A DNA stretch of 49,841 bases, from positions 1 to 49,841 of the forward strand of contig JALGWI010000015.1 in assembly GCA_025774245.1 (NCBI GenBank). The letters are read 5' to 3'. The notes below the pieces were generated by a model. That model did not search any database, was not told the DNA's origin, and worked only from the letters and a program-made list of their open reading frames with translations. Source of the DNA: a bacterium (lineage in GTDB: Bacteria; Joyebacterota; Joyebacteria; Joyebacterales; Joyebacteraceae). Positions 1-49,841 of the stretch are shown piece by piece; the stretch's first letter is position 1; every line of letters starts with the position of its first letter. The position numbers were made by a program, and so were the translations under genes.

Positions 1-20
1 CCCGGGGTCTCCCCCGTCGC

Positions 21-971
21 CTACCCCTTCGACGCCTGGGCGATCACCGTTCCCACGATGATCGAGTTGCGTTTCGTGTCGGGTCCGTCGGCGCGGGACG
101 GCATCACGATCGGGACCCGCGCCCCGATCAGGACGCCCGCGTTCTGGACACCCTCGGTCATGAAGTAGAGCGCCTTGTAGAAGACGTTCCCGACGTCGAT
201 GTCGGAGAACGTCACGAAGTCGGCCTTCCCTGCGACGGGGCTCACGACGCCCTTTCGCTCGGCGGCGACTTCGCTCACGGCATTGTCGAACCCGAAGGGC
301 CCGTCGATGATGCAGCCCCTAATCTGGCCGCGGTCGTTCATCTTGGCAAGCGCGGCGGCGTCGATCGTGTGCGGCATCGCGGGATTCACCTGCTCGAGCG
401 CTCCCACGACCGCGACCTTCGGACACTCCCACCCCAGCTTGTGCATCGCGTCGACCGCGTTCTTGATGATGTCGACCTTCTGTTCGAGGGTGGGGTTCAT
501 GACGATGCCGCCGTCGGACATACACAACAGGCGCCCGAACGACGGGGTCCACACGAGAGCGATGTGGCTCATGAGCTTGCCCGCGCGGATGCCCGTCTCT
601 TTGTCGAGGGCGGCGCGCATGAGGTCGGCCGTGTTCACCTTCCCCTTCATGAGGAAGTCGACCTCCCCTTCCCTCACGAGCTCGACCGCCCGCCTCGTCG
701 ACTCGACCGCCCCCGGACTCTCCACCACACGCCAGGCCGAGATGTCGACGCCCGCCTCCTTCGCGGCTCCCGCGATGAGGTCCGGGACGCCGATGAGCAC
801 GGGATCGGCGATGCCCAGCTTCCACGCGTCGAAGGCGGCCTCGAGGGCGCACGGGTCCCAGGCCGCCGCAACACCGAGGCGGGCCTTCCCCCGTTCCCGC
901 CCGTAGGCGAGCGCCTTCTCCTTGAGCTCGTCGAAGTTCCTGGGAGGTTTCACGTCGGTCCTGTCTGCCAT
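21..971 (-). CDS. ptb: Phosphate butyryltransferase (PTA/PTB family)
   Basis: This 316-residue cytoplasmic enzyme exchanges CoA for phosphate on a short acyl-CoA to give an acyl phosphate. Its length fits Ptb, which is shorter than most phosphate acetyltransferases. Family features include the glycine-rich segment MSDGGIVMNPT in the middle and GARVPIVMPSRAD near the C-terminus. The ATG is preceded by AAAGGAG at good spacing. It lies 15 bases downstream of the butyrate kinase gene, so the two are co-transcribed and would turn acyl-CoA into carboxylate plus ATP (or the reverse). The true substrate could be butyryl-CoA or a branched acyl-CoA from amino acid breakdown; the sequence does not decide. 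Confidence 0.9.
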   Translation of the reverse strand: MADRTDVKPPRNFDELKEKALAYGRERGKARLGVAAAWDPCALEAAFDAWKLGIADPVLIGVPDLIAGAAKEAGVDISAWRVVESPGAVESTRRAVELVREGEVDFLMKGKVNTADLMRAALDKETGIRAGKLMSHIALVWTPSFGRLLCMSDGGIVMNPTLEQKVDIIKNAVDAMHKLGWECPKVAVVGALEQVNPAMPHTIDAAALAKMNDRGQIRGCIIDGPFGFDNAVSEVAAERKGVVSPVAGKADFVTFSDIDVGNVFYKALYFMTEGVQNAGVLIGARVPIVMPSRADGPDTKRNSIIVGTVIAQASKG

Positions 972-986
972 CGGAACTCCTTTCGG

Positions 987-2066
987 CTATCCGGTCGGAT
1001 AGGTGCGGGGCTCCTCCTCGCCGCGGAGCACCTCGAGCGCCCCGTGGGCGAGGGACTCGAGCTCGTTCTCGCCGGGGAGAACGATGACGCCCGCGATGAA
1101 CGAGACGCGCCTCTCCACGAGGTCGACCAGGAGCTCGGAGTTGGCGAGCGCGCCCGTGAGGACGATCGCGCCGACCTCGCCTGCGAGCACTGTCGCCATC
1201 GCGCCGATCTCCTTCGAGATCTGGTAGGCCATCGCCTCGATGACCTCCCGGGCCCGGGCGTCGCCACCCTCGGCCCGCTCGGCCGCGCCCCGGAAGTCGT
1301 TCGATCCGAGGTACGAGAGAAGCCCTCCCTCCTTCGTGACGATCTTCCTCATTCGGTCCGGGTCGATCCCCCGCTCCTTCATGAAGTTGAGCATCTCGAC
1401 CAGGGGGAGCGCTCCGGTGCGCTCGGGCGAAAAGGGGCCGCCGGATGCGGCGTTGTTGACGTCGACCATCCTCCCCTTGAGGAGGGGCGAGATCGAGATC
1501 CCGCTCCCGAGGTGCGCGAGGATGAGGTTCATCGACCCGAGCGGGCGGCCGAGCTTTCGGGCCGCCTTCTTCGCAGTCGCCTTGATGTTGAGCGCGTGGA
1601 GGAGGCTCTTCCGCTCGATCGCAGCATAGCCCGAGTACCGCGCGAGCGGCTCGAACTCGTCGACCGAGACGGGATCCGAGATGAACGCCCGGCCCCCGAG
1701 ATCCCTGGCGAGGCCATCCGCCAGCAGCGCCCCGAGGTTCGAGGCGTGCTCGCCGGCGTAGCCCGCGCGCGCGTCCTCGAGGAGCGCGTCGTTGACGGCG
1801 TAGGTCCCGCTCGGGATCGACCGCAGGAGCCCGCCGCGCCCGGCGATCGCGTCGAACGCACCACCGAGCTGCCCCGCCTCCTCGAGCGCCTTCTCGATGG
1901 CGTCCTTCCGGAACTCGAGCTGGTCCGGGATCGCCTCGAAGGGCGCGAGTTCCTCAGGGGCGTGCTCGACGTTCGCCACGAAGACGCGCTCGTCACCCTC
2001 GTAGACGGCGATCTTGGTCGTCATGCCGCCGGGGTTCACGGCGAGGATTCTCTCGGTGGAAGCCAC
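987..2066 (-). CDS. buk: Butyrate kinase (acetate/butyrate kinase family)
   Basis: This 359-residue kinase interconverts butyrate (or a branched short-chain acid) plus ATP with acyl phosphate plus ADP. The N-terminus has the ASKHA-type phosphate loop AVNPGGMTTKIAVYE, and AHLGSGISIS in the middle matches the conserved HLGxGxS region. The start is GTG with AAGGAG eight bases upstream. The stop is 15 bases before ptb, giving the order buk-ptb. Together they conserve energy by substrate-level phosphorylation. A perfect 11-bp hairpin (2176-2222) separates it from the upstream asnA, so buk-ptb may have its own promoter, though I see no convincing -35/-10 in that GC-rich gap. Confidence 0.92.
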   Translation of the reverse strand: MASTERILAVNPGGMTTKIAVYEGDERVFVANVEHAPEELAPFEAIPDQLEFRKDAIEKALEEAGQLGGAFDAIAGRGGLLRSIPSGTYAVNDALLEDARAGYAGEHASNLGALLADGLARDLGGRAFISDPVSVDEFEPLARYSGYAAIERKSLLHALNIKATAKKAARKLGRPLGSMNLILAHLGSGISISPLLKGRMVDVNNAASGGPFSPERTGALPLVEMLNFMKERGIDPDRMRKIVTKEGGLLSYLGSNDFRGAAERAEGGDARAREVIEAMAYQISKEIGAMATVLAGEVGAIVLTGALANSELLVDLVERRVSFIAGVIVLPGENELESLAHGALEVLRGEEEPRTYPTG

Positions 2067-2175
2067 TGGGATCGCTCCTTGTCAGGCCCGAGGGTCCCGG
2101 CGCGGGGCGCCGCGGCCCCCTCGCGGGTCCGCCCGCTTCCGCCCCATGCCGGAGGACCGAAGATGGTACCACAAA

Positions 2176-2222
2176 GAGGGACCACCCGACAGCAGAAGCG
2201 AATCCGAAGCAGGTGGTCCCTC
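2176..2222 (-). terminator. Perfect 11-bp hairpin between asnA and buk
   Basis: GAGGGACCACC (2176-2186) and its exact reverse complement (2212-2222) enclose a 25-base loop. Read on the minus strand the stem follows the asnA stop by about 50 bases and is followed by TTTGTGG, a short U-rich tail. It is most likely an asnA terminator. The loop is longer than usual, so a regulatory leader hairpin for buk is the alternative. Confidence 0.5.
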
Positions 2223-2270
2223 GTTTTCCACAGTATGAACGCGCGTGTCAGGCGTCCTTCCGGTGCCTCC

Positions 2271-3404
2271 CTACTCCAGCACGTGGATCTTCCGCTTCGC
2301 GCAGATCTCCTTGAGCTTCTTCGGCCAGACACTCACGCTGACCTCGCCCAGGTGAGCGGCCCGGAGCAGGTACATGTAGGTCCGCGACTGCCCGATCCCG
2401 CCGCCGATCGAGAGCGGGACCTCGTCGTTCAGGATCATCTGATGGTACGGAAGTTCCAGGAAGTGCTGCTGGCCCGAGAGCTCGAGCTGCTGCTTCAGGA
2501 TCTCCTTCGTCACGCGGATCCCCATCGACGTCAGCTCGTGACGGCGCTTCGTCACGGGGTTCCACACCAGGATGTCCCCGTTCAGGCCGTGCATCGTCTT
2601 CCCGTCCTTCGTCACCGTCTCGGTCACCCAGTCGTCGTAGTCGGCGGCGCGCATCTCGTGCGGGTAGCCGTCGTCGAGGACCCAGCCGATGCCGACGATG
2701 AAGACCGCCGGGTACTCCTGGATGATCTTCGTCTCCCGCTGCTTCCGCGGGAGATCGGGGTACATCGCGAGGATCTCCTCGGCGTGCAGGAACTTGAGCT
2801 CCTCCGGAATCTCCGGGTACCTGTCGGTCTTGAGCCCCGGGCAGATCTCCTGGGCGTGCTTGCTCGCGCCCACGATGACCTTCCAGATCTTCCGGACGGT
2901 GTCCTTGAGGTAGTCGAGCGTCCGGTCCTCCGCCGTGATCGTCTTCTCCCAGTCCCACTGATCGACGTAGGCGCTGTGGTCGTGGTCGAGGAAGTAGTCC
3001 TTGCGGACGGCGAGCATGTCGGTGTTGATCCCCTCACCGGGCTTGCAGTCGAACTGCTTCAGGGCGTACCGCTTCCACTTCGTGGCCGCCTGGACGACCT
3101 GCGCCTGGATCGGCTTGTCGAGCCCGAGCCCGCACGGGAACTCGATCGGCGTCCGCGAGCCGTCGCGGTCGAGGTAGTCGTTCATCCCGCTCTCGCGGTC
3201 GACGATGAGGGGGACGCGGACCATCTGGAGATTGAGCTCCTTGGCGAGGTTCTCCTCGATGTACTGCTTGATCGCGTAGAGCGCCTTCATCCTCTCCAAG
3301 GGAGGAAGGAGCGGCTCGTAGTCGTTCGGCAGGATCTTCTCGACCTCGTCGTACGTGCTGATGCCCGGTCCCGCCAGATCGGCCTTCTTGTCGGCTATCG
3401 TCAT
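2271..3404 (-). CDS. asnA: Aspartate-ammonia ligase (asparagine synthetase A)
   Basis: AsnA makes asparagine from aspartate, ammonia and ATP with AMP release; it has a class II aminoacyl-tRNA-synthetase-like fold and acts in the cytoplasm. Diagnostic stretches shared with E. coli AsnA are AYVDQWDWE, LNGDILVWNPV, LTSMGIRV and SIGGGIGQSR. At 377 residues it is somewhat longer than E. coli AsnA (330). I chose the ATG at 3404, which has GGAGAG eight bases upstream, over the GTG three codons earlier at 3413, which would sit too close to that site. The aminotransferase gene ends about 100 bases upstream on the same strand, so the two may share a transcript. Confidence 0.93.
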   Translation of the reverse strand: MTIADKKADLAGPGISTYDEVEKILPNDYEPLLPPLERMKALYAIKQYIEENLAKELNLQMVRVPLIVDRESGMNDYLDRDGSRTPIEFPCGLGLDKPIQAQVVQAATKWKRYALKQFDCKPGEGINTDMLAVRKDYFLDHDHSAYVDQWDWEKTITAEDRTLDYLKDTVRKIWKVIVGASKHAQEICPGLKTDRYPEIPEELKFLHAEEILAMYPDLPRKQRETKIIQEYPAVFIVGIGWVLDDGYPHEMRAADYDDWVTETVTKDGKTMHGLNGDILVWNPVTKRRHELTSMGIRVTKEILKQQLELSGQQHFLELPYHQMILNDEVPLSIGGGIGQSRTYMYLLRAAHLGEVSVSVWPKKLKEICAKRKIHVLE

Positions 3405-3506
3405 CCCGTTCACTCTCCATGCGTCCGTGGACAGATGCTCTCATCGTCCGGCCCGAGACAGATGCCCGCGCGGTCGCCTCGGCGATCCGGCGAGCCCTTT
3501 ACAGTT

Positions 3507-4760
3507 CTATGGTGTCGCGATGACGTCTCCCGCCCGTCTGCGTGATCTCTCGTGGTTCTCGATGACTTTGGCGAGCCTCTTGACGCCCTCGACGATGTCC
3601 TCGTTCGTCGGGTAGGAGAAGTTGAGCCTCATGCTGCTCCTGCCGCCCCCGTCGCAGTGGAATGCCGAGCCGACCACGAACGCGACGTTCTGCTCGATCG
3701 CCTCGTAGAAGAGCTCATCGGCGTCCACGTGCTCGGGGAGACGGACCCACAGGAAGAGCCCGCCCTGAGGTCGCGTCCACGAGAGCCCCGGAAGATCGGG
3801 CATGTACTCGTCGAGCGCGCTCAGCATGATCTCTCTCTTCTCCCGGTAGACCCTCTTGACGTTCTCGATCGCCTTCGCCAGGAGCCCGCGCGACGCGAAC
3901 TCGGCCACGATGGCCTGCGTGAACGCCGGCGTGCACAGATCGGTCGACTGCTTCGCGATCACCAGCTTCTGAATGACCGCCTCGTCGGCGATGATCCACC
4001 CGAGCCTCATCCCGGGAAACAGGATCTTCGAGAACGTGTGGAGTCCGATCACCTGCCCGTCGCCGTCGAGCGCGAAGATCGACCTGACGGCGTCCCCCTC
4101 GAACCGGAGCTCCTTGTAGGGGCTGTCCTCGATGATCATGACGTCGTATCGCCGGGCGAGCTCGATCAGCTCGATGCGCCGCGCCTCGCTCATCGTGATG
4201 CCGGCCGGGTTCTGGAAATCGGGGACGACGTAGATGAACTTCGGCTTCTCGTGTCTCCTTGCGAGCTTCTCGAGCTCGCGCTCGAGGAGATCCATCCTCA
4301 TCCCGTCCCCGTCGAGCGCCACGCCGATCATGTCCGCGCCGTAGCTCTTGAACGCCCCCAGTCCTCCGATGTAGGTCGGGAGTCCGACGATCACAGGATC
4401 GCCGCGGTCGATGAAGATCTTCGCGGTGAGGTCCAGTCCCTGCTGCGACGCGACGGTGATCAGGACGTTCTCCGGAGAGAGCTTGATCCCGTCCTCCTGC
4501 TCGTGGTGCGCGATGAGCTCGTCCTTGAGCTTGGGATCGCCCTCGGTCGGGCTGTACTGCAGAGCGCTCGCCCCGTCCCGCCTGAGCACGTCGGCCGTGA
4601 TCTCCGCCACCTCCTCCACCGGGAACGTGTTCGGATCCGGAAGCCCGCCCGCGAAGGAGATGACCTCCGGCCTCCGCGTGAGCTTGAGCAGCTCACGGAT
4701 CACGGACTTCTTCATGTTCTTGGCGTTGGTCGAGAAGATCTCCTGAAGGTCGGTAACCAT
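3507..4760 (-). CDS. PLP-dependent class I/II aminotransferase (LysN/2-aminoadipate aminotransferase type)
   Basis: This 417-residue fold-type I aminotransferase has the PLP-binding lysine K245 in HTFSKILFPGMRLGW and the PDFQNPAG motif (181-188) whose Asn contacts the cofactor. The N-terminal FAGGLPDPNTFP is typical of the 2-aminoadipate/aromatic aminotransferase subgroup (LysN, also the catalytic part of MocR regulators); there is no DNA-binding domain. Substrate cannot be read from the sequence; 2-aminoadipate, branched-chain or aromatic amino acids are all possible. The ATG follows GGGAGGG at five bases. A good sigma-70 promoter lies at 4817-4846. It is the first gene of the minus-strand run that continues to asnA. 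Confidence 0.88.
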   Translation of the reverse strand: MVTDLQEIFSTNAKNMKKSVIRELLKLTRRPEVISFAGGLPDPNTFPVEEVAEITADVLRRDGASALQYSPTEGDPKLKDELIAHHEQEDGIKLSPENVLITVASQQGLDLTAKIFIDRGDPVIVGLPTYIGGLGAFKSYGADMIGVALDGDGMRMDLLERELEKLARRHEKPKFIYVVPDFQNPAGITMSEARRIELIELARRYDVMIIEDSPYKELRFEGDAVRSIFALDGDGQVIGLHTFSKILFPGMRLGWIIADEAVIQKLVIAKQSTDLCTPAFTQAIVAEFASRGLLAKAIENVKRVYREKREIMLSALDEYMPDLPGLSWTRPQGGLFLWVRLPEHVDADELFYEAIEQNVAFVVGSAFHCDGGGRSSMRLNFSYPTNEDIVEGVKRLAKVIENHERSRRRAGDVIATP

Positions 4761-4816
4761 GTTCCCTCCCGGGGAATAGCCGTCGTGCGGGCCACCGCAG
4801 CCGTAACCGAATGATC

Positions 4817-4846
4817 AGGATAGCAGGCGCCAATCGCCGGTGTCAA
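4817..4846 (-). promoter_or_regulatory. Sigma-70 promoter of the aminotransferase gene
   Basis: On the minus strand TTGACA (4846-4841), 18 bases, then TATCCT (4822-4817). Transcription would begin about 4810, some 50 bases before the ATG at 4760. The stretch between this promoter and the divergent XRE promoter (about 4850-5150) holds no gene that I can support. Confidence 0.65.
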
Positions 4847-5156
4847 CAAAGAGGTCCCACGTGGGGGCGTCTTGTCACCGCGCGCGGCTTCTTCCCGACC
4901 CCGCGGCAGGTTCCCGTCCTGCGTTCCCGGCCCGGGCGCGCCCTGCCCGGGAACCCGCCCGCCACAACCCGCCGAACACGCCTCGTCGTCCTCGATCCCC
5001 GGCCAGGCTGTCGCCCCCTCGTCCACGTTTCCCCGAGACGAGTTCGGTATATCTCTGCTTCCCTCATCCGGCCGGATTCGTTCCGATTCCCACTCAGTGC
5101 GACCAACTCCTTGATGTGTAGTAGGTTACGCCCAATTCCCTCGCTGAAATGAGCCT

Positions 5157-5206
5157 GATTCCGGTCGAATATTTGACTTGACCGGATTCCCTAGTCGCGT
5201 TATCTT
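5157..5206 (+). promoter_or_regulatory. XRE-cupin promoter with overlapping inverted repeats
   Basis: TTGACC (5178-5183), 17 bases, TATCTT (5201-5206) form a plausible sigma-70 promoter. Overlapping the -35 are two nested dyads: GATTCCGGTC (5157-5166) against GACCGGATTC (5180-5189) with one mismatch, and GTCGAATATTTGAC (5164-5177), palindromic but for one pair. The arrangement suits repression by the product of the next gene. The leader from here to the ATG at 5356 is about 145 bases and includes a six-residue open frame (5236-5256) of unknown meaning. Confidence 0.5.
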
Positions 5207-5355
5207 TGTGGCAAGGAGTGAAGGTAAAAGTCACCATGGAAGGTTCGCAACTCTAGACTAACGCAGGAGCGTCACGACGTGGTCGTATCGCTCCGGATGC
5301 CTCTAAAACGACTGGTCATTCATCGCGAGCCGCACGGAGGGGGGAGTACATCACG

Positions 5356-5925
5356 ATGCTCACGAAAGAAGAACTCGGTCGCAGACTCAGAATCGCTCGC
5401 TTCGAGCGCGGCATGACCCTGAAGGAAGTGGCGGCCCGTTGTGGCATGTCCGCCACACACATCTCTGAGGTCGAGCGCGGCAAGACCTCCCCCACCATCG
5501 GCGCGCTGCAGAGGATCTCGAAGGCCCTCGGCGAGAGGCCGTCGCACTTCGTCCGCGAGGACGCGCTGCCCCAGGTCCGGCTGACCAAGGCCTCCGACCG
5601 CTGCAAGTTCTACGCGGCCGATCAGGAAGGGACGCCGCTCCAGCTCGAGATCGTGAGCCCCGGCGTGCCCGGCGGATACATGCAGATCTTCCACAGGACC
5701 GTACCTATCGGGCACGGTGCGAAGGGGTTCCCGATGATCGGCGAGGTCGTGCTCCTGTGCCTGAAGGGGATGCTCCGCATCACCTCGGGCGAACACAAGA
5801 ACGTGCTCCGAGAGGGCGACACGATCCAGATGCGCCTGGACGACGGTTGGAACGGCGAGAATATCGGCGAAGACGAAGCCGAACTCTACGCGATGCTCGT
5901 CTCGCCGACGCTGTTCACGGTCTAG
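5356..5925 (+). CDS. XRE-family regulator with C-terminal cupin domain, copy 1
   Basis: A 189-residue cytoplasmic transcription factor. Residues 6-60 are a Cro/C1-type helix-turn-helix (GMTLKEVAARCGMSATHISE, then VERGKTSPTIGALQRIS). Residues about 105-185 form a cupin-2 beta barrel expected to sense a small ligand. Regulators of this build control amine, amino acid or sulfur metabolism, but the ligand here is unknown. The next gene is a paralogue 62 bases downstream, with near-identical DNA in the helix-turn-helix part and strongly diverged cupins. Dyads over its promoter suggest autoregulation. Confidence 0.85.
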   Translation: MLTKEELGRRLRIARFERGMTLKEVAARCGMSATHISEVERGKTSPTIGALQRISKALGERPSHFVREDALPQVRLTKASDRCKFYAADQEGTPLQLEIVSPGVPGGYMQIFHRTVPIGHGAKGFPMIGEVVLLCLKGMLRITSGEHKNVLREGDTIQMRLDDGWNGENIGEDEAELYAMLVSPTLFTV

Positions 5926-5987
5926 ATTCGGAAGGACCCCGAGAGCCCCGGAACAGTTGTGGACCCAAGCCGGGAGGAGGGTAGGCA

Positions 5988-6557
5988 ATGCCGACCAAGG
6001 AGGAAGTGGGACGCAGGGTGCGCATGGCGCGCTTCAGGCGAGACATGACCCTGAAGGAGGTCGCCACCCGGTCCGGCATGTCCGCCACGCACATCTCCGA
6101 GATCGAGCGCGGCAAGACCTCCCCCACCATCGGCGCGCTCCAGCGAATCGCGTCGGCGCTCGACGAGCGGCCTGCGCACTTCGTCGAAGAGCGTGATGCT
6201 CCTCTGGCCGTGCTCACGCGGAAGGACGACCGCACGAAGGTCTTCGTCTGCGATGAAGAAGGGCACGTCCACAACATCGAGCGCATCAACGCGGATCCGC
6301 CGTGGGCGACCCTGAGGATCGTCAAGGGCGGAGGCAACCCGGGCGAGCGGGCCGTCAGGCCACCCGAGCCCGGCGAGCTCGTGATGCTCGCCATGAAGGG
6401 CATGGTCCGGGTCACGGTCGGCGACAACTCGGCCGTACTGCGCGAGGGAGACACGATCCAGTTCCCCCTCGAGACCGGCTACACCGTCGAGACGCTCGGC
6501 GAGGAGAACAGCGAGGTCATCGGCATCGGCGCCTACCCGGCCCGACGCGGCTGGTAG
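5988..6557 (+). CDS. XRE-family regulator with C-terminal cupin domain, copy 2
   Basis: This 189-residue paralogue of the preceding gene has the same length and plan: helix-turn-helix at residues 6-60 and a cupin at about 105-185. The DNA-recognition helices are almost the same, and a 37-base stretch (5471-5507 and 6103-6139) is identical at the DNA level, while the cupin halves share little. The pair may therefore bind the same sites but answer different ligands, or form heterodimers. It is in an operon with copy 1 and ends at a strong terminator. Start ATG with AGGAGG about 15 bases upstream and GGGTAGG nearer. Confidence 0.85.
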   Translation: MPTKEEVGRRVRMARFRRDMTLKEVATRSGMSATHISEIERGKTSPTIGALQRIASALDERPAHFVEERDAPLAVLTRKDDRTKVFVCDEEGHVHNIERINADPPWATLRIVKGGGNPGERAVRPPEPGELVMLAMKGMVRVTVGDNSAVLREGDTIQFPLETGYTVETLGEENSEVIGIGAYPARRGW

Positions 6558-6597
6558 TCCCCGACCGACCTCGACAACAGCATCTATAAGAGCGAGC

Positions 6598-6627
6598 GAG
6601 AGCCCGCCCCCGTGGCGGGCTCTCTTT
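6598..6627 (+). terminator. Rho-independent terminator after the XRE pair
   Basis: GAGAGCCCGCC (6598-6608) and GGCGGGCTCTC (6614-6624) form an 11-bp stem with a five-base loop, followed by TTTGTG. Confidence 0.8.
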
Positions 6628-6775
6628 GTGCCCCACCTTCCCGGTCACCGGGCCCATTCCCGCGGCAGCCGTGCCCCGATATTCCTGACTGATCAATCGG
6701 GAACTCCCTGAGGGCCCCCTCCCGGGGTCCCCCGTCGGTCCGAGACGCGATCTCTTCTCAGTAACACTTGAGAAA

Positions 6776-6791
6776 TGGCACATTCTGTGCT
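6776..6791 (+). promoter_or_regulatory. Sigma-54 (-24/-12) promoter of the minor pilin operon
   Basis: TGGCAC (6776-6781), five bases, GTGCT (6787-6791): the invariant GG (6777-6778) and GC (6789-6790) are exactly 12 bases apart as in the TGGCAC-N5-TTGCW consensus. Immediately upstream is an inverted repeat TTCTCA (6755-6760)/TGAGAA (6769-6774). Transcription would start near 6802, giving a leader of about 93 bases to the first minor pilin gene. The region from the previous terminator (6627) to here has no other support for a gene. Confidence 0.65.
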
Positions 6792-6894
6792 TATTCGTCA
6801 TTATGAAGAAGCGCTCTATTTGCGGGCGCTGACGGTGCGACTGAAGACCCTTCTCGCATCGGCCCGGGGCCTGATTCGAAGGGAGGCGTCGCGT

Positions 6895-8286
6895 ATGAGA
6901 AGGACGCCGGATTACTTGAGAGACCAGTCGGGAACCGTTCTGCCGGCGGTCATCGTCCTCACGTTCATCATGCTCATCATGACGGCGGCCGTTTTCCAGT
7001 TCGGGGCGCAGGACGCCACCCTCGCCGCCCGGGACGTGGAGAGCTCCCAGGCGCTCTATCTCGCCGAGGCGGGCCTCGCGAGAGCGCACACGTGGCTCGA
7101 GGCGCAGGAGGATCCTCCCGTGGGCATCGCGACGATCCATCCCTTCGGCGCGGACCCGGACAGCCTGATGGAAGGAACCTACTGCGTGGAGATCCGACCC
7201 GCGCCGGGGAACGCCACCGCCGGACGCAAGCGCTACACGATCGTGTCGGACGGCGCGAGCGGTAACAAGAGCCGGACGGTCACCCTCGACGTCGCGACGC
7301 GGTCGTTCGCCCAGTACATCTACTTCACCGACCTGGAGTACCTGCCGAACTCCTCGACGCCGGTCTGGTTCTGTTCGGCCGACTTCCTCGACGGCACGGC
7401 CCACACCAACGGCCAGCTCCACCTCTTCGGCGACCCGACCTTCGGGGGCCACCTGTCGAGCGCGCACGGCGGCCCCGACGACGGGAACCCTGATCACGAC
7501 CCGTCGTTCATGTACTACAACGGGAGTTTCTGGAACCATCTGGAGACCGCCGCACCCAGCAACGCGCCCTACGATGAACCCGCCTTCGAGGAAGGCTACG
7601 AGCTGGGAACGAGCGCCGTCGAACTCCCTGAGTTCGTCGACGATCTGGAGATCCTCTCGGAGAACGGCGGCATCCACATCGACGGGAACTACGAGGTCAT
7701 TCTCGGGAGAAGGACCGCGATCGGCACGCTCCACGGGTACATCAGCTACCGCCTCCCGTTCGGAGACTGGACCGACGTCGAGATCTCGTCGACGAACGGC
7801 GTCTTCTTCGCCGACGGGGACATCAGCATCAAGGGCATCCTCGACGGGAGTCTCACGGTGGCGTGCTCGGGCGACGTCAGCATCACGGACGACATCGTCT
7901 ACCGCGATGCCGATCCGCTCAACGGTCCGAACCCCGGGTGCGACGACTACCTGGGTCTCGTGGCGCAGTCGAACATCATCCTCAGTGACAACCGCGCCAA
8001 CAGCAACGACTGCAACATCCACGCGCACATGATGGCTCTGGACACGTCGTTCACCGCCGAGGGCTACAACGGCGGGAGCCCGAGAGGGACGCTCACCGTC
8101 CATGGAGGAGTCATCCAGAAGTACCGCGGGGCCGTCGGGACCGGCTACCTCAGCAACGGTGAGGTCATCATCTGCACGGGGTTCGCGAAGAACTACCACT
8201 ACGACACCAGGTTCGACGCCGTCCAGCCGCCCGGCTACTTCGTCACGGGGGAATACGAGCGGCTGGCCTGGAGGGAGGTCTCCTAA
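6895..8286 (+). CDS. PilX-like large minor pilin, copy 1
   Basis: A 463-residue type IV pilus accessory protein. The N-terminus is short and basic, then QSG followed by a hydrophobic helix (TVLPAVIVLTFIMLIMTAAV), the layout of PilX/GspK-type prepilins that lack the usual Glu5. The remainder is a large extracytoplasmic region rich in Gly, Asp, Asn and aromatic residues and ends in RLAWREV. It resembles DUF4900-type PilX proteins. The ATG has AGGGAGG eight bases upstream; an in-frame ATG at 6775 overlaps the sigma-54 promoter and cannot be the start. First gene of a run with pilW- and pilV-like genes and a second large PilX-like gene. Likely a pilus-tip or initiation component; function inferred. 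Confidence 0.8.
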   Translation: MRRTPDYLRDQSGTVLPAVIVLTFIMLIMTAAVFQFGAQDATLAARDVESSQALYLAEAGLARAHTWLEAQEDPPVGIATIHPFGADPDSLMEGTYCVEIRPAPGNATAGRKRYTIVSDGASGNKSRTVTLDVATRSFAQYIYFTDLEYLPNSSTPVWFCSADFLDGTAHTNGQLHLFGDPTFGGHLSSAHGGPDDGNPDHDPSFMYYNGSFWNHLETAAPSNAPYDEPAFEEGYELGTSAVELPEFVDDLEILSENGGIHIDGNYEVILGRRTAIGTLHGYISYRLPFGDWTDVEISSTNGVFFADGDISIKGILDGSLTVACSGDVSITDDIVYRDADPLNGPNPGCDDYLGLVAQSNIILSDNRANSNDCNIHAHMMALDTSFTAEGYNGGSPRGTLTVHGGVIQKYRGAVGTGYLSNGEVIICTGFAKNYHYDTRFDAVQPPGYFVTGEYERLAWREVS

Positions 8287-8297
8287 GGAGCGCGACC

Positions 8298-8840
8298 ATG
8301 AAAACGAGAACACGCAGGAAACGAGGAGACGGGCGGGCCGATCGTCGCGGAACGTTCGTGGCGCCCGTCCGCACGCAGGCCGGCTTCACCATCATCGAGC
8401 TTCTGGTCTCGATCGGCGCGGTGCTCACCGTCATCATGGCGACCGTCGCAACGTACCTCGGCACGACGCGGTCGTGGGAGGGCACGTCGACCCTCACGCG
8501 AGTGCAGCGAGAGGCGTCGTTCGCGCTGGAGGTCATGGGCCGTGCCATCCGGAAGGGCAGCACCGTGGACATCGGCGCTGCCGGCGATTCGCTGAGGATC
8601 CTCTTCTGGACCGGAAGCACCGACAGTCTGGTGGCCAGCTTCTACGTGGACGACCAGGGATGTCTGCGAAACCACACGGGCATGGTCCTCGTGGACGGCG
8701 CGGACTCCCTCTCGTTCGTGAGTAGCAACGGCAGGACGGTCAACATTGACATCGTGATCAGGGGCGACATGGGTACGGAGCAAGCCACGAGCGACGACCA
8801 CCTGGTGCTCATGTCCTCGACGATATCGTGCAGGAACTGA
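8298..8840 (+). CDS. PilW-like minor prepilin
   Basis: A 180-residue prepilin. After a basic leader of about 28 residues comes the type III cleavage site AG/FTIIELLVS, with Glu5 of the mature protein and a hydrophobic N-terminal helix for membrane insertion and pilus assembly. The QREASFALEVMGRAIRKG segment after the helix is characteristic of PilW/GspJ-type pilins. It begins 11 bases after the first PilX-like gene and is five bases from the next pilin, so it is translated from the same transcript. It is expected to be processed by PilD (12795-13556) and to prime pilus assembly with the other minor pilins. Confidence 0.82.
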   Translation: MKTRTRRKRGDGRADRRGTFVAPVRTQAGFTIIELLVSIGAVLTVIMATVATYLGTTRSWEGTSTLTRVQREASFALEVMGRAIRKGSTVDIGAAGDSLRILFWTGSTDSLVASFYVDDQGCLRNHTGMVLVDGADSLSFVSSNGRTVNIDIVIRGDMGTEQATSDDHLVLMSSTISCRN

Positions 8841-8865
8841 TCTCTTGAAGACGGAGGGTCGACTG

Positions 8866-9402
8866 ATGAGGACTGTAGAGCGGAGAGCGGGTGGCCCCGC
8901 AGTTCGCAGGAGCCGCAGGAGGACCCGTCCCCTCGCTCCGCCTCTCCTCGGGGGGGGAGCGAGCGCGGGGCTCGGAATGGTGGAGATCCTCGTCTCGGTA
9001 GTGGTGCTCAGCATCGTGATCGTTCCGATCTTCAACTCCCTCGTCTCAGGGAGGATCCTCGCCGCGCACCGGGGTGAGAAGCGGATGGCGCTGCGCCTCG
9101 TGGAGCGGAAGGTCGAGCAGCTGATGCAGGCGGGCTACGGCTCGAGCGGGAACGACGCCAACGTTCAGAGCGTCAACCTCGATGTCGGCGCGCACCCCAG
9201 CGATCCCGGCATCGTGGTGAATACCCGCGGCGACTCTCATGCCGGGAACGACGTGCTCGGAAGCCTGACCTGGTTCGTGACGGAGGCCGTGTGGTCGAGT
9301 CCGGGGGATCCCGTCTACGCCAAGGAGGTCGAGGTGAAGCTCGTCTGGCCGTCGGCCTCGCCCCGCGACAGCCTCACCGTAACGACGCTGATCGGAGGGT
9401 AG
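8866..9402 (+). CDS. PilV-like minor prepilin
   Basis: A 178-residue prepilin with a long basic and glycine-rich leader. Cleavage after the Gly of SAG gives mature LGMVEILVSVVVLS with Glu at position 5, followed by the hydrophobic helix. The segment MALRLVERKVEQLMQAGY after the helix is typical of PilV/GspI-type pilins. I chose the ATG at 8866, which has GGAGGG seven bases upstream, over an in-frame TTG at 8845. Sits between the PilW-like and the second PilX-like gene in the same operon. Confidence 0.8.
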   Translation: MRTVERRAGGPAVRRSRRRTRPLAPPLLGGGASAGLGMVEILVSVVVLSIVIVPIFNSLVSGRILAAHRGEKRMALRLVERKVEQLMQAGYGSSGNDANVQSVNLDVGAHPSDPGIVVNTRGDSHAGNDVLGSLTWFVTEAVWSSPGDPVYAKEVEVKLVWPSASPRDSLTVTTLIGG

Positions 9403-9496
9403 GCGCGCCGCCCCCCCTGCGACCGGGGGCAGGGTAGGCGCAGGTGTTCGCCGAAGTGCCGTGAGGACGGCCAAGGCGAGAAGAGGGGGTGAAGTC

Positions 9497-10933
9497 ATGA
9501 CAGCCTTCAGACGATTCATGAGATGGAGGAGAGAACGCCGCTGGAACGCTCGCGGCTCCGCGCTCGTGGCCGTGATGCTCATCGGCACCGTCATGCTCAT
9601 TCTCTCCCTCACGGTGTTCCAGTTCGGCTGGCAGGATGCGATTCTCGCCAAGCGCGACGAGAGCCAGGCCCGCGCGCTCTTCCTGGCGGAGTCGGGACTG
9701 GCGATGGGACTCTCCTGGCTCAAGGCCCAGGACGCGCCCCCCGATTCCACCACGACGATGCACCCGTTCGGCGCGTATCCCCAGACGCTCGCCGGAGGAA
9801 CCTACACCGTCACGATCGAACCCGACGCGCTCAATCCCGGAGCGACGCGGCTCATCTACACGATCCGCTCCACCGCCACGTCGGAAGGGCGCACCCGCAT
9901 TCTCGAACTCGACGTCTCCACCGGCACGGTCGCGAACTACCTCTACCTGACCAACCGAGAGCACATGCCGGGCGGCGGAGCCCCGCTCTGGTTCTGCGAC
10001 ACCGACGTCATCGACGGCCCCATGTTCACGAACGACCAGATCAGCATCTTCGGCGATCCCGAGTTCCTGGACATCGTGGGAAGCGCCTACGGCGGCCCCG
10101 ACGATGCCGGCAACGACCCGGGGTTCCTCTACTACAACGGCGACGAGCACAACCACATCGAGTCCGCAGCACCCAGCAACGCTCCGCACGACAACCCCAT
10201 CTTCCACGAGGGGTACGAGCTCGGGCTTCCGCAGGTCGAGTACCCGACAGCCAGCGCCGTGAACGACCTCGAGGTCATGGCGGCAGCGGCTGGGATTACC
10301 CTTACCATGGGTCCCTACGATATCTGGTTGAGCCGCCCCGACGAGAACGGCGATCCGACGTACGGCTACGTGAGCTACAGCAGGAAGGGCAAAGACGAGT
10401 GGACCGACATCGACCTCCACGGCTTCAACGGGATCATCTACGTCCACAGCGGTCTCACGGTTCGAGGCACGCTCGACGGCGAGATCACGATCGTGTCCGG
10501 AGGTTTCGTCGACGTCGTCGACGACGTGCTCTACCGGGACAGCGATGCGAACGGCCCCAGCCCCAACTGCGACGACCTCCTCGGGCTCATAGCAGGGACC
10601 GACATCAACATCGTGAGCAACGAGCCCAACCAGACCGACTGCGTCATCCACGCCGCGATGGTCGCGATCAACAACACCATGAGGGTCGAAAACTGGAACA
10701 CCGGTTCCCCGAGAGGAACGCTCACGCTCTACGGCAGCCTGGCGCAGGACTTCCGGGGCCCCGTGGGAACCGGCTACTGGCAGGACGGCGAGTTCATCAT
10801 CTCGACCGGCTACCAGAAGGACTACCACTACGATACCCGCCTCCGCAACTACTCGCCCCCGGGGTTCATCGAGTTCCTCCAGAGCGGCTTCTACACGAAG
10901 CTCTACTGGCGCGAGATCACGCCGGGCTGCTGA
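9497..10933 (+). CDS. PilX-like large minor pilin, copy 2
   Basis: A 478-residue paralogue of the first PilX-like protein. ARG/SALVAVMLIGTVMLILSLTVF supplies the cleavage-site glycine and hydrophobic helix. The extracytoplasmic part carries landmarks shared with copy 3: LTNREHMPGGG, FTNDQISIFGDPEF, SAYGGPDD, GSPRGTLTLYG and a C-terminal LYWREI. Start ATG has AGGGGG upstream; an in-frame GTG at 9461 lacks a good site. A strong hairpin follows at 10978-11003, ending the operon before the separately promoted copy 3. Role in the pilus tip is inferred from position and architecture. Confidence 0.8.
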   Translation: MTAFRRFMRWRRERRWNARGSALVAVMLIGTVMLILSLTVFQFGWQDAILAKRDESQARALFLAESGLAMGLSWLKAQDAPPDSTTTMHPFGAYPQTLAGGTYTVTIEPDALNPGATRLIYTIRSTATSEGRTRILELDVSTGTVANYLYLTNREHMPGGGAPLWFCDTDVIDGPMFTNDQISIFGDPEFLDIVGSAYGGPDDAGNDPGFLYYNGDEHNHIESAAPSNAPHDNPIFHEGYELGLPQVEYPTASAVNDLEVMAAAAGITLTMGPYDIWLSRPDENGDPTYGYVSYSRKGKDEWTDIDLHGFNGIIYVHSGLTVRGTLDGEITIVSGGFVDVVDDVLYRDSDANGPSPNCDDLLGLIAGTDINIVSNEPNQTDCVIHAAMVAINNTMRVENWNTGSPRGTLTLYGSLAQDFRGPVGTGYWQDGEFIISTGYQKDYHYDTRLRNYSPPGFIEFLQSGFYTKLYWREITPGC

Positions 10934-10977
10934 TGCCCGGTGAGGCCTCCAGAGCACTGCCGGCCGCCTCCTCCACA

Positions 10978-11003
10978 ACGGCCGCCCTTCATGGGGCGGC
11001 CGT
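10978..11003 (+). terminator. Hairpin ending the first minor pilin operon
   Basis: ACGGCCGCCC (10978-10987) and GGGCGGCCGT (10994-11003) pair perfectly over 10 bp with a six-base loop. The tail is not U-rich, so termination efficiency is uncertain. Confidence 0.55.
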
Positions 11004-11098
11004 CGTCGTTCGTGCACCGGCACCGCTCCACGCCCCCTTCCTGCCCCCCGGAAAGCGCGCAAACGGGTCGCCGGTTTGCCTGACCACCGTCCGGAGAA

Positions 11099-11114
11099 TG
11101 GCACACCTTATGCT
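11099..11114 (+). promoter_or_regulatory. Sigma-54 (-24/-12) promoter of PilX-like copy 3
   Basis: TGGCAC (11099-11104), five bases, ATGCT (11110-11114), with GG (11100-11101) and GC (11112-11113) exactly 12 bases apart. The preceding bases GAGAATGGCACA resemble the promoter at 6776 (GAGAAATGGCACA). A start near 11126 leaves a leader of about 67 bases. Confidence 0.62.
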
Positions 11115-11192
11115 CCCTGTCATGCATGATACCGGCGTTGACTCCGGCCTGTTCAGGACGTGAGCGCAGGGCGCGACTCAGTGGAGGTAACG

Positions 11193-12617
11193 ATGAACAC
11201 CAGCAGAGGGGCCGCGGCGAGGCTGCGGGACCGGTCAGGTTCCGCCCTCATGGCGGTCATGTGGGGCGTCATCATCGCTCTCATTCTGGGAGTCACTGTC
11301 CTTCAGTTCGGCGTGCAGGACGCGACCCTCACCGTCGGCGAGGCGGAGCGGATGAAGGCCTTCTACCTTGCGGAGGGCGGTCTCTCCCGCGCGGAGTCAT
11401 GGCTCGAGGCGCAGGATCCGCCGCCGAGCGATGCGGTCACCTTCCACCCATTCGGGGAGTTCCCCGACACCCTCGGAGAAGGGGACTACTCGGTCGCGAT
11501 CACGCCGGATCCCATGAACGGGAGCCTGACCCGCAGCATCTACACCGTGCTCTCCACCGGACAGGTCGGACGCTTCGGACGCACCCTGGAGGTTGAAGTC
11601 GGGAACGGGACGTTCGCCAATTTTCTGTACTTCACCAACCGGGAGCACATGCCGGGCGGCGGGCCCCGCCCCTGGTTCACCTCCTCCGATGTCGTGGACG
11701 GCCCCGTCTTCTCGAACGATCAGCTCGGCATCCGCGGGGACCCCGTCTTCCTGGGCCGCGTCATGAGCGCCTACGGCGGTCCGGACGACCAAACGCAGAG
11801 CCACACCCCGTCGTTCGAGTACTACAACGGCGATCCGCACCAGCACGTGGAGTCCGCGGCTGCAAGCAACCCTCCGCACGACTACCCCACGTTCCATGGG
11901 GGATACGATCTGGGGCTGAACGAGCTCGAGCTCCCGAGCACCCAGGTTCTCCATGGCCTCAGATCCCTGGCCCAGGACGGGGGCATAGCCCTGAACGGGA
12001 ACTACGACATCTTCCTCTCGAGGCTCGACGGCGAGGGGAACCCCATGTACGGCTACGTGAGCTACCAGAGCCCGAACGGCGATTGGGTCGACGTGGACCT
12101 TGACACGTTCAACGGCGTCATCTACGTCAACGGCAGCTACAGCATCTCGGGAACGCTGGACGGTACCCTCACGGTCGCCACAAACGGTCAAGCCTACATC
12201 ACCGACGACCTCCTCTACAGGCACAGTGACGCCAACGGGCCCCTCCTCGGCTGCGAGGATCTCCTGGGCCTCATCTCGGGTTCGGACATCACGGTGGCGA
12301 ACAACATCCCCAACCAGGACGACTGCGTGATCCACGCAGCCATGATCGCGCTCAGCAACGGCCTCCGGGTGGAGAACTGGAGCACCGGATCCCCGAGGGG
12401 AACGCTCACGGTTCATGGGAGCATCGTTCAGGATCACCGGGGTCCCATCGGCTCAGGGGTGGTCAACGACGAGGGCTTCTATGAGGTTCACACGGGCTAC
12501 GACAAGGACTACCACTTCGACGAGAGGCTGCTGGACATCGCGCCGCCGAGCTTCTTCGACTTCTTCGTCCTCGGGGAATACCAGAGGCTGTCCTGGCGGG
12601 AAGTGATGGACGGCTGA
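11193..12617 (+). CDS. PilX-like large minor pilin, copy 3
   Basis: A 474-residue third member of the family. RSG/SALMAVMWGVIIALILGVTV forms the cleavage site and helix. The external region aligns by eye with copy 2 (FTNREHMPGGG, FSNDQLGIRGDPVF, SAYGGPDD, GSPRGTLTVHG) and ends in RLSWREV. GGAGG lies about seven bases before the chosen ATG at 11193; an in-frame GTG at 11160 is less well placed. It is transcribed alone from its own sigma-54 promoter and ends at the convergent terminator shared with pilD. Why three such proteins are kept is unknown; they may be alternative tip adhesins. Confidence 0.8.
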   Translation: MNTSRGAAARLRDRSGSALMAVMWGVIIALILGVTVLQFGVQDATLTVGEAERMKAFYLAEGGLSRAESWLEAQDPPPSDAVTFHPFGEFPDTLGEGDYSVAITPDPMNGSLTRSIYTVLSTGQVGRFGRTLEVEVGNGTFANFLYFTNREHMPGGGPRPWFTSSDVVDGPVFSNDQLGIRGDPVFLGRVMSAYGGPDDQTQSHTPSFEYYNGDPHQHVESAAASNPPHDYPTFHGGYDLGLNELELPSTQVLHGLRSLAQDGGIALNGNYDIFLSRLDGEGNPMYGYVSYQSPNGDWVDVDLDTFNGVIYVNGSYSISGTLDGTLTVATNGQAYITDDLLYRHSDANGPLLGCEDLLGLISGSDITVANNIPNQDDCVIHAAMIALSNGLRVENWSTGSPRGTLTVHGSIVQDHRGPIGSGVVNDEGFYEVHTGYDKDYHFDERLLDIAPPSFFDFFVLGEYQRLSWREVMDG

Positions 12618-12710
12618 GATCGACGGCCCGGTCGAGAAGCGCGGCCGGCGTGCCCGGCGATGCTGCCGAACGACAGAGTCCGCCGGAACCACAACCACAC
12701 AAAAAGGAGA

Positions 12711-12737
12711 GGGCCGAGCGCATCAGCTCGGCCCTTC
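12711..12737. terminator. Bidirectional terminator between PilX copy 3 and pilD
   Basis: GGGCCGAGC (12711-12719) and GCTCGGCCC (12726-12734) make a 9-bp stem. The plus-strand tail is TTCTTC; on the minus strand the tail reads TCTCCTTTTT, a good U tract. It serves the convergent pilus operons. Confidence 0.8.
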
Positions 12738-12794
12738 TTCGTATGATCCATCTCCGGCTCGATCGTGCCGGTGCTCCGGCCTGCCGATGCAGCG

Positions 12795-13556
12795 CTACCC
12801 AAGCAACGCCAGATACCACCCGACGGCGGCGTCGCCCCACACCGTGGCGAGGAACGCCCCGATGGCGATGAACGGACCGAACGGGATGGTCCGGTCCCAC
12901 TCCCGTCCCCTCGTTGACATCGCGATGATCCCGACGACGGCTCCGAGGAAGAACGCCACGAAGAGGAGCAGGAGGACGGCCTGCCAGCCGAGGAACGCCC
13001 CGAGCATCGCCGCCAGCTTGATGTCTCCCCCACCCATGCTCTCCTTCCCGAACACGGCCGAGCCGAGAACAGCGATGAGGTAGAGCGCGCCCCCTCCGAC
13101 GGCGGCCCCGAGGAGGGACCCCGTGAACGTCGTGAGGCCGAGGAGCGGCGCCACGACGAGGCCGACCGCGATGCCGGGAAGCGTGATCCTGTCCGGGATG
13201 ATCCTGTGGTCGAGATCGATGAACGAGATCCCGAGGAGCACGTACGCGAGGGGCCAGAAGACGAAGAGCTCCCGCCCGACGCCGTACCGCGTGTACAGGA
13301 ACACGGGTATGGCCGCCGACAGGAACTCCACCACGAGGTATCGCGGTGAGATCCGGCTGCCGCAGCTCCTGCACCTGCCCCTGAGAGCGAGGTAGCTCAG
13401 GATGGGGACGTTGTCCCAGGGACGGATGCGACCGCCGCACGCCGGACACGACGACGGCGGGTTCACGATCGACTGCCCGAGCGGCATTCTGTGGAGGACG
13501 ACGTTCAGGAAGCTCCCGAACGCCGCCCCCACGATGAACAGAAGTGTGCCGGTCAA
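12795..13556 (-). CDS. pilD: Prepilin peptidase/N-methyltransferase
   Basis: A 253-residue polytopic inner-membrane aspartic protease that cleaves prepilin leaders and methylates the new N-terminus. The cytosolic zinc-binding loop CPAC...C..C is present (residues about 36-65). The two catalytic aspartates lie in FIDLDHRIIPD and in the GGGDIKL motif. The start is TTG, immediately after the pilQ stop with no gap, so it is probably translationally coupled. Last gene of the pilus operon and the presumed processing enzyme for all six or more prepilins in the window. Confidence 0.93.
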   Translation of the reverse strand: MTGTLLFIVGAAFGSFLNVVLHRMPLGQSIVNPPSSCPACGGRIRPWDNVPILSYLALRGRCRSCGSRISPRYLVVEFLSAAIPVFLYTRYGVGRELFVFWPLAYVLLGISFIDLDHRIIPDRITLPGIAVGLVVAPLLGLTTFTGSLLGAAVGGGALYLIAVLGSAVFGKESMGGGDIKLAAMLGAFLGWQAVLLLLFVAFFLGAVVGIIAMSTRGREWDRTIPFGPFIAIGAFLATVWGDAAVGWYLALLG

Positions 13557-14912
13557 CTAGTTCTCCTCGAACCTGCGCATGATCTCGCTGTCCAGTCGCT
13601 CGCTCATCCTCGAGAGCTCCTCGGCTCCGAGGATCTGCGGCGTCAGGAAGACCATGATCTCTGTCTTCTTCTCGGACGTCGCGGTCTTTCTGAAGAGGGC
13701 GCCCAGGAGCGGGATGTCGCCCAGAAGCGGAACCTTGTAGTGCGTCTCCACGATGTCGGTCCTCAGGAGGCCGCCGATGACGATCGTCTGCTTGTTCTTG
13801 GCCATGACCGTCGTGACGGCGGTCCGCGACTTCGTGTCGACCGCATCATTGGGGAAGAGCAGCGACTTCTGTGCGGCGGCGACGATCGGCTCGATCTTCA
13901 TGGTGACGAACTCGTCGTTGTTGATGTGCGGCGTGACCCTGAGCGTGATACCGATGTCGCCGTAGATCGGCTCGACCGTCGAACCGCCTCCACCCTCGCT
14001 CGAGTGGTACGTCACCTTCCTCGCGAGAGCGATCCGCTCCGTGATTCCGATGTAGGCTTCCATGTTGTCGAGCGTGAGGATCTGCGGCTCGGCGAGCACC
14101 TCGATCAGGCCGTCCTTCTTCATCGCGGCGATCCGGACCTTCAGATCCTGCCACTCGGTGAACGACTCGAACTTGCCGAAGGTCAGGTCGAAGATCCCGG
14201 GGGCGTCCGCATCGGTGTTGAACGTCGTGCCGTACGAGTTCCCGTCCTCCGCCTGGTAGTCGAAGAACTCCCACTCCACGCCGAGTTCTCTCTCCGCGCC
14301 GGCATCGATCTCGACGATCTTCGCCTGGATCAGGATCTGCCCGGTCGGCTCGTCCAGATCCTCAGCGAGGCTCTGGAGCGTGTTCATGTTCTCGGGGATG
14401 TCGGAGATGACGAGCGAGTTGGTTCTCGGATCGACGACGATCGTCCCGGCTTCCGTCAGGACCCCCTCGAGGGTCGGAAGAAGCTCGGCCGCGTCGGCGT
14501 AGTCGGCGTGGACGATCTCCGTAACGGTGGCCACGGGCGGGCCCTCGGGCGCATCCATGATCACGTAGATGTTCGTGCCCTTCTGCCGCGTGTACCACAT
14601 TCCGTTTGCGCGCATGATGGCCGCGAGGGCGTCCTCCACGAGAACGTCCTCGAGGTAGACGTTGATCCGCTTGCCCACGAGGTCGGAGCCGATGAGGAAG
14701 TTGATCCCCGACTTCTGGGTCATGACTTTGAGAACGTTGCCGAGCGTGACGTCCTGGAGGTTGAGCGAGATCCGCTGGGCCCTCCCGACCGGCGCGCTCG
14801 CGGTCTCCTCCTGTGCCCACGCGCCGCTTGCAGCCGAGAGCATCAGGAGCGCGACGAGAATCACCGGGACGACCGTGCTCGGCCGTATCGCGCTGGAGCA
14901 TCTGTTGGACAT
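13557..14912 (-). CDS. pilQ: Type IV pilus secretin
   Basis: A 451-residue outer-membrane secretin through which the pilus exits. A signal peptide ends near GAWA-QEE. An STN/N0-like domain follows (SLNLQDVTLGNVLKVMTQKSG region), then an N1 module (about 125-190), then the secretin C-domain with the conserved VPLLGDIPLLGALFRKT close to the C-terminus. It is short relative to proteobacterial PilQ (about 700) because AMIN domains are missing. It sits between pilP and pilD in the usual order and 11 bases from pilP. Confidence 0.92.
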   Translation of the reverse strand: MSNRCSSAIRPSTVVPVILVALLMLSAASGAWAQEETASAPVGRAQRISLNLQDVTLGNVLKVMTQKSGINFLIGSDLVGKRINVYLEDVLVEDALAAIMRANGMWYTRQKGTNIYVIMDAPEGPPVATVTEIVHADYADAAELLPTLEGVLTEAGTIVVDPRTNSLVISDIPENMNTLQSLAEDLDEPTGQILIQAKIVEIDAGAERELGVEWEFFDYQAEDGNSYGTTFNTDADAPGIFDLTFGKFESFTEWQDLKVRIAAMKKDGLIEVLAEPQILTLDNMEAYIGITERIALARKVTYHSSEGGGGSTVEPIYGDIGITLRVTPHINNDEFVTMKIEPIVAAAQKSLLFPNDAVDTKSRTAVTTVMAKNKQTIVIGGLLRTDIVETHYKVPLLGDIPLLGALFRKTATSEKKTEIMVFLTPQILGAEELSRMSERLDSEIMRRFEEN

Positions 14913-14923
14913 CTTGTGCCTCC

Positions 14924-15436
14924 TTACTCCACGATCAGGTCAAACCGCATGGACCTGTACATCAGAACGACTCTGTCGATACCTATCTCCGTGATTCTCG
15001 CCCCCTTGATCTCGTCGCCGATGCGGAAGGCGTCTCCGTCGATCATCGCGACCGGACTCTCCGAATCCCAGACGATGCCCTGGAGGGCCATGTATGGAAG
15101 CGTGGTCGCCGGGGCCGGCCTGTAGACCTCCTCGACGTCATTGGAGACCACACGGTCGGTCGCCAGGGCCACCAGGGGATCGCGTAGAGTGTCTCCCGTG
15201 TACGGCTGTCGCTGTCCCGACTGAGAGACCCTCGCAACAGCGGCGAGGTGCTCGGGACGCGAGTCGACGACTCCGTCCTCCGCCGTGCTCCACCAGGAGC
15301 CGGAATCGGACGCCGAGGCGCTCGACCCGATCCCTCCCGCGAGCGCGAAACGGACGACGACCGTCAGGATCAGCGCGCCCCCCACACCAATGAGGAGGAT
15401 GATCAACCTCTTCGACATTCCGCCGGATACCTGCAT
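14924..15436 (-). CDS. pilP: PilP-like pilus assembly protein
   Basis: A roughly 170-residue inner-membrane protein with one N-terminal membrane helix (RLIILLIGVGGALILTVVV) and a C-terminal beta domain (LQGIVWDSESPVAMIDGDAF) resembling PilP/GspC modules that link PilO to PilQ. It lacks the lipoprotein cysteine of proteobacterial PilP. I chose the ATG at 15436, preceded by AGAGAGG; an in-frame GTG at 15478 directly abuts the pilO stop and is the alternative. Identity rests on the gene order pilM-N-O-P-Q more than on strong motifs. Confidence 0.75.
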   Translation of the reverse strand: MQVSGGMSKRLIILLIGVGGALILTVVVRFALAGGIGSSASASDSGSWWSTAEDGVVDSRPEHLAAVARVSQSGQRQPYTGDTLRDPLVALATDRVVSNDVEEVYRPAPATTLPYMALQGIVWDSESPVAMIDGDAFRIGDEIKGARITEIGIDRVVLMYRSMRFDLIVE

Positions 15437-15478
15437 GCTCCAGTTGCCTCTCTGACTCCCCCGTCGACCCAGCGTCAC

Positions 15479-16144
15479 CTAGTCTTTCCAGGAGACGACC
15501 CCGATTACGATGCTGACATCGCTCTCTCCCATCGCGGAATCGCGGACGTCCATCTCGACCTGCTTGACGACGAGGCGCCGCGGCGATCCACTGAGAAGGC
15601 TGAGAAACTCGCCCACCTCGTGGTAGGAACCGCGCAGGTCGAGCTCGATGGGGTACTCCCGCATGTCCTTCGCGATCTCGCGATCGGCGAGGAGTCCCGG
15701 TTCACCGACGATCTTGAGGCCGGCGGATTCCGCCATCGCCTCGATCTCCGAGATGACCGTCATCCTCTGATCGCCGCGCATCAGCCCGGCGCGGAAGCCG
15801 GCGACGACGTCCCGCGACGTCGCGAGCAGTTCGAGGTCCTGCATGAGCGTCTTCTCTGTGACGAGCGCGTCTCTGCGGTTCCATATCGGCCTCAGGACGA
15901 AGAAGTACGACAGGTTGACCGCCACGGTGTACGTGATGATCGCGAGCGCGACGATCCTCCACGTGGCGCGCCTGCCGCGGGTGCCGGGAGCCGGGCGCGA
16001 GACGCGAGAGAGCGCGCCGGCGACACCTTCACCCACGCGCGCGGCAATCGCGCCCTTCGTCGTGCTGGGGACCGGCTGTTCCGCGTCCTGCGCCTCGTCC
16101 CGAGAGCGACGTTCCCCTTCGTCTATGGCGTGAAGAAGTCCCAT
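15479..16144 (-). CDS. pilO: PilO-like pilus alignment protein
   Basis: A 221-residue inner-membrane protein. A basic N-terminal tail of about 62 residues precedes one membrane helix (TWRIVALAIITYTVAVNLSY), then a coiled segment and the PilO alpha/beta domain ending in YPIELDLRGSYHEVGEFL, a typical PilO signature. It pairs with PilN to form the periplasmic alignment complex between PilM and PilQ. ATG with AGGAG five bases upstream. It follows pilN by 47 bases. Confidence 0.87.
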   Translation of the reverse strand: MGLLHAIDEGERRSRDEAQDAEQPVPSTTKGAIAARVGEGVAGALSRVSRPAPGTRGRRATWRIVALAIITYTVAVNLSYFFVLRPIWNRRDALVTEKTLMQDLELLATSRDVVAGFRAGLMRGDQRMTVISEIEAMAESAGLKIVGEPGLLADREIAKDMREYPIELDLRGSYHEVGEFLSLLSGSPRRLVVKQVEMDVRDSAMGESDVSIVIGVVSWKD

Positions 16145-16191
16145 GGATCTCCTGCGCCCTCCGCCGCCGTGAAATCCCGTCCGCTCGATGG

Positions 16192-16815
16192 CTACCGCAT
16201 CGGACAGATGATCTCGAACCCGATGACGTCCTTGCCACCAATCCTCCGCACGCCGGTCTCGGCGGCCCGCGCGTCGGTTATCCTGTCCCCGAGCTCCGGC
16301 CTCTCCTCGAGACCCTGCGCGAACTCCCGAATGAGCTCACCTCCGCGCTCGATGCCCGCCGCGACCGCCCCCTCGAGGAGGATGCCTCGCTCGTTGCTCC
16401 TCCCACCCCTCTTCCGCCCGGACGACGATCTGACTCGAGGAGGGGACACCCTCACGCTCGTCAGCCACACGCTGTCCGGAACGGCGCCAGCGATGCCCGT
16501 CCAGAGCGACGCGATGTCGGTTCTTCCCTTGAGCATCTTCTCGATGTTGTCGAGCTCAGGCTTCATCTGCTTCATCGTCGATTCCAGCTCGCCCCGCGCC
16601 AGCGTCCGGCCACCGAGGGCGTCACCCACGCTCTCCCTGAGCGCCTCTACCTCACACGCGTACACGGCGACGGTTCTCGAAGAGGACACGGCGAAGACGA
16701 CGATCGCGACGATCGTCAGCACGTACACGAGCCCGCCCAGCATCAGAAGCGAGAAAGCCACATTCTTCTGGCGCTGAGGGACGACGCGGGATCTGATGAG
16801 ATTGATGTCATACAT
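16192..16815 (-). CDS. pilN: PilN-like pilus assembly protein
   Basis: A 207-residue bitopic inner-membrane protein. It starts MYDINLIRSR, close to the conserved INLLP-type motif that docks in PilM, followed by a membrane helix (VAFSLLMLGGLVYVLTIVAI) and a coiled region. The middle GRTDIASLWTGIAGAVPDSV and VWLTSVR match the PilN/GspL-like ferredoxin-fold domain. The ATG at 16815 lies two bases after the pilM stop, indicating translational coupling; longer upstream frames only run antiparallel to nothing and overlap pilM out of frame. Confidence 0.88.
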   Translation of the reverse strand: MYDINLIRSRVVPQRQKNVAFSLLMLGGLVYVLTIVAIVVFAVSSSRTVAVYACEVEALRESVGDALGGRTLARGELESTMKQMKPELDNIEKMLKGRTDIASLWTGIAGAVPDSVWLTSVRVSPPRVRSSSGRKRGGRSNERGILLEGAVAAGIERGGELIREFAQGLEERPELGDRITDARAAETGVRRIGGKDVIGFEIICPMR

Positions 16816-16817
16816 CG

Positions 16818-17852
16818 CTAGCTCACGTCCTTCTGCATCGCCAGGGCCGCCGCGACCGCCATTGACGGCGCGAGATCGTCCACAGTCGCACGGTCGAATC
16901 TCCTGTCGTCGATGCGCACCCGGTCGAAAGGGCTCCACCGGTGCACGGGGACACCCGTCGCCTCCGCGATGCTCTCCGAGAGACCCGGGAGGCGCGAGCA
17001 GCCGCCGCAGATGAAGATCGCTTCGACATTGCTGCCGTGCTCTCGAGTCTGGTAGTAGACGAGCGATCGCCTCACCTCTCCGACCAGGCGGTATGTTGCC
17101 GTGCTGAGGGCACGCGCGACCGAATGTCGTTCGCAGCTCTCCTCGAGCTTCGCCCTCTCCGCTTCCGCCATGGAGATGCCGACGGCGGCCGCGATTGCCA
17201 CGGTGAAGGAGTCGCCGGCGATCTCGATGTCCCTCACAAACGGCGCCGAGCCGCGCTTGGTGATCCCGATGCTGCTGTTCGATGCGCCCACGTCGATGAC
17301 GGCGACCGTCTCGGGGAGGTCCTCCTCGAGAAGGAGCGCCTCGAGCAGCGCGATGGCGTCGACGCTCACGAGCCGTGGCTCCAGATTGACCTTCTCGATG
17401 AGGCGCGTCTTGAAGTCGACGTCGTCCTTCCTGACGGCGACGAAGAGCACCTCGGTCTTCTCGCCCTCGTCCTTCGACGAGCCCAGAACCGTGTGGTCCA
17501 CGTAGGCGTCGTCGATGTCGAACGCGATGACCTGGCTGCCCTCGTACCAAGCAGCGCCCTCGAGTTCCGCGGGAGACAGCTTCGGAAACCAGAAGCTCCT
17601 CACCGCCACGTGAGAACCGCGGACGGAGGTTGCGACTCGCTTCGACTCGACACCCGCCGTCTCGAGCACCGACGAGACGGCGCTCTCGTAGGCCTCCGGC
17701 GAGTCCGGATCGTCGACCACCGCGAGCCCGATGCTCTCGAGGACGAACTCCGGAGCCTCACCGGACAGCTCGACGAGCTTCACCGCTCTCGACCCGATGT
17801 CGAGGCCGAGAAGCCGCTTCTGCTCCTGTGTCAGCAAGTGGCATTCCCCCAC
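16818..17852 (-). CDS. pilM: PilM actin-like pilus assembly ATPase-fold protein
   Basis: A 344-residue cytoplasmic protein of the FtsA/actin fold. LLGLDIGSRAVKLVEL at the N-terminus is the phosphate-1 motif of PilM; VAVIDVGASNSSIGI is phosphate-2; EAIFICGGCSRLPGL is the adenosine motif. It binds the N-terminal tail of PilN and may connect to PilB. The start is uncertain: GTG at 17852 gives MGECHLLTQEQ, whereas TTG at 17837 has GGGGGAA placed well upstream. It begins the pilM-N-O-P-Q-D segment about 120 bases after the third pilin gene; the gap shows no clear promoter or terminator. Confidence 0.92.
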   Translation of the reverse strand: MGECHLLTQEQKRLLGLDIGSRAVKLVELSGEAPEFVLESIGLAVVDDPDSPEAYESAVSSVLETAGVESKRVATSVRGSHVAVRSFWFPKLSPAELEGAAWYEGSQVIAFDIDDAYVDHTVLGSSKDEGEKTEVLFVAVRKDDVDFKTRLIEKVNLEPRLVSVDAIALLEALLLEEDLPETVAVIDVGASNSSIGITKRGSAPFVRDIEIAGDSFTVAIAAAVGISMAEAERAKLEESCERHSVARALSTATYRLVGEVRRSLVYYQTREHGSNVEAIFICGGCSRLPGLSESIAEATGVPVHRWSPFDRVRIDDRRFDRATVDDLAPSMAVAAALAMQKDVS

Positions 17853-17973
17853 AGTTCACCCGTCGGCCCTCTGCACGGAAGCGAGAACTCGCGCGTGGGC
17901 TTTCGGGAAGCACCCAATAGCAGTGGGCATTCAGTGTCTCCTCCGACCGGTCGTCACTGTGCGACGCGGGCGG

Positions 17974-18408
17974 CTACCACACGTACGTGAGCTCGCCCGA
18001 CTGGTCGATCGTCACGACGATCGTAGAGACCTCGGCGCCCTTCGTCGCGACGCTCGCTGACCCGTCACACTCGATCGTGAACGAATTGGCCACCGGCGCC
18101 CCGCTGAACGTGTAGCACTCGCTGCTGAAGTACCGTCCGCGGAGATCGAAGTCCGACATGCCCAGGACGCCGCCGACCGTCACCCGCGCGCCGTCCGTGA
18201 AGCTGGCATCTGCGTACCTGCCGAACTCGGCGTAGTGCGTGCGCATGACATCGCGAAGCGATCCGAGCGCAGCCGTCGCCTCGGAGGCCTTCGATCGCTC
18301 AGCGGTGACCTGGTACATCGGGACCGCGACGGCGGCAAGAACCCCGACGACGATGACGACGATCATGAGTTCGACGAGAGTGAATCCCCTGCGATCTGCC
18401 GGCCGCAT
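17974..18408 (-). CDS. Type IV pilin, copy 3 of three
   Basis: A 144-residue prepilin with leader RRG/FTLVELMIVVIVVGVLAA, Glu5 and AVPMYQV after the helix. The globular part has two cysteines (SECYTFSG and IECDGS) that could form the C-terminal disulfide loop. It shares the pattern ARVTVGG.LG.S.F.L.GRYFSS with copy 2. It is shorter than proteobacterial PilA. The gene lies 63 bases after copy 2. Which of the three pilins is the major subunit is not certain; this one is a plausible minor or alternative subunit. Confidence 0.88.
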   Translation of the reverse strand: MRPADRRGFTLVELMIVVIVVGVLAAVAVPMYQVTAERSKASEATAALGSLRDVMRTHYAEFGRYADASFTDGARVTVGGVLGMSDFDLRGRYFSSECYTFSGAPVANSFTIECDGSASVATKGAEVSTIVVTIDQSGELTYVW

Positions 18409-18471
18409 TCGCTTACCCTCCCCACAGCGAGAAACACCTGTGTCCGTACGCGTTTGCCCCTGACGGTGCTC

Positions 18472-18924
18472 CTACCAGTCCGACGTCGTGATCGTGCCGG
18501 CTTCATCGATCGTGCACACCACCCGCGCCACCTCGCTCGCGTACGGAGCGGTGCTGCTCGATCCGTCGCACGAGATGCGGAACTCCCCGGCCGTGGGGGC
18601 GCCGTCGAACGTGTAGCTCGCGCTCGAGAAGTAGCGTCCCAGCAGGAAGCCGTTGCTCAGGCCCAGGGTTCCTCCCACCGTCACACGGGCACCGTCTGTG
18701 AAGCTCGCGTTCCCGTACGTCCCGTGTTCCGCGTAGCGCTCGCCCATCGCCTGTCGGATCAGGCCGAGCGTGGCCACGGCCTCCGTCGCCTTGGAGCGCT
18801 CCGGCACGACCTGGTAGAGCGGTACCGCGATCCCGGCCAGCACACCCACCACGACGATCACGATGACAAGCTCGATCAGGGTGAAGCCCGTCAGGTCCTT
18901 CAGCTTCTTCCGACCGTGCCCCAT
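18472..18924 (-). CDS. Type IV pilin, copy 2 of three
   Basis: A 150-residue prepilin with leader ending LTG/FTLIELVIVIVVVGVLAG. I place the start at 18924, where AGAGGGG lies about seven bases upstream, rather than at an in-frame start 12 codons earlier. Unlike the other two copies it has one obvious cysteine in RISCDGSSS plus VVCTIDEAG further on, so the disulfide arrangement differs. It is separated from copy 1 by a very stable hairpin at 19054-19081, so its level is probably lower than that of copy 1. Confidence 0.87.
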   Translation of the reverse strand: MGHGRKKLKDLTGFTLIELVIVIVVVGVLAGIAVPLYQVVPERSKATEAVATLGLIRQAMGERYAEHGTYGNASFTDGARVTVGGTLGLSNGFLLGRYFSSASYTFDGAPTAGEFRISCDGSSSTAPYASEVARVVCTIDEAGTITTSDW

Positions 18925-19053
18925 GACCGGCCCCTCTACTGCACTGGCCCCAGCGCACACGGCGTGCCGCGCGCGTTCCGACTCAAACCAGCGCCCCGGA
19001 TCGGGCGCTCACTACAGAGATAGCAATCCCGTCGAATACGACCTCCTGCTGTC

Positions 19054-19081
19054 GGGGGTGGCGCCCAAGGGCGCCACCCCC
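19054..19081 (-). terminator. 13-bp GC hairpin between pilin copies 1 and 2
   Basis: GGGGGTGGCGCCC (19054-19066) and its exact reverse complement (19069-19081) leave only a two-base loop (four in practice). On the minus strand it follows the first pilin gene by about 17 bases and is not followed by a U tract. This is more like a 3' end stabiliser or partial attenuator that raises the first pilin over the downstream genes than a full terminator. Confidence 0.6.
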
Positions 19082-19098
19082 GTTTGAAATCAATGCTC

Positions 19099-19530
19099 CT
19101 ACGACTGGCCGATATCGCCCTGTTCATTGATCGTGCGAACGATGGTCGATACCTCCGAAGCGTTCGGAGCGGCGCTGTTGGCACCGTCACACTCGATGTC
19201 GAATGTGGTCGCCGCCGGCGCACCAGTGAACGTGTAGCACGCTGAACTGAAGTAGCGACCCATCAGGTCGTTGTCGCTCACATCCAGAACACTGCCGTTC
19301 GTGATCTGGGCTCCGTCCGTGAAGTTGGCGTTGACGTACGTACCGTGCTCAGCAAAGTACACACGCATCGCACCACGGATCGTGCCGAGAGCCGCAACCG
19401 CCTCCGACGCCTTGGCGCGCTCAGTAGCGCCCTGGTACATCGGGATGGCCACAGCAGCCAGGATGCCGACGATAATGACAACGATCATCAGCTCGACGAG
19501 GGTGAAACCCCTCTCGTTCTTACGCAGCAT
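19099..19530 (-). CDS. pilA: Type IV pilin, probable major subunit
   Basis: A 143-residue prepilin with short leader MLRKNERG/FTLVELMIVVIIVGILAA, Glu5, then AIPMYQGATERAKASEAVAALG and a short globular domain with cysteines in SACYTFTG and IECDGA. The ribosome site AGGAGGTGAATAACA-ATG is the strongest in the cluster, and a stable hairpin follows, both consistent with a highly expressed major pilin. It is the first of three tandem pilins and lies 48 bases after pilC. Copies 1 and 3 are closer to each other at the helix than to copy 2. Confidence 0.9.
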   Translation of the reverse strand: MLRKNERGFTLVELMIVVIIVGILAAVAIPMYQGATERAKASEAVAALGTIRGAMRVYFAEHGTYVNANFTDGAQITNGSVLDVSDNDLMGRYFSSACYTFTGAPAATTFDIECDGANSAAPNASEVSTIVRTINEQGDIGQS

Positions 19531-19578
19531 TGTTATTCACCTCCTTTCCTGCTCATTTTTCCCCCTGCCAAAATCGGT

Positions 19579-20790
19579 TTACGCACCAATACCTGTCGCC
19601 ATCTGGAAGATGGGCAGGTAGATCGCCAGCACGACCACGGTCACGATGGCCCCGAGGCCAACGATCAGCGCCGGCTCGATCATCGACGTGAGCCCGCTGA
19701 TCGCCGCGTCCACCTCCCTCGTGTAGAACTCGGAGACCTTCTCCAACATCTGCGGGAGGTTTCCGGAGCCCTCGCCCGCCGCGACCATGCTGACTACCAT
19801 CTTCGGGAAGACCGGCGACTCCGCGAGCTTCTCCGAGATCGTCGAACCGTTGACGACCCCGACGCTCACTTCCTCCACCGCCGATTGGATAACGAGGTTG
19901 CCCGACGTCTCTCCGACGATCTCGAGGGCGGCGATGACCGTGACGCCGTTCTCCATGAGTGTCCCGAGAGTCCTGCTGAAGCGGGCGATCGCCGCCTTGA
20001 GCACGAGCTTCCCAAAAACGGGCGCCTTGAGGATGAGCTCGTCCAGCTTGCGCCTCCCGCCCGGGGTGGCCCCCCACTTCCAGAGGAAGATGCCTCCCCC
20101 GACACCGAGCAGAATCTCCCAGACGAGGTTCCTGCCGATGAACCTGGACATGCCGATCAGCGTCTTCGTGAGCAACGGCAGCTCGAGGTCGAAGCTCTCG
20201 AAGATCCCCTCGAACTGCGGAATGAGGAAGAGCATGATGCCCGCAACGGCGAAGATGAAGAACCCGGCGATGAAGGCCGGATAGGCCGACGCGGACATGA
20301 TCTTCTTCGTGAGCGCGTCCCGCGCCTCGAGGTAGTCGGCGAGCCGCCCGAGGACGCCGGGAAGCGCACCGGACTCCTCGCCCGCCTTGACCATGGAGAC
20401 GAAGAGTACGGAGAAGATCCTGTCGTGCTTGGCGAGCGCCTGGGACAGGGTCGAGCCGGCCTCGATGTCGGAGGTGACCTGCGCGAGCACATCTCCCAGT
20501 CTCTCGTTCTCGACCTGGTCTCCGATCCCGTCGAGCGACTCGAGGACCGGAAGCCCTGCCTCGAGCATCGTTGAGAGCTGCCGACACAGGATCGCGAGAT
20601 CCCTGACCTTGACCCTCTTGCCTCTCCTGGTGCGGACCGGCTTGGAATGAGCAGAGGCCGGGGCGACCGCGATGACGACGAGGCCCTCCTTACGGAGCTG
20701 CGAGACCAGGCTCAGCTCGCTGTCCGCGAACCGCGTGTCCTGGACCGTCTTGCCGCCTACTGCCTTTGCCGTGAAGACGAAGTCGGGCAT
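19579..20790 (-). CDS. pilC: Type IV pilus inner-membrane platform protein
   Basis: A 403-residue polytopic protein of the PilC/GspF family, on which PilB and PilT act to assemble and retract pilins. Two homologous T2SSF domains (about residues 65-190 and 270-395) each carry the typical motif seen as VKAGEESGALPGVL and VAAGEGSGNLPQML. Membrane helices follow each (FIAGFFIFAVAGIMLFLIP; ALIVGLGAIVTVVVLAIYLP). The N-terminal KAVGGKTVQDTRFADSELSLVSQLRKEG region is also family-like. It lies 33 bases after pilT. Confidence 0.94.
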   Translation of the reverse strand: MPDFVFTAKAVGGKTVQDTRFADSELSLVSQLRKEGLVVIAVAPASAHSKPVRTRRGKRVKVRDLAILCRQLSTMLEAGLPVLESLDGIGDQVENERLGDVLAQVTSDIEAGSTLSQALAKHDRIFSVLFVSMVKAGEESGALPGVLGRLADYLEARDALTKKIMSASAYPAFIAGFFIFAVAGIMLFLIPQFEGIFESFDLELPLLTKTLIGMSRFIGRNLVWEILLGVGGGIFLWKWGATPGGRRKLDELILKAPVFGKLVLKAAIARFSRTLGTLMENGVTVIAALEIVGETSGNLVIQSAVEEVSVGVVNGSTISEKLAESPVFPKMVVSMVAAGEGSGNLPQMLEKVSEFYTREVDAAISGLTSMIEPALIVGLGAIVTVVVLAIYLPIFQMATGIGA

Positions 20791-20823
20791 GCTGCGTTCC
20801 CTCTCCGTGCCGGGGGACCCGGC

Positions 20824-21918
20824 CTAGTTCCTGAGCCCAACGGCGAGGTCGGGCCTCGTCCTGCTGAACTCCCTCAGGATTCCCTTGGCGTCGTTGCTGA
20901 CGGTGATGGCCATCTCGGCCGTGATCCTGCCCTCGCGCTCGAGCGTCAGGAGCGAGGAGTTCAGGCTGTGCATTCCGTCCTTCGAGCCGGTCTCGATCGC
21001 CGAGCGAAGCTGCTGGAGGTTGTTCTCCCGGATCAGGTTCCTCACCGCCGACGTGGCGACGAGGAGCTCGGTCGCGAGGCATCTGCCGACGCCGCACGCC
21101 TCGGCCAGGAGCTTCTGGACCAGGATGCCCTGGAGCGACATCGAGATCTGCGTCCGCACGCCTCCCTGCTCGTGAGGAGGAAAGATGTCGACGATGCGGC
21201 TGACGGCCTGCGGAGCGTCGCTGGTATGAACGGTCGAGAGCACGAGGTGACCCGTCTCGGCGAGCGTGAGGGCCGTCCTCACCGTCTCGAGGTCTCTGAT
21301 CTCGCCGATGCAGATGACGTCGGGGTCCTGCCTCAGGACCTGCCTGACCGCGTCCGGGAACGACTTCGCGTCCCTCCCGATCTCACGCTGGTTGATGAGC
21401 GAGAACTTGTGCGCGTGGAGGTACTCGATCGGGTCCTCGATCGAGACGATGTGCACGTTCTGGGTGGAGTTGATGTACTCGATCATCGACGCCAGCGTGG
21501 TCGACTTCCCGGAGCCCGTCGGGCCCGAGACGAGCACGAGGCCCGAGAGCTTCTCGCAGAAGTCCCTCATGATCGTGGGGACGCCGAGATCCTCCATCAG
21601 CGGAATGTCCCACGGGAGGTGTCGGATCGCCGACGCGACGCTGCCCCGCTGCAGGAACACGTTCACCCTGAAACGTCCCAACCCTTCCACACTGAAGGAG
21701 GTGTCCAACCCCTTGTCCTCCTCGAACTTCGCAACCCGTCTCTCGTCGAGGATCGCGTAGGAATACTCGCGGCTCGACGCCGGGTCGAGCGGCTCGTGCT
21801 CGCACGCGACCAGCGTTCCATCGATCCTGAGCTGAGGAGGCACGCCGGGCGTGATGTGGAGGTCCGATGCCCGTCTCTCGACCATCTCCTCGAGCAATCT
21901 TTTCATCTCGTTCGTCAT
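20824..21918 (-). CDS. pilT: Pilus retraction ATPase
   Basis: A 364-residue hexameric cytoplasmic ATPase that depolymerises pili. N-terminal PilT domain: ASDLHITPGVPPQLRIDGTL. Walker A is GPTGSGKSTT, followed by the Asp box (SIEDPIEYLHAHK), Walker B (DVICIGEIRDLETV) and the His box (HLVLSTVHTSDA). The length is normal for PilT. It lies between pilB and pilC, in the usual BTC order, so retractable, twitching-competent pili are expected. Confidence 0.95.
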   Translation of the reverse strand: MTNEMKRLLEEMVERRASDLHITPGVPPQLRIDGTLVACEHEPLDPASSREYSYAILDERRVAKFEEDKGLDTSFSVEGLGRFRVNVFLQRGSVASAIRHLPWDIPLMEDLGVPTIMRDFCEKLSGLVLVSGPTGSGKSTTLASMIEYINSTQNVHIVSIEDPIEYLHAHKFSLINQREIGRDAKSFPDAVRQVLRQDPDVICIGEIRDLETVRTALTLAETGHLVLSTVHTSDAPQAVSRIVDIFPPHEQGGVRTQISMSLQGILVQKLLAEACGVGRCLATELLVATSAVRNLIRENNLQQLRSAIETGSKDGMHSLNSSLLTLEREGRITAEMAITVSNDAKGILREFSRTRPDLAVGLRN

Positions 21919-21958
21919 GTTTCGCCCCGTGTGGTGTCGGAACCGCCCGCCGTGGCTT

Positions 21959-23491
21959 CTAGTTCGCCACGCTCAGCACTTCTTCTATTGTCGTCAGTCC
22001 CTGACGCACCTTCTCCATCCCGTTCTGAACGAGCGACCTCATCCCCTCTGCCTCGGCCTGATCCCGGATCTTCGTACCGAGTTCTCCGGCGAGGACGAGG
22101 TCCTTGATCGCGCGCGTCATCGGGAACAGCTCGTAGATCGCGAGCCTTCCCTTGTAGCCGGTCTGCGAGCACTCGCGGCAGCCGGCGCCGTGGTAGAAGG
22201 TGGTGTCTCCGGCGTCCGGCAGGATCTCCCCGAAGCGCGTCACGAGCGCCGGATCGGGCTCGACGACCTCCCTGCAGTTCTCGCAGATCCTCCTGACGAG
22301 CCGCTGGGCGATCGCCAGGTTGAGCGAGGAGCACAGGAGATACGGCTCGACGCCCATGTTGAGGATTCTGTCGATCGTCGATGTCGCGTCGTTCGTGTGG
22401 AGCGTGCTGAAGACCAGGTGTCCGGTCTGGGCCGCCTGGATCGCGATCGCGGCGGTCTCGAGGTCGCGGATCTCGCCGACGAGGACCACGTCCGGATCCT
22501 GTCGGAGGAACGACCGCAGCGCGGCCGCGAAGGTCAGCCCGATGTCCGACCTGGCTCGCACCTGGTTGATCCCCGCGAGCTCGTACTCCACGGGATCCTC
22601 GACCGTCATGATGTTCAGCTCGGGCGAGTTGATGTGCGAGAGCGCCGAGTAGAGCGTCGTGGTCTTGCCGCTCCCGGTGGGGCCGGTGAGGAGGACCATT
22701 CCGTGCGGCTCGGTGATGGCCGCCTTGATCGTGCCCAGGGACGAGGGATCGAACCCGAGCTCTTCGATCTCGGTCTTGAGGTTCCCCTTGTCCAGGAGAC
22801 GCATCACGACCTTCTCTCCGTAGATCGTCGGGATGATCGAGACCCGGATGTCGACCTGCCGGTGCATGATGCGCACGCGGCAGCTGCCGTCCTGGGGAAG
22901 CCTCCGCTCAGCGATGTTCAGGCCCGAGAGGATCTTGATCCTGGAAGTGATGGCCCACTGCATTCGCTTCGGAGGCGGGAGGATCTCCCGGAGCACACCG
23001 TCGACCCGAAGCCGCACGGCGATCCCCTTCTCGCGGGGCTCGATGTGGATGTCGCTGGCCCCATCCTCGATCGCCTGAAGCAGGATGAGGTTCACGAGCC
23101 TGATGACGGGAGCGTCGTTGGGCTCGATCGAGAGCTGCTCGGGGTCGGCCTCCGCGGAAGCGCCGCCGTCCACCTCGATGTCGACGATGCTCTGGATGCT
23201 CTTCTCGATGTCGATCTCTTCGCCGTAGTACCGGTCGATGATGCCGAGGATCTGGTCGGTATCGGCCTGCGCCGGCCGGATCTCGTAGCCGGTGTTGGCG
23301 GCAACCGTGTCGGTCGCGATCACGTCGTACGGGTCGCTCATCGCCACGAGGAGCGAATCCTCATCGCGGCCGACAGCGACCAATCGGAACCGACGTGCCA
23401 TCTCCCGGGGAATCAGCCGGACGACGTGGCAGTCGATGTCGAGTTCGGATAGTTCGAGCCTGGTACCCGGCTCCGGTTCGATGTGGTTCAC
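21959..23491 (-). CDS. pilB: Pilus extension ATPase
   Basis: A 510-residue hexameric motor that drives pilin polymerisation. It has Walker A GPTGSGKTTT, Asp box VEDPVEYELAG, Walker B VVLVGEIRDLE, and a zinc-binding four-cysteine module (CENC ... CREC) near the C-terminus. It is shorter than usual PilB/MshE (about 560-570): the N-terminal domain starts directly at ELDIDCHVVRLIPREMARRF, lacking the first half of the MshEN fold that binds cyclic di-GMP in relatives. An in-frame TAG two codons before the GTG start excludes a longer form. First gene of the pilus operon, 60 bases after a sigma-54 promoter match. Confidence 0.93.
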   Translation of the reverse strand: MNHIEPEPGTRLELSELDIDCHVVRLIPREMARRFRLVAVGRDEDSLLVAMSDPYDVIATDTVAANTGYEIRPAQADTDQILGIIDRYYGEEIDIEKSIQSIVDIEVDGGASAEADPEQLSIEPNDAPVIRLVNLILLQAIEDGASDIHIEPREKGIAVRLRVDGVLREILPPPKRMQWAITSRIKILSGLNIAERRLPQDGSCRVRIMHRQVDIRVSIIPTIYGEKVVMRLLDKGNLKTEIEELGFDPSSLGTIKAAITEPHGMVLLTGPTGSGKTTTLYSALSHINSPELNIMTVEDPVEYELAGINQVRARSDIGLTFAAALRSFLRQDPDVVLVGEIRDLETAAIAIQAAQTGHLVFSTLHTNDATSTIDRILNMGVEPYLLCSSLNLAIAQRLVRRICENCREVVEPDPALVTRFGEILPDAGDTTFYHGAGCRECSQTGYKGRLAIYELFPMTRAIKDLVLAGELGTKIRDQAEAEGMRSLVQNGMEKVRQGLTTIEEVLSVAN

Positions 23492-23553
23492 GCTCTAAGT
23501 CCCCATCCCTTACCGAGTTGACTGTGCCGATCTGGCCGGCACCCGTAACAGGA

Positions 23554-23569
23554 TGCAAGGCTCATGCCA
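23554..23569 (-). promoter_or_regulatory. Sigma-54 promoter of the pil operon
   Basis: On the minus strand TGGCAT (23569-23564), five bases, TTGCA (23558-23554): the -12 element is perfect, and GG and GC are 12 bases apart. The expected start near 23544 leaves a leader of about 53 bases to pilB. It is the best of three such matches in the window, all in front of pilus genes. Confidence 0.7.
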
Positions 23570-23590
23570 GTAGGAGAATGTTGGAGTGAA

Positions 23591-23625
23591 CGAGTTAACC
23601 GACGATCGGATCGTTAGTTAACTCG
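23591..23625. promoter_or_regulatory. 35-bp two-part dyad just upstream of the pilB promoter
   Basis: Outer arms CGAGTTAAC (23591-23599) and GTTAACTCG (23617-23625) are perfect complements; inside them ACGATC and GATCGT (23602-23607 and 23609-23614) pair around a single G. The element overlaps the stop codon of the HD-GYP gene. It is AT-richer than its surroundings. It could terminate that gene (the tail is not U-rich) or be a protein-binding site upstream of the sigma-54 promoter, whose -24 element is only about 22 bases away. Confidence 0.5.
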
Positions 23626-24757
23626 CGTCGGTAGGCCTGAAGCTGAAAGGGTTCGAAAGAGGGAATTCGATCCCGCTCGCATCCTGCAAGGGGTCCAGGC
23701 TCCGCCTGCTCCCGCCGGCCAACGCGGCGATCTGGTCGTCCGCGAGGCAACTCACGAACGCGCGGACGATTACGGCGTCGAACTGGGTCCCGGCTGCGTC
23801 CTCCAAGACGGTCAGGGCCTCCTCCGTCGAGAGTGCGTCACGGTACGGGCGGCGCGACGTCAGCGCGTCGAACGCGTCCGCGACGCCGAGGATGCGCGCC
23901 CCGAGCGGGATGTCGCTCGCGGCGAGGCTGTCCGGATAGCCGCTTCCGTCGAAGCGCTCGTGGTGATGGCGGACGATCTGGATGACCTCGGCAAGCTCCT
24001 CGATCGGTGCCAGGATCTTCTCGGCGAGCACGGGGTGCTGCTGGACGATCTCCCACTCCGCAGCATCCAGCTTGCCCGGTTTGTTGAGAACGCTCTCCCG
24101 GATCCCGATCTTGCCGATGTCGTGCAGGAAGCCCGCGAGCCAGATGTTCTCGATCTCCGCATCTGCGAGCGACAGATACCGCGCGATCTTCACCGACTCC
24201 TCGGCGACCCTCGCCGAGTGCCCCTGCGTATACTCGTCCTTGGCTTCGAGAGCCTGGGCGAGCGCCTTGATGCTGGAAAGAAAGAGGCGGCGGAGTTCCT
24301 GGTTCGCCTCGTGGAGCTGCTTGGTCCTCTCCTGGACCATCGACTCGAGGTTCCTCTGGTACTCGAGGTTCTCCTCGACGAGCCGCTTCTTCTCGACGGC
24401 CCGTTCGACCGTCAGCGTCAGGTGGGAGAGGTTCAGGGGCTTCGAGAGGTGGTCGTGCGCCCCGAGGCGCATGGCCTCGAGGGCGGAGTCCATGTCGGGC
24501 GCGCCGGTGATCATGACGACACCGACCTCCTGATCCGTGAGTCTGATGCGTCTCAGCATCTCGATGCCGTCGATGCCCGGCATGTGGATATCGGAGAGCA
24601 CGCACTCGTAGCGCTCCCGCGCGAGAAGGGAGAGCCCCTCCTCCGCGTCGCCCGCGCCGTCGCAGGCGTAGCCGTCATCCACGAGCACGCGGCAGATGAG
24701 CTCTCGGATCGAGGTCTCGTCGTCCACGACGAGGATTCTGCCCTTGGACTCGTCCAG
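23618..24757 (-). CDS. Response regulator with HD-GYP phosphodiesterase domain
   Basis: A two-domain signalling protein of 379 residues if it starts at CTG 24757. Receiver domain at 7-125: acidic pair in ILVVDDE (12-13), phosphoacceptor D56 in LSDIHMPG, and the conserved Lys in LSKPLN. A coiled linker follows (about 125-165), then an HD-GYP domain with FLHDIGKIGI, HHHERFDGSGYP and ADAFDALTS, typical of cyclic di-GMP hydrolysis. AGGAGG lies five bases before the CTG; the first conventional start (GTG 24727) would delete the first beta strand of the receiver, and a TGA lies upstream in frame. Adjacent to pilB, so a link between c-di-GMP and pili is likely. Confidence 0.85.
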   Translation of the reverse strand: MDESKGRILVVDDETSIRELICRVLVDDGYACDGAGDAEEGLSLLARERYECVLSDIHMPGIDGIEMLRRIRLTDQEVGVVMITGAPDMDSALEAMRLGAHDHLSKPLNLSHLTLTVERAVEKKRLVEENLEYQRNLESMVQERTKQLHEANQELRRLFLSSIKALAQALEAKDEYTQGHSARVAEESVKIARYLSLADAEIENIWLAGFLHDIGKIGIRESVLNKPGKLDAAEWEIVQQHPVLAEKILAPIEELAEVIQIVRHHHERFDGSGYPDSLAASDIPLGARILGVADAFDALTSRRPYRDALSTEEALTVLEDAAGTQFDAVIVRAFVSCLADDQIAALAGGSRRSLDPLQDASGIEFPLSNPFSFRPTDAS

Positions 24758-24993
24758 TTCGCCCTCCTGGTTACCCGGACCGGGCCGGGCGCAGCACCCC
24801 GCTCATGCAGGGCGCGCCCCGCGGCTCGACGCACGGGCGGTCCCATGCCGCCGCCCGGCGGCACCCGATAGAGCAAGTTCCGTTCCCGTGGGAGGGAGAC
24901 TGCAGCGCGTGAGAAGACCGCCGCGGGCGGGCGCATTCCGGCCGCGAGCGCCAGCTCGCAAGGTGGGATCAGCCGGGGAAGGCAGTCTGCCAG

Positions 24994-25025
24994 AGAAAAC
25001 GGGCAGACCCGATGAGGATCTGCCC
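24994..25025 (-). terminator. Rho-independent terminator downstream of the 25145-25471 gene
   Basis: Read on the minus strand GGGCAGATCC (25025-25016) pairs with GGGTCTGCCC (25010-25001), one G-U pair, five-base loop, followed by GTTTTCTC. The rest of 24758-25144 holds no gene I can support. Confidence 0.75.
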
Positions 25026-25104
25026 ATTAGTTGAACAGGGGACCGCGAAGCCATGGGGCCCTGGAGTCGGGCGGTGCCCGCGAGGCGTGCGGGGACTCCC
25101 GGAG

Positions 25105-25135
25105 GACGGCACCGCCGGTCACGGGCGGCGCCGTC
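25105..25135 (-). repeat. GC-rich hairpin directly after the 25145-25471 gene
   Basis: GACGGCACCGCC (25105-25116) and GGCGGCGCCGTC (25124-25135) pair with one mismatch around seven bases, starting 10 bases after the stop codon. It has no U tract; the true terminator is probably the one at 24994-25025. Confidence 0.45.
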
Positions 25136-25144
25136 GGTCCTCCT

Positions 25145-25471
25145 CTAGCGTCCGAGCTCCGCGATGTCGATCTGGCGCCACTGCCGCGCGAGCTTGTCCC
25201 AACGGTAGCATTTCACCGTATCGACGAACTCGTCGTCCGAGAGGACGTACTCGATCTCGACATCGCTGCCCACGCGCTTCGAGAACGTCGTCTTCTTCTC
25301 GAGGACGACCGGCTTGACCGAGCGCTCGAGCTTCATCCTGCCCGACGCTCCCTCGAACTCGACCGTCTCGACGGTCAGGCGGCGCCCGGGGTACTCCTCG
25401 GTCGTGTGGTCGATGAAACCGAAGACGCGCTCGATCTGATCGACCAGGTTCTCCCACTTGCGCTGGTACAT
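25145..25471 (-). CDS. Small conserved-looking hypothetical protein
   Basis: I do not recognise this 108-residue protein. It begins MYQRKWENLVDQIERVFGF, is charged, lacks a signal peptide or membrane helix, and has alternating beta-like segments (RLTVETVEFEG, KKTTFSKRVGSDVEIEYVLS) followed by a Trp-rich end (CYRWDKLARQWRQIDIAELG). Codon use fits the neighbouring genes and amino acid composition is ordinary, unlike the arginine-rich products of the antisense frames here. It stands alone with hairpins after it and a consensus TATAAT about 110 bases before the ATG. A small single-domain cytoplasmic protein; function unknown. Confidence 0.6.
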   Translation of the reverse strand: MYQRKWENLVDQIERVFGFIDHTTEEYPGRRLTVETVEFEGASGRMKLERSVKPVVLEKKTTFSKRVGSDVEIEYVLSDDEFVDTVKCYRWDKLARQWRQIDIAELGR

Positions 25472-25579
25472 GGCCTCGCGTGCTCCGTCCCTGCTCCTGC
25501 GGGAATCCTGAGCCTCGGCCGGTCGGCCGGCCCCGGAGAGCCCGCGTCCGATTCGCTCGTGCTGCGACTCTACCCCGCG

Positions 25580-25585
25580 ATTATA
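25580..25585 (-). promoter_or_regulatory. Consensus -10 upstream of the hypothetical gene
   Basis: TATAAT on the minus strand (25585-25580), conspicuous in GC-rich DNA. No good -35 is visible at 16-18 bases, so an activator may be needed, or the match is chance. Confidence 0.35.
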
Positions 25586-25708
25586 CCCCGAGACGCGGGG
25601 GCCGCGGAAGCGGGGAAAGCCCGAAGGCGTCTGGAGTTCTCCCCGGGAATCTGGTAGGCTCGTTGGGACAACATCGACACGGGAAGACAACGCGGAGAGA
25701 GAGCGCTC

Positions 25709-26704
25709 GTGGGCAAGAAGAATATACGGAGGATCCTGGTAACGGGATCGGAGGGCCAGATCGGATCGGAGCTCGTCACCGAGCTCAGGGACAGATTCGG
25801 GGCCGGGAACGTCGTCGCGTCCGACCTCAGGACGCCGGACGTAACGGGCGACGCCGCGGCCGGTCCGTTCGAGCGGGTGGACGTGACCGACCGGGAGGGG
25901 TTCGGGAAGGTCCTCCAGCGCTACGAGATCGATACGATCGTCCACATGGCGGCGATCCTCTCGGCCAAGGGCGAGCGCGACCCGGGATTGGCGTGGAACG
26001 TCAACGTGACCGGGCTCCTGAACGCGCTGGAGCTGGCGCGTGACTTCGACCTCGCGCAGGTTCTCTGTCCGAGCTCGATCGCCGTCTTCGGCGCCGGCTG
26101 CCCCCGCGAGAACACCCCCCAGGAGACCGTCCTCATCCCTTCGACGATGTACGGAATCACGAAGGTGGCGGGCGAGCTCCTGTGCGACTACTACGTGAGG
26201 CGCTTCGGCGTCGACGCCAGGGGGCTCCGTTACCCCGGGATCGTCTCGGCCGAGACGCTCCCCGGCGGCGGCACGACGGACTACGCCGTCGAGATGTACT
26301 ACGCGGCCGTCGAGGGAAAGGCGTACCGCTGCTTCGTCCGCGAGGACACCAGGCTCCCTATGATGTACATGCCGGACTGCATCAAGGGCACGATCGATCT
26401 CATGGAGGCCGACTTCGACGGGCTCGTGCACCACGGGAACTTCAACCTGGGGGCGATGAGCTTCTCCGCCGGAGAGCTCGCGGCATCGATCAGGACGGGG
26501 GTCCCCGGCTTCGAGGTGATCTACGATCCCGACTACCGGCAGGAGATCGCGGAGTCGTGGCCCACGTCGATCGACGACTCGGCAGCCCGGCAGGAGTGGG
26601 GCTGGGAGCCGTCGTACGATCTCAGGTCCATGACGAAGGACATGCTCGAGAAGCTCACGGCCCGGCACGCCGAGGGGAACCTGTACAGGGAGCAGCCGGC
26701 GTAG
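25709..26704 (+). CDS. tdh: L-threonine 3-dehydrogenase, short-chain/epimerase type
   Basis: A 331-residue NAD-dependent enzyme of the extended SDR family that oxidises threonine to 2-amino-3-ketobutyrate. The Rossmann motif is TGSEGQIG (11-18), the catalytic pair is in MYGITKVAG (YxxxK), and the segments RYPGIVSAETLPGGGTTDYA, RLPMMYMPD and SWPTSIDDSAARQEWGW are typical of the epimerase-like Tdh and not of sugar epimerases. GTG start with a purine-rich GGAGAGAGAG upstream. It converges with kbl, whose product uses its product, so the pair converts threonine to glycine plus acetyl-CoA. Confidence 0.92.
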   Translation: MGKKNIRRILVTGSEGQIGSELVTELRDRFGAGNVVASDLRTPDVTGDAAAGPFERVDVTDREGFGKVLQRYEIDTIVHMAAILSAKGERDPGLAWNVNVTGLLNALELARDFDLAQVLCPSSIAVFGAGCPRENTPQETVLIPSTMYGITKVAGELLCDYYVRRFGVDARGLRYPGIVSAETLPGGGTTDYAVEMYYAAVEGKAYRCFVREDTRLPMMYMPDCIKGTIDLMEADFDGLVHHGNFNLGAMSFSAGELAASIRTGVPGFEVIYDPDYRQEIAESWPTSIDDSAARQEWGWEPSYDLRSMTKDMLEKLTARHAEGNLYREQPA

Positions 26705-26750
26705 GGGGCAGCCGGCGCAGGGGCCGCGGCCCCATCGAGTCAGCACATGC

Positions 26751-26781
26751 ACGAGGGGCCGAGCATCGCGCGGCCCCTCGT
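26751..26781. terminator. Bidirectional hairpin between tdh and kbl
   Basis: ACGAGGGGCCG (26751-26761) and CGGCCCCTCGT (26771-26781), a perfect 11-bp stem with a nine-base loop, sit between the convergent genes. The plus-strand tail is TTACGTTCG. Confidence 0.65.
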
Positions 26782-26851
26782 TTACGTTCGCACGTCCGGC
26801 AGGGTCGGCAGTGGGCGTGGCGGGCGTGCCCAGGCGCGCCGGCCCCACCTC

Positions 26852-28099
26852 CTACGTGCCGTACTTCTCGATGATCCCCTTCTTGTCGAGACCGAGGATG
26901 CCGTACTTCTCCCCCACCTTGCGGAATGCGGCGACGCACTTGTCGATGTGCTCCTTCTCGTGCGCGGCCGATAGCTGCACGCGGATCCTCGCTGCTCCCG
27001 CGGGAACGACCGGGAAGAAGAACCCGATCACGTAGATCCCCTCGGCGTACATGTCGCGGGCCATGTCGTTCGCGAGCTTCGCGTTGTAGAGCATGACCGG
27101 GACGATCGGCGTCGCGCCCTCGCGGACGCTGAGGCCGGCCTTCGTGATCCCCTCGCGGAAGTACTTCGTGTTCGCCTCGAGCTTGTCGCGCCGCTCCGTC
27201 GTCTGCGACAGGAGCTCGATCACCCTGATCGTCGCCGACACGATGACGGGCGCGAGCGAGTTCGAGAAGAGGTACGGCCGCGCCTTCTGGCGGCACAGCT
27301 CGACCAGCTCCCGGCGACCCGAGACGCAGCCGCCGGACGCGCCACCGAGCGCCTTCCCGAACGTCGTCGTGATGAGATCGATCCGGTCGATGACGTTGAA
27401 GTGCTCGTGCACGCCCCGCCCCTTCTTGCCGATGAATCCGGTCGCGTGCGAGTCGTCGACCAGGACCATCGCGTCGTACTCGTCGGCGAGGTCGCACATC
27501 TCGTCCAGCGGACAGAGGTCGCCGTCCATCGAGAAGACGCCGTCCGTGACGATGAGGCGCTGCCGTTTGTCGCTGTGCAGCTCGAGCTTCTTTCTGAGAT
27601 GCTTCATGTCCATGTGCTTGAACGTGTCGTACCCGGCCGAGCACAGGCGGATGCCGTCGACGAGGGACGCGTGGATCAGCCGGTCGGCGATGATCACGTC
27701 CTCGGCGTCGAGGATCGCCTCGAAGACGCCGGCGTTCGCGTCCATGCACGAGGGGAAGAGCAGCGTGTCCTCCATCCCGAGGAACTCGGACACCTTGTCC
27801 TGCAGCTCCCGGTGGATGTCCTGCGTCCCGCAGATGAAGCGGACCGAGCTCATCCCGTACCCGCGCTCCTCGAGCCCGTCGTGCGCGGCCTTGATGACGT
27901 CCGGGTGGCTCGACAGCCCGAGGTAGTTGTTGGCGCAGAAGTTCAGCACCTTCTCGCGGGAAGAGCCCTCCGGAAACTCGACCTCGATCTCCGCATCCTG
28001 CGGCGACCAGATGAACCGCTTCTCCTTGTAGAGCCCCTTCTCCTTGATCGCTTCGATCTCGCCCGCGAAGAGCCGGCGGGTCTTGTCGGAATAGGCCAT
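26852..28099 (-). CDS. kbl: 2-amino-3-ketobutyrate CoA ligase (glycine C-acetyltransferase)
   Basis: A 415-residue PLP enzyme of the alpha-oxoamine synthase family. NFCANNYLGLSSHPD, SVRFICGTQDIHRELQ, VLVDDSHATGF and TTTFGKALGGASGG (PLP lysine) closely follow E. coli Kbl, rather than BioF, HemA or serine palmitoyltransferase. Usual length is about 400. It cleaves 2-amino-3-ketobutyrate with CoA to glycine and acetyl-CoA. I chose ATG 28099 with GAGGAG nine bases upstream over TTG 28105. Its own operon neighbours are an acyl carrier protein (25 bases upstream), an AMP-forming ligase and AcpS, an uncommon setting that raises the question of an acyl-ACP partner. Confidence 0.92.
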   Translation of the reverse strand: MAYSDKTRRLFAGEIEAIKEKGLYKEKRFIWSPQDAEIEVEFPEGSSREKVLNFCANNYLGLSSHPDVIKAAHDGLEERGYGMSSVRFICGTQDIHRELQDKVSEFLGMEDTLLFPSCMDANAGVFEAILDAEDVIIADRLIHASLVDGIRLCSAGYDTFKHMDMKHLRKKLELHSDKRQRLIVTDGVFSMDGDLCPLDEMCDLADEYDAMVLVDDSHATGFIGKKGRGVHEHFNVIDRIDLITTTFGKALGGASGGCVSGRRELVELCRQKARPYLFSNSLAPVIVSATIRVIELLSQTTERRDKLEANTKYFREGITKAGLSVREGATPIVPVMLYNAKLANDMARDMYAEGIYVIGFFFPVVPAGAARIRVQLSAAHEKEHIDKCVAAFRKVGEKYGILGLDKKGIIEKYGT

Positions 28100-28124
28100 G
28101 GGCAATGCTCCTCGAGCGGGTCGG

Positions 28125-28373
28125 TCAGCTCGTGTGCTTCGAGACGAGGGCGACGATCGAGTTTACGGTGTCGAAGGCTTCCGGAGTCGCCTCGTCGTCC
28201 GGGAGCTTCACTTCGTACTTCCTCTCGAGAAACGCCTTCAAGGACACCATCGAGAAGCTGTCGACGATCCCCGAGGAGATGAGCGGCGTGTCGAACGCCA
28301 CCTCGATGTCGTCGTCCTCGTCGACGTACTCGTCGATCACGTACTCGAGTACTGCCTCTTTCATCTCTTCCAT
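28125..28373 (-). CDS. Acyl carrier protein
   Basis: An 82-residue acidic helical carrier. The phosphopantetheine attachment serine is S39 in SGIVDSFSM; most fatty-acid ACPs read DSL here, so this is a specialised carrier rather than the housekeeping AcpP. The length and helix pattern (KAFLERKYEVKLPDDEATPEAFDTVNS) fit the family. It lies between an acyl/acetyl-CoA-synthetase-like ligase (upstream by about 100 bases) and kbl (25 bases downstream), and a holo-ACP synthase gene heads the operon. Probable flow: AcpS arms the carrier, the ligase loads it, and Kbl or another enzyme uses the thioester. Confidence 0.88.
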   Translation of the reverse strand: MEEMKEAVLEYVIDEYVDEDDDIEVAFDTPLISSGIVDSFSMVSLKAFLERKYEVKLPDDEATPEAFDTVNSIVALVSKHTS

Positions 28374-28476
28374 GACGGTCCCTTCCTTCGTTCGGGAGCC
28401 GCGCCGGAGACTCCGGAGCGGCCCGCCCGCGTTCTCCCTGGCCGTTCGTCCCAGTCGTTCGTCCCAGTCGTTCTCG

Positions 28477-30222
28477 CTAGTCGTCTTCCAGCGTGGAGAG
28501 GTCGCCGACCTCCTCGCCCCACTCGATCGCCCGGAGGTAACGCCTCAGGATCTTCCCGGAGCGCGTCTTCGGGAGCTTGTCCATGTACTCGATCTCCTGC
28601 GGCATCGCGAGCGGCGACAACTTCTTGCGGATGAAGTTCATGACGTTGAGCTCGAGGTCGCCCGACGCCTCGTACCCGGGGTTCAGGGTGACGAACGCCT
28701 TCACGACCTCCATGTTCACCTTGTCCGGCTTCCCGATCGCGGCCGCTTCCGCGATCGCCTCGTGCTCGACGAGCGCCGACTCGATCTCGAACGGGCCGAC
28801 GAGGTGGCCGCCCGTGTTGATCACGTCGTCGTCCCTGCCGACAAACCAGTAGTAGCCGTCGGCGTCGATGCTCGACCGGTCGCCGGAGACGTACCAGAGA
28901 TCGGGGTTCGCGCGAAGCTCGTCGGGCGCCGCGCCATCGGGAGCGCCGGCGAACTTGCCGCGGTAGACGTCCGGCTGGTTCCGGTACTCCCGGAACATCG
29001 AAGGCCAGCCCGGCCGGAACGCGATGAGCCCGACGTTCCCGGGTTCCTCGATCGGCTCGTGCGTCTTGAGATCGAGCACGGCGGCGGTGATGCCGGGAAA
29101 CGGCTTCCCCATCGATCCCGGCCTGATCGTCATGCCGGGGTAGTTCGAGATCATGATGGAGCCCGTCTCCGTCTGCCAGAAGGTGTCGAGGAACGGGAGG
29201 CCGTACGTCTTCTCGCTCCAGACCACCGCCTCGGCGTTCAGGGGCTCTCCGACCGACGCCAGGTGCCGGAGCGACGAGAGGTCGTAGCCCCGGGCGACCT
29301 CCTCCCCGTCCCGCATGAGCGACCGGATCGCCGTCGGGGCGGAGTACCAGACCGTGACGCGGTTGTCCTGGATGAACTGGTACCACCGGGAGGACGTGAA
29401 GCCGGAGTCGAGCACGCACTGGGTGATCCCGAGCGCCCAGGGGCCGATGATCCCGTAACTCGTGCCGGTCACCCAGCCGGGATCGGCGGTGCACCAGTAG
29501 ACGTCGTCGTCGCGGAGGTCGAGCACCCACGACGTCGTGAGGACCTGTCCCCAGATCGAGCCGTGCACGTGCTGCGCGCCCTTGGGCTGCCCGGTCGTCC
29601 CGGAGGTGTAGTGGAGCACCGACGGCGTCTCGGGACCGGAACGGTAGACGTCGAACTCCTCGACCGGAGGAGCGCTCTCGACGTCGAAGAAGACCTCACC
29701 GTCCTTGAGTTTCTCCGGATTGCCCTGAACCACGATGACGTGCGTGAGCTCGGGCAGCCTCTCCATGATCTTCCGCACCTTCTTCACGTGCTTCTGCGTC
29801 GTCAGGATGGCCTTCGTGCCGGCGCTCGCGAGGCGCACCTCGAGCGACTCGTCGCCGAATGCGCAGAAGAGCGGCTGGGCGATCCCGCCCATCTTGAGGA
29901 CGCCGAGGAACGAGAAGTAGAGGCTCGGGATCTTGTCCATGAAGAGGCAGACCCGGTCGCCGGGCGCCACGCCCTGGTCGACCAGAAACTGCGCGAAGCC
30001 GTTCGAGCGGACCTTGAGGTCGCGGAACGTGTACGTGCTCTTCCTGTCGCCGAAGCCCTCCCAGATGAGCGCGACCTTGTCGGCGTGGCCGCGCGCGCAG
30101 ATCCGGTCGGAGCAGATCGCGCCGATGTTGAGGAGCTCGTCGTCGCTCCACGAGAGAACCTCCCGGGCGATGCCCCAGTCGAAGTTCTCGAGTCGCTCCT
30201 CGTAGGATCCGATGTTGCTCAA
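28477..30222 (-). CDS. AMP-forming acyl-CoA/acetyl-CoA synthetase-like ligase
   Basis: A 581-residue adenylate-forming enzyme (ANL superfamily). The ATP loop is YTSGTTGQPKG, the A5-type motif is FWQTETGSIM, the hinge/ribose motif YVSGDRSSIDADGYYWFVGR, and the C-terminal catalytic lysine is in PKTRSGKILRR. It resembles acetyl/propionyl-CoA synthetases of 570-660 residues but the N-terminus is short. The start is TTG 30222 with AAAGGGG five bases upstream, giving MSNIGSYEERL; frames reaching further upstream overlap acpS. Acyl preference is unknown. Position next to an ACP suggests it may acylate that carrier as well as, or instead of, CoA. Confidence 0.85.
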   Translation of the reverse strand: MSNIGSYEERLENFDWGIAREVLSWSDDELLNIGAICSDRICARGHADKVALIWEGFGDRKSTYTFRDLKVRSNGFAQFLVDQGVAPGDRVCLFMDKIPSLYFSFLGVLKMGGIAQPLFCAFGDESLEVRLASAGTKAILTTQKHVKKVRKIMERLPELTHVIVVQGNPEKLKDGEVFFDVESAPPVEEFDVYRSGPETPSVLHYTSGTTGQPKGAQHVHGSIWGQVLTTSWVLDLRDDDVYWCTADPGWVTGTSYGIIGPWALGITQCVLDSGFTSSRWYQFIQDNRVTVWYSAPTAIRSLMRDGEEVARGYDLSSLRHLASVGEPLNAEAVVWSEKTYGLPFLDTFWQTETGSIMISNYPGMTIRPGSMGKPFPGITAAVLDLKTHEPIEEPGNVGLIAFRPGWPSMFREYRNQPDVYRGKFAGAPDGAAPDELRANPDLWYVSGDRSSIDADGYYWFVGRDDDVINTGGHLVGPFEIESALVEHEAIAEAAAIGKPDKVNMEVVKAFVTLNPGYEASGDLELNVMNFIRKKLSPLAMPQEIEYMDKLPKTRSGKILRRYLRAIEWGEEVGDLSTLEDD

Positions 30223-30257
30223 CGCTACCCCTTTCTCGCTGTCGTGGGCGGATCTCG

Positions 30258-30671
30258 TCACCTCGCTCCTCCTCGGTCGTGCTCCGGGCTCTCCGGACCG
30301 TCCCGGGATTCGAGGACGACGACGGCCACCGCGCTCCGCTTCGAGTGGGCGATCGAGAGCCGACAGGAGGTCGCGCCGCGCTCCCGCAGGACCTCGAGCG
30401 CGCGCCCGGTGAGACGGAGGTCGAGCCCACCTGCGTCGTCCCTCACGATCTCGAGGTCGGTCCAAGCGAGCCCCTGCGAGAGGCCCGTTCCGAGGGCCTT
30501 CACGGCGGCTTCCTTCGCGGCGAACCGGGCCGCGTAGCTCTCCCACGGGCGGGCCCGCGACGACGCGTAGCCGATCTCGTCTGGGAGAAACAGCTCCTGG
30601 ACGAGGTCGTCGGTCAGACGGTCGCGGAAATCCTCGATGTCGACGATGTCGATCCCCACTCCGACGATCAA
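30258..30671 (-). CDS. acpS: Holo-[acyl-carrier-protein] synthase
   Basis: A 137-residue 4'-phosphopantetheinyl transferase that moves phosphopantetheine from CoA to the ACP serine. Magnesium ligands are D8 in VGVGIDIVDI and E54 in ARFAAKEAAVKALGTG. The length fits the trimeric AcpS type. Start TTG with GGAGG six bases upstream. It is the first gene of the operon acpS-ligase-acp-kbl and has its own good promoter. It could be the sole AcpS of the genome or a dedicated one for the downstream carrier. Confidence 0.93.
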   Translation of the reverse strand: MIVGVGIDIVDIEDFRDRLTDDLVQELFLPDEIGYASSRARPWESYAARFAAKEAAVKALGTGLSQGLAWTDLEIVRDDAGGLDLRLTGRALEVLRERGATSCRLSIAHSKRSAVAVVVLESRDGPESPEHDRGGAR

Positions 30672-30713
30672 CGCACCCCTCCGCCGGGAACCCTGCTACG
30701 AACTGGTCGGAGT

Positions 30714-30742
30714 ATTCTACCGTGTGCGCCGCCCCCGGTCAA
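30714..30742 (-). promoter_or_regulatory. Sigma-70 promoter of the acpS operon
   Basis: On the minus strand TTGACC (30742-30737), 17 bases, TAGAAT (30719-30714). Transcription would start about 30707, some 36 bases before the TTG start codon. Confidence 0.7.
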
Positions 30743-30820
30743 CGCCGGCCCTCCCCCGCAGCGCGGCCCGCCCGCAGCGCCCGGCCGGCCGCGAGCCCCC
30801 GCCCGCGGGCGCCGAACGGC

Positions 30821-30850
30821 GAGAGGCCGGGGCGCTTGCCCCGGCCTCTC
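30821..30850 (-). terminator. 13-bp hairpin after the lamin-tail gene
   Basis: GAGAGGCCGGGGC (30821-30833) and its exact complement (30838-30850) with a four-base loop lie about 95 bases after the stop at 30943. No U tract on the minus strand, so the terminator call depends on stem stability. Confidence 0.55.
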
Positions 30851-30942
30851 CCGCTCCGCTGGGTCCTGTCCGGACGGCCGCCCCGTCGGGCGGTCCGAGG
30901 GCCCCGGGGGCGTCCGCGAGCAGCCGCCCCCGGCCGGTCTCC

Positions 30943-31734
30943 CTATCGATAGAGCCCCTTGATCGTCCCCCAGCTCACGGGCCTGCTCGTGACCGACGCC
31001 CAGCAGTCGGTCGGCCACGACGGGATGTTCGTCTCGCCCGGCGACGGGATCATCATGAACCAGTCTTCGGCGCTCGAGTCGTTGCCATCGACGCCGCCGG
31101 GGCACCTCCCGATCGAGTTCCCCTGCGGGATGCCCTCCGCGAACGCCGGATCGGTGCAGACGGTCCACGCGATCGGGACGGGGTCTCCGACGCTTGCCCA
31201 GTTGACGCCGTCGACGATGCTCGAGCAGTCGATGGCCGCCGTCGTGTCGGTCCCCGTGGCGAGGAGGATGCCGTCGCCCACGTTCGCGAGCGCGATGTCG
31301 ATGTCGGACCCGGCGCAGTGGATCAGGTTCGGGACGTCGGGGTTGTCGTTGTCGTCCGAGGGGTGGACGAACTCCCAGTCGGCGTTCGAGAGATCGGGCT
31401 CGATCTCCCCCTCAACGGCGTCTACGGCGATGAGGACGATCTCGTCCGGCCAGATCGGGTGCTCGTACCCGCCGTGCTGCCCCGGGAACCGGAACACCGC
31501 CTCCGGCATGCCGTCTTCCCCCTCGTCGGTGATGACCGCGCCGTCGAGGAACGCGACCGTCCCTCCGGCGTTCACGAGCTCGACGTACTCGTTGTGCGCA
31601 TCGAAGCCCGGCACGTAGTAGTGGATCTCGTTGAAAACGACCTTGTTCCAGACCTCGAGCCCCGACGCCGATCCGGAGGCGCCCAGGAGGACCCCGGACG
31701 CCACGATCCCGTGAAGCAGGAACACCCTTCCCAT
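30943..31734 (-). CDS. Secreted lamin-tail-domain protein
   Basis: A 263-residue exported protein. Signal peptide at 1-25 (MGRVFLLHGIVASGVLLGAS, then GSASG). The mature part matches the lamin tail domain plan: VVFNEIHYY near the N-terminus, NEYVELVNAGGTVAFLDG, then a beta-rich immunoglobulin-like body with several cysteines (HCAGSD, DCSSI, VCTDP, RCPGG, DCWAS). GNSIGRCPGGVDGND resembles the sentence-like end of many lamin-tail proteins. It ends in SWGTIKGLYR, perhaps a sorting tail. ATG with GGGGAGG seven bases upstream. Function is unknown; surface or extracellular attachment is likely. Confidence 0.75.
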   Translation of the reverse strand: MGRVFLLHGIVASGVLLGASGSASGLEVWNKVVFNEIHYYVPGFDAHNEYVELVNAGGTVAFLDGAVITDEGEDGMPEAVFRFPGQHGGYEHPIWPDEIVLIAVDAVEGEIEPDLSNADWEFVHPSDDNDNPDVPNLIHCAGSDIDIALANVGDGILLATGTDTTAAIDCSSIVDGVNWASVGDPVPIAWTVCTDPAFAEGIPQGNSIGRCPGGVDGNDSSAEDWFMMIPSPGETNIPSWPTDCWASVTSRPVSWGTIKGLYR

Positions 31735-31969
31735 CACCGCACCTCCCCTCGTTCGTCGCCCCGCGGTGACGCCCGCGCAGCCGCTCGCGGGCGCCGTCGT
31801 CCTTCCGTGTTGCACCCCCCGGGCCAGGTGACGCCCGCCGGCCGCAAGCTCCCGCTCCCCCGTCAGTTGCCGCAACATTCGCGACCGGACCGCCGCTTGC
31901 ACCGTCAACGGCGTGGACACTCTCGAGGGAGCGCCCGTCGCCGGATGGGTGCGCAAAGGCCCGGCGGGT

Positions 31970-31985
31970 GGGGCCGTACGGCCCC
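31970..31985. repeat. 16-bp perfect palindrome in the divergent intergenic region
   Basis: GGGGCCGTACGGCCCC lies between the divergent lamin-tail and beta-propeller genes (31735-32107), which otherwise hold only a TAGAAT (32030-32035) with no clear -35. It could be an operator; in DNA this GC-rich chance is possible. Confidence 0.35.
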
Positions 31986-32107
31986 GACACCGTCCGGGCT
32001 TGGTCCTCGCGATTCCTGACAGGCCGGGTTAGAATAGAAGAGTGCGCTACCGGACGCGCACGGTGAGATCTCCCCCTCTGGAACCACACTCGGAAGGAAC
32101 GTCTCGC

Positions 32108-34735
32108 ATGACTCGCAGACTGGCATTCGCGGGCCTCGCGGCCCTCATCGTCCTCGCCGCCCTCGCAGGCGTGCGGTCGCTCCGCGACGCGTCGCCGACG
32201 ACCGGCCTCACGCTCGCGGAGATCGACTCCGAGGCGGCCCGCCTCAAGGCGGACATGAAGGCGGAACTCGCCGCCGACGGGAAGCTCTACGAGCCCGGCG
32301 CGTTCCCGAACGACTGGGCGTTCGCCCAGCGCGCGTACCCCTACAACAGGATCAACGTCGAGGAGCTCGACCGGGCGCTCGAGGACGCGCAGGCGATGCG
32401 GATCGCGGCGAGTCGCGAGAGGAACGTCGAGTGGGTCGAGCGCGGTCCCACGAACATCGGGGCGCGCGTGGCCGACCTGGTCGTCCACCCGACGAACTCG
32501 AACGTCGTCTACGCCGCCATGGGAAACGGGGGCGTGATGAAGACGGTGGACGGCGGCACGACGTGGGACCCGATCTTCGACGACCAGCCGGTCCTCACGA
32601 TCGGCGCGATGGCGCTCTCCCCCGACGACCCCGACGTCATCTACGTCGGCACGGGCGAGTCGACCTCCTCGAGCTTCAGCTGGTTCGGGAAGGGGATGTA
32701 CAAGTCCGAGGACGCGGGGCAGACGTGGAGCTACATCGGCCTCGAGGAGACGCGGTACATCGCCCGCGTGGTCGTCGACCCCCGGAATCCGGACCGCATC
32801 TGGGTCGCCGCGACCGGCGCCATCTTCGACGCGGACTCGAACCGCGGCATCTACCGCTCCCTGGACGCGGGGTCTTCGTGGGAGAAGGTGTTCGCGCTCA
32901 CCGACTCGACGGCGGCGATCGACGTCGCGATCAATCCCGACCACCCCGACACGGTCTACGCGGCGATGTGGGAGCGAATGCGGCGCCGCACGTACAGGCG
33001 GTCCGGCGGACCGTCGAGCAGCATCTGGCGGTCGACAGACGGCGGCGACTCGTGGGACGAGCTCACGAACGGGCTCCCTTGGGGGCTCGGGAGGATCGGG
33101 CTCTCCGTGGCCGCCTCGAGCCCGAACATCGTCTACGCGATCTACGCCGACGATCCCGGCTACTTCTACGGGGTCTACAAGACGACCAACCACGGCGACA
33201 GCTGGTCGGCGGTGTCGGCGTCGCAGCTCTCGAGCCTCTTCAGTTCGTTCGGGTGGTACTTCGGGCAGATCCGTGTCGACCCCAGCGACCACACCCGCAT
33301 CTTCACGCTCGGGGTTCCGATGTACCGCTCGGAGGCGGGTGGAGGGTTCTGGAACGAGGTCGGCGACGACAACCACGTCGACCACCACGCGATGGCGTTC
33401 GACCCTTCGGACCCCTCGCGCGTCTGGGAAGGGAACGACGGGGGGATCTACGTCTCGAACAACTCCGGCGACAGCTGGACGAAGCTCTACGATCAGCACA
33501 CGAACGAGTTCTACGCGATCGGGATCGACTACCAGCACCCGGAGCGTCTCTACGGCGGCACGCAGGACAACGGCACGCTCAGAACGGCGACCGGGGACCC
33601 CGACGACTGGGAACGGATCTTCGGGGGAGACGGCTTCTACGTCCTGGTCGACCCCACCGACTCCGACGTGATCTACTGCGAGTACCAGTGGGGCAACGCG
33701 TACAAGTCGACGGATTTCGGCTACAGCTGGGATTGGGCGCTGGACGGCGTCAACGACGATGATCGCCGCAACTGGAATTCCCCGATCGTGATGGACCCGT
33801 CCGACAACGAGACCCTCTACTTCGGGACCTACCGGGTCTGGAAGACGACGAACGGCGCGGACTCGTGGACCTCCGTGAGCCCCGACCTGACCAACGGCGA
33901 TCAGGGAGCGAACTTCGGGACGGTCACGACGATGGCGGTCGCGCCGTCGAACCCCAGCACGGTCTACGCCGGCACGGACGACTCGAACGTCTGGAGGAAG
34001 GGAGGGCTCGGGGGGTCGTGGACGAACGTCTCGGGGGACCTTCCCAATCGGTGGGTGACGAGGGTGGCGGTCGACCCGACGAACGACTCGATCGCCTACG
34101 TCACCTTCTCTGGCCTCCGATGGAACGAGAACATCTCGCACGTCTACCGCACGGCGAACGGCGGTGGCACCTGGGAGCCGATCGACAGCAACCTCCCGGA
34201 CGGCCCGGTCAACGTAATCGCCGTCGACCCGGAGATCCCGACGACGCTCTACGTCGGGATGGACGTCGGCTGTTTCTACTCGACGAACCTCGGCGCCTCG
34301 TGGAGCGTGCTCGGGAGCGGTCTCCCGGCGGTGCCGGTCTACGACATCAAGATCCACCAGCCGACGAGGACGCTCGTCGCCGGAACGTACGGACGATCGA
34401 TGCTCTCGATCGATCTCGACGCCGTGTCGGGCGTGCCCGACGACACCGAGATCCCGTCGCTCGTCGCGGAGCTCTCGAACTACCCCAACCCGTTCAACCC
34501 GGTGACGACCGTGAGCTACTCGCTCGTTGCGGCCGCGAACGTCGACCTCGCGGTCTACGACCTCGCCGGCCGGCGCGTGCGGACGCTCGAGTCGGGCAGC
34601 AGATCGGCCGGACGGCACGAGACGGTCTGGAACGGGACGACCTCGGAAGGACGACCGGTCGCGAGCGGGACCTACTTCCTCCGCATGGATGCGGGGGGAC
34701 GCGTCTCGGTCGGGAAGATGAACCTCATCAAGTAG
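32108..34735 (+). CDS. Secreted VPS10/sortilin-like beta-propeller protein with C-terminal FlgD-like sorting domain
   Basis: An 875-residue exported protein. Hydrophobic signal segment at about 4-24. Residues about 110-770 contain many BNR/sortilin-type repeats (KTVDGGTTWD, KSEDAGQTWS, RSTDGGDSWDE, KTTNHGDSWS, FYSTNLGASWS), predicting one or two large beta propellers. The last 90 residues begin LSNYPNPFNPVTTVSYSL and contain VDLAVYDLAGRRVRTL and SGTYFLRMDAGG, the FlgD-Ig/type IX-like domain common in FCB-group secreted proteins. GGAAGGA precedes the ATG at 32108; an upstream in-frame GTG at 32042 overlaps the putative -10. No catalytic site can be named. Confidence 0.85.
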   Translation: MTRRLAFAGLAALIVLAALAGVRSLRDASPTTGLTLAEIDSEAARLKADMKAELAADGKLYEPGAFPNDWAFAQRAYPYNRINVEELDRALEDAQAMRIAASRERNVEWVERGPTNIGARVADLVVHPTNSNVVYAAMGNGGVMKTVDGGTTWDPIFDDQPVLTIGAMALSPDDPDVIYVGTGESTSSSFSWFGKGMYKSEDAGQTWSYIGLEETRYIARVVVDPRNPDRIWVAATGAIFDADSNRGIYRSLDAGSSWEKVFALTDSTAAIDVAINPDHPDTVYAAMWERMRRRTYRRSGGPSSSIWRSTDGGDSWDELTNGLPWGLGRIGLSVAASSPNIVYAIYADDPGYFYGVYKTTNHGDSWSAVSASQLSSLFSSFGWYFGQIRVDPSDHTRIFTLGVPMYRSEAGGGFWNEVGDDNHVDHHAMAFDPSDPSRVWEGNDGGIYVSNNSGDSWTKLYDQHTNEFYAIGIDYQHPERLYGGTQDNGTLRTATGDPDDWERIFGGDGFYVLVDPTDSDVIYCEYQWGNAYKSTDFGYSWDWALDGVNDDDRRNWNSPIVMDPSDNETLYFGTYRVWKTTNGADSWTSVSPDLTNGDQGANFGTVTTMAVAPSNPSTVYAGTDDSNVWRKGGLGGSWTNVSGDLPNRWVTRVAVDPTNDSIAYVTFSGLRWNENISHVYRTANGGGTWEPIDSNLPDGPVNVIAVDPEIPTTLYVGMDVGCFYSTNLGASWSVLGSGLPAVPVYDIKIHQPTRTLVAGTYGRSMLSIDLDAVSGVPDDTEIPSLVAELSNYPNPFNPVTTVSYSLVAAANVDLAVYDLAGRRVRTLESGSRSAGRHETVWNGTTSEGRPVASGTYFLRMDAGGRVSVGKMNLIK

Positions 34736-34751
34736 CGCGAGCGGCGGGCTT

Positions 34752-34770
34752 GCCGGCCGGTGCGGCCGGC
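34752..34770. terminator. Short hairpin between convergent genes
   Basis: GCCGGCC (34752-34758) and GGCCGGC (34764-34770) with a five-base loop lie between the propeller gene and the convergent deaminase gene. Weak: 7 bp and no U tract. Confidence 0.35.
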
Positions 34771-34795
34771 GGTGTGGCCTGCCCCGCGACCGCGA

Positions 34796-36193
34796 TCAGG
34801 AGTGTGGCATCCACGGAGGCCGTCGGGAGGAGATCCCGGCGGCCTCGAGCATTCCGGCTGAGGCTTCGTTCGCGGAGGCGACGATCTCACCCTCGTCCGC
34901 GCGGACGAGCGAGCGCGCAGCAACCACGATCTCGCCGTTCACGACGGTGTAGTCGACGGTGTGATCGAACCCCGAGTAGACGATCGCGGCCAGGGGATCG
35001 GCGAGCGCGCCGGCGTAGCCGAGCCGCCGCATGTCGAAAGCGATGAGGTCGGCCGCCTTCCCCTCCTCGATCGAGCCGCACTCGTCGCGTCCGAGGATCG
35101 AAGCGCCCCCGCGCGTCGCGAGCCGGACGATCCCCTCCGCCGTGATCGCCTCGGGTCCTCCCGTCAGAAGGTGCACGAGGAGGCAGTTCCGAAGCTCGCC
35201 GAGCATGTCCGACGTATCGTTGCTCGCGCTCCCGTCGACGGCGAGCCCGACGCGGACTCCCCTCTCGAGCATCTCCGGCACGCGCGCCACTCCGGACGAG
35301 AGGCGCATGTTCGACGTCGGGCAGTGCGCGATCCCCGTGCCGGTCGACGCGAGGAGCTCGAGCTCGGCGTCCTCGAAGTGGATCCCGTGCGCGAACCAGA
35401 CGTCCTCCCCCACCCAGCCGTGCCGCTCCATGACCGCGAGCGGGCGCGCCCCGTAGCGCTCGAGGCAGTACTCGGTCTCGTCGGCGGTCTCGGCGAGGTG
35501 CGTGTGGAGGAGCACGCCCTTCCGGCGCGCCAGCTCCGCCGTCTCCTTCATGAGCCTATCGGTCACCGAGAACGGCGAGCACGGCGCGAGCGCGATCCTC
35601 GTCATCGAGAACGGCTCCGGATCGTGGAAGCGGTCGACGAGCCGCTCGGAATCCCGGAGGATGTCCTCCTCGCGCTGGACGACCGAGTCCGGCGGAAGCC
35701 CGCCGTCCGAGCGCCCGCGCGACATGCTCCCGCGCGTCGGGTGGAAACGGATACCCAGCTCCCGCGCCGCCTCGATCTCGATCCCGATGAGATCCTCGTC
35801 GACGCCGGCCGGGAAGACGTACATCTGGTCGCTCGCCATCGTGCATCCGGTGAGGAGAAGCTCGGCGCACGCCAGGCGCGTGCTCGCCCGGATGACCTCG
35901 GGTGTCACGTGCGCCCAGATGTCGTAGAGGGTCGTGAGCCAGTCGAAGAGTTTCCTGTTCTGCGCGGCGGGGAGATTCCTCTGGAGCGTCTGGTAGAAGT
36001 GGTGGTGGAGGTTGACGAAGCCGGGCAGCACGAGCATCGACGAGCAGTCGATGATGCGGGCGCCTTCCGGCGCGTCGATCGCGTCGGCGATCCGCGCGAT
36101 CCGGCTGCCGTCGACGAGAACGTCGACACCGGAGAGCCGGTCCCCGGCGTCGTTCATCGTCGCGAGGTGGTAGACGTTCTTGAAGAGGATCAC
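34796..36193 (-). CDS. 8-oxoguanine deaminase (amidohydrolase family)
   Basis: A 465-residue zinc-dependent amidohydrolase. Metal motif NLHHHFYQTLQRN, then HTHLAETADE, HGIHF and VDGSASND, as in cytosine/guanine deaminase relatives. TRGSMSRGRSDGGLPPDS, LAPCSPFSVT and CPTSNMRLSSG match Pseudomonas 8-oxoguanine deaminase closely, which turns 8-oxoguanine into urate. GTG start overlaps the TGA of the upstream gene (GTGA), so translation is coupled. With the oxidoreductase pair upstream, an oxidised-purine salvage or catabolic route ending in urate is likely. E. coli SsnA, in a similar gene neighbourhood, is the other possible relative. Confidence 0.85.
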   Translation of the reverse strand: MILFKNVYHLATMNDAGDRLSGVDVLVDGSRIARIADAIDAPEGARIIDCSSMLVLPGFVNLHHHFYQTLQRNLPAAQNRKLFDWLTTLYDIWAHVTPEVIRASTRLACAELLLTGCTMASDQMYVFPAGVDEDLIGIEIEAARELGIRFHPTRGSMSRGRSDGGLPPDSVVQREEDILRDSERLVDRFHDPEPFSMTRIALAPCSPFSVTDRLMKETAELARRKGVLLHTHLAETADETEYCLERYGARPLAVMERHGWVGEDVWFAHGIHFEDAELELLASTGTGIAHCPTSNMRLSSGVARVPEMLERGVRVGLAVDGSASNDTSDMLGELRNCLLVHLLTGGPEAITAEGIVRLATRGGASILGRDECGSIEEGKAADLIAFDMRRLGYAGALADPLAAIVYSGFDHTVDYTVVNGEIVVAARSLVRADEGEIVASANEASAGMLEAAGISSRRPPWMPHS

Positions 36194-39069
36194 GGTCTGT
36201 CTCCGGTGGCGCCTCCGGTGCGGTCTCCGGAGCCGCCTCCCGCGGCCGCCTCGATGCCCGCCAGGACCCGCTCGGGCGTGAACGGAAGGTCCCTCAGCCT
36301 CACGCCGGTCGCGGCGAAGATCGCGTTCGCGACCGCCGGGGCGACGACGTCGACCGGGATCTCCGAGACGCTCTTCGCGCCGAAAGGCCCTGTAGGCTCG
36401 TTCGTCGTCACGAGGATCGCCTTGATCCGGGGAGCGTCGACGGCCGTGAACACGCGGTAGTCCCTGAGGTTCGCGTTCAGCATCCTGCCCTTGCCGTCGA
36501 AGAGCATCTCCTCGGAGAGCGCGTACCCGAGCCCCATGAGCACGCCGCCCTCGATCTGCCCCTCGGCGAGGGCCGGGTTGATCGGGAACCCGAGATCGAT
36601 CGCGCACGCGAAGTCGTGGACGTCGACGCGTCCGGTCTCGAGGTCGACCTCGACGGTCGTGCAGGCGGCGGCGAACGGCGGCGGGCAGTCGTACGTCACG
36701 TTCGAGGCGGTGAACGAGACCTGCTCCTTCTCCTCACCGTACATCGCGGCCGTCGCCACTTCTTTGAGCGTGACGCTCTTACCGGAGGCCGCCGTCACCC
36801 TCCCGGCGGCGCAGACGAGCCCCTCGGGCCCCTCGCCCAGGAGCGCGGCCGCGTGGTGAAGCATTCTGTCGCGCACGCGCTCGGCCGCCTTGACGACGGC
36901 GCCTCCGCTCACGTACGTCGTGCTCGACGCGTACGCGCCGACGTCGAACGGCGTCCGGTCGGTGTCGGAGGAATAGACGACGATCTCCCGGGCTTCCACC
37001 CCGAGGACCTCCGCCGCCATCTGCGCGAGGATCGTGTCGCTGCCGGTCCCGAGATCGGTCGCCCCGACGAGCAGGTTGAACGAGCCGTCCTCGTTCGCCT
37101 TGATCGTCGCCCCGCCCATGTCGTCGCCCGGAATCCCGCTCCCGTGCATGGCGAACCCGACGCCCTTGCCGACGCGCGTGTGCGACCTCGATCCAGGACG
37201 GCCAGTCTCGCCCGGCGCGAGCGAGGCCCGCCACGCGTCCCAGCCGGAGACCTCGCCGACCCTCTCCCAGCACTCGGCGAGCCCGTTCGTCCGGAAGATG
37301 CGCCTGAACCCCTCCTTCCCCTCGCCGAGCTTCGTGGCGAGCGGGTCCTCGTCGCCCTCCCTGACTGCGTTCGCGAGCCGGTACTCGACGGGGTCGATCC
37401 CGAGCGCGTGCGCGATCTCGTCCATGTGAGAGTCGACCGCGAAGTAGCCCTGGGGCGCCCCGTATCCGCGGCACGCGCCGCCGACGGCGAGGTTCGTGTA
37501 GACCGAGTCGTTCGAGAAGGAGATGTTCGGCGACCGGTAGAGAGGGAGCGACTTGCTGCCCGTGTTCGAGGGGACCGTGAGCGCGTGCGTGCCGTACGCC
37601 CCGGAGTTCGTGAGCACCTTCATCTCGCGCGCGACGATCGAGCCGTCGCTCCTCACACCGGTCCGGAGCCGGATGGTCTGGGGATGGCGCGTGCGGGTGG
37701 CCGCGAGCTCCTCGTCCCGATCGAGCCTGAGCTTCACGGGACGCCGCGTCCTGAGCGTGAGCGCGGCGCAGACGTCCTCGAGCACGACCTCCTGCTTGAC
37801 CCCGAACGCTCCCCCGATCCTGGGCTTGATGACCCTCACGCGCCAGAGCGGAAACTCGTTCACGCGCGCGACGATGCGGCGAACGTGGAACGGGACCTGC
37901 GTGCTCGTGATGACGACGAGCCTGTCCTTCTCGTCGAGGTAGGTCGCCGTGATGTGTGGCTCGGTCGGGTTCGCGTGGATGTACTGGACGCTGTAGGTGT
38001 GCTCGAAGACGCGGTCGGCCGAGTCGAAGCCCTTCGCCACGTCCCCGACCTCCGCGTCGACGTGGGCCGCGAGATTCCGCGACGCGTCGGCGATGCCCGA
38101 GGCGTCCTCCTCGTCGTGGATCACGGGCGCACCCGGGTCCATCGCGCGCTCGGGCTCGAGCAGGAGTGGAAGCACCTCGTACTCGACCTCGATCAGGTCG
38201 CACGCCCGCTTGGCGAGGAGCGGCGTCTCCGCCGCGACCGCCGCGACCCGGTCACCGACGAACCGCACCTTCCGGTCGAGCATCACGCAGTCGTACGGCG
38301 ACGGCTCGGGATGGTTCTGGCCAGCCGTCGAGAAGGGAACCCGCGGCACGTTCTCGTGCGTGAGGACGGCGTGGACGCCGGGAAGGGCGAGAGCCTTCGA
38401 GGTGTCGATCGCAACGATGCGCGCGTGCGCGTGGGGGCTCCGCTTGATGCGCCCATGGAGGAGCCCCTCGAACGCGAAGTCGTCGGTGTACTTCGCGAGC
38501 CCCGCGACGAGCCCGATGCCCTCGGTCTTCGCCTCACTGACGCCGACCGTGGCGAACCGCCCGTCGCCGGCCCGGTGCGCCGGGCCGCCCGCCTTCGCCG
38601 CCCCGCCCTCCCCCGCTGCGCCACCCGCGACGGCCTCGATCGCGTCGATCGCCTTCACGTATCCGGTGCAACGGCAAATGTTGCCGGAGAGGCCGCGTCG
38701 GATCGCCTCCTCGTCGGGGTTCGGGTTCTCATCCAGGAGAGCCTTCGCCGAGAGGATCATGCCCTGCATGCAGTAGGCGCACTGGGCGGCCCCGCGCGCG
38801 AGGAACTCGGACTGGAGAGGGTGCGGCGACGCCGGATCCCCGAGGCCCTCGATCGTGGTGACGGCGGCGCCCTCGACCTGCGCCGTCATCACCGTACACG
38901 AAGGGACGGGCCTGCCGTCCAGGAGGACCGTGCAGCTCCCGCAGCTTCCCGCGCGGCACCCCGCCTTGACGCCGCGCCACCCGAGCCGCCTGAGCGTGTC
39001 CAGGAGGACCTCGCTCGGCTGGATCGTGACGCGCACGGGGGCGCCGTTCACTGTGAAGCCGACGTCCAT
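36190..39069 (-). CDS. Xanthine dehydrogenase-type oxidoreductase, fused Fe-S and molybdopterin subunits
   Basis: A 959-residue molybdenum hydroxylase. Residues 1-150 hold two [2Fe-2S] clusters: CRAGSCGSCTVLLDG and QCAYCMQG followed by NICRCTGY. A linker of about 25 residues leads to the molybdopterin subunit (about 180-945) with GGAFGVKQE, AVGGACRGYGAPQG and GATDLGTGSDT. This fusion and its length match E. coli XdhD (956 residues). It hydroxylates a purine or other N-heterocycle and passes electrons to the FAD subunit encoded seven bases upstream. Substrate is inferred from the adjacent 8-oxoguanine deaminase; xanthine, hypoxanthine and guanine are candidates. Confidence 0.9.
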   Translation of the reverse strand: MDVGFTVNGAPVRVTIQPSEVLLDTLRRLGWRGVKAGCRAGSCGSCTVLLDGRPVPSCTVMTAQVEGAAVTTIEGLGDPASPHPLQSEFLARGAAQCAYCMQGMILSAKALLDENPNPDEEAIRRGLSGNICRCTGYVKAIDAIEAVAGGAAGEGGAAKAGGPAHRAGDGRFATVGVSEAKTEGIGLVAGLAKYTDDFAFEGLLHGRIKRSPHAHARIVAIDTSKALALPGVHAVLTHENVPRVPFSTAGQNHPEPSPYDCVMLDRKVRFVGDRVAAVAAETPLLAKRACDLIEVEYEVLPLLLEPERAMDPGAPVIHDEEDASGIADASRNLAAHVDAEVGDVAKGFDSADRVFEHTYSVQYIHANPTEPHITATYLDEKDRLVVITSTQVPFHVRRIVARVNEFPLWRVRVIKPRIGGAFGVKQEVVLEDVCAALTLRTRRPVKLRLDRDEELAATRTRHPQTIRLRTGVRSDGSIVAREMKVLTNSGAYGTHALTVPSNTGSKSLPLYRSPNISFSNDSVYTNLAVGGACRGYGAPQGYFAVDSHMDEIAHALGIDPVEYRLANAVREGDEDPLATKLGEGKEGFRRIFRTNGLAECWERVGEVSGWDAWRASLAPGETGRPGSRSHTRVGKGVGFAMHGSGIPGDDMGGATIKANEDGSFNLLVGATDLGTGSDTILAQMAAEVLGVEAREIVVYSSDTDRTPFDVGAYASSTTYVSGGAVVKAAERVRDRMLHHAAALLGEGPEGLVCAAGRVTAASGKSVTLKEVATAAMYGEEKEQVSFTASNVTYDCPPPFAAACTTVEVDLETGRVDVHDFACAIDLGFPINPALAEGQIEGGVLMGLGYALSEEMLFDGKGRMLNANLRDYRVFTAVDAPRIKAILVTTNEPTGPFGAKSVSEIPVDVVAPAVANAIFAATGVRLRDLPFTPERVLAGIEAAAGGGSGDRTGGATGDRP

Positions 39070-39076
39070 GGCTCCC

Positions 39077-39961
39077 TCACCGATCGTCGATGCCAGCTGC
39101 CTTGAGGAGCGTCCTCTTCGTGAGGACGCCGACCATCTTCCTGCGGTAGTCCGCGCTCGCCCGGTGGTTCGATCTCGGTTCGACCGATCCGGACGCGACG
39201 CGCCCGGCCTCCTCGAACGTCGAGACCGCGACCGGCTTCCCGGCCAGGAACGACTCGACCTCCCGGAGCCGCGACGGCGGCCGGCCGGTGCCGTTCACCG
39301 CCACGCGGGCCTCCGCGATCGCGTCCCCGTCGATCCTGAGCGCTGCCGCGCAGTTCACGATCGCGATGTCGACCTTGAGCCTCCCGAGCTTCTCGAAGGC
39401 GGCCGCGAACCCGCGACCCTCCCCCGGGATCCTGACCTCGATGATCAGGTCGCCCTTCTCGTGAACCTCCCGGCGGTTGCCGTAGAACTCCGTGAGGGCG
39501 ATCTCCCGGGTGCCCTCGCCGTTCAGGACCTCAAGCCGCGCGTCGAGAACGAGGAGCGCGGCGGGGAGGTCGGTCGGGTAGTGCGACACGACGATGTTCC
39601 CGCCGACGGTGGCGCGGTTTCTGACGGTGTGCGTGGCGACGGCGGATGCGGCGTCCCTCACGATCCCGGACGCCACGGCCGCCACCTCGGCATTGCGGGC
39701 CAGGTCCGCAATGCGCACGCCGGCGCCGATCGCGAGATCGGGCGCGGGCCCGTCGCCTTCGCGGCGGATGTAGTCGAGGCCGACGTGGGAGAGGTCGATC
39801 AGGTAGTCGAGCCGGGAGGACCCCGCCGGGACGAGGACCGTGCCGCCTGCGACGTAGAGGCCGTTCCCGGGCGTCGCATCGTAAAGCCTGACGGCCTCCT
39901 CCGGAGTCGTCGGACGGTGCAGGACCTCGAGATCCAGCATGGGTGTGTGCTCGCGGCTCAT
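39077..39961 (-). CDS. FAD-binding subunit of molybdenum hydroxylase
   Basis: A 294-residue subunit of the CoxM/YgfM type that carries FAD between the Fe-S clusters and the acceptor. FAD-binding motifs are YVAGGTVLVPAG and the second site TVRNRATVGGNIVVSHY. Usual length is about 290. I chose ATG 39961; ATG 39940 is also possible, and a TTG at 40048 is excluded because it lies at the predicted transcription start. Neither start has a strong ribosome site, so low translation or near-leaderless initiation is possible. First gene of the three-gene purine operon. Confidence 0.88.
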   Translation of the reverse strand: MSREHTPMLDLEVLHRPTTPEEAVRLYDATPGNGLYVAGGTVLVPAGSSRLDYLIDLSHVGLDYIRREGDGPAPDLAIGAGVRIADLARNAEVAAVASGIVRDAASAVATHTVRNRATVGGNIVVSHYPTDLPAALLVLDARLEVLNGEGTREIALTEFYGNRREVHEKGDLIIEVRIPGEGRGFAAAFEKLGRLKVDIAIVNCAAALRIDGDAIAEARVAVNGTGRPPSRLREVESFLAGKPVAVSTFEEAGRVASGSVEPRSNHRASADYRRKMVGVLTKRTLLKAAGIDDR

Positions 39962-40050
39962 GGGATCGAAGCTGGGCACGTGATGGGTAATGGGGTCAGC
40001 CGCGCGGGGCGTGCTCTCACCCGCGGGGCGGGCCGGAACCTCCAACACGC

Positions 40051-40079
40051 AGGATACAGGAGCGGCGGGGGGTGTTCAA
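40051..40079 (-). promoter_or_regulatory. Sigma-70 promoter of the purine-oxidation operon
   Basis: On the minus strand TTGAAC (40079-40074), 17 bases, TATCCT (40056-40051). Transcription would start about 40044, leaving roughly 83 bases of leader before ATG 39961. Confidence 0.65.
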
Positions 40080-40154
40080 GGGCGAAGGGCCCCTCCCTCG
40101 CGGGGGCGCGCCCCGCGGAGGCGAGGTCGCCGCGGCGAGCCGCCCGAACATGAA

Positions 40155-40185
40155 GGAGACCGCCGGTGTGGCGCCGGCGGTCTCC
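40155..40185 (-). terminator. 12-bp hairpin ending the rubredoxin/Sdh operon
   Basis: GGAGACCGCCGG (40155-40166) and CCGGCGGTCTCC (40174-40185) pair perfectly with a seven-base loop; CGCCCGA (40141-40147) and TCGGGCG (40186-40192) can extend it after an internal loop. It lies about 345 bases after the last gene of the minus-strand operon. Confidence 0.6.
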
Positions 40186-40192
40186 TCGGGCG

Positions 40193-40530
40193 GGTCTCGC
40201 ATTTCCCGACTCAGGCATGAGTTTGCGGCCCGCAACAGCACTTGACGGGGGTCGGGTCCCCGGATTGGTCCTTGATCTGTCGAAGGTGTTGGTGGAGCTT
40301 CCTGCGGTGGGGCGCTGCCGGTCGCGCTGGCTTGGCCTCCTGGTGTGTGACGGCGGAGTCCGGCTCGTATTCATTCGAGTAATCGAGTATCTGCGATTGA
40401 CCGTCAGATCCACGCAGAGGACGCGCACCCCTTTCGACACAGGGCGAGGGCCGTTGGTTTCATGGGGGCCGGGACGGGGCCCGGCACGTCGGGGCCGCGC
40501 CACTCCCGGGCGAGCCCGGGAGGCCCGGCA
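40193..40530. other. Non-coding stretch of atypical composition
   Basis: About 340 bases between the terminator and the stop of the FMN oxidoreductase gene. It is less GC-rich than its surroundings, especially 40360-40430. It includes an odd palindrome TTGCGG-C-CCGCAA (40223-40235) and a small hairpin near 40247-40260 (GGGG...CCCC). No frame on either strand looks like protein. Possibly a gene remnant, an old repeat copy or a 3' untranslated RNA; I cannot identify it. Confidence 0.4.
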
Positions 40531-41706
40531 CTAGTCCAGAATCCGACGATCGATCGACGCGAGGTCTTTGCAGCCTGTCATGAGCATCCCCTTCCTGAGG
40601 ACGCTCCCGAGGCGGTTCATCTGGAGCTCGACGCCCTTGCTCCCGCCGCCGATCGCGGCCCGTATGACGTCCCGGCCGATCAGCACGGCCGTCGCCCCGA
40701 GTCCCAGGAGCTTGAGCACGTCGTAGCCGGTCCGGACGCCTCCGTCGGCCGTGACGAGGGCACTCCCGTCGACCCGGTCGACGATCCCGGGCAGGACGTC
40801 CGCCACGCCGGGGGTCCCGTCGAGGACCCTTCCGCCGTGGTTCGAGACGGCGACCACCTTCGCCCCGGCCGCGACGCACGCCTCGGCGTCGTCGGCGTCC
40901 ATGATCCCCTTGAAAATGAACGGCAACTCAGTGAACCCGACCAGCTCCTTCATGTCCTCGATCGTCTTCCTGTAGACGGGCTTCCCGGCCCGGGCAAAGT
41001 TCGAAGATCCGCAGCCGTCGAGATCGACACCGACGGCCGGGCACCCCGTCTTCTCGGCCCGCTCGATGAGCTCCTTGAGCGCGTCCTGCGCGCGGGGCTT
41101 GAAGATCGGGATCCCCCACCCGCCGGCGGCCTCGATCGCGTCGAGAGCCGGGTTCTCCTTCACCGTGTAGAAGAAGGTGTCGCCCCGAAGCGTCATCGTG
41201 CCGGCCTCCTTACAGCCCTCCACACAGGCGCGGCAGAAGTCGTCCTCGGAGATGGCGTCGTTGTACTTGGAGACGCCGCTCGTCGACGCTCCGAGGATCG
41301 GCATCGAGAGCTTGCGGCCGAGGAACGTCAGCTGGGTGTCGGCGTCGAAGTGGGGTCCGACCACGCGCGTGCGAAGCTCCACCTTCGCGAGCGCGGCCAC
41401 GTTCGCCTGGAAGCTCAGTCCCGACCCCACACCCCCGAGCCCGATCGGCTTCCCGTAGGCCTCGCGCTGGCAGATGCTGTTCTTGTCGCCGTCGCAGCGC
41501 GGATAGACGGCGCAGATCCCTCTGAGCTTCTCCCGGCAGCGGTCGCGCGCCTCCTCGAGCGTTTCGGGCTCGCCGGCGGCCCCGGCCGCCTCGTCGTCGC
41601 TCACGCGCACGAACTTCTCGGGTCCGACGCCGCAGACGGGGCACTTGTCGGGAGGCGTCTCCCCCTCGTGGATGTAGTTGCAGACGGTGCAGCGCCACTT
41701 CGGCAT
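40531..41706 (-). CDS. Rubredoxin-fused FMN-dependent alpha-hydroxy-acid oxidoreductase
   Basis: A 391-residue fusion. Residues 1-35 form a short rubredoxin-type iron site with C6, C9, C22 and C25 (WRCTVCNYIHEGETPPDKCP). After a linker, residues about 50-391 are a TIM-barrel FMN enzyme of the lactate oxidase/LldD superfamily: catalytic histidine in SNHGGRVLDG, flavin phosphate site ADGGVRTGYDVLK and AVLIGRD. Extra cysteines occur before the barrel (ICAVYPRCDGDKNSIC) and in DFCRACVEGCKEAG, as in anaerobe-type members. It would oxidise a 2-hydroxyacid such as lactate and pass electrons through the iron domain. ATG with AAGGAGA. Last gene of the operon that begins with another rubredoxin fusion. 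Confidence 0.85.
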   Translation of the reverse strand: MPKWRCTVCNYIHEGETPPDKCPVCGVGPEKFVRVSDDEAAGAAGEPETLEEARDRCREKLRGICAVYPRCDGDKNSICQREAYGKPIGLGGVGSGLSFQANVAALAKVELRTRVVGPHFDADTQLTFLGRKLSMPILGASTSGVSKYNDAISEDDFCRACVEGCKEAGTMTLRGDTFFYTVKENPALDAIEAAGGWGIPIFKPRAQDALKELIERAEKTGCPAVGVDLDGCGSSNFARAGKPVYRKTIEDMKELVGFTELPFIFKGIMDADDAEACVAAGAKVVAVSNHGGRVLDGTPGVADVLPGIVDRVDGSALVTADGGVRTGYDVLKLLGLGATAVLIGRDVIRAAIGGGSKGVELQMNRLGSVLRKGMLMTGCKDLASIDRRILD

Positions 41707-41773
41707 GCGGGTTCTCCTTCTGATTCCGTTCGTGTGGTGCGTTGTTGCTGTGCGCCGCGCGCGGCGTCCGGCG

Positions 41774-43159
41774 CTACTCCGCAGGTTCGGTCGCGCGTCT
41801 CGGGTCGAGGAGCGCGTCGAGCTCGTCGGCGGGAAGCACGTCGCGCTCGAGAGCCACCTCGCGCACGGTGCGTCCGGTCCGGTGGGCCTCCTCGCTGATC
41901 TCGGCCGCGCCGTCGTAGCCGATCACGGGCGCGAGCGCGGTCGCGATCTCGAGACTCATCTCGACGTCCCTGGCGCAGCGCTCCCGGTCGACCTCGATCC
42001 CCCGCACGCAGCGGTCGGTGAACGCCCGGACGGCGCCCGCGAGCCACTCGATCGAGTTCAGAAGATCGTAGGCCATGACCGGCATCATCGTATTGAGCTC
42101 GAAGTGGCCGCCTAAGCCTCCCAGGGCGACGGTCGTGTCGTGGCCGACGACCTGCGCCGCGACCATGATGAGCGCCTCGGCCATGACCGGGTTGACCTTC
42201 CCGGGCATGATCGACGAGCCCGGCTGCACGGCGGGAAGCCGGAGCTCCCCGAGCCCGCTCCTCGGGCCCGAGCCGAGCCAGCGGACGTCGTCGGCGATTC
42301 TGGCGAGGCTCACCGCGATCGTACGGATCTCCCCCGATGCCTCCACGATGCCGTCGCGCGCCGCGTTCGCCTCGACGTGGTTCGCGGCCTCGACGAACCC
42401 GCCCCCCGACGCCTCGTTGATGTGCGCGATGGCGCGCCCCGCGAACCCGCGCGGGGCGTTGACGCCCGTGCCGACGGCCGTCCCTCCGAGCGGCAGCTCC
42501 CTCATTGCCTCCGCGGCCCTGCCGGCCCGCTCGACCCCTTTCCTGGCCTGCGCGGCGTAGCCACCGAACACCTGCCCCACCCGGATCGGGGTCGCGTCCA
42601 TGAGGTGCGTCCGACCGATCTTCACGACGTCGTCGAACGCGCGCGCCTTATCTTCGAGCGCGCCCGCCAGGCCCTCGAGCGCCGGGACGAGGTCCTTCCG
42701 GAGGCACGTCACCGCCGCGACGTGGATCACGGTCGGAATCACGTCGTTGCTCGACTGGCTCATGTTGACGTGGTCGTTCGGGTGGACGGGCGATCGGGAG
42801 CCGATCTCGCCGCCCAGGATCTGGATCGCGCAGTTGGCGACGACCTCGTTTGCGTTCATGTTGGTCGACGTTCCCGAGCCCGTCTGGAAGACGTCGACGG
42901 GGAACTGGTCGTCCCACTTGCCCTCGATGATCTCGTCGCAGGCCTTGACGATCGCGTCGCCGAGGCCCGCGTCGAGATGCCCGAGCTCGACGTTCACGAG
43001 CGCAGAGGAGCGCTTGACGAGCGCGAGCGCCGCGATGAACCGCCGCCCGAACTTGAGTCCCGAGATCGGGAAGTTCTCGACGGCCCGCTCTGTCTGCGCG
43101 CCCCAGAGGGCGCCGTCGGGGATCTCGACCTCACCCATCGAGTCGCGTTCTCTTCTCAT
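41774..43159 (-). CDS. fumC: Class II fumarate hydratase
   Basis: A 461-residue iron-free fumarase that interconverts fumarate and malate as a homotetramer. The superfamily signature is GSSIMPGKVNP; other active-site regions are QTGSGTSTNMNANEV, MSQSSNDVIPT and KIGRTHLMDATP. Length is standard. The ATG overlaps the sdhB stop (ATGA), so the two are coupled. It follows sdhA-sdhB, so the operon carries succinate-fumarate-malate interconversion in one unit. Class II length and signature separate it from argininosuccinate lyase and aspartase, although aspartase is close in sequence. Confidence 0.93.
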   Translation of the reverse strand: MRRERDSMGEVEIPDGALWGAQTERAVENFPISGLKFGRRFIAALALVKRSSALVNVELGHLDAGLGDAIVKACDEIIEGKWDDQFPVDVFQTGSGTSTNMNANEVVANCAIQILGGEIGSRSPVHPNDHVNMSQSSNDVIPTVIHVAAVTCLRKDLVPALEGLAGALEDKARAFDDVVKIGRTHLMDATPIRVGQVFGGYAAQARKGVERAGRAAEAMRELPLGGTAVGTGVNAPRGFAGRAIAHINEASGGGFVEAANHVEANAARDGIVEASGEIRTIAVSLARIADDVRWLGSGPRSGLGELRLPAVQPGSSIMPGKVNPVMAEALIMVAAQVVGHDTTVALGGLGGHFELNTMMPVMAYDLLNSIEWLAGAVRAFTDRCVRGIEVDRERCARDVEMSLEIATALAPVIGYDGAAEISEEAHRTGRTVREVALERDVLPADELDALLDPRRATEPAE

Positions 43160-43857
43160 GGCTTCACCCGCTCCCGCGTCGCGAGGATGCCCTTCGTGGG
43201 ACGGACGCCCTTCGGGCAGATCTTCGAGCAGCTCCACACGACGTCGCAGCCCCAGACCCCGGCTTCGCTGTCGACGAGCTTGAGCCTCTTCTCGCCGGCG
43301 CCGTCGCGCGCGTCGGCGAGGAACCGGTAGTGCTTCGCGAGCGCCGCCGGCCCGAGGTACTCGGGATCGCGCGCGGCGACCGGGCAGACCCCGTGGCAGC
43401 TCGCGCAGAGGATGCAGTTCGTGTAGGGCTCCGCCTCCGTCCAGTCGTCCGGACTCACCGGGCGCTCGCGCTCGGGCGCGGGCTCCGCCGGCTGCAGCCA
43501 CGGCTCGACGGCGAAGTCCTTCTCGAAGAAGGAGTCCATGTCGACGACGAGGTCCTTCACGACCTCGAGGTTCGGCAGCGGGTCGACCGTGACCGTCTCG
43601 CCTTCGAGCCCGCGCACCTGCGTGCGGCACGCGAGGCGCACGACGCCGTCGATGGCCATCGCGCACGAGCCGCACACCGCCCCGCGGCAGGCGTACCGGA
43701 ACGCGAGCGTCCCGTCCTGCTCCGCCTGGATCCTGATGAGCGCCTCGAGCACCGTCATCCCCTCGGGGACGTCGATCACGTACTCGCGGTAGCTCGGCGC
43801 GGCGTCCTCCGCGGGATCGTACCGCCGGATCCTGAACGTGCGTGCCGTCTTCGCCAT
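43156..43857 (-). CDS. sdhB: Succinate dehydrogenase/fumarate reductase iron-sulfur subunit
   Basis: A 233-residue electron-transfer subunit. The [2Fe-2S] ligands are in CRGAVCGSC plus the cysteine of VRLAC. The C-terminal ferredoxin domain has CILCASCHGVCP for [4Fe-4S] and CDVVWSCSKICPKG for the [3Fe-4S] and remaining ligands. The ATG overlaps the sdhA stop by one base (TGATG). It is the B subunit for the flavoprotein just upstream. The membrane anchor genes (SdhC/D or SdhE type) that normally flank it are not in the window, so either they lie elsewhere or the enzyme works as a soluble dimer. Confidence 0.93.
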   Translation of the reverse strand: MAKTARTFRIRRYDPAEDAAPSYREYVIDVPEGMTVLEALIRIQAEQDGTLAFRYACRGAVCGSCAMAIDGVVRLACRTQVRGLEGETVTVDPLPNLEVVKDLVVDMDSFFEKDFAVEPWLQPAEPAPERERPVSPDDWTEAEPYTNCILCASCHGVCPVAARDPEYLGPAALAKHYRFLADARDGAGEKRLKLVDSEAGVWGCDVVWSCSKICPKGVRPTKGILATRERVKP

Positions 43858-45560
43858 CAGTACTTCCTCTCCATCGGTTCGTAGCTCGTGATGATGACGT
43901 CCTCGTAGCCGATCGCGGGCTCGCCGCCTTCGACGTGCGTCGCCATCGTGTGCTTGAGCCAGTCGTCGTCGTTCCTGGCGGGATGGTCGGTCCGCCAGTG
44001 GGAGCCCCGACTCTCGGTCCTTGCCAGGGCGCCTGCGGCCGTGACGTGCGCGAGCTCGAGCATCCCTCCGAGCTCGAGCGTGTCGATGAGATCGTAGTTG
44101 AACGGCTCCCCCGTGTTCGCGAGCGACACGTTCCGGTGGCGTTCCTTGAGGCCGGCGATCGCGTCGACGGCCCCGGCGAGCGGTCGCTCCTCTCGGAAGA
44201 GCCCGACCTTCTCGGTCATGACCGACTGCATCTCCCGGCGAACGGCGTCCTGTCGCTCGCGTCCACCGCGCGATTTGAGCGCCGCGATCGATCTGCGCGC
44301 GTCCTCGAGCGCCGCCGAGAGAGCCCCGTCCGAGGCCGACCCGCCCCCGACGAGCCCCGCGGCCCGGTCCCCGGCGCGCTTCCCGAAGACGAGCGTCTCG
44401 AGGAGCGAGTTCCCGCCGAGCCGGTTCGAGCCGTGGACGCTCACGCACGAGCACTCGCCGCACGCGAGGAGTCCGGGAACGTCGGTCGCGCCGTCCTCGT
44501 CACAGGAGAGCCCGCCCATCGAGTAGTGCTGCCCCGGCTGGACCGGGATCGGCGTCTCGATCGGGTCGACGCCCGCGAAGTCCATCGCGATCTGTCGGAT
44601 GCCCGGCAGTCGCGACATGATGACGTCGGCGCCGAGGTGGCGGATGTCGAGGTGGACGTAGCCCCCCTCGAACCCGCGCCCCTCGTCGATCTCCGTCTGG
44701 ATGGCGCGGGCCACGATGTCGCGCGGCGCGAGCTCCATCACCGACGGGGCGTAGCGATCCATGAAGCGGTTGCCCTCGGCGTTCGCCAGGTGACCGCCCT
44801 CGCCTCGCACGCCCTCACTGATGAGGATGTTCGTTCCGAAGAGCGTGGTCGGGTGGAACTGGACGAACTCAGCGTCCTCGAGCCGCGCCCCGGCGATGTA
44901 GGCGGCCGCGGTCGCGCTTCCCGTGTTGATGTAGGCGTTCGTCGTTTTGGCGAAGACGCGCCCGTACCCGCCGCCGGCGAGCACGGTGGCGTCGGCTCCG
45001 AAGGCCGCGAGCTCGCCCGACGGGACGTGCATCGCCACCGCCCCGACGACCCGTCCCCCGGACGTGACGAAGCGCGTGATGAACCACTCGTTCAGAAACG
45101 TGATGCCGCGCTTGATGCACTGCTCCCAGAGCGTGTGGAGGAGCTGGTGCCCCGTGCGGTCGGCGGCGTAGCAGGTGCGAGGGAACCCCGCGCCGCCGAA
45201 CGGTCGCTGCGCGATCCGGCCGTCCGGGAAGCGGCTGAAGTAGGCGCCCCAGTGCTCCATCTCGATCACGCGCGCGGGCGCGTCCTGCGCCAGGATCTCC
45301 GCCCTCGGCTGGTCGGCCAGGTAGTCGGAGCCCTTGATCGTGTCGAAGGCGTGCTTCTCCCAGGAGTCGTCGTGCCCCTCGGGGTGGTTCCCGAGGGACG
45401 CGTTCACGCCTCCCTGCGCCGCCCCCGAATGCGAGCGGATCGGGTAGACCTTCGAGAGCACGGCGACGTCGTGCCCGGCGTCGTGGATGGCGACCGCGGC
45501 GCGAAGCCCGGCGAGGCCTCCTCCGATGACGAGCACGTCGTGGCGGGTGATCTCAGGCAT
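43857..45560 (-). CDS. sdhA: Succinate dehydrogenase/fumarate reductase flavoprotein subunit
   Basis: A 567-residue flavoprotein. The dinucleotide motif is [14 protein letters not shown]; the histidine that carries FAD covalently is in [12 protein letters not shown]; the substrate site has FHPTTL and [11 protein letters not shown], with the proton-shuttle arginine there. [18 protein letters not shown] is the C-terminal FAD signature. Direction (oxidation of succinate or reduction of fumarate) cannot be told from sequence. Start ATG with GGAGA upstream; 63 bases downstream of the rubredoxin-oxidase gene. Co-transcribed with sdhB and fumC. Confidence 0.94.
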
Positions 45561-45623
45561 GGCATGTCTCCAATGGGCGTATCTCCGGTGCGGCTCTCGC
45601 CGCGGCCGTCGCTTGGGCCTCTG

Positions 45624-47402
45624 TCAGTCGATGCGCTTGGCCGAGGCGGCCATCTTCTCTCGATCGACGATCACGTCGATGATCGCCGGCTTCTTCGAGC
45701 GGAACGCGCTCGCGAGTGCCTGATCGAGGTCCTTCGGATCCTCGACGCGGTAGCCCTCCCCTCCGGACGACCGGGCGAACTCGGCGAAGTCGGGATTGGG
45801 GAAGCTGATCCCGAACTCGGGGTAGCCGTCGCGCGCCATCTCCTTCTTGATGTTCTTGAGACGCTCGTCGTTCATCACGATGACGTTGATGGGAAGCTCC
45901 TCCCTCACGGCCGTCGTGAAGTCGGCCATGAGCATTCCGAAGCCGCCGTCGCCCGTGAGACAGACGATCTGCTTGCCGGGATACGCCAGCGCCGCGGCGA
46001 GCGCTGCCGGCAGCGCGAAACCCATGCTCGCGATGTTCGCCGAGAGGAACGTCCTCTGCCCAACGCAGACGAAGCGCTTGTAGAACCAGTACGTGTGGTC
46101 GCCGACGTCGACCGTGATGATCGCGTCGTCCGCGACGTTCCTCCGGAGCGCCTGCATGACGTACCCGGGATTGATCGGCTTCGAGAGATCGTTCGCTTCC
46201 TCCTCGAACTCCGCGGCCTCCTGGGCCTTGAACGTCTCGATCTTCTTCCAGAACGACGTGTCCTCCTCGCGCGGCTCGAGCCTCTCGACGAGCATCTCGA
46301 GCGCTGCTCCGGCGTCGCCGACGATCCCGACGTCGATGTCGAACGTCCTCCCGATCCTCGTCGGGTCGATGTCGATCTGGACGATCTTCGTTCCCGCGGG
46401 GATGAGCTGCGCGTGGCGGAATCCCGTGCCGATCACGATCACGAGCTCGACGTCCTGGAGCGCGAGCGCCGCGTGTTTCGAGCCGATCGAGCCGAGGACG
46501 CCGACGCTCGCCCGTTCGGTCTCGTGGATCGCCCCCTTGGCCCTCGACGTCGTCGCGATCGGGCACTTGAGACAGGAGGCGAGCTTAAGGAGGAGGTCGC
46601 CGTGGTGGCGCGCGCCCCACCCCGCAAGGATCGCGGCCCTGCCGTGTTTCTTGATGAGCGCGACGGCACGATCGATCTGTTCCTCCCGGGGACACGGCAG
46701 GTCGAGGAAGAGCCTCCGGCCGGGATCGAGCGCCGCCTCGTCGAGCGGATCGACGAGAACGTCGGTCGGCGTCGAGAGGATCGAGACGCCGGGCTGTCTG
46801 TACGCGTGCTTCGCGGCGTTGAGCGTGAGCCGGAGCGCCTGGTTCGGGCGCGCCACGGTCTCGGCGAACTCGGTGAAGGGATGGAAGAGCTCGAGCTGAT
46901 CGATCTCCTGGAAGGCCGAGCTGCCGAGGTAGACCTCGGCGACCTGGCCGACGAGGCCGAGCGCGGGCGCCCGGTCTGCCTGGGCGTCCATGAGTCCGGT
47001 CACGAGGTTCGTGGCGCCCGGTCCGGCGATCGACATGCAGACACCCATCTTGTCCGTCATCTTGCCGTGGGCCGCGGCCATGAAGGCGGCCGTCTCCTCG
47101 TGGCGCGTCAGCACGAACCTGATGCGGCCGTTGCGCCGGATCGAGTCGACGAGCGGGAGGTTCGAATCCCCGGGGATGCCGTAGACGCACTCGACGCCGA
47201 GTGCGACGAGCTGCTCGACCATCCTGTCGGCGACGGTCGTCCCGATCGCAGCGTCTCCCCTGACGATCCCCTCGGGGACGAACGCCGACTTGGGGGCGCC
47301 GCAGCTCGGACAGGTGTAGCTGTCGGGCTGGTCCGCGAAGGGGACGCCTTCCACCTCCTCGTCGTAGACCCAGTTGCAGACGGTGCACCGGAACCGTGCC
47401 AT
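45624..47402 (-). CDS. Rubredoxin-fused thiamine-diphosphate enzyme (pyruvate oxidase type)
   Basis: A 592-residue fusion. Residues 1-45 are a complete rubredoxin with iron ligands C6, C9, C31 and C34 (FRCTVCNWVYDEE ... YTCPSCGAP). Residues about 55-590 have the three ThDP-family domains: Pyr domain with the catalytic glutamate in TRHEETAAFMA, central FAD/nucleotide domain (AAILAGWGARHH region), and PP domain with magnesium motif GDGGFGMLMADFTTA...NVIVMND. The closest named relatives are PoxB/pyruvate oxidases. It would decarboxylate pyruvate or a related 2-oxoacid and may send electrons to its own rubredoxin. First gene of the operon with sdhA, sdhB, fumC and another rubredoxin fusion. Confidence 0.86.
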   Translation of the reverse strand: MARFRCTVCNWVYDEEVEGVPFADQPDSYTCPSCGAPKSAFVPEGIVRGDAAIGTTVADRMVEQLVALGVECVYGIPGDSNLPLVDSIRRNGRIRFVLTRHEETAAFMAAAHGKMTDKMGVCMSIAGPGATNLVTGLMDAQADRAPALGLVGQVAEVYLGSSAFQEIDQLELFHPFTEFAETVARPNQALRLTLNAAKHAYRQPGVSILSTPTDVLVDPLDEAALDPGRRLFLDLPCPREEQIDRAVALIKKHGRAAILAGWGARHHGDLLLKLASCLKCPIATTSRAKGAIHETERASVGVLGSIGSKHAALALQDVELVIVIGTGFRHAQLIPAGTKIVQIDIDPTRIGRTFDIDVGIVGDAGAALEMLVERLEPREEDTSFWKKIETFKAQEAAEFEEEANDLSKPINPGYVMQALRRNVADDAIITVDVGDHTYWFYKRFVCVGQRTFLSANIASMGFALPAALAAALAYPGKQIVCLTGDGGFGMLMADFTTAVREELPINVIVMNDERLKNIKKEMARDGYPEFGISFPNPDFAEFARSSGGEGYRVEDPKDLDQALASAFRSKKPAIIDVIVDREKMAASAKRID

Positions 47403-47658
47403 GTTCGTCGGCCTCCTGGTTGTCGGGCGGTGTGCGTGAGAGCCTCTCGAGGGATCACCACTCTCGCGTTCTGATGCCCCAGAGCGCGGGCGGTTTCGGG
47501 CTCATAGTATACAGGAGGAGCCCCGGGGCGCCGCGCCCTTTCCGGCCTCGGGGGGGGTCCCGTGGGAGCCCCGGAAGCCCCAGGAGCGGCCACTCGCGGG
47601 CGTCGCGCGGGCCTCCCGTCGGCCTCCCCCGCCCCCGCGACCCGGCTCGAGAAAGCGC
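47403..47658. other. Divergent intergenic region, mostly featureless
   Basis: Between the rubredoxin-oxidase gene (minus) and the BlaI promoter (plus). On the minus strand TATACT (47511-47506) is a reasonable -10 for the oxidase operon, with AGGAGG before its ATG, but no -35 is evident. The segment 47515-47650 is extremely GC-rich with short hairpins and no coding signal. Confidence 0.4.
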
Positions 47659-47705
47659 TTGACTTCCCGCGACAAACGTCGCAGAATAAGTGTGACAGTT
47701 GTCAC
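47659..47705 (+). promoter_or_regulatory. Promoter and BlaI-type operator of the repressor/sensor pair
   Basis: TTGACT (47659-47664), 17 bases, CAGAAT (47682-47687) form the promoter. Directly after the -10 lies a perfect dyad GTGACA-GT-TGTCAC (47692-47705), the same half-site spacing as the TACA-N2-TGTA operators of MecI/BlaI. A second partial dyad GCGAC-AAAC-GTCGC (47669-47682) fills the spacer. Binding would block the polymerase, consistent with autorepression. Confidence 0.65.
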
Positions 47706-47730
47706 CGATGGCCAGGATGAGGAGACGCAC

Positions 47731-48135
47731 ATGGGCTCTCTCCCCGATCTCTCCCGCTTCGAGCTTCAGTGCCTGAGGAAGCTCTGGAATCGCCGCGAGG
47801 CGTCCGTCCGGGAGATCCGCGAAGATCTGACCGACCCCCCGAGCTACTCGACCGTGAGGAAGATCGTCGAGCGGCTCGAGGACAAGGGCGCCGTCGTCCG
47901 CGTGCGGAAGGACGGCAAGGCCTGGGTCTATCGCTCGGCCGTCTCCCCCTCCGCGATGCTCCGGAAGGAGATCCGCCGCTTCCTCGACGTCGCCTTCGAC
48001 GGCTCGGCCGCCCCTCTGATGGCCCAGCTCGCTCAGATGGACGAGGTGACCGTCGAGGACTTGAAGGAGATCGAGGATCGCGTCGCGCAGAAGGCCTCGC
48101 AGAAGCCGCGGCGAGGCAAGGACGTGAAGGAGTAG
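47731..48135 (+). CDS. BlaI/MecI-family transcriptional repressor
   Basis: A 134-residue dimeric winged-helix repressor. The DNA-binding part is at 5-75: LSRFELQCLRKLWNRREASV, REIREDL, SYSTVRKIVERLEDKG; the C-terminal helices dimerise. It normally represses a BlaR1-type sensor and its target gene and is inactivated by proteolysis upon signal. GAGGAG precedes the chosen ATG 47731; an upstream in-frame TTG at 47659 lies in the promoter. Its partner is 14 bases downstream. No beta-lactamase gene is in the window, so the target may be the pair itself or a gene elsewhere. Confidence 0.9.
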   Translation: MGSLPDLSRFELQCLRKLWNRREASVREIREDLTDPPSYSTVRKIVERLEDKGAVVRVRKDGKAWVYRSAVSPSAMLRKEIRRFLDVAFDGSAAPLMAQLAQMDEVTVEDLKEIEDRVAQKASQKPRRGKDVKE

Positions 48136-48149
48136 TGGAGGAAGCACCC

Positions 48150-49742
48150 GTGACGTCGGCAGTGGAACTCATCGGAAGGTACTGGCTGGCCGTCGCCTCC
48201 CACCTGTGGCAGACGGCGATCGTGCTCGCGGCACTCGCGCTCCTCGTCCGCGCGATGCGGGCGGCGCCCGCGCGTGTCACGAACACCCTCTGGTGGATCG
48301 GCCTCGCGAAGCTCCTCGTGCCGTTCGCCGCCGTCAGGTTCCTCTTCCGCGGATTCCTCGAGCGGTTCGCCGCGGACCCGCGCGTCGGCGCCATCGACAC
48401 GACCGTCGTCACCGTGTGGATCGAGAAGGCGTCGCCGTACCTCGACCCCGCCGGCGCCGCGCTGCGCTGGCCCCGGGGGCTCCTCGAGGCCGGCGCCCTC
48501 CCAACGATCCTGACGGCCCTCTGGCTCGCGGGAGCGGCATGGTTCGCCGTCTCCTGGCTGCCGGCGCGACGCGCCGGAGAGAGCCCGGAGATGCTCTCCC
48601 CCGCGGAGTGGTCCCCTTCTGTTCGCCGCCGAATCGAGGAGGCCCTCCTCGGAACGGACGTCGCCCCCGCGGCGATCCGCGTCGCTCCGGGAAGCGGGAT
48701 GCCGGGCGTCGTCGGACTCGTGAGACCGCGGATCTTCCTCTCGGCGACCGTCGTCCGCGAGCTTCCGGCCGACGAGCTCCGTGGCGTGATCCTCCACGAG
48801 GATGCGCATCGGCGCCGCATGGAGCCGCTGCGGTTCGCCCTCCAGCGCGCCGCGATCATCGCGTTCTTCTACTTCCCGCCCCTCTGGTTCCTGCTGAGGA
48901 GGCTTCGTGACACGACGGAGCTGGCGTGCGACGAGGCGGTCGTCGATCGCGGCATTGAGCCCTCTGTCTACGCCCGCGCCCTCGCCCGCGCGTTCAGCAT
49001 CGGACTCGCCCCCCCGCGGGTCGCCACGGCCCTCGCGTTCGGAGGACCGTCGCTCATCCGACGTCGATTCGATCGACTGGGAAGCGAAGGAAGGAGTGTC
49101 GTCATGCTGAGACATCGAGTCGTTCTGGGACTGGCGGTGGCGTGCCTCGTGGTAGCGTCCGCCCTCCCTCTCACCTCCCCCGCCACGGCCGAGGAGGAAC
49201 CGGAGAGAACCGAGGAGGCGGAGACGACCGAAGCACCGGAGAGCGAGTCGGCCGCCGAAGAGGAGAAGACCTACACCCTCACGCTGGAGTCGATGGCGGA
49301 TCCCGAGTATCCCGAGGACGCCAAGCGCGACGGCGTCGGGGGCAAAGTCACCCTCAAGCTCGTGCTCAGTCCCGACGGAACCACCAACAACATCTTCGTG
49401 CTCGAGGACGTCGAGGGTTACCCATCGCTGGCGGAGGCCGCCGAGGCCGCGGCCTGGAAGTGGACCTTCAAGCTCGAAGGAAGCCCGGAGGAGGACGTCG
49501 AGGTCATCGTCCCGGTGCACTTCAAGATGCAGGACGAGAAGACGATGGAGCTGTCGATCTCAATCCCCGACGCGCATCCCGGAGGCTCGACGCCCGCTCC
49601 ACCCGAGGAGCCTGCGGAGCCGGCGGAATCCGAAAGGCCCGCGCCACCCGAGGAGCCTGCCGAGCCCGACGCACCGGAGCCGGATGAACTGCCGGAGCCG
49701 CCAGCACCGCCCAGCTCCGACGCCCCGCCCGACAAGCCGTAG
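48150..49742 (+). CDS. BlaR1-type M56 peptidase sensor with TonB-like C-terminal domain
   Basis: A 530-residue membrane protein. Helices at about 17-36, 47-65 and 115-136, then a cytosolic zinc metalloprotease: HEDAH (216-220, HExxH) and ELACDEA (257-263). Further helices at 233-250 and 322-344. After TAEEEPERTEEAETTE comes a TonB-type domain (about 378-470) with PEYPEDAKRDGVGGKVTLKL, usual in energy-transducing proteins. The end is a Pro/Glu-rich tail with APPEEPAEP repeated. GTG start with GGAGGA seven bases upstream. It presumably senses a periplasmic or envelope signal and cleaves the BlaI partner; it lacks the penicillin-binding sensor of classic BlaR1. Confidence 0.87.
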   Translation: MTSAVELIGRYWLAVASHLWQTAIVLAALALLVRAMRAAPARVTNTLWWIGLAKLLVPFAAVRFLFRGFLERFAADPRVGAIDTTVVTVWIEKASPYLDPAGAALRWPRGLLEAGALPTILTALWLAGAAWFAVSWLPARRAGESPEMLSPAEWSPSVRRRIEEALLGTDVAPAAIRVAPGSGMPGVVGLVRPRIFLSATVVRELPADELRGVILHEDAHRRRMEPLRFALQRAAIIAFFYFPPLWFLLRRLRDTTELACDEAVVDRGIEPSVYARALARAFSIGLAPPRVATALAFGGPSLIRRRFDRLGSEGRSVVMLRHRVVLGLAVACLVVASALPLTSPATAEEEPERTEEAETTEAPESESAAEEEKTYTLTLESMADPEYPEDAKRDGVGGKVTLKLVLSPDGTTNNIFVLEDVEGYPSLAEAAEAAAWKWTFKLEGSPEEDVEVIVPVHFKMQDEKTMELSISIPDAHPGGSTPAPPEEPAEPAESERPAPPEEPAEPDAPEPDELPEPPAPPSSDAPPDKP

Positions 49743-49781
49743 CGCCCGGACCCGGCCGGCACGGCACACAGGACATCACAC

Positions 49782-49807
49782 GTGGCCCGCCCACCAGGGC
49801 GGGCCAC
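49782..49807 (+). terminator. Terminator hairpin after the BlaI/BlaR1-like pair
   Basis: GTGGCCCGCCC (49782-49792) and GGGCGGGCCAC (49797-49807) pair over 11 bp with a four-base loop; the tail ACTCTGT is only partly U-rich. Confidence 0.65.
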
Positions 49808-49841
49808 ACTCTGTCCCGGGCCTCCGTGCATCTGCGGCCGA

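Follow-up and report, generated by a model that had tools for sequence, protein, structure and literature searches.

Do three large paralogous minor pilins encoded in one pilus locus serve as alternative tips of the same pilus, or are they stacked together in a single tip? This question is raised by a stretch of 49,841 nt (GCA_025774245.1 JALGWI010000015.1:1-49841; the whole stretch is hereafter called the window) from a MAG of Candidatus Eisenbacteria, an uncultured phylum with a poorly known surface biology. The host assembly of this uncultured bacterium comprises 3.2 Mb and is 97% complete.

The locus encodes three intact DUF4900 paralogs

Three intact DUF4900 paralogs, all on the plus strand, are found in one pilus locus of the window: X1 (6895-8286; 463 aa, GGGAGGCG), X2 (9497-10933; 478 aa) and X3 (11193-12617; 474 aa, with a GGAGG Shine-Dalgarno sequence). 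X1 was assigned as a DUF4900/ComZ-like tip minor pilin from PF16241, its AlphaFold2 (AF2) model, Foldseek and the tree, X2 from BLASTP and the tree, and X3 from PF16241 and the tree. Over their full length, the proteins are 46% (X1-X2), 45% (X1-X3) and 53% (X2-X3) identical, with pairwise BLASTP E-values from 1e-146 to 4e-178, far beyond chance. The first-pass annotation had described three large paralogs of exactly these lengths, and the intact frames and identities of 45-53% bear this out. All the motifs that it had quoted were also recovered: SA[HY]GGPDD, GSPRGTLT and [RK]L[AYS]WRE in each of the three proteins, and TNREHMPGGG, among the three copies, in X2 and X3 only. The ORF starts of X1-X3 were set from Shine-Dalgarno sites and conservation; alternative starts at 6775, 9461 and 11160, which would give longer ORFs, are unlikely to be used, the one at 6775 (X1) because it falls on a conserved promoter.

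Between X1 and X2 lie two minor pilin genes on the same strand, W (8298-8840) and V (8869-9402), whose products carry Glu5 (GFTIIE and GLGMVE, respectively) and occupy the GspJ/PilW and GspI/PilV positions. W gave a weak match to PF07963, and V gave weak N_methyl, PilV and GspI matches; V may start at TTG 8845 or at a codon further downstream. The X/W/V block and a complete type IV pilus operon (12795-23491, minus strand) are in convergent orientation; the operon, identified by Pfam, NCBIfam and gene order, encodes PilD, PilQ, PilP, PilO, PilN, PilM, three PilA-type pilins, PilC, PilT and PilB. In the gap between the XRE-cupin gene and X1, a terminator-like hairpin (GAGAGCCCGCC...GGCGGGCTCTC, then TTTG; 6598-6624, plus strand) was read from the sequence.

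The X proteins resemble the Thermus pilin ComZ

DUF4900 (PF16241) is a domain without assigned function, and our literature search found no paper on it. X1 (40 bits) and X3 (43.5 bits) scored above its curated cut-off of 29.4 bits; X2 scored 22.4 bits, under the cut-off, yet it is 46-53% identical to X1 and X3. The PilX_N model (PF14341) gave 19.0, 15.8 and 16.8 bits for the three proteins, all below its curated cut-off of 25.5, and the NCBIfam GspK equivalog cut-off of 130 bits was not reached, with 19.9 bits for X2 only. A profile made from 40 homologs had Thermus ComZ (6QVI) as its best PDB sequence (E 0.001). CEACAM matches in a phmmer search of the PDB were dismissed as chance.

The AF2 model of X1 (mean pLDDT 90.1), with the strand order taken from DSSP, consists of a long N-terminal helix (residues 15-70), strands of a small sheet (89-147), an insert and a last strand (450-462) that carries the LxWRE motif; it thus has a pilin fold into which a large beta-rich domain is inserted ahead of that strand, as in ComZ. 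In a Foldseek comparison of this model with the PDB, ComZ 6QVI was the sole match below E 1e-3 (E 7e-11), with a low whole-chain TM-score of 0.3. Glu5 was absent from all X homologs (0/60) and present in W, V and the three PilA pilins, a distribution expected of a tip subunit and its partner minor pilins. Large size combined with a hydrophobic residue at position 5 has been described as the signature of the first, tip subunit (PMC5207764), and ComZ has been argued to fit nowhere but at the tip (PMC6561018). The prepilin site of the X proteins has G before the cut and S or T after it, and their external domains are strongly acidic, with pI values of 4.1-4.3 and a net charge near -30.

With regard to the partners, the AF2 model of W showed a long helix and a sheet and had no significant match in the PDB, so its GspJ identity was taken from position and sequence. 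W is kept in both pilus loci of the relatives with Glu5 invariant, and V is a conserved partner of X and W among them. PilY1 (PF05567) was absent from 20/20 genomes of the phylum, the same model being positive in 4/21 other bacteria.

Because the PilX_N scores lie below the cut-off, Glu5 is missing throughout and the X1 model matches ComZ only, X1-X3 are better named ComZ/GspK-like tip pilins than PilX. The label PilX used in the first-pass annotation was therefore loose, but its assignment to the large, tip-type minor pilins holds in view of the missing Glu5, the beta-rich insert, the ComZ-only fold match and the linkage to W/V and PilB-PilQ. GspK-type genes usually come last in their operon; X1 is the first gene of its own, which counts against a GspK-like tip reading.

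X genes vary in number across the phylum around single W and V genes

A search of related genomes for the triplet revealed between 1 and 9 X genes in each of the 20 Candidatus Eisenbacteria genomes (20/20). Seven are present in the window genome, namely the window triplet, a second triplet on contig C93 ahead of a second PilB gene in a pilus/T2SS-like locus (L011), and one orphan on contig C115 (L012). Beyond the phylum, some bacteria encode full-length relatives, in most cases a single one in each genome. The locus of the window, here locus A, has the order aminotransferase, XRE-cupin genes, X, W, V, with or without further X genes, and then the PilD...PilB operon. It holds one X gene in eight relatives (G003, G004, G006, G007, G011, G013, G017 and G019), two in six (G001, G002, G008, G010, G015 and G018) and three in two genomes, that of the window and G005; in the latter, the X copies stand ahead of W. 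W and V are always single at locus A while X varies from 1 to 3. Locus B has the order tgt, apgM, lnt, 1-3 X genes, PilB2, PilC, pilin, V, W and a PilM-like gene.

Since eight relatives hold one X gene in the equivalent locus, the triplet is lineage-specific. That it is unusual, as had been claimed, is true insofar as about half of the relatives are single-copy at locus A; against this, tandem expansion has occurred repeatedly in the phylum, and PilX multiplicity was already known in Xylella (PMC9956873) and Myxococcus (PMC7541494).

In a tree of 63 X proteins, the locus A and locus B sequences separate. X1 is orthologous to most single copies of the relatives, and X2 has orthologs behind V in G001, G002 and G008. 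X3 is limited to the window species (G000 and a near-identical contig in G012/JAUWRQ01). X2, X3 and the orphans form one supported clade (100/97) with X1 outside, which, together with the identities (53% versus 45-46%), confirms that copies 2 and 3 are closer to each other than either is to copy 1. The groups g3 and g4 and, repeatedly, locus B reflect separate expansions or conversion-driven homogenisation. G012 was dropped as independent support for the triplet: this bin contains two rpoN genes, one 99.4% identical to that of the window genome and the other 82%, from which we conclude that its X contigs were probably misbinned from a near-identical organism.

Purifying selection and gene conversion

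With the near-identical copies in G012 as the reference, dN/dS was 0.21 for X1, 0.29 for X2 and 0.43 for X3, and on these values all three genes appear to be kept by purifying selection. In G018 and G005, the tandem copies showed strong mosaicism of synonymous differences, with p at the permutation floor. In G018, the synonymous difference was 0.07 in the external domain, which was recently homogenised, versus 0.55 in the N-terminal pilin part; in this genome, and between copies 1 and 2 of G005, conversion holds the external domains alike and the N-terminal pilin parts differ. Among X1-X3 of the window, no recombination was detectable (p 0.21-0.39). Nor was hyper-divergence of the external domains seen in this triplet, in which they diverge no more than the pilin parts; their divergence is therefore no sign of ligand diversification.

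Sigma-54-type promoters precede X1, X3 and the pilus operon

Sites of the sigma-54 (-24/-12) type were scored with an ad hoc weight table derived from the general -24/-12 consensus. The best three sites of the 50 kb window, for which 0.10 sites scoring at least 18 are expected per 50 kb, lie upstream of the X1-W-V-X2 unit (6776-6791, plus strand; TGGCACATTCTGTGCT, score 18.3), of X3 (11099-11114, plus strand; TGGCACACCTTATGCT, score 18.3) and of the pilB-T-C-pilA-M-N-O-P-Q-D operon (23554-23569, minus strand; TGGCATGAGCCTTGCA, score 18.6). The first of them is conserved 5' of X1 in the relatives. The promoter of X1 is as good as that of X3, and no sigma-54 site was found upstream of X2. From site to helix Gly codon, the distance is 155 bp for X1, 139 bp for X3 and 143 bp for the orphan copy.

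With the relatives included, sites scoring at least 18 preceded 27/57 X genes versus 1/383 other genes, the sole one of the latter being the pilB site of the window. The sites at X genes fall about 125-190 bp ahead of the helix glycine codon and are of two types, TGGCACAATCTGTGCA in locus A and TGGCATGGAACTTGCW in locus B. Nearly every first X gene of an array has one, and inner copies mostly do not; the window genome is an exception, since 6/7 of its X genes have a site scoring at least 17, including the three of locus B (17.1, 17.1 and 18.6). RpoN is encoded in 20/20 genomes of the phylum, and eight full PF00158 proteins, i.e., sigma-54 activators, in the window genome. From the sequence, then, -24/-12 elements at a conserved distance coincide with RpoN and activators in the same genome, as expected of a sigma-54 regulon. 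However, a strict sigma-54 pattern was not enriched genome-wide (41 matches versus 57 for the reversed pattern), with 4/41 matches falling within the approximately 2 kb of sequence upstream of the seven X genes; the support for sigma-54 is therefore positional and phylogenetic. A sigma-70 promoter scan yielded no site in the sense direction and one antisense site only.

In the gap between X2 and X3, RNA folding predicted a strong GC-rich hairpin (10978-11003, plus strand; 11 bp stem in both the MFE and the centroid structure), which has no T run and whose region has a z-score of only -1.45; it may mark the point at which the X1-X2 transcript ends. These two genes appear to be co-transcribed, in which case both proteins would be made together, and X3 seems to form a transcription unit of its own, in agreement with the earlier proposal that copy 3 has its own promoter, which here is the sigma-54-type site behind the hairpin. 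The response regulator gene at 23618-24727 was considered as an NtrC/PilR-type activator and dropped, since Pfam identifies an HD-domain (HD-GYP-like) regulator; the sigma-54 activator is therefore encoded elsewhere.

Alternative tips and rival explanations

Given the paralogy, intactness, fold, missing Glu5, gene order, sigma-54-type sites and rpoN observed computationally, we give an even chance to X1-X3 being alternative, sigma-54-controlled tip subunits that compete for one tip position. Each X protein would consist of a pilin helix and sheet into which, ahead of the final strand, a large domain that is acidic and beta-rich is inserted, and W and V, both with Glu5, would form a shared subtip; whichever X is present would cap this W-V subtip, exclude the others and set the contact surface of the pilus, where it may bind a ligand. 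The ancestral tip unit would be X1-W-V, to which X2 was added behind V, probably co-transcribed with it, and X3 as a unit of its own under its own sigma-54 promoter. The unlinked orphan may provide a fourth tip of the same pilus, and the parallel triplet may fulfil this role at the second pilus/T2SS-like locus. Pilus assembly and tip genes would be switched on together by RpoN and an enhancer-binding activator that acts on it, and separate promoters would permit differential expression and thus different tips.

This reading is favoured over a hetero-oligomeric tip because copy number changes in X but not in W and V, Glu5 is missing from each X protein and X3 has the appearance of an independent unit. 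Stacking of two or three X proteins at non-equivalent positions of the same tip is unlikely in our judgement, although several observations count against alternative tips: X1 and X2 seem to belong to the same operon and to be co-transcribed, and the G018 copies, with homogenised external domains and distinct N-terminal pilin parts, are explained at least as well by non-equivalent positions in one tip. The missing genome-wide enrichment of the strict sigma-54 pattern and the TM-score of 0.3 to ComZ also count against alternative tips. On the other hand, each X protein, without Glu5, looks built for the top position, W and V were not co-duplicated, and at least eight relatives with a single-copy locus indicate that partners are not required; evolutionarily, one X can suffice.

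Slightly less probable again is that the copies are tandem duplicates of the same function, maintained for dosage or as birth-and-death noise. A single family ranging from 1 to 3 copies at locus A and from 1 to 9 per genome, with many independent duplications in the tree, would suit this explanation, but the window copies are old (45-53% identity, with X2 common to G001, G002 and G008), are under purifying selection and have retained separate promoters. A role as DNA receptors in natural transformation, like Thermus ComZ, appears improbable: ComZ is the only fold match and ComEC is encoded in 16/20 genomes of the phylum, but no ComEC was detected in the 97%-complete assembly to which the window belongs, and seven copies seem more than DNA uptake needs. 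The very acidic external domains lower the chances further, though even ComZ lacks a clear positive patch (PMC6561018). The first-pass annotation had regarded single-copy relatives together with two unexpressed remnants as evidence against its reading. Single-copy relatives do exist, but decay of two of the three copies is very hard to reconcile with three intact frames, ribosome-binding sites, conserved motifs, dN/dS of 0.21-0.43 and the near-consensus promoter kept by X3.

A wider reading, to which we give somewhat less than an even chance, extends alternative tips to a phylum-wide ComZ-like repertoire in which the terminal subunit alone multiplies on an invariant W/V subtip and tips are chosen conditionally. 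It would have spread by tandem duplications that recurred many times, by conversion between copies and by the dispersal of cassettes made up of a promoter and its gene, and a sigma-54 promoter on most units could allow conditional tip choice for two pilus machines per cell. DUF4900 can be placed in a functional setting of tip pilin, sigma-54-type promoters and pilus operon, and 20 genomes with 1-9 X copies on a constant W/V base offer a natural experiment on pilus tip diversification. If the tips are exchangeable, diversification proceeds via one subunit and without PilY1.

Comparison with known systems

In our literature search, no description of an X gene family in such a layout was found. 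Thermus thermophilus ComZ (PDB 6QVI; PMC6561018), the only significant fold match, shares with the X proteins a pilin part that carries, close to its C-terminal strand, a large inserted domain rich in beta structure (a solenoid), a gene alongside those of minor pilins and an argued tip position. ComZ is described as a single competence-locus gene whose product binds DNA (K98/K233); the X genes, in contrast, have three linked copies, seven per genome, acidic external domains and sigma-54 promoters. GspK/PilX of T2SS and T4aP (PMC5207764) are likewise larger than the major pilin, have a hydrophobic residue in place of Glu5 and act with I- and J-type partners. The X proteins differ in scoring under the PilX_N and GspK cut-offs, in an insert that is beta-rich rather than alpha-helical, in X1 being first and not last in its operon, and in having no PilY1.

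Xylella fastidiosa, with PilX1-2, PilY1-1-3 and FimT1-3 (PMC9956873), likewise has paralogous minor pilins that have diverged in function within a single pilus, but its PilX is canonical, no ComZ-type domain is reported, and separate minor-pilin sets are present instead of one tip gene in a run. The closest concept is provided by Myxococcus xanthus, where the minor pilin/PilY1 clusters 1-3 (PMC7541494) and the Kil Tips 1-4 (PMC12075869) supply several alternative, partly redundant tip sets to one pilus machine. There, the whole tip set is duplicated, PilY1 included in the T4aP clusters, whereas in the Eisenbacteria locus only the terminal X multiplies and W and V are single. Exchangeable tips are thus already known from Myxococcus; what sets the Eisenbacteria locus apart is that the tip subunit alone is multiplied, often together with its promoter, and that PilY1 is absent.

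Duplicated and orphan copies of the minor pilin gene

A second triplet of the large DUF4900/ComZ-like minor pilin gene (referred to here as X) was located in the window genome, at positions 7811-13435 of contig C93, where it precedes a second PilB. Neighbouring copies of this triplet were 74-81% identical, and each of the three had a sigma-54-type site of its own. Within their inserts, the first part was more diverged (48-70% identity) than the rest (71-89%), and copy 2 contained the low-complexity stretch WEGWEEWEDWEE. On contig C115 of this genome (9587-11086), a further X copy was an orphan: no pilus genes lay near it, and it had a sigma-54-type promoter. Similar orphans were carried by G001, G003, G008 and G017.

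In two relatives, G018 (locus L074, 8328-11123) and G005 (locus L072, 1244-5702), the tandem X copies were mosaics, in which synonymous divergence was very unlike between the pilin part and the external domain, implying gene conversion.

With regard to assembly G012, two rpoN genes were found, one 99.4% identical to that of the window genome and the other about 82%, and therefore this assembly is probably a mixed bin with contigs from a near-identical organism, which concerns loci L043, L044, L115 and L116.

Competence-related genes and regulators

Although ComEC is encoded in 16 of the phylum's 20 genomes, among them the two remaining members of the genus, none was found in the window genome. 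One PilA-type pilin (19099-19530) gave a weak, below-cut-off match to ComP_DUS (PF16732).

Two XRE-type regulator genes, one with a cupin match, lie directly upstream of the window's first X copy (5356-6557), a position conserved across the phylum and occupied by as many as six such genes in G001 (locus L049). Directly upstream of pilB lies the gene (23618-24727) for a response regulator whose output domain is of the HD (HD-GYP-like) type, possibly reflecting cyclic-di-GMP control of the pilus.

Follow-up and report, generated by a model that had tools for sequence, protein, structure and literature searches.

The window, i.e., the whole stretch of 49,841 nucleotides analyzed here, originates from a sediment bacterium and contains an operon of five minus-strand genes in the order rubredoxin-ThDP enzyme, SdhA, SdhB, FumC and rubredoxin-FMN enzyme. 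We propose, at slightly better than even odds (probability of approximately 0.52), that a soluble FAD-dependent 2-oxo-acid oxidase with a rubredoxin exit and its FMN-dependent 2-hydroxy-acid counterpart form, together with SdhAB and FumC, a set for the oxidation of C3 and C4 acids.

45624..47402, minus strand, rubredoxin-ThDP enzyme of the pyruvate-oxidase type, first operon gene (592 aa; Pfam)
43857..45560, minus strand, SdhA/FrdA-type flavoprotein (567 aa; TIGR01812, 733 bits)
43156..43857, minus strand, SdhB/FrdB-type iron-sulfur subunit (233 aa, 11 Cys, ligands for three clusters)
41774..43159, minus strand, FumC, class II fumarase-type lyase (461 aa; TIGR00979, motifs)
40531..41706, minus strand, rubredoxin-FMN 2-hydroxy-acid dehydrogenase fusion, last operon gene (391 aa; Pfam)

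The open reading frames and Pfam domains of the operon matched the gene calls of the original prediction, and both rubredoxin fusions with their cysteine positions are real. The spacing between the genes is, in operon order, 63 bp, a 1-bp overlap, a 4-bp overlap and 67 bp. Hence, the overlapping start and stop codons that had been described are confined to sdhA/sdhB and sdhB/fumC, whereas the outer genes are set apart. The order ThDP fusion-SdhA(-SdhB-FumC) is retained in L004, L005 and L061, and partly in the relatives L006, L008, L009 and L011. Because relatives with 70–83% protein identity in the ThDP part (L004, L005 and L061) keep this order, its conservation exceeds chance. The operon genes are probably co-expressed. 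A search for both fusions in one gene neighborhood, as proposed with the original prediction, was successful for two of the three genomes of the window's genus and for none beyond it. Upstream of the operon lies a probable regulatory region.

47659..48135, plus strand, BlaI/MecI-family repressor gene (PF03965), divergent from the operon
47669..47705, no strand assigned, two conserved inverted repeats (conservation in three species)
47669-47682, inverted repeat GCGACAAACGTCGC
47692-47705, inverted repeat GTGACAACTGTCAC

Synteny places a divergent BlaI/MecI-family gene next to the operon in L004 and L005 too. The inverted repeats overlap a promoter-like site of blaI (47659-47687) and are probably a BlaI operator.

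The first gene product carries a rubredoxin domain (PF00301, 33 bits versus a cut-off of 23) at aa 3-41, within a module of aa 1-45, followed by the domains TPP_enzyme_N, M and C. Its four cysteines (Cys 6, 9, 31 and 34), which would bind iron, are invariant in all 57 bacterial and archaeal homologues having the N-terminus. The domain is absent in at least the Dojkabacteria homologue L059, whose N-terminus is readable, and apparently absent in L055. The best PDB fold match of the AlphaFold model (pLDDT 87.5) was PoxB (3eya; TM 0.82/0.93), the nearest neighbor of the fusion in both structure and sequence (~31% identity), and the best NCBIfam pyruvate-oxidase equivalog score was 467 bits, below the required 742. 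With PoxB of E. coli and the pyruvate:quinone oxidoreductase of C. glutamicum, the fusion shares the ThDP fold, the ThDP Glu, the GDGG motif and the FAD-site positions. Within the fusion family, GDGG and the ThDP Glu, E102, do not vary at all, whereas E521 is found in 58 of 59 members; the FAD-site positions G304, S305, F328, R329 and D344 are invariant in the alignment, and the enzyme is predicted to contain FAD. Acetolactate synthases (AHAS) bind FAD as well. Compared with PoxB, the fusion has an extra N-terminal rubredoxin and an Asp at the position of N460, and it lacks the C-terminal membrane/quinone tail: the alignment stops near PoxB residue 534 of 572, where this tail starts. The position of the flavin-proximal PoxB residue F465 is occupied by Asn in 59 of 59 homologues, so that the fusion looks like a distinct electron path. 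We regard it as a putative soluble, FAD-containing PoxB-type oxidase of pyruvate or another 2-oxo acid, whose rubredoxin would be a one-electron exit standing in for the membrane/quinone tail of PoxB.

The FMN fusion may follow the same principle, as a dehydrogenase of 2-hydroxy acids such as malate or lactate that carries a rubredoxin site of the rubrerythrin type. This site (RUBY_RBDX, PF21349, at aa 4-32 of a module of aa 1-35; Cys 6, 9, 22 and 25) precedes an FMN_dh domain (PF01070), and a three-cysteine motif, C65-x5-C71-x7-C79, lies between the two. The fold is that of HAO1/mandelate oxidase, and the catalytic residues K266, H290 and R293 align with HAO1 and are invariant in 26 homologues. 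Thus, the FMN barrel and the catalytic Lys, His and Arg are shared with LldD, HAO1 and lactate oxidase, whereas the first half, including the second substrate Arg region, has diverged and the N-terminal Cys motif and rubredoxin are further differences. The LldD equivalog cut-off was missed (111 versus 550 bits), and the substrate may differ from that of LldD, HAO1 and lactate oxidase. In the phylum, the FMN fusion was found in two of 20 genomes and is confined to one genus; the L004 copy is frameshifted. In another bacterial family the FMN enzyme is present in 63 of 79 genomes, and the matches examined had no rubredoxin domain. A rubredoxin-FMN fusion of separate origin is present in an ANME-2 archaeon, with a full rubredoxin and loss of the native Cys motif. 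Rubredoxin was joined to the FMN enzyme on two occasions, as a short module in the window operon and as a full one in ANME-2.

Short rubredoxin-like loops can also bind Zn, and the restriction of the FMN fusion to a single genus of the phylum would agree with CxxC sites that are structural zinc ribbons in a gene order reflecting mere co-regulation of central metabolism. This reading is very improbable, considering that the Pfam rubredoxin and rubrerythrin-rubredoxin models matched above their cut-offs, that the rubredoxin cysteines are strictly conserved across very divergent phyla, and that ANME-2 added a full rubredoxin independently.

The genomic context of the FMN enzyme allows a tentative refinement of the proposed oxidation set, in which the FMN fusion would be a malate:rubredoxin oxidoreductase that forms oxaloacetate, in place of malate dehydrogenase after FumC. 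The FMN enzyme adjoins FumC in the window operon and in two Lokiarchaea, it adjoins aconitase or citrate synthase genes in Heimdall and Loki archaea, and it lies near aconitase in ANME-2; the Asgard relatives lack the rubredoxin and are located beside TCA-cycle genes. Ldh_1, Ldh_2 and Mqo are all absent from the window genome, which is 97% complete. However, these three families are also missing from most other genomes of the phylum, which lack the FMN enzyme, and the idea that the FMN enzyme replaces malate dehydrogenase was rejected on this ground. Furthermore, Loki and Heimdall genomes carry Ldh_2, Ldh_1 occurs together with the FMN enzyme in the sister species G002, and lactate or glycolate could likewise be the substrate.

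SdhA has the FAD-linking His, His236, His345 and the Arg residues, and SdhA and SdhB share the full set of cofactor ligands with complex II (SdhCDAB/FrdABCD). FumC contains GSGTS, SSND and SSIMPGKVNP, with a TIGR00979 score of 587 bits that is under the cut-off of 665. Unlike complex II, the operon has no membrane anchor gene, in agreement with the soluble C3/C4-acid enzymes that had been predicted. The only Sdh_cyt genes found in the genome are located on another contig (C36) beside a second SdhAB, as a complete and separate SdhCDAB. The missing PoxB membrane tail fits the predicted independence of quinone in the case of the ThDP enzyme. The operon SdhB has the motif CPVAAR where the canonical SdhB of the same genome has CPSFWT, and thus lacks the SFW segment. 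To our knowledge, menaquinone-type fumarate reductases have no Trp at this site either; hence, the change is not specific, which weakens the argument that SdhB lost a ubiquinone site and so works without quinone. A thiol:fumarate reductase (TfrAB) as known from methanogens, which would share the idea of a soluble anchor-less fumarate reductase, was rejected because SdhB ends after the third cluster and has no C-terminal CCG domain (TfrB 142 versus 385 bits).

The ThDP fusion was detected in ~60 genomes. Its carriers include Eisenbacteria, WOR-3/Stahlbacteria and Aminicenantes among the bacteria, and Methanosarcinaceae, ANME-2/Methanoperedens, Asgard and Bathyarchaea among the archaea. It is a widespread and apparently undescribed enzyme: no description of the fusion, of the orphan Cys-rich family DUF2769, or of a rubredoxin with a Lokiarchaeota SDH was found in the non-subscription literature searched. 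SdhAB adjoins the ThDP fusion above chance in at least four branches of the fusion's tree, where L029 was scored as adjacent although its contig ends first and L030 is the sole support for that branch. The two fusions occur separately in most relatives, as would be expected if the proposed module were not a unit, whereas the co-occurrence with sdhAB recurs. Among recurrent partners, DUF2769 stands out most, together with a membrane DUF6529-cytochrome c protein in the bacterial carriers; the recurrent neighbors are electron-transfer or Cys-rich proteins and also include a rubredoxin-FTR protein. The DUF6529-cytochrome c protein was present in all eight fusion-bearing genomes and in five of the 12 others among 20 related genomes of the phylum. 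DUF2769 was found at 18 of 62 fusion loci, and a profile derived from matches close to the fusion had 24 matches within 3.5 kb and one farther away.

The original prediction had both rubredoxin domains passing electrons on to SdhAB as a soluble, quinone-independent fumarate reductase; in reverse, SdhAB would feed the rubredoxins. The recurrent adjacency, the missing anchor gene with a complete second SdhCDAB elsewhere, and the SdhB without the SFW segment are consistent with this idea. Fumarate is reduced at approximately +30 mV. A rubredoxin near 0 mV (PMC9304861) would be energetically able to reduce it. However, SdhAB stands beside the ThDP fusion at only about one fifth of the loci and in a minority of genomes, L010 retains the fusion with just 41 residues of SdhB, the missing Trp is non-specific, and in Coatesbacteria a DUF6529-cytochrome c gene immediately precedes sdhA in an anchor-like position. 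DUF2769 and the DUF6529-cytochrome c protein are better-supported partners than SdhAB. While quinone-free fumarate reduction by the operon is possible, we consider this route quite unlikely. A similarly low probability is given to a broader version, in which the fusions and the anchor-less SdhAB would swap electrons via rubredoxin domains or DUF2769-type carriers as a quinone-independent soluble carboxylate-redox module, with rubredoxin replacing NAD and quinone in a TCA branch and with related versions in Asgard archaea. In the oxidation set that we favor, electrons would leave via rubredoxin to the membrane b/c-type DUF6529-cytochrome c protein and/or to small Cys-rich carriers such as DUF2769, which are most likely the acceptors rather than SdhAB directly.

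Rubredoxin is usually tied to O2/ROS defense or alkane oxidation. The fused enzymes could feed O2- or peroxide-reducing systems (rubrerythrin, flavodiiron proteins) as an oxidative-stress module of an anaerobe with organic acids as reductant. A precedent is the butyryl-CoA oxygen oxidoreductase of Fusobacterium, a Bcd-EtfA-rubredoxin fusion donating to a flavodiiron protein (PMC12288474). It shares the principle that a dehydrogenase acting on a carbon substrate releases its electrons through a rubredoxin fused to it, but belongs to the acyl-CoA dehydrogenase family and has O2 as acceptor via the flavodiiron protein, for which the window operon has no gene. In WOR-3, Methanosarcinaceae and Actinomycetes, the ThDP fusion has a rubredoxin-GltB fusion as a neighbor. 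CD0828 of Clostridioides difficile, which has the architecture of this neighbor, protects against H2O2 and is reducible by NADH, but its reduction of Rbr and Sor in vitro was slow (PMC11980386). Like the FMN fusion, CD0828 has an N-terminal rubredoxin on an FMN TIM-barrel; its domain, however, is glutamate-synthase-like, an architecture that the window genome has outside the operon, in its third rubredoxin fusion (L002/L147). The host also encodes an NADH:rubredoxin oxidoreductase, rubredoxin and rubrerythrin-like genes. Nevertheless, the operon neighbors are TCA genes, and inspection by eye of the two nearest ThDP-fusion neighbors, among those listed, revealed no gene for rubrerythrin, desulfoferrodoxin or a flavodiiron protein; L037 has one ferritin-like neighbor. 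We consider an oxidative-stress role unlikely.

If true, the conserved PoxB-type enzyme with its own rubredoxin would represent an overlooked route of 2-oxo-acid oxidation without ferredoxin, NAD or quinone in methanogens, methane-oxidizing archaea, Asgard archaea and several candidate bacterial phyla. The ThDP fusion would tie the orphan DUF2769 and the DUF6529-cytochrome to one testable electron chain, and the context of the two fusions bears on how TCA-type genes may work in Asgard archaea.

All five genes of the originally predicted set, in which two rubredoxin fusions enclose SdhA, SdhB and FumC, were confirmed. They are listed here in transcription order, followed by the flanking features:

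47402-45624, minus strand: rubredoxin-ThDP enzyme, first gene
45560-43857, minus strand: SdhA, second gene
43857-43156, minus strand: SdhB, third gene
43159-41774, minus strand: FumC, fourth gene
41706-40531, minus strand: rubredoxin-FMN enzyme, fifth gene
47659-48135, divergent from the operon: BlaI-type repressor gene
47669-47705: two inverted repeats over a promoter-like site of the BlaI gene, conserved in three species
36190-40048, downstream of the operon: molybdenum hydroxylase genes, for a fused Fe-S/Mo subunit and an FAD subunit

Overlapping start and stop codons occur at sdhA/sdhB (1 bp) and sdhB/fumC (4 bp), whereas gaps of 63 and 67 bp separate the genes at the other two junctions. 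The window corresponds to contig C69 of MAG G000 (3.2 Mb, 97% complete), whose close relatives in the ThDP tree are Candidatus Eisenbacteria MAGs. The BlaI-type repressor, whose gene is apparently followed by an M56/TonB-like gene, is probably autoregulated and possibly controls the five-gene operon. The molybdenum hydroxylase genes are of the xanthine dehydrogenase/4-hydroxybenzoyl-CoA reductase type and are kept downstream of the operon in the relatives L004, L005 and L010.

One scan of GTDB genomes retrieved about 60 homologues of the ThDP fusion (46-83% identity) from bacteria (Eisenbacteria, WOR-3/Stahlbacteria, Aminicenantes, Coatesbacteria, Actinomycetes) and archaea (Methanococcoides/Methanohalophilus, ANME-2, Methanoperedens, Thermoplasmatales, Bathyarchaea, Thor-, Heimdall- and Lokiarchaea). 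The four rubredoxin cysteines are invariant in all 57 sequences with the N-terminus present, in a sample biased towards rubredoxin-bearing members because one of the six search patterns lies within the rubredoxin; the domain is apparently absent from homologues L055 and L059. The top PDB match of the AlphaFold model was E. coli pyruvate oxidase PoxB (3eya). Among the homologues, the ThDP glutamate E102, the GDGG motif and the FAD-site positions show no variation and E521 almost none, and the position of PoxB F465 is Asn517 in 59 of 59; the residue roles are those of the aligned PoxB positions. The alignment stops near PoxB residue 534 of 572, and the fusion, unlike PoxB, therefore lacks the C-terminal membrane tail. 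The fusion gene of Methanohalophilus sp. RSK (L018) carries an in-frame TAG at codon 386 of match 8001-9776, where M. euhalobius has Glu, reflecting pyrrolysine read-through, which is known in Methanosarcinales, a mutation or an error.

The 391-aa FMN fusion joins a rubrerythrin-type rubredoxin site to an FMN_dh domain with an HAO1/mandelate-oxidase-like fold, and its Lys266, His290 and Arg293 match 2-hydroxy-acid oxidases. Its family is large and commonly rubredoxin-free with an N-terminal C-x2-C-x2-C-x4-C motif, which the window and Asgard enzymes replace by C-x5-C-x7-C. The enzyme occurs in 2/20 genomes of the phylum, one copy (L004) being frameshifted. An ANME-2 genome with the ThDP fusion also encodes an independently arisen full-rubredoxin-FMN fusion; the Cys motif has been lost from it, and it lies close to aconitase. 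Heimdall- and Lokiarchaea encode a rubredoxin-free FMN enzyme alongside aconitase and mostly citrate synthase, in Loki also fumarase. No Ldh_1, Ldh_2 or Mqo malate dehydrogenases were found in G000 or most (mostly near-complete) genomes of the phylum. At L082, L084, L085 and L087 the family forms the C-terminal half of ~750 aa proteins, to our knowledge undescribed; the N-terminal half at L082 appears ATP-grasp-like by eye.

The order ThDP-SdhA-SdhB-FumC is conserved in L004, L005 and L061, with partial conservation in L006, L008, L009 and L011, and other genomes in which SdhAB or SdhA adjoins the fusion are Lokiarchaeum (L030), Aminicenantes (L050), L047 and Coatesbacteria (L056). On the ThDP tree, adjacency must have changed four times or more along branches with good support, and SdhA would lie within 3.5 kb of the fusion by chance in ~0.5% of genomes, for an assumed density of 2.5 SdhA-like genes per 3.2 Mb. 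In L010, the fusion is followed (4414-4603) by no more of SdhB than its C-terminal 41 residues, through apparent deletion of sdhAB or mis-assembly. Co-occurrence with sdhAB is thus real, recurring above chance expectation, yet optional. The window genome also encodes a second, canonical SdhCDAB. The operon SdhB retains every cluster ligand and has CPVAAR where the canonical copy has CPSFWT, which fits a non-ubiquinone partner but falls short of proving a quinone-free one. Fumarate reduction without quinone, as originally suggested, has a low probability.

Other partners recur beside the ThDP fusion more than SdhAB does. Loci with DUF2769, and that of another rubredoxin fusion, are:

L007, L008, L012, L013, L015, L019, L033, L043, L046, L048-L050, L052-L054, L057, L058, L064: DUF2769 near the ThDP fusion
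L146:7358-7657: DUF2769, separated by ~10 bp from the ANME-2 rubredoxin-FMN gene that follows it
G000:C98, L002/L147:5026-6615: the window genome's third rubredoxin fusion, to a glutamate-synthase-like FMN enzyme

The small DUF2769 protein (PF10967), which has ~10 Cys, is encoded no more than 3.5 kb from the fusion in 18/62 loci across bacteria and archaea (24 matches near versus 1 far over equal sequence lengths; Pfam-confirmed in examples) and is a candidate redox partner of rubredoxin-fused enzymes. A 4-TM DUF6529/cytochrome c protein neighbours the fusion in Aminicenantes, Coatesbacteria and Eisenbacteria; it occurs in 8/8 fusion-bearing genomes versus 5/12 others in the phylum (Fisher p = 0.015), its gene in the window genome being on a different contig from the operon. 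A rubredoxin-GltB fusion adjoins the ThDP fusion in L007, L019, L027 and L028, and that of the window genome shares the architecture of CD0828, which shields C. difficile from H2O2 (PMC11980386). Near the fusion in Aminicenantes (L046, L048, L049, L051-L054, L057, L064) lies a rubredoxin-ferredoxin:thioredoxin-reductase-beta fusion gene, usually preceding a thioredoxin/glutaredoxin-like protein.

The constituent parts of the fusions are already known; the literature searched gave no description of the PoxB-type rubredoxin fusion, its breadth, its DUF2769/DUF6529 links or DUF2769 itself. Domains, conservation, fold and synteny were observed in the analysis, and metal, flavin, substrate, direction and acceptor are inferred. 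The ThDP fusion would oxidatively decarboxylate a 2-oxo acid, most likely pyruvate, on ThDP and pass electrons to FAD, then one at a time to the fused rubredoxin and on to a carrier outside the enzyme. An equivalent route, starting from a 2-hydroxy acid, is proposed for the FMN fusion. The Fusobacterium Bcd-EtfA-rubredoxin fusion is a precedent for the dehydrogenase-rubredoxin principle (PMC12288474). Since rubredoxin potentials are close to 0 mV (PMC9304861), O2/ROS reductases, cytochromes and even fumarate may serve as acceptors.
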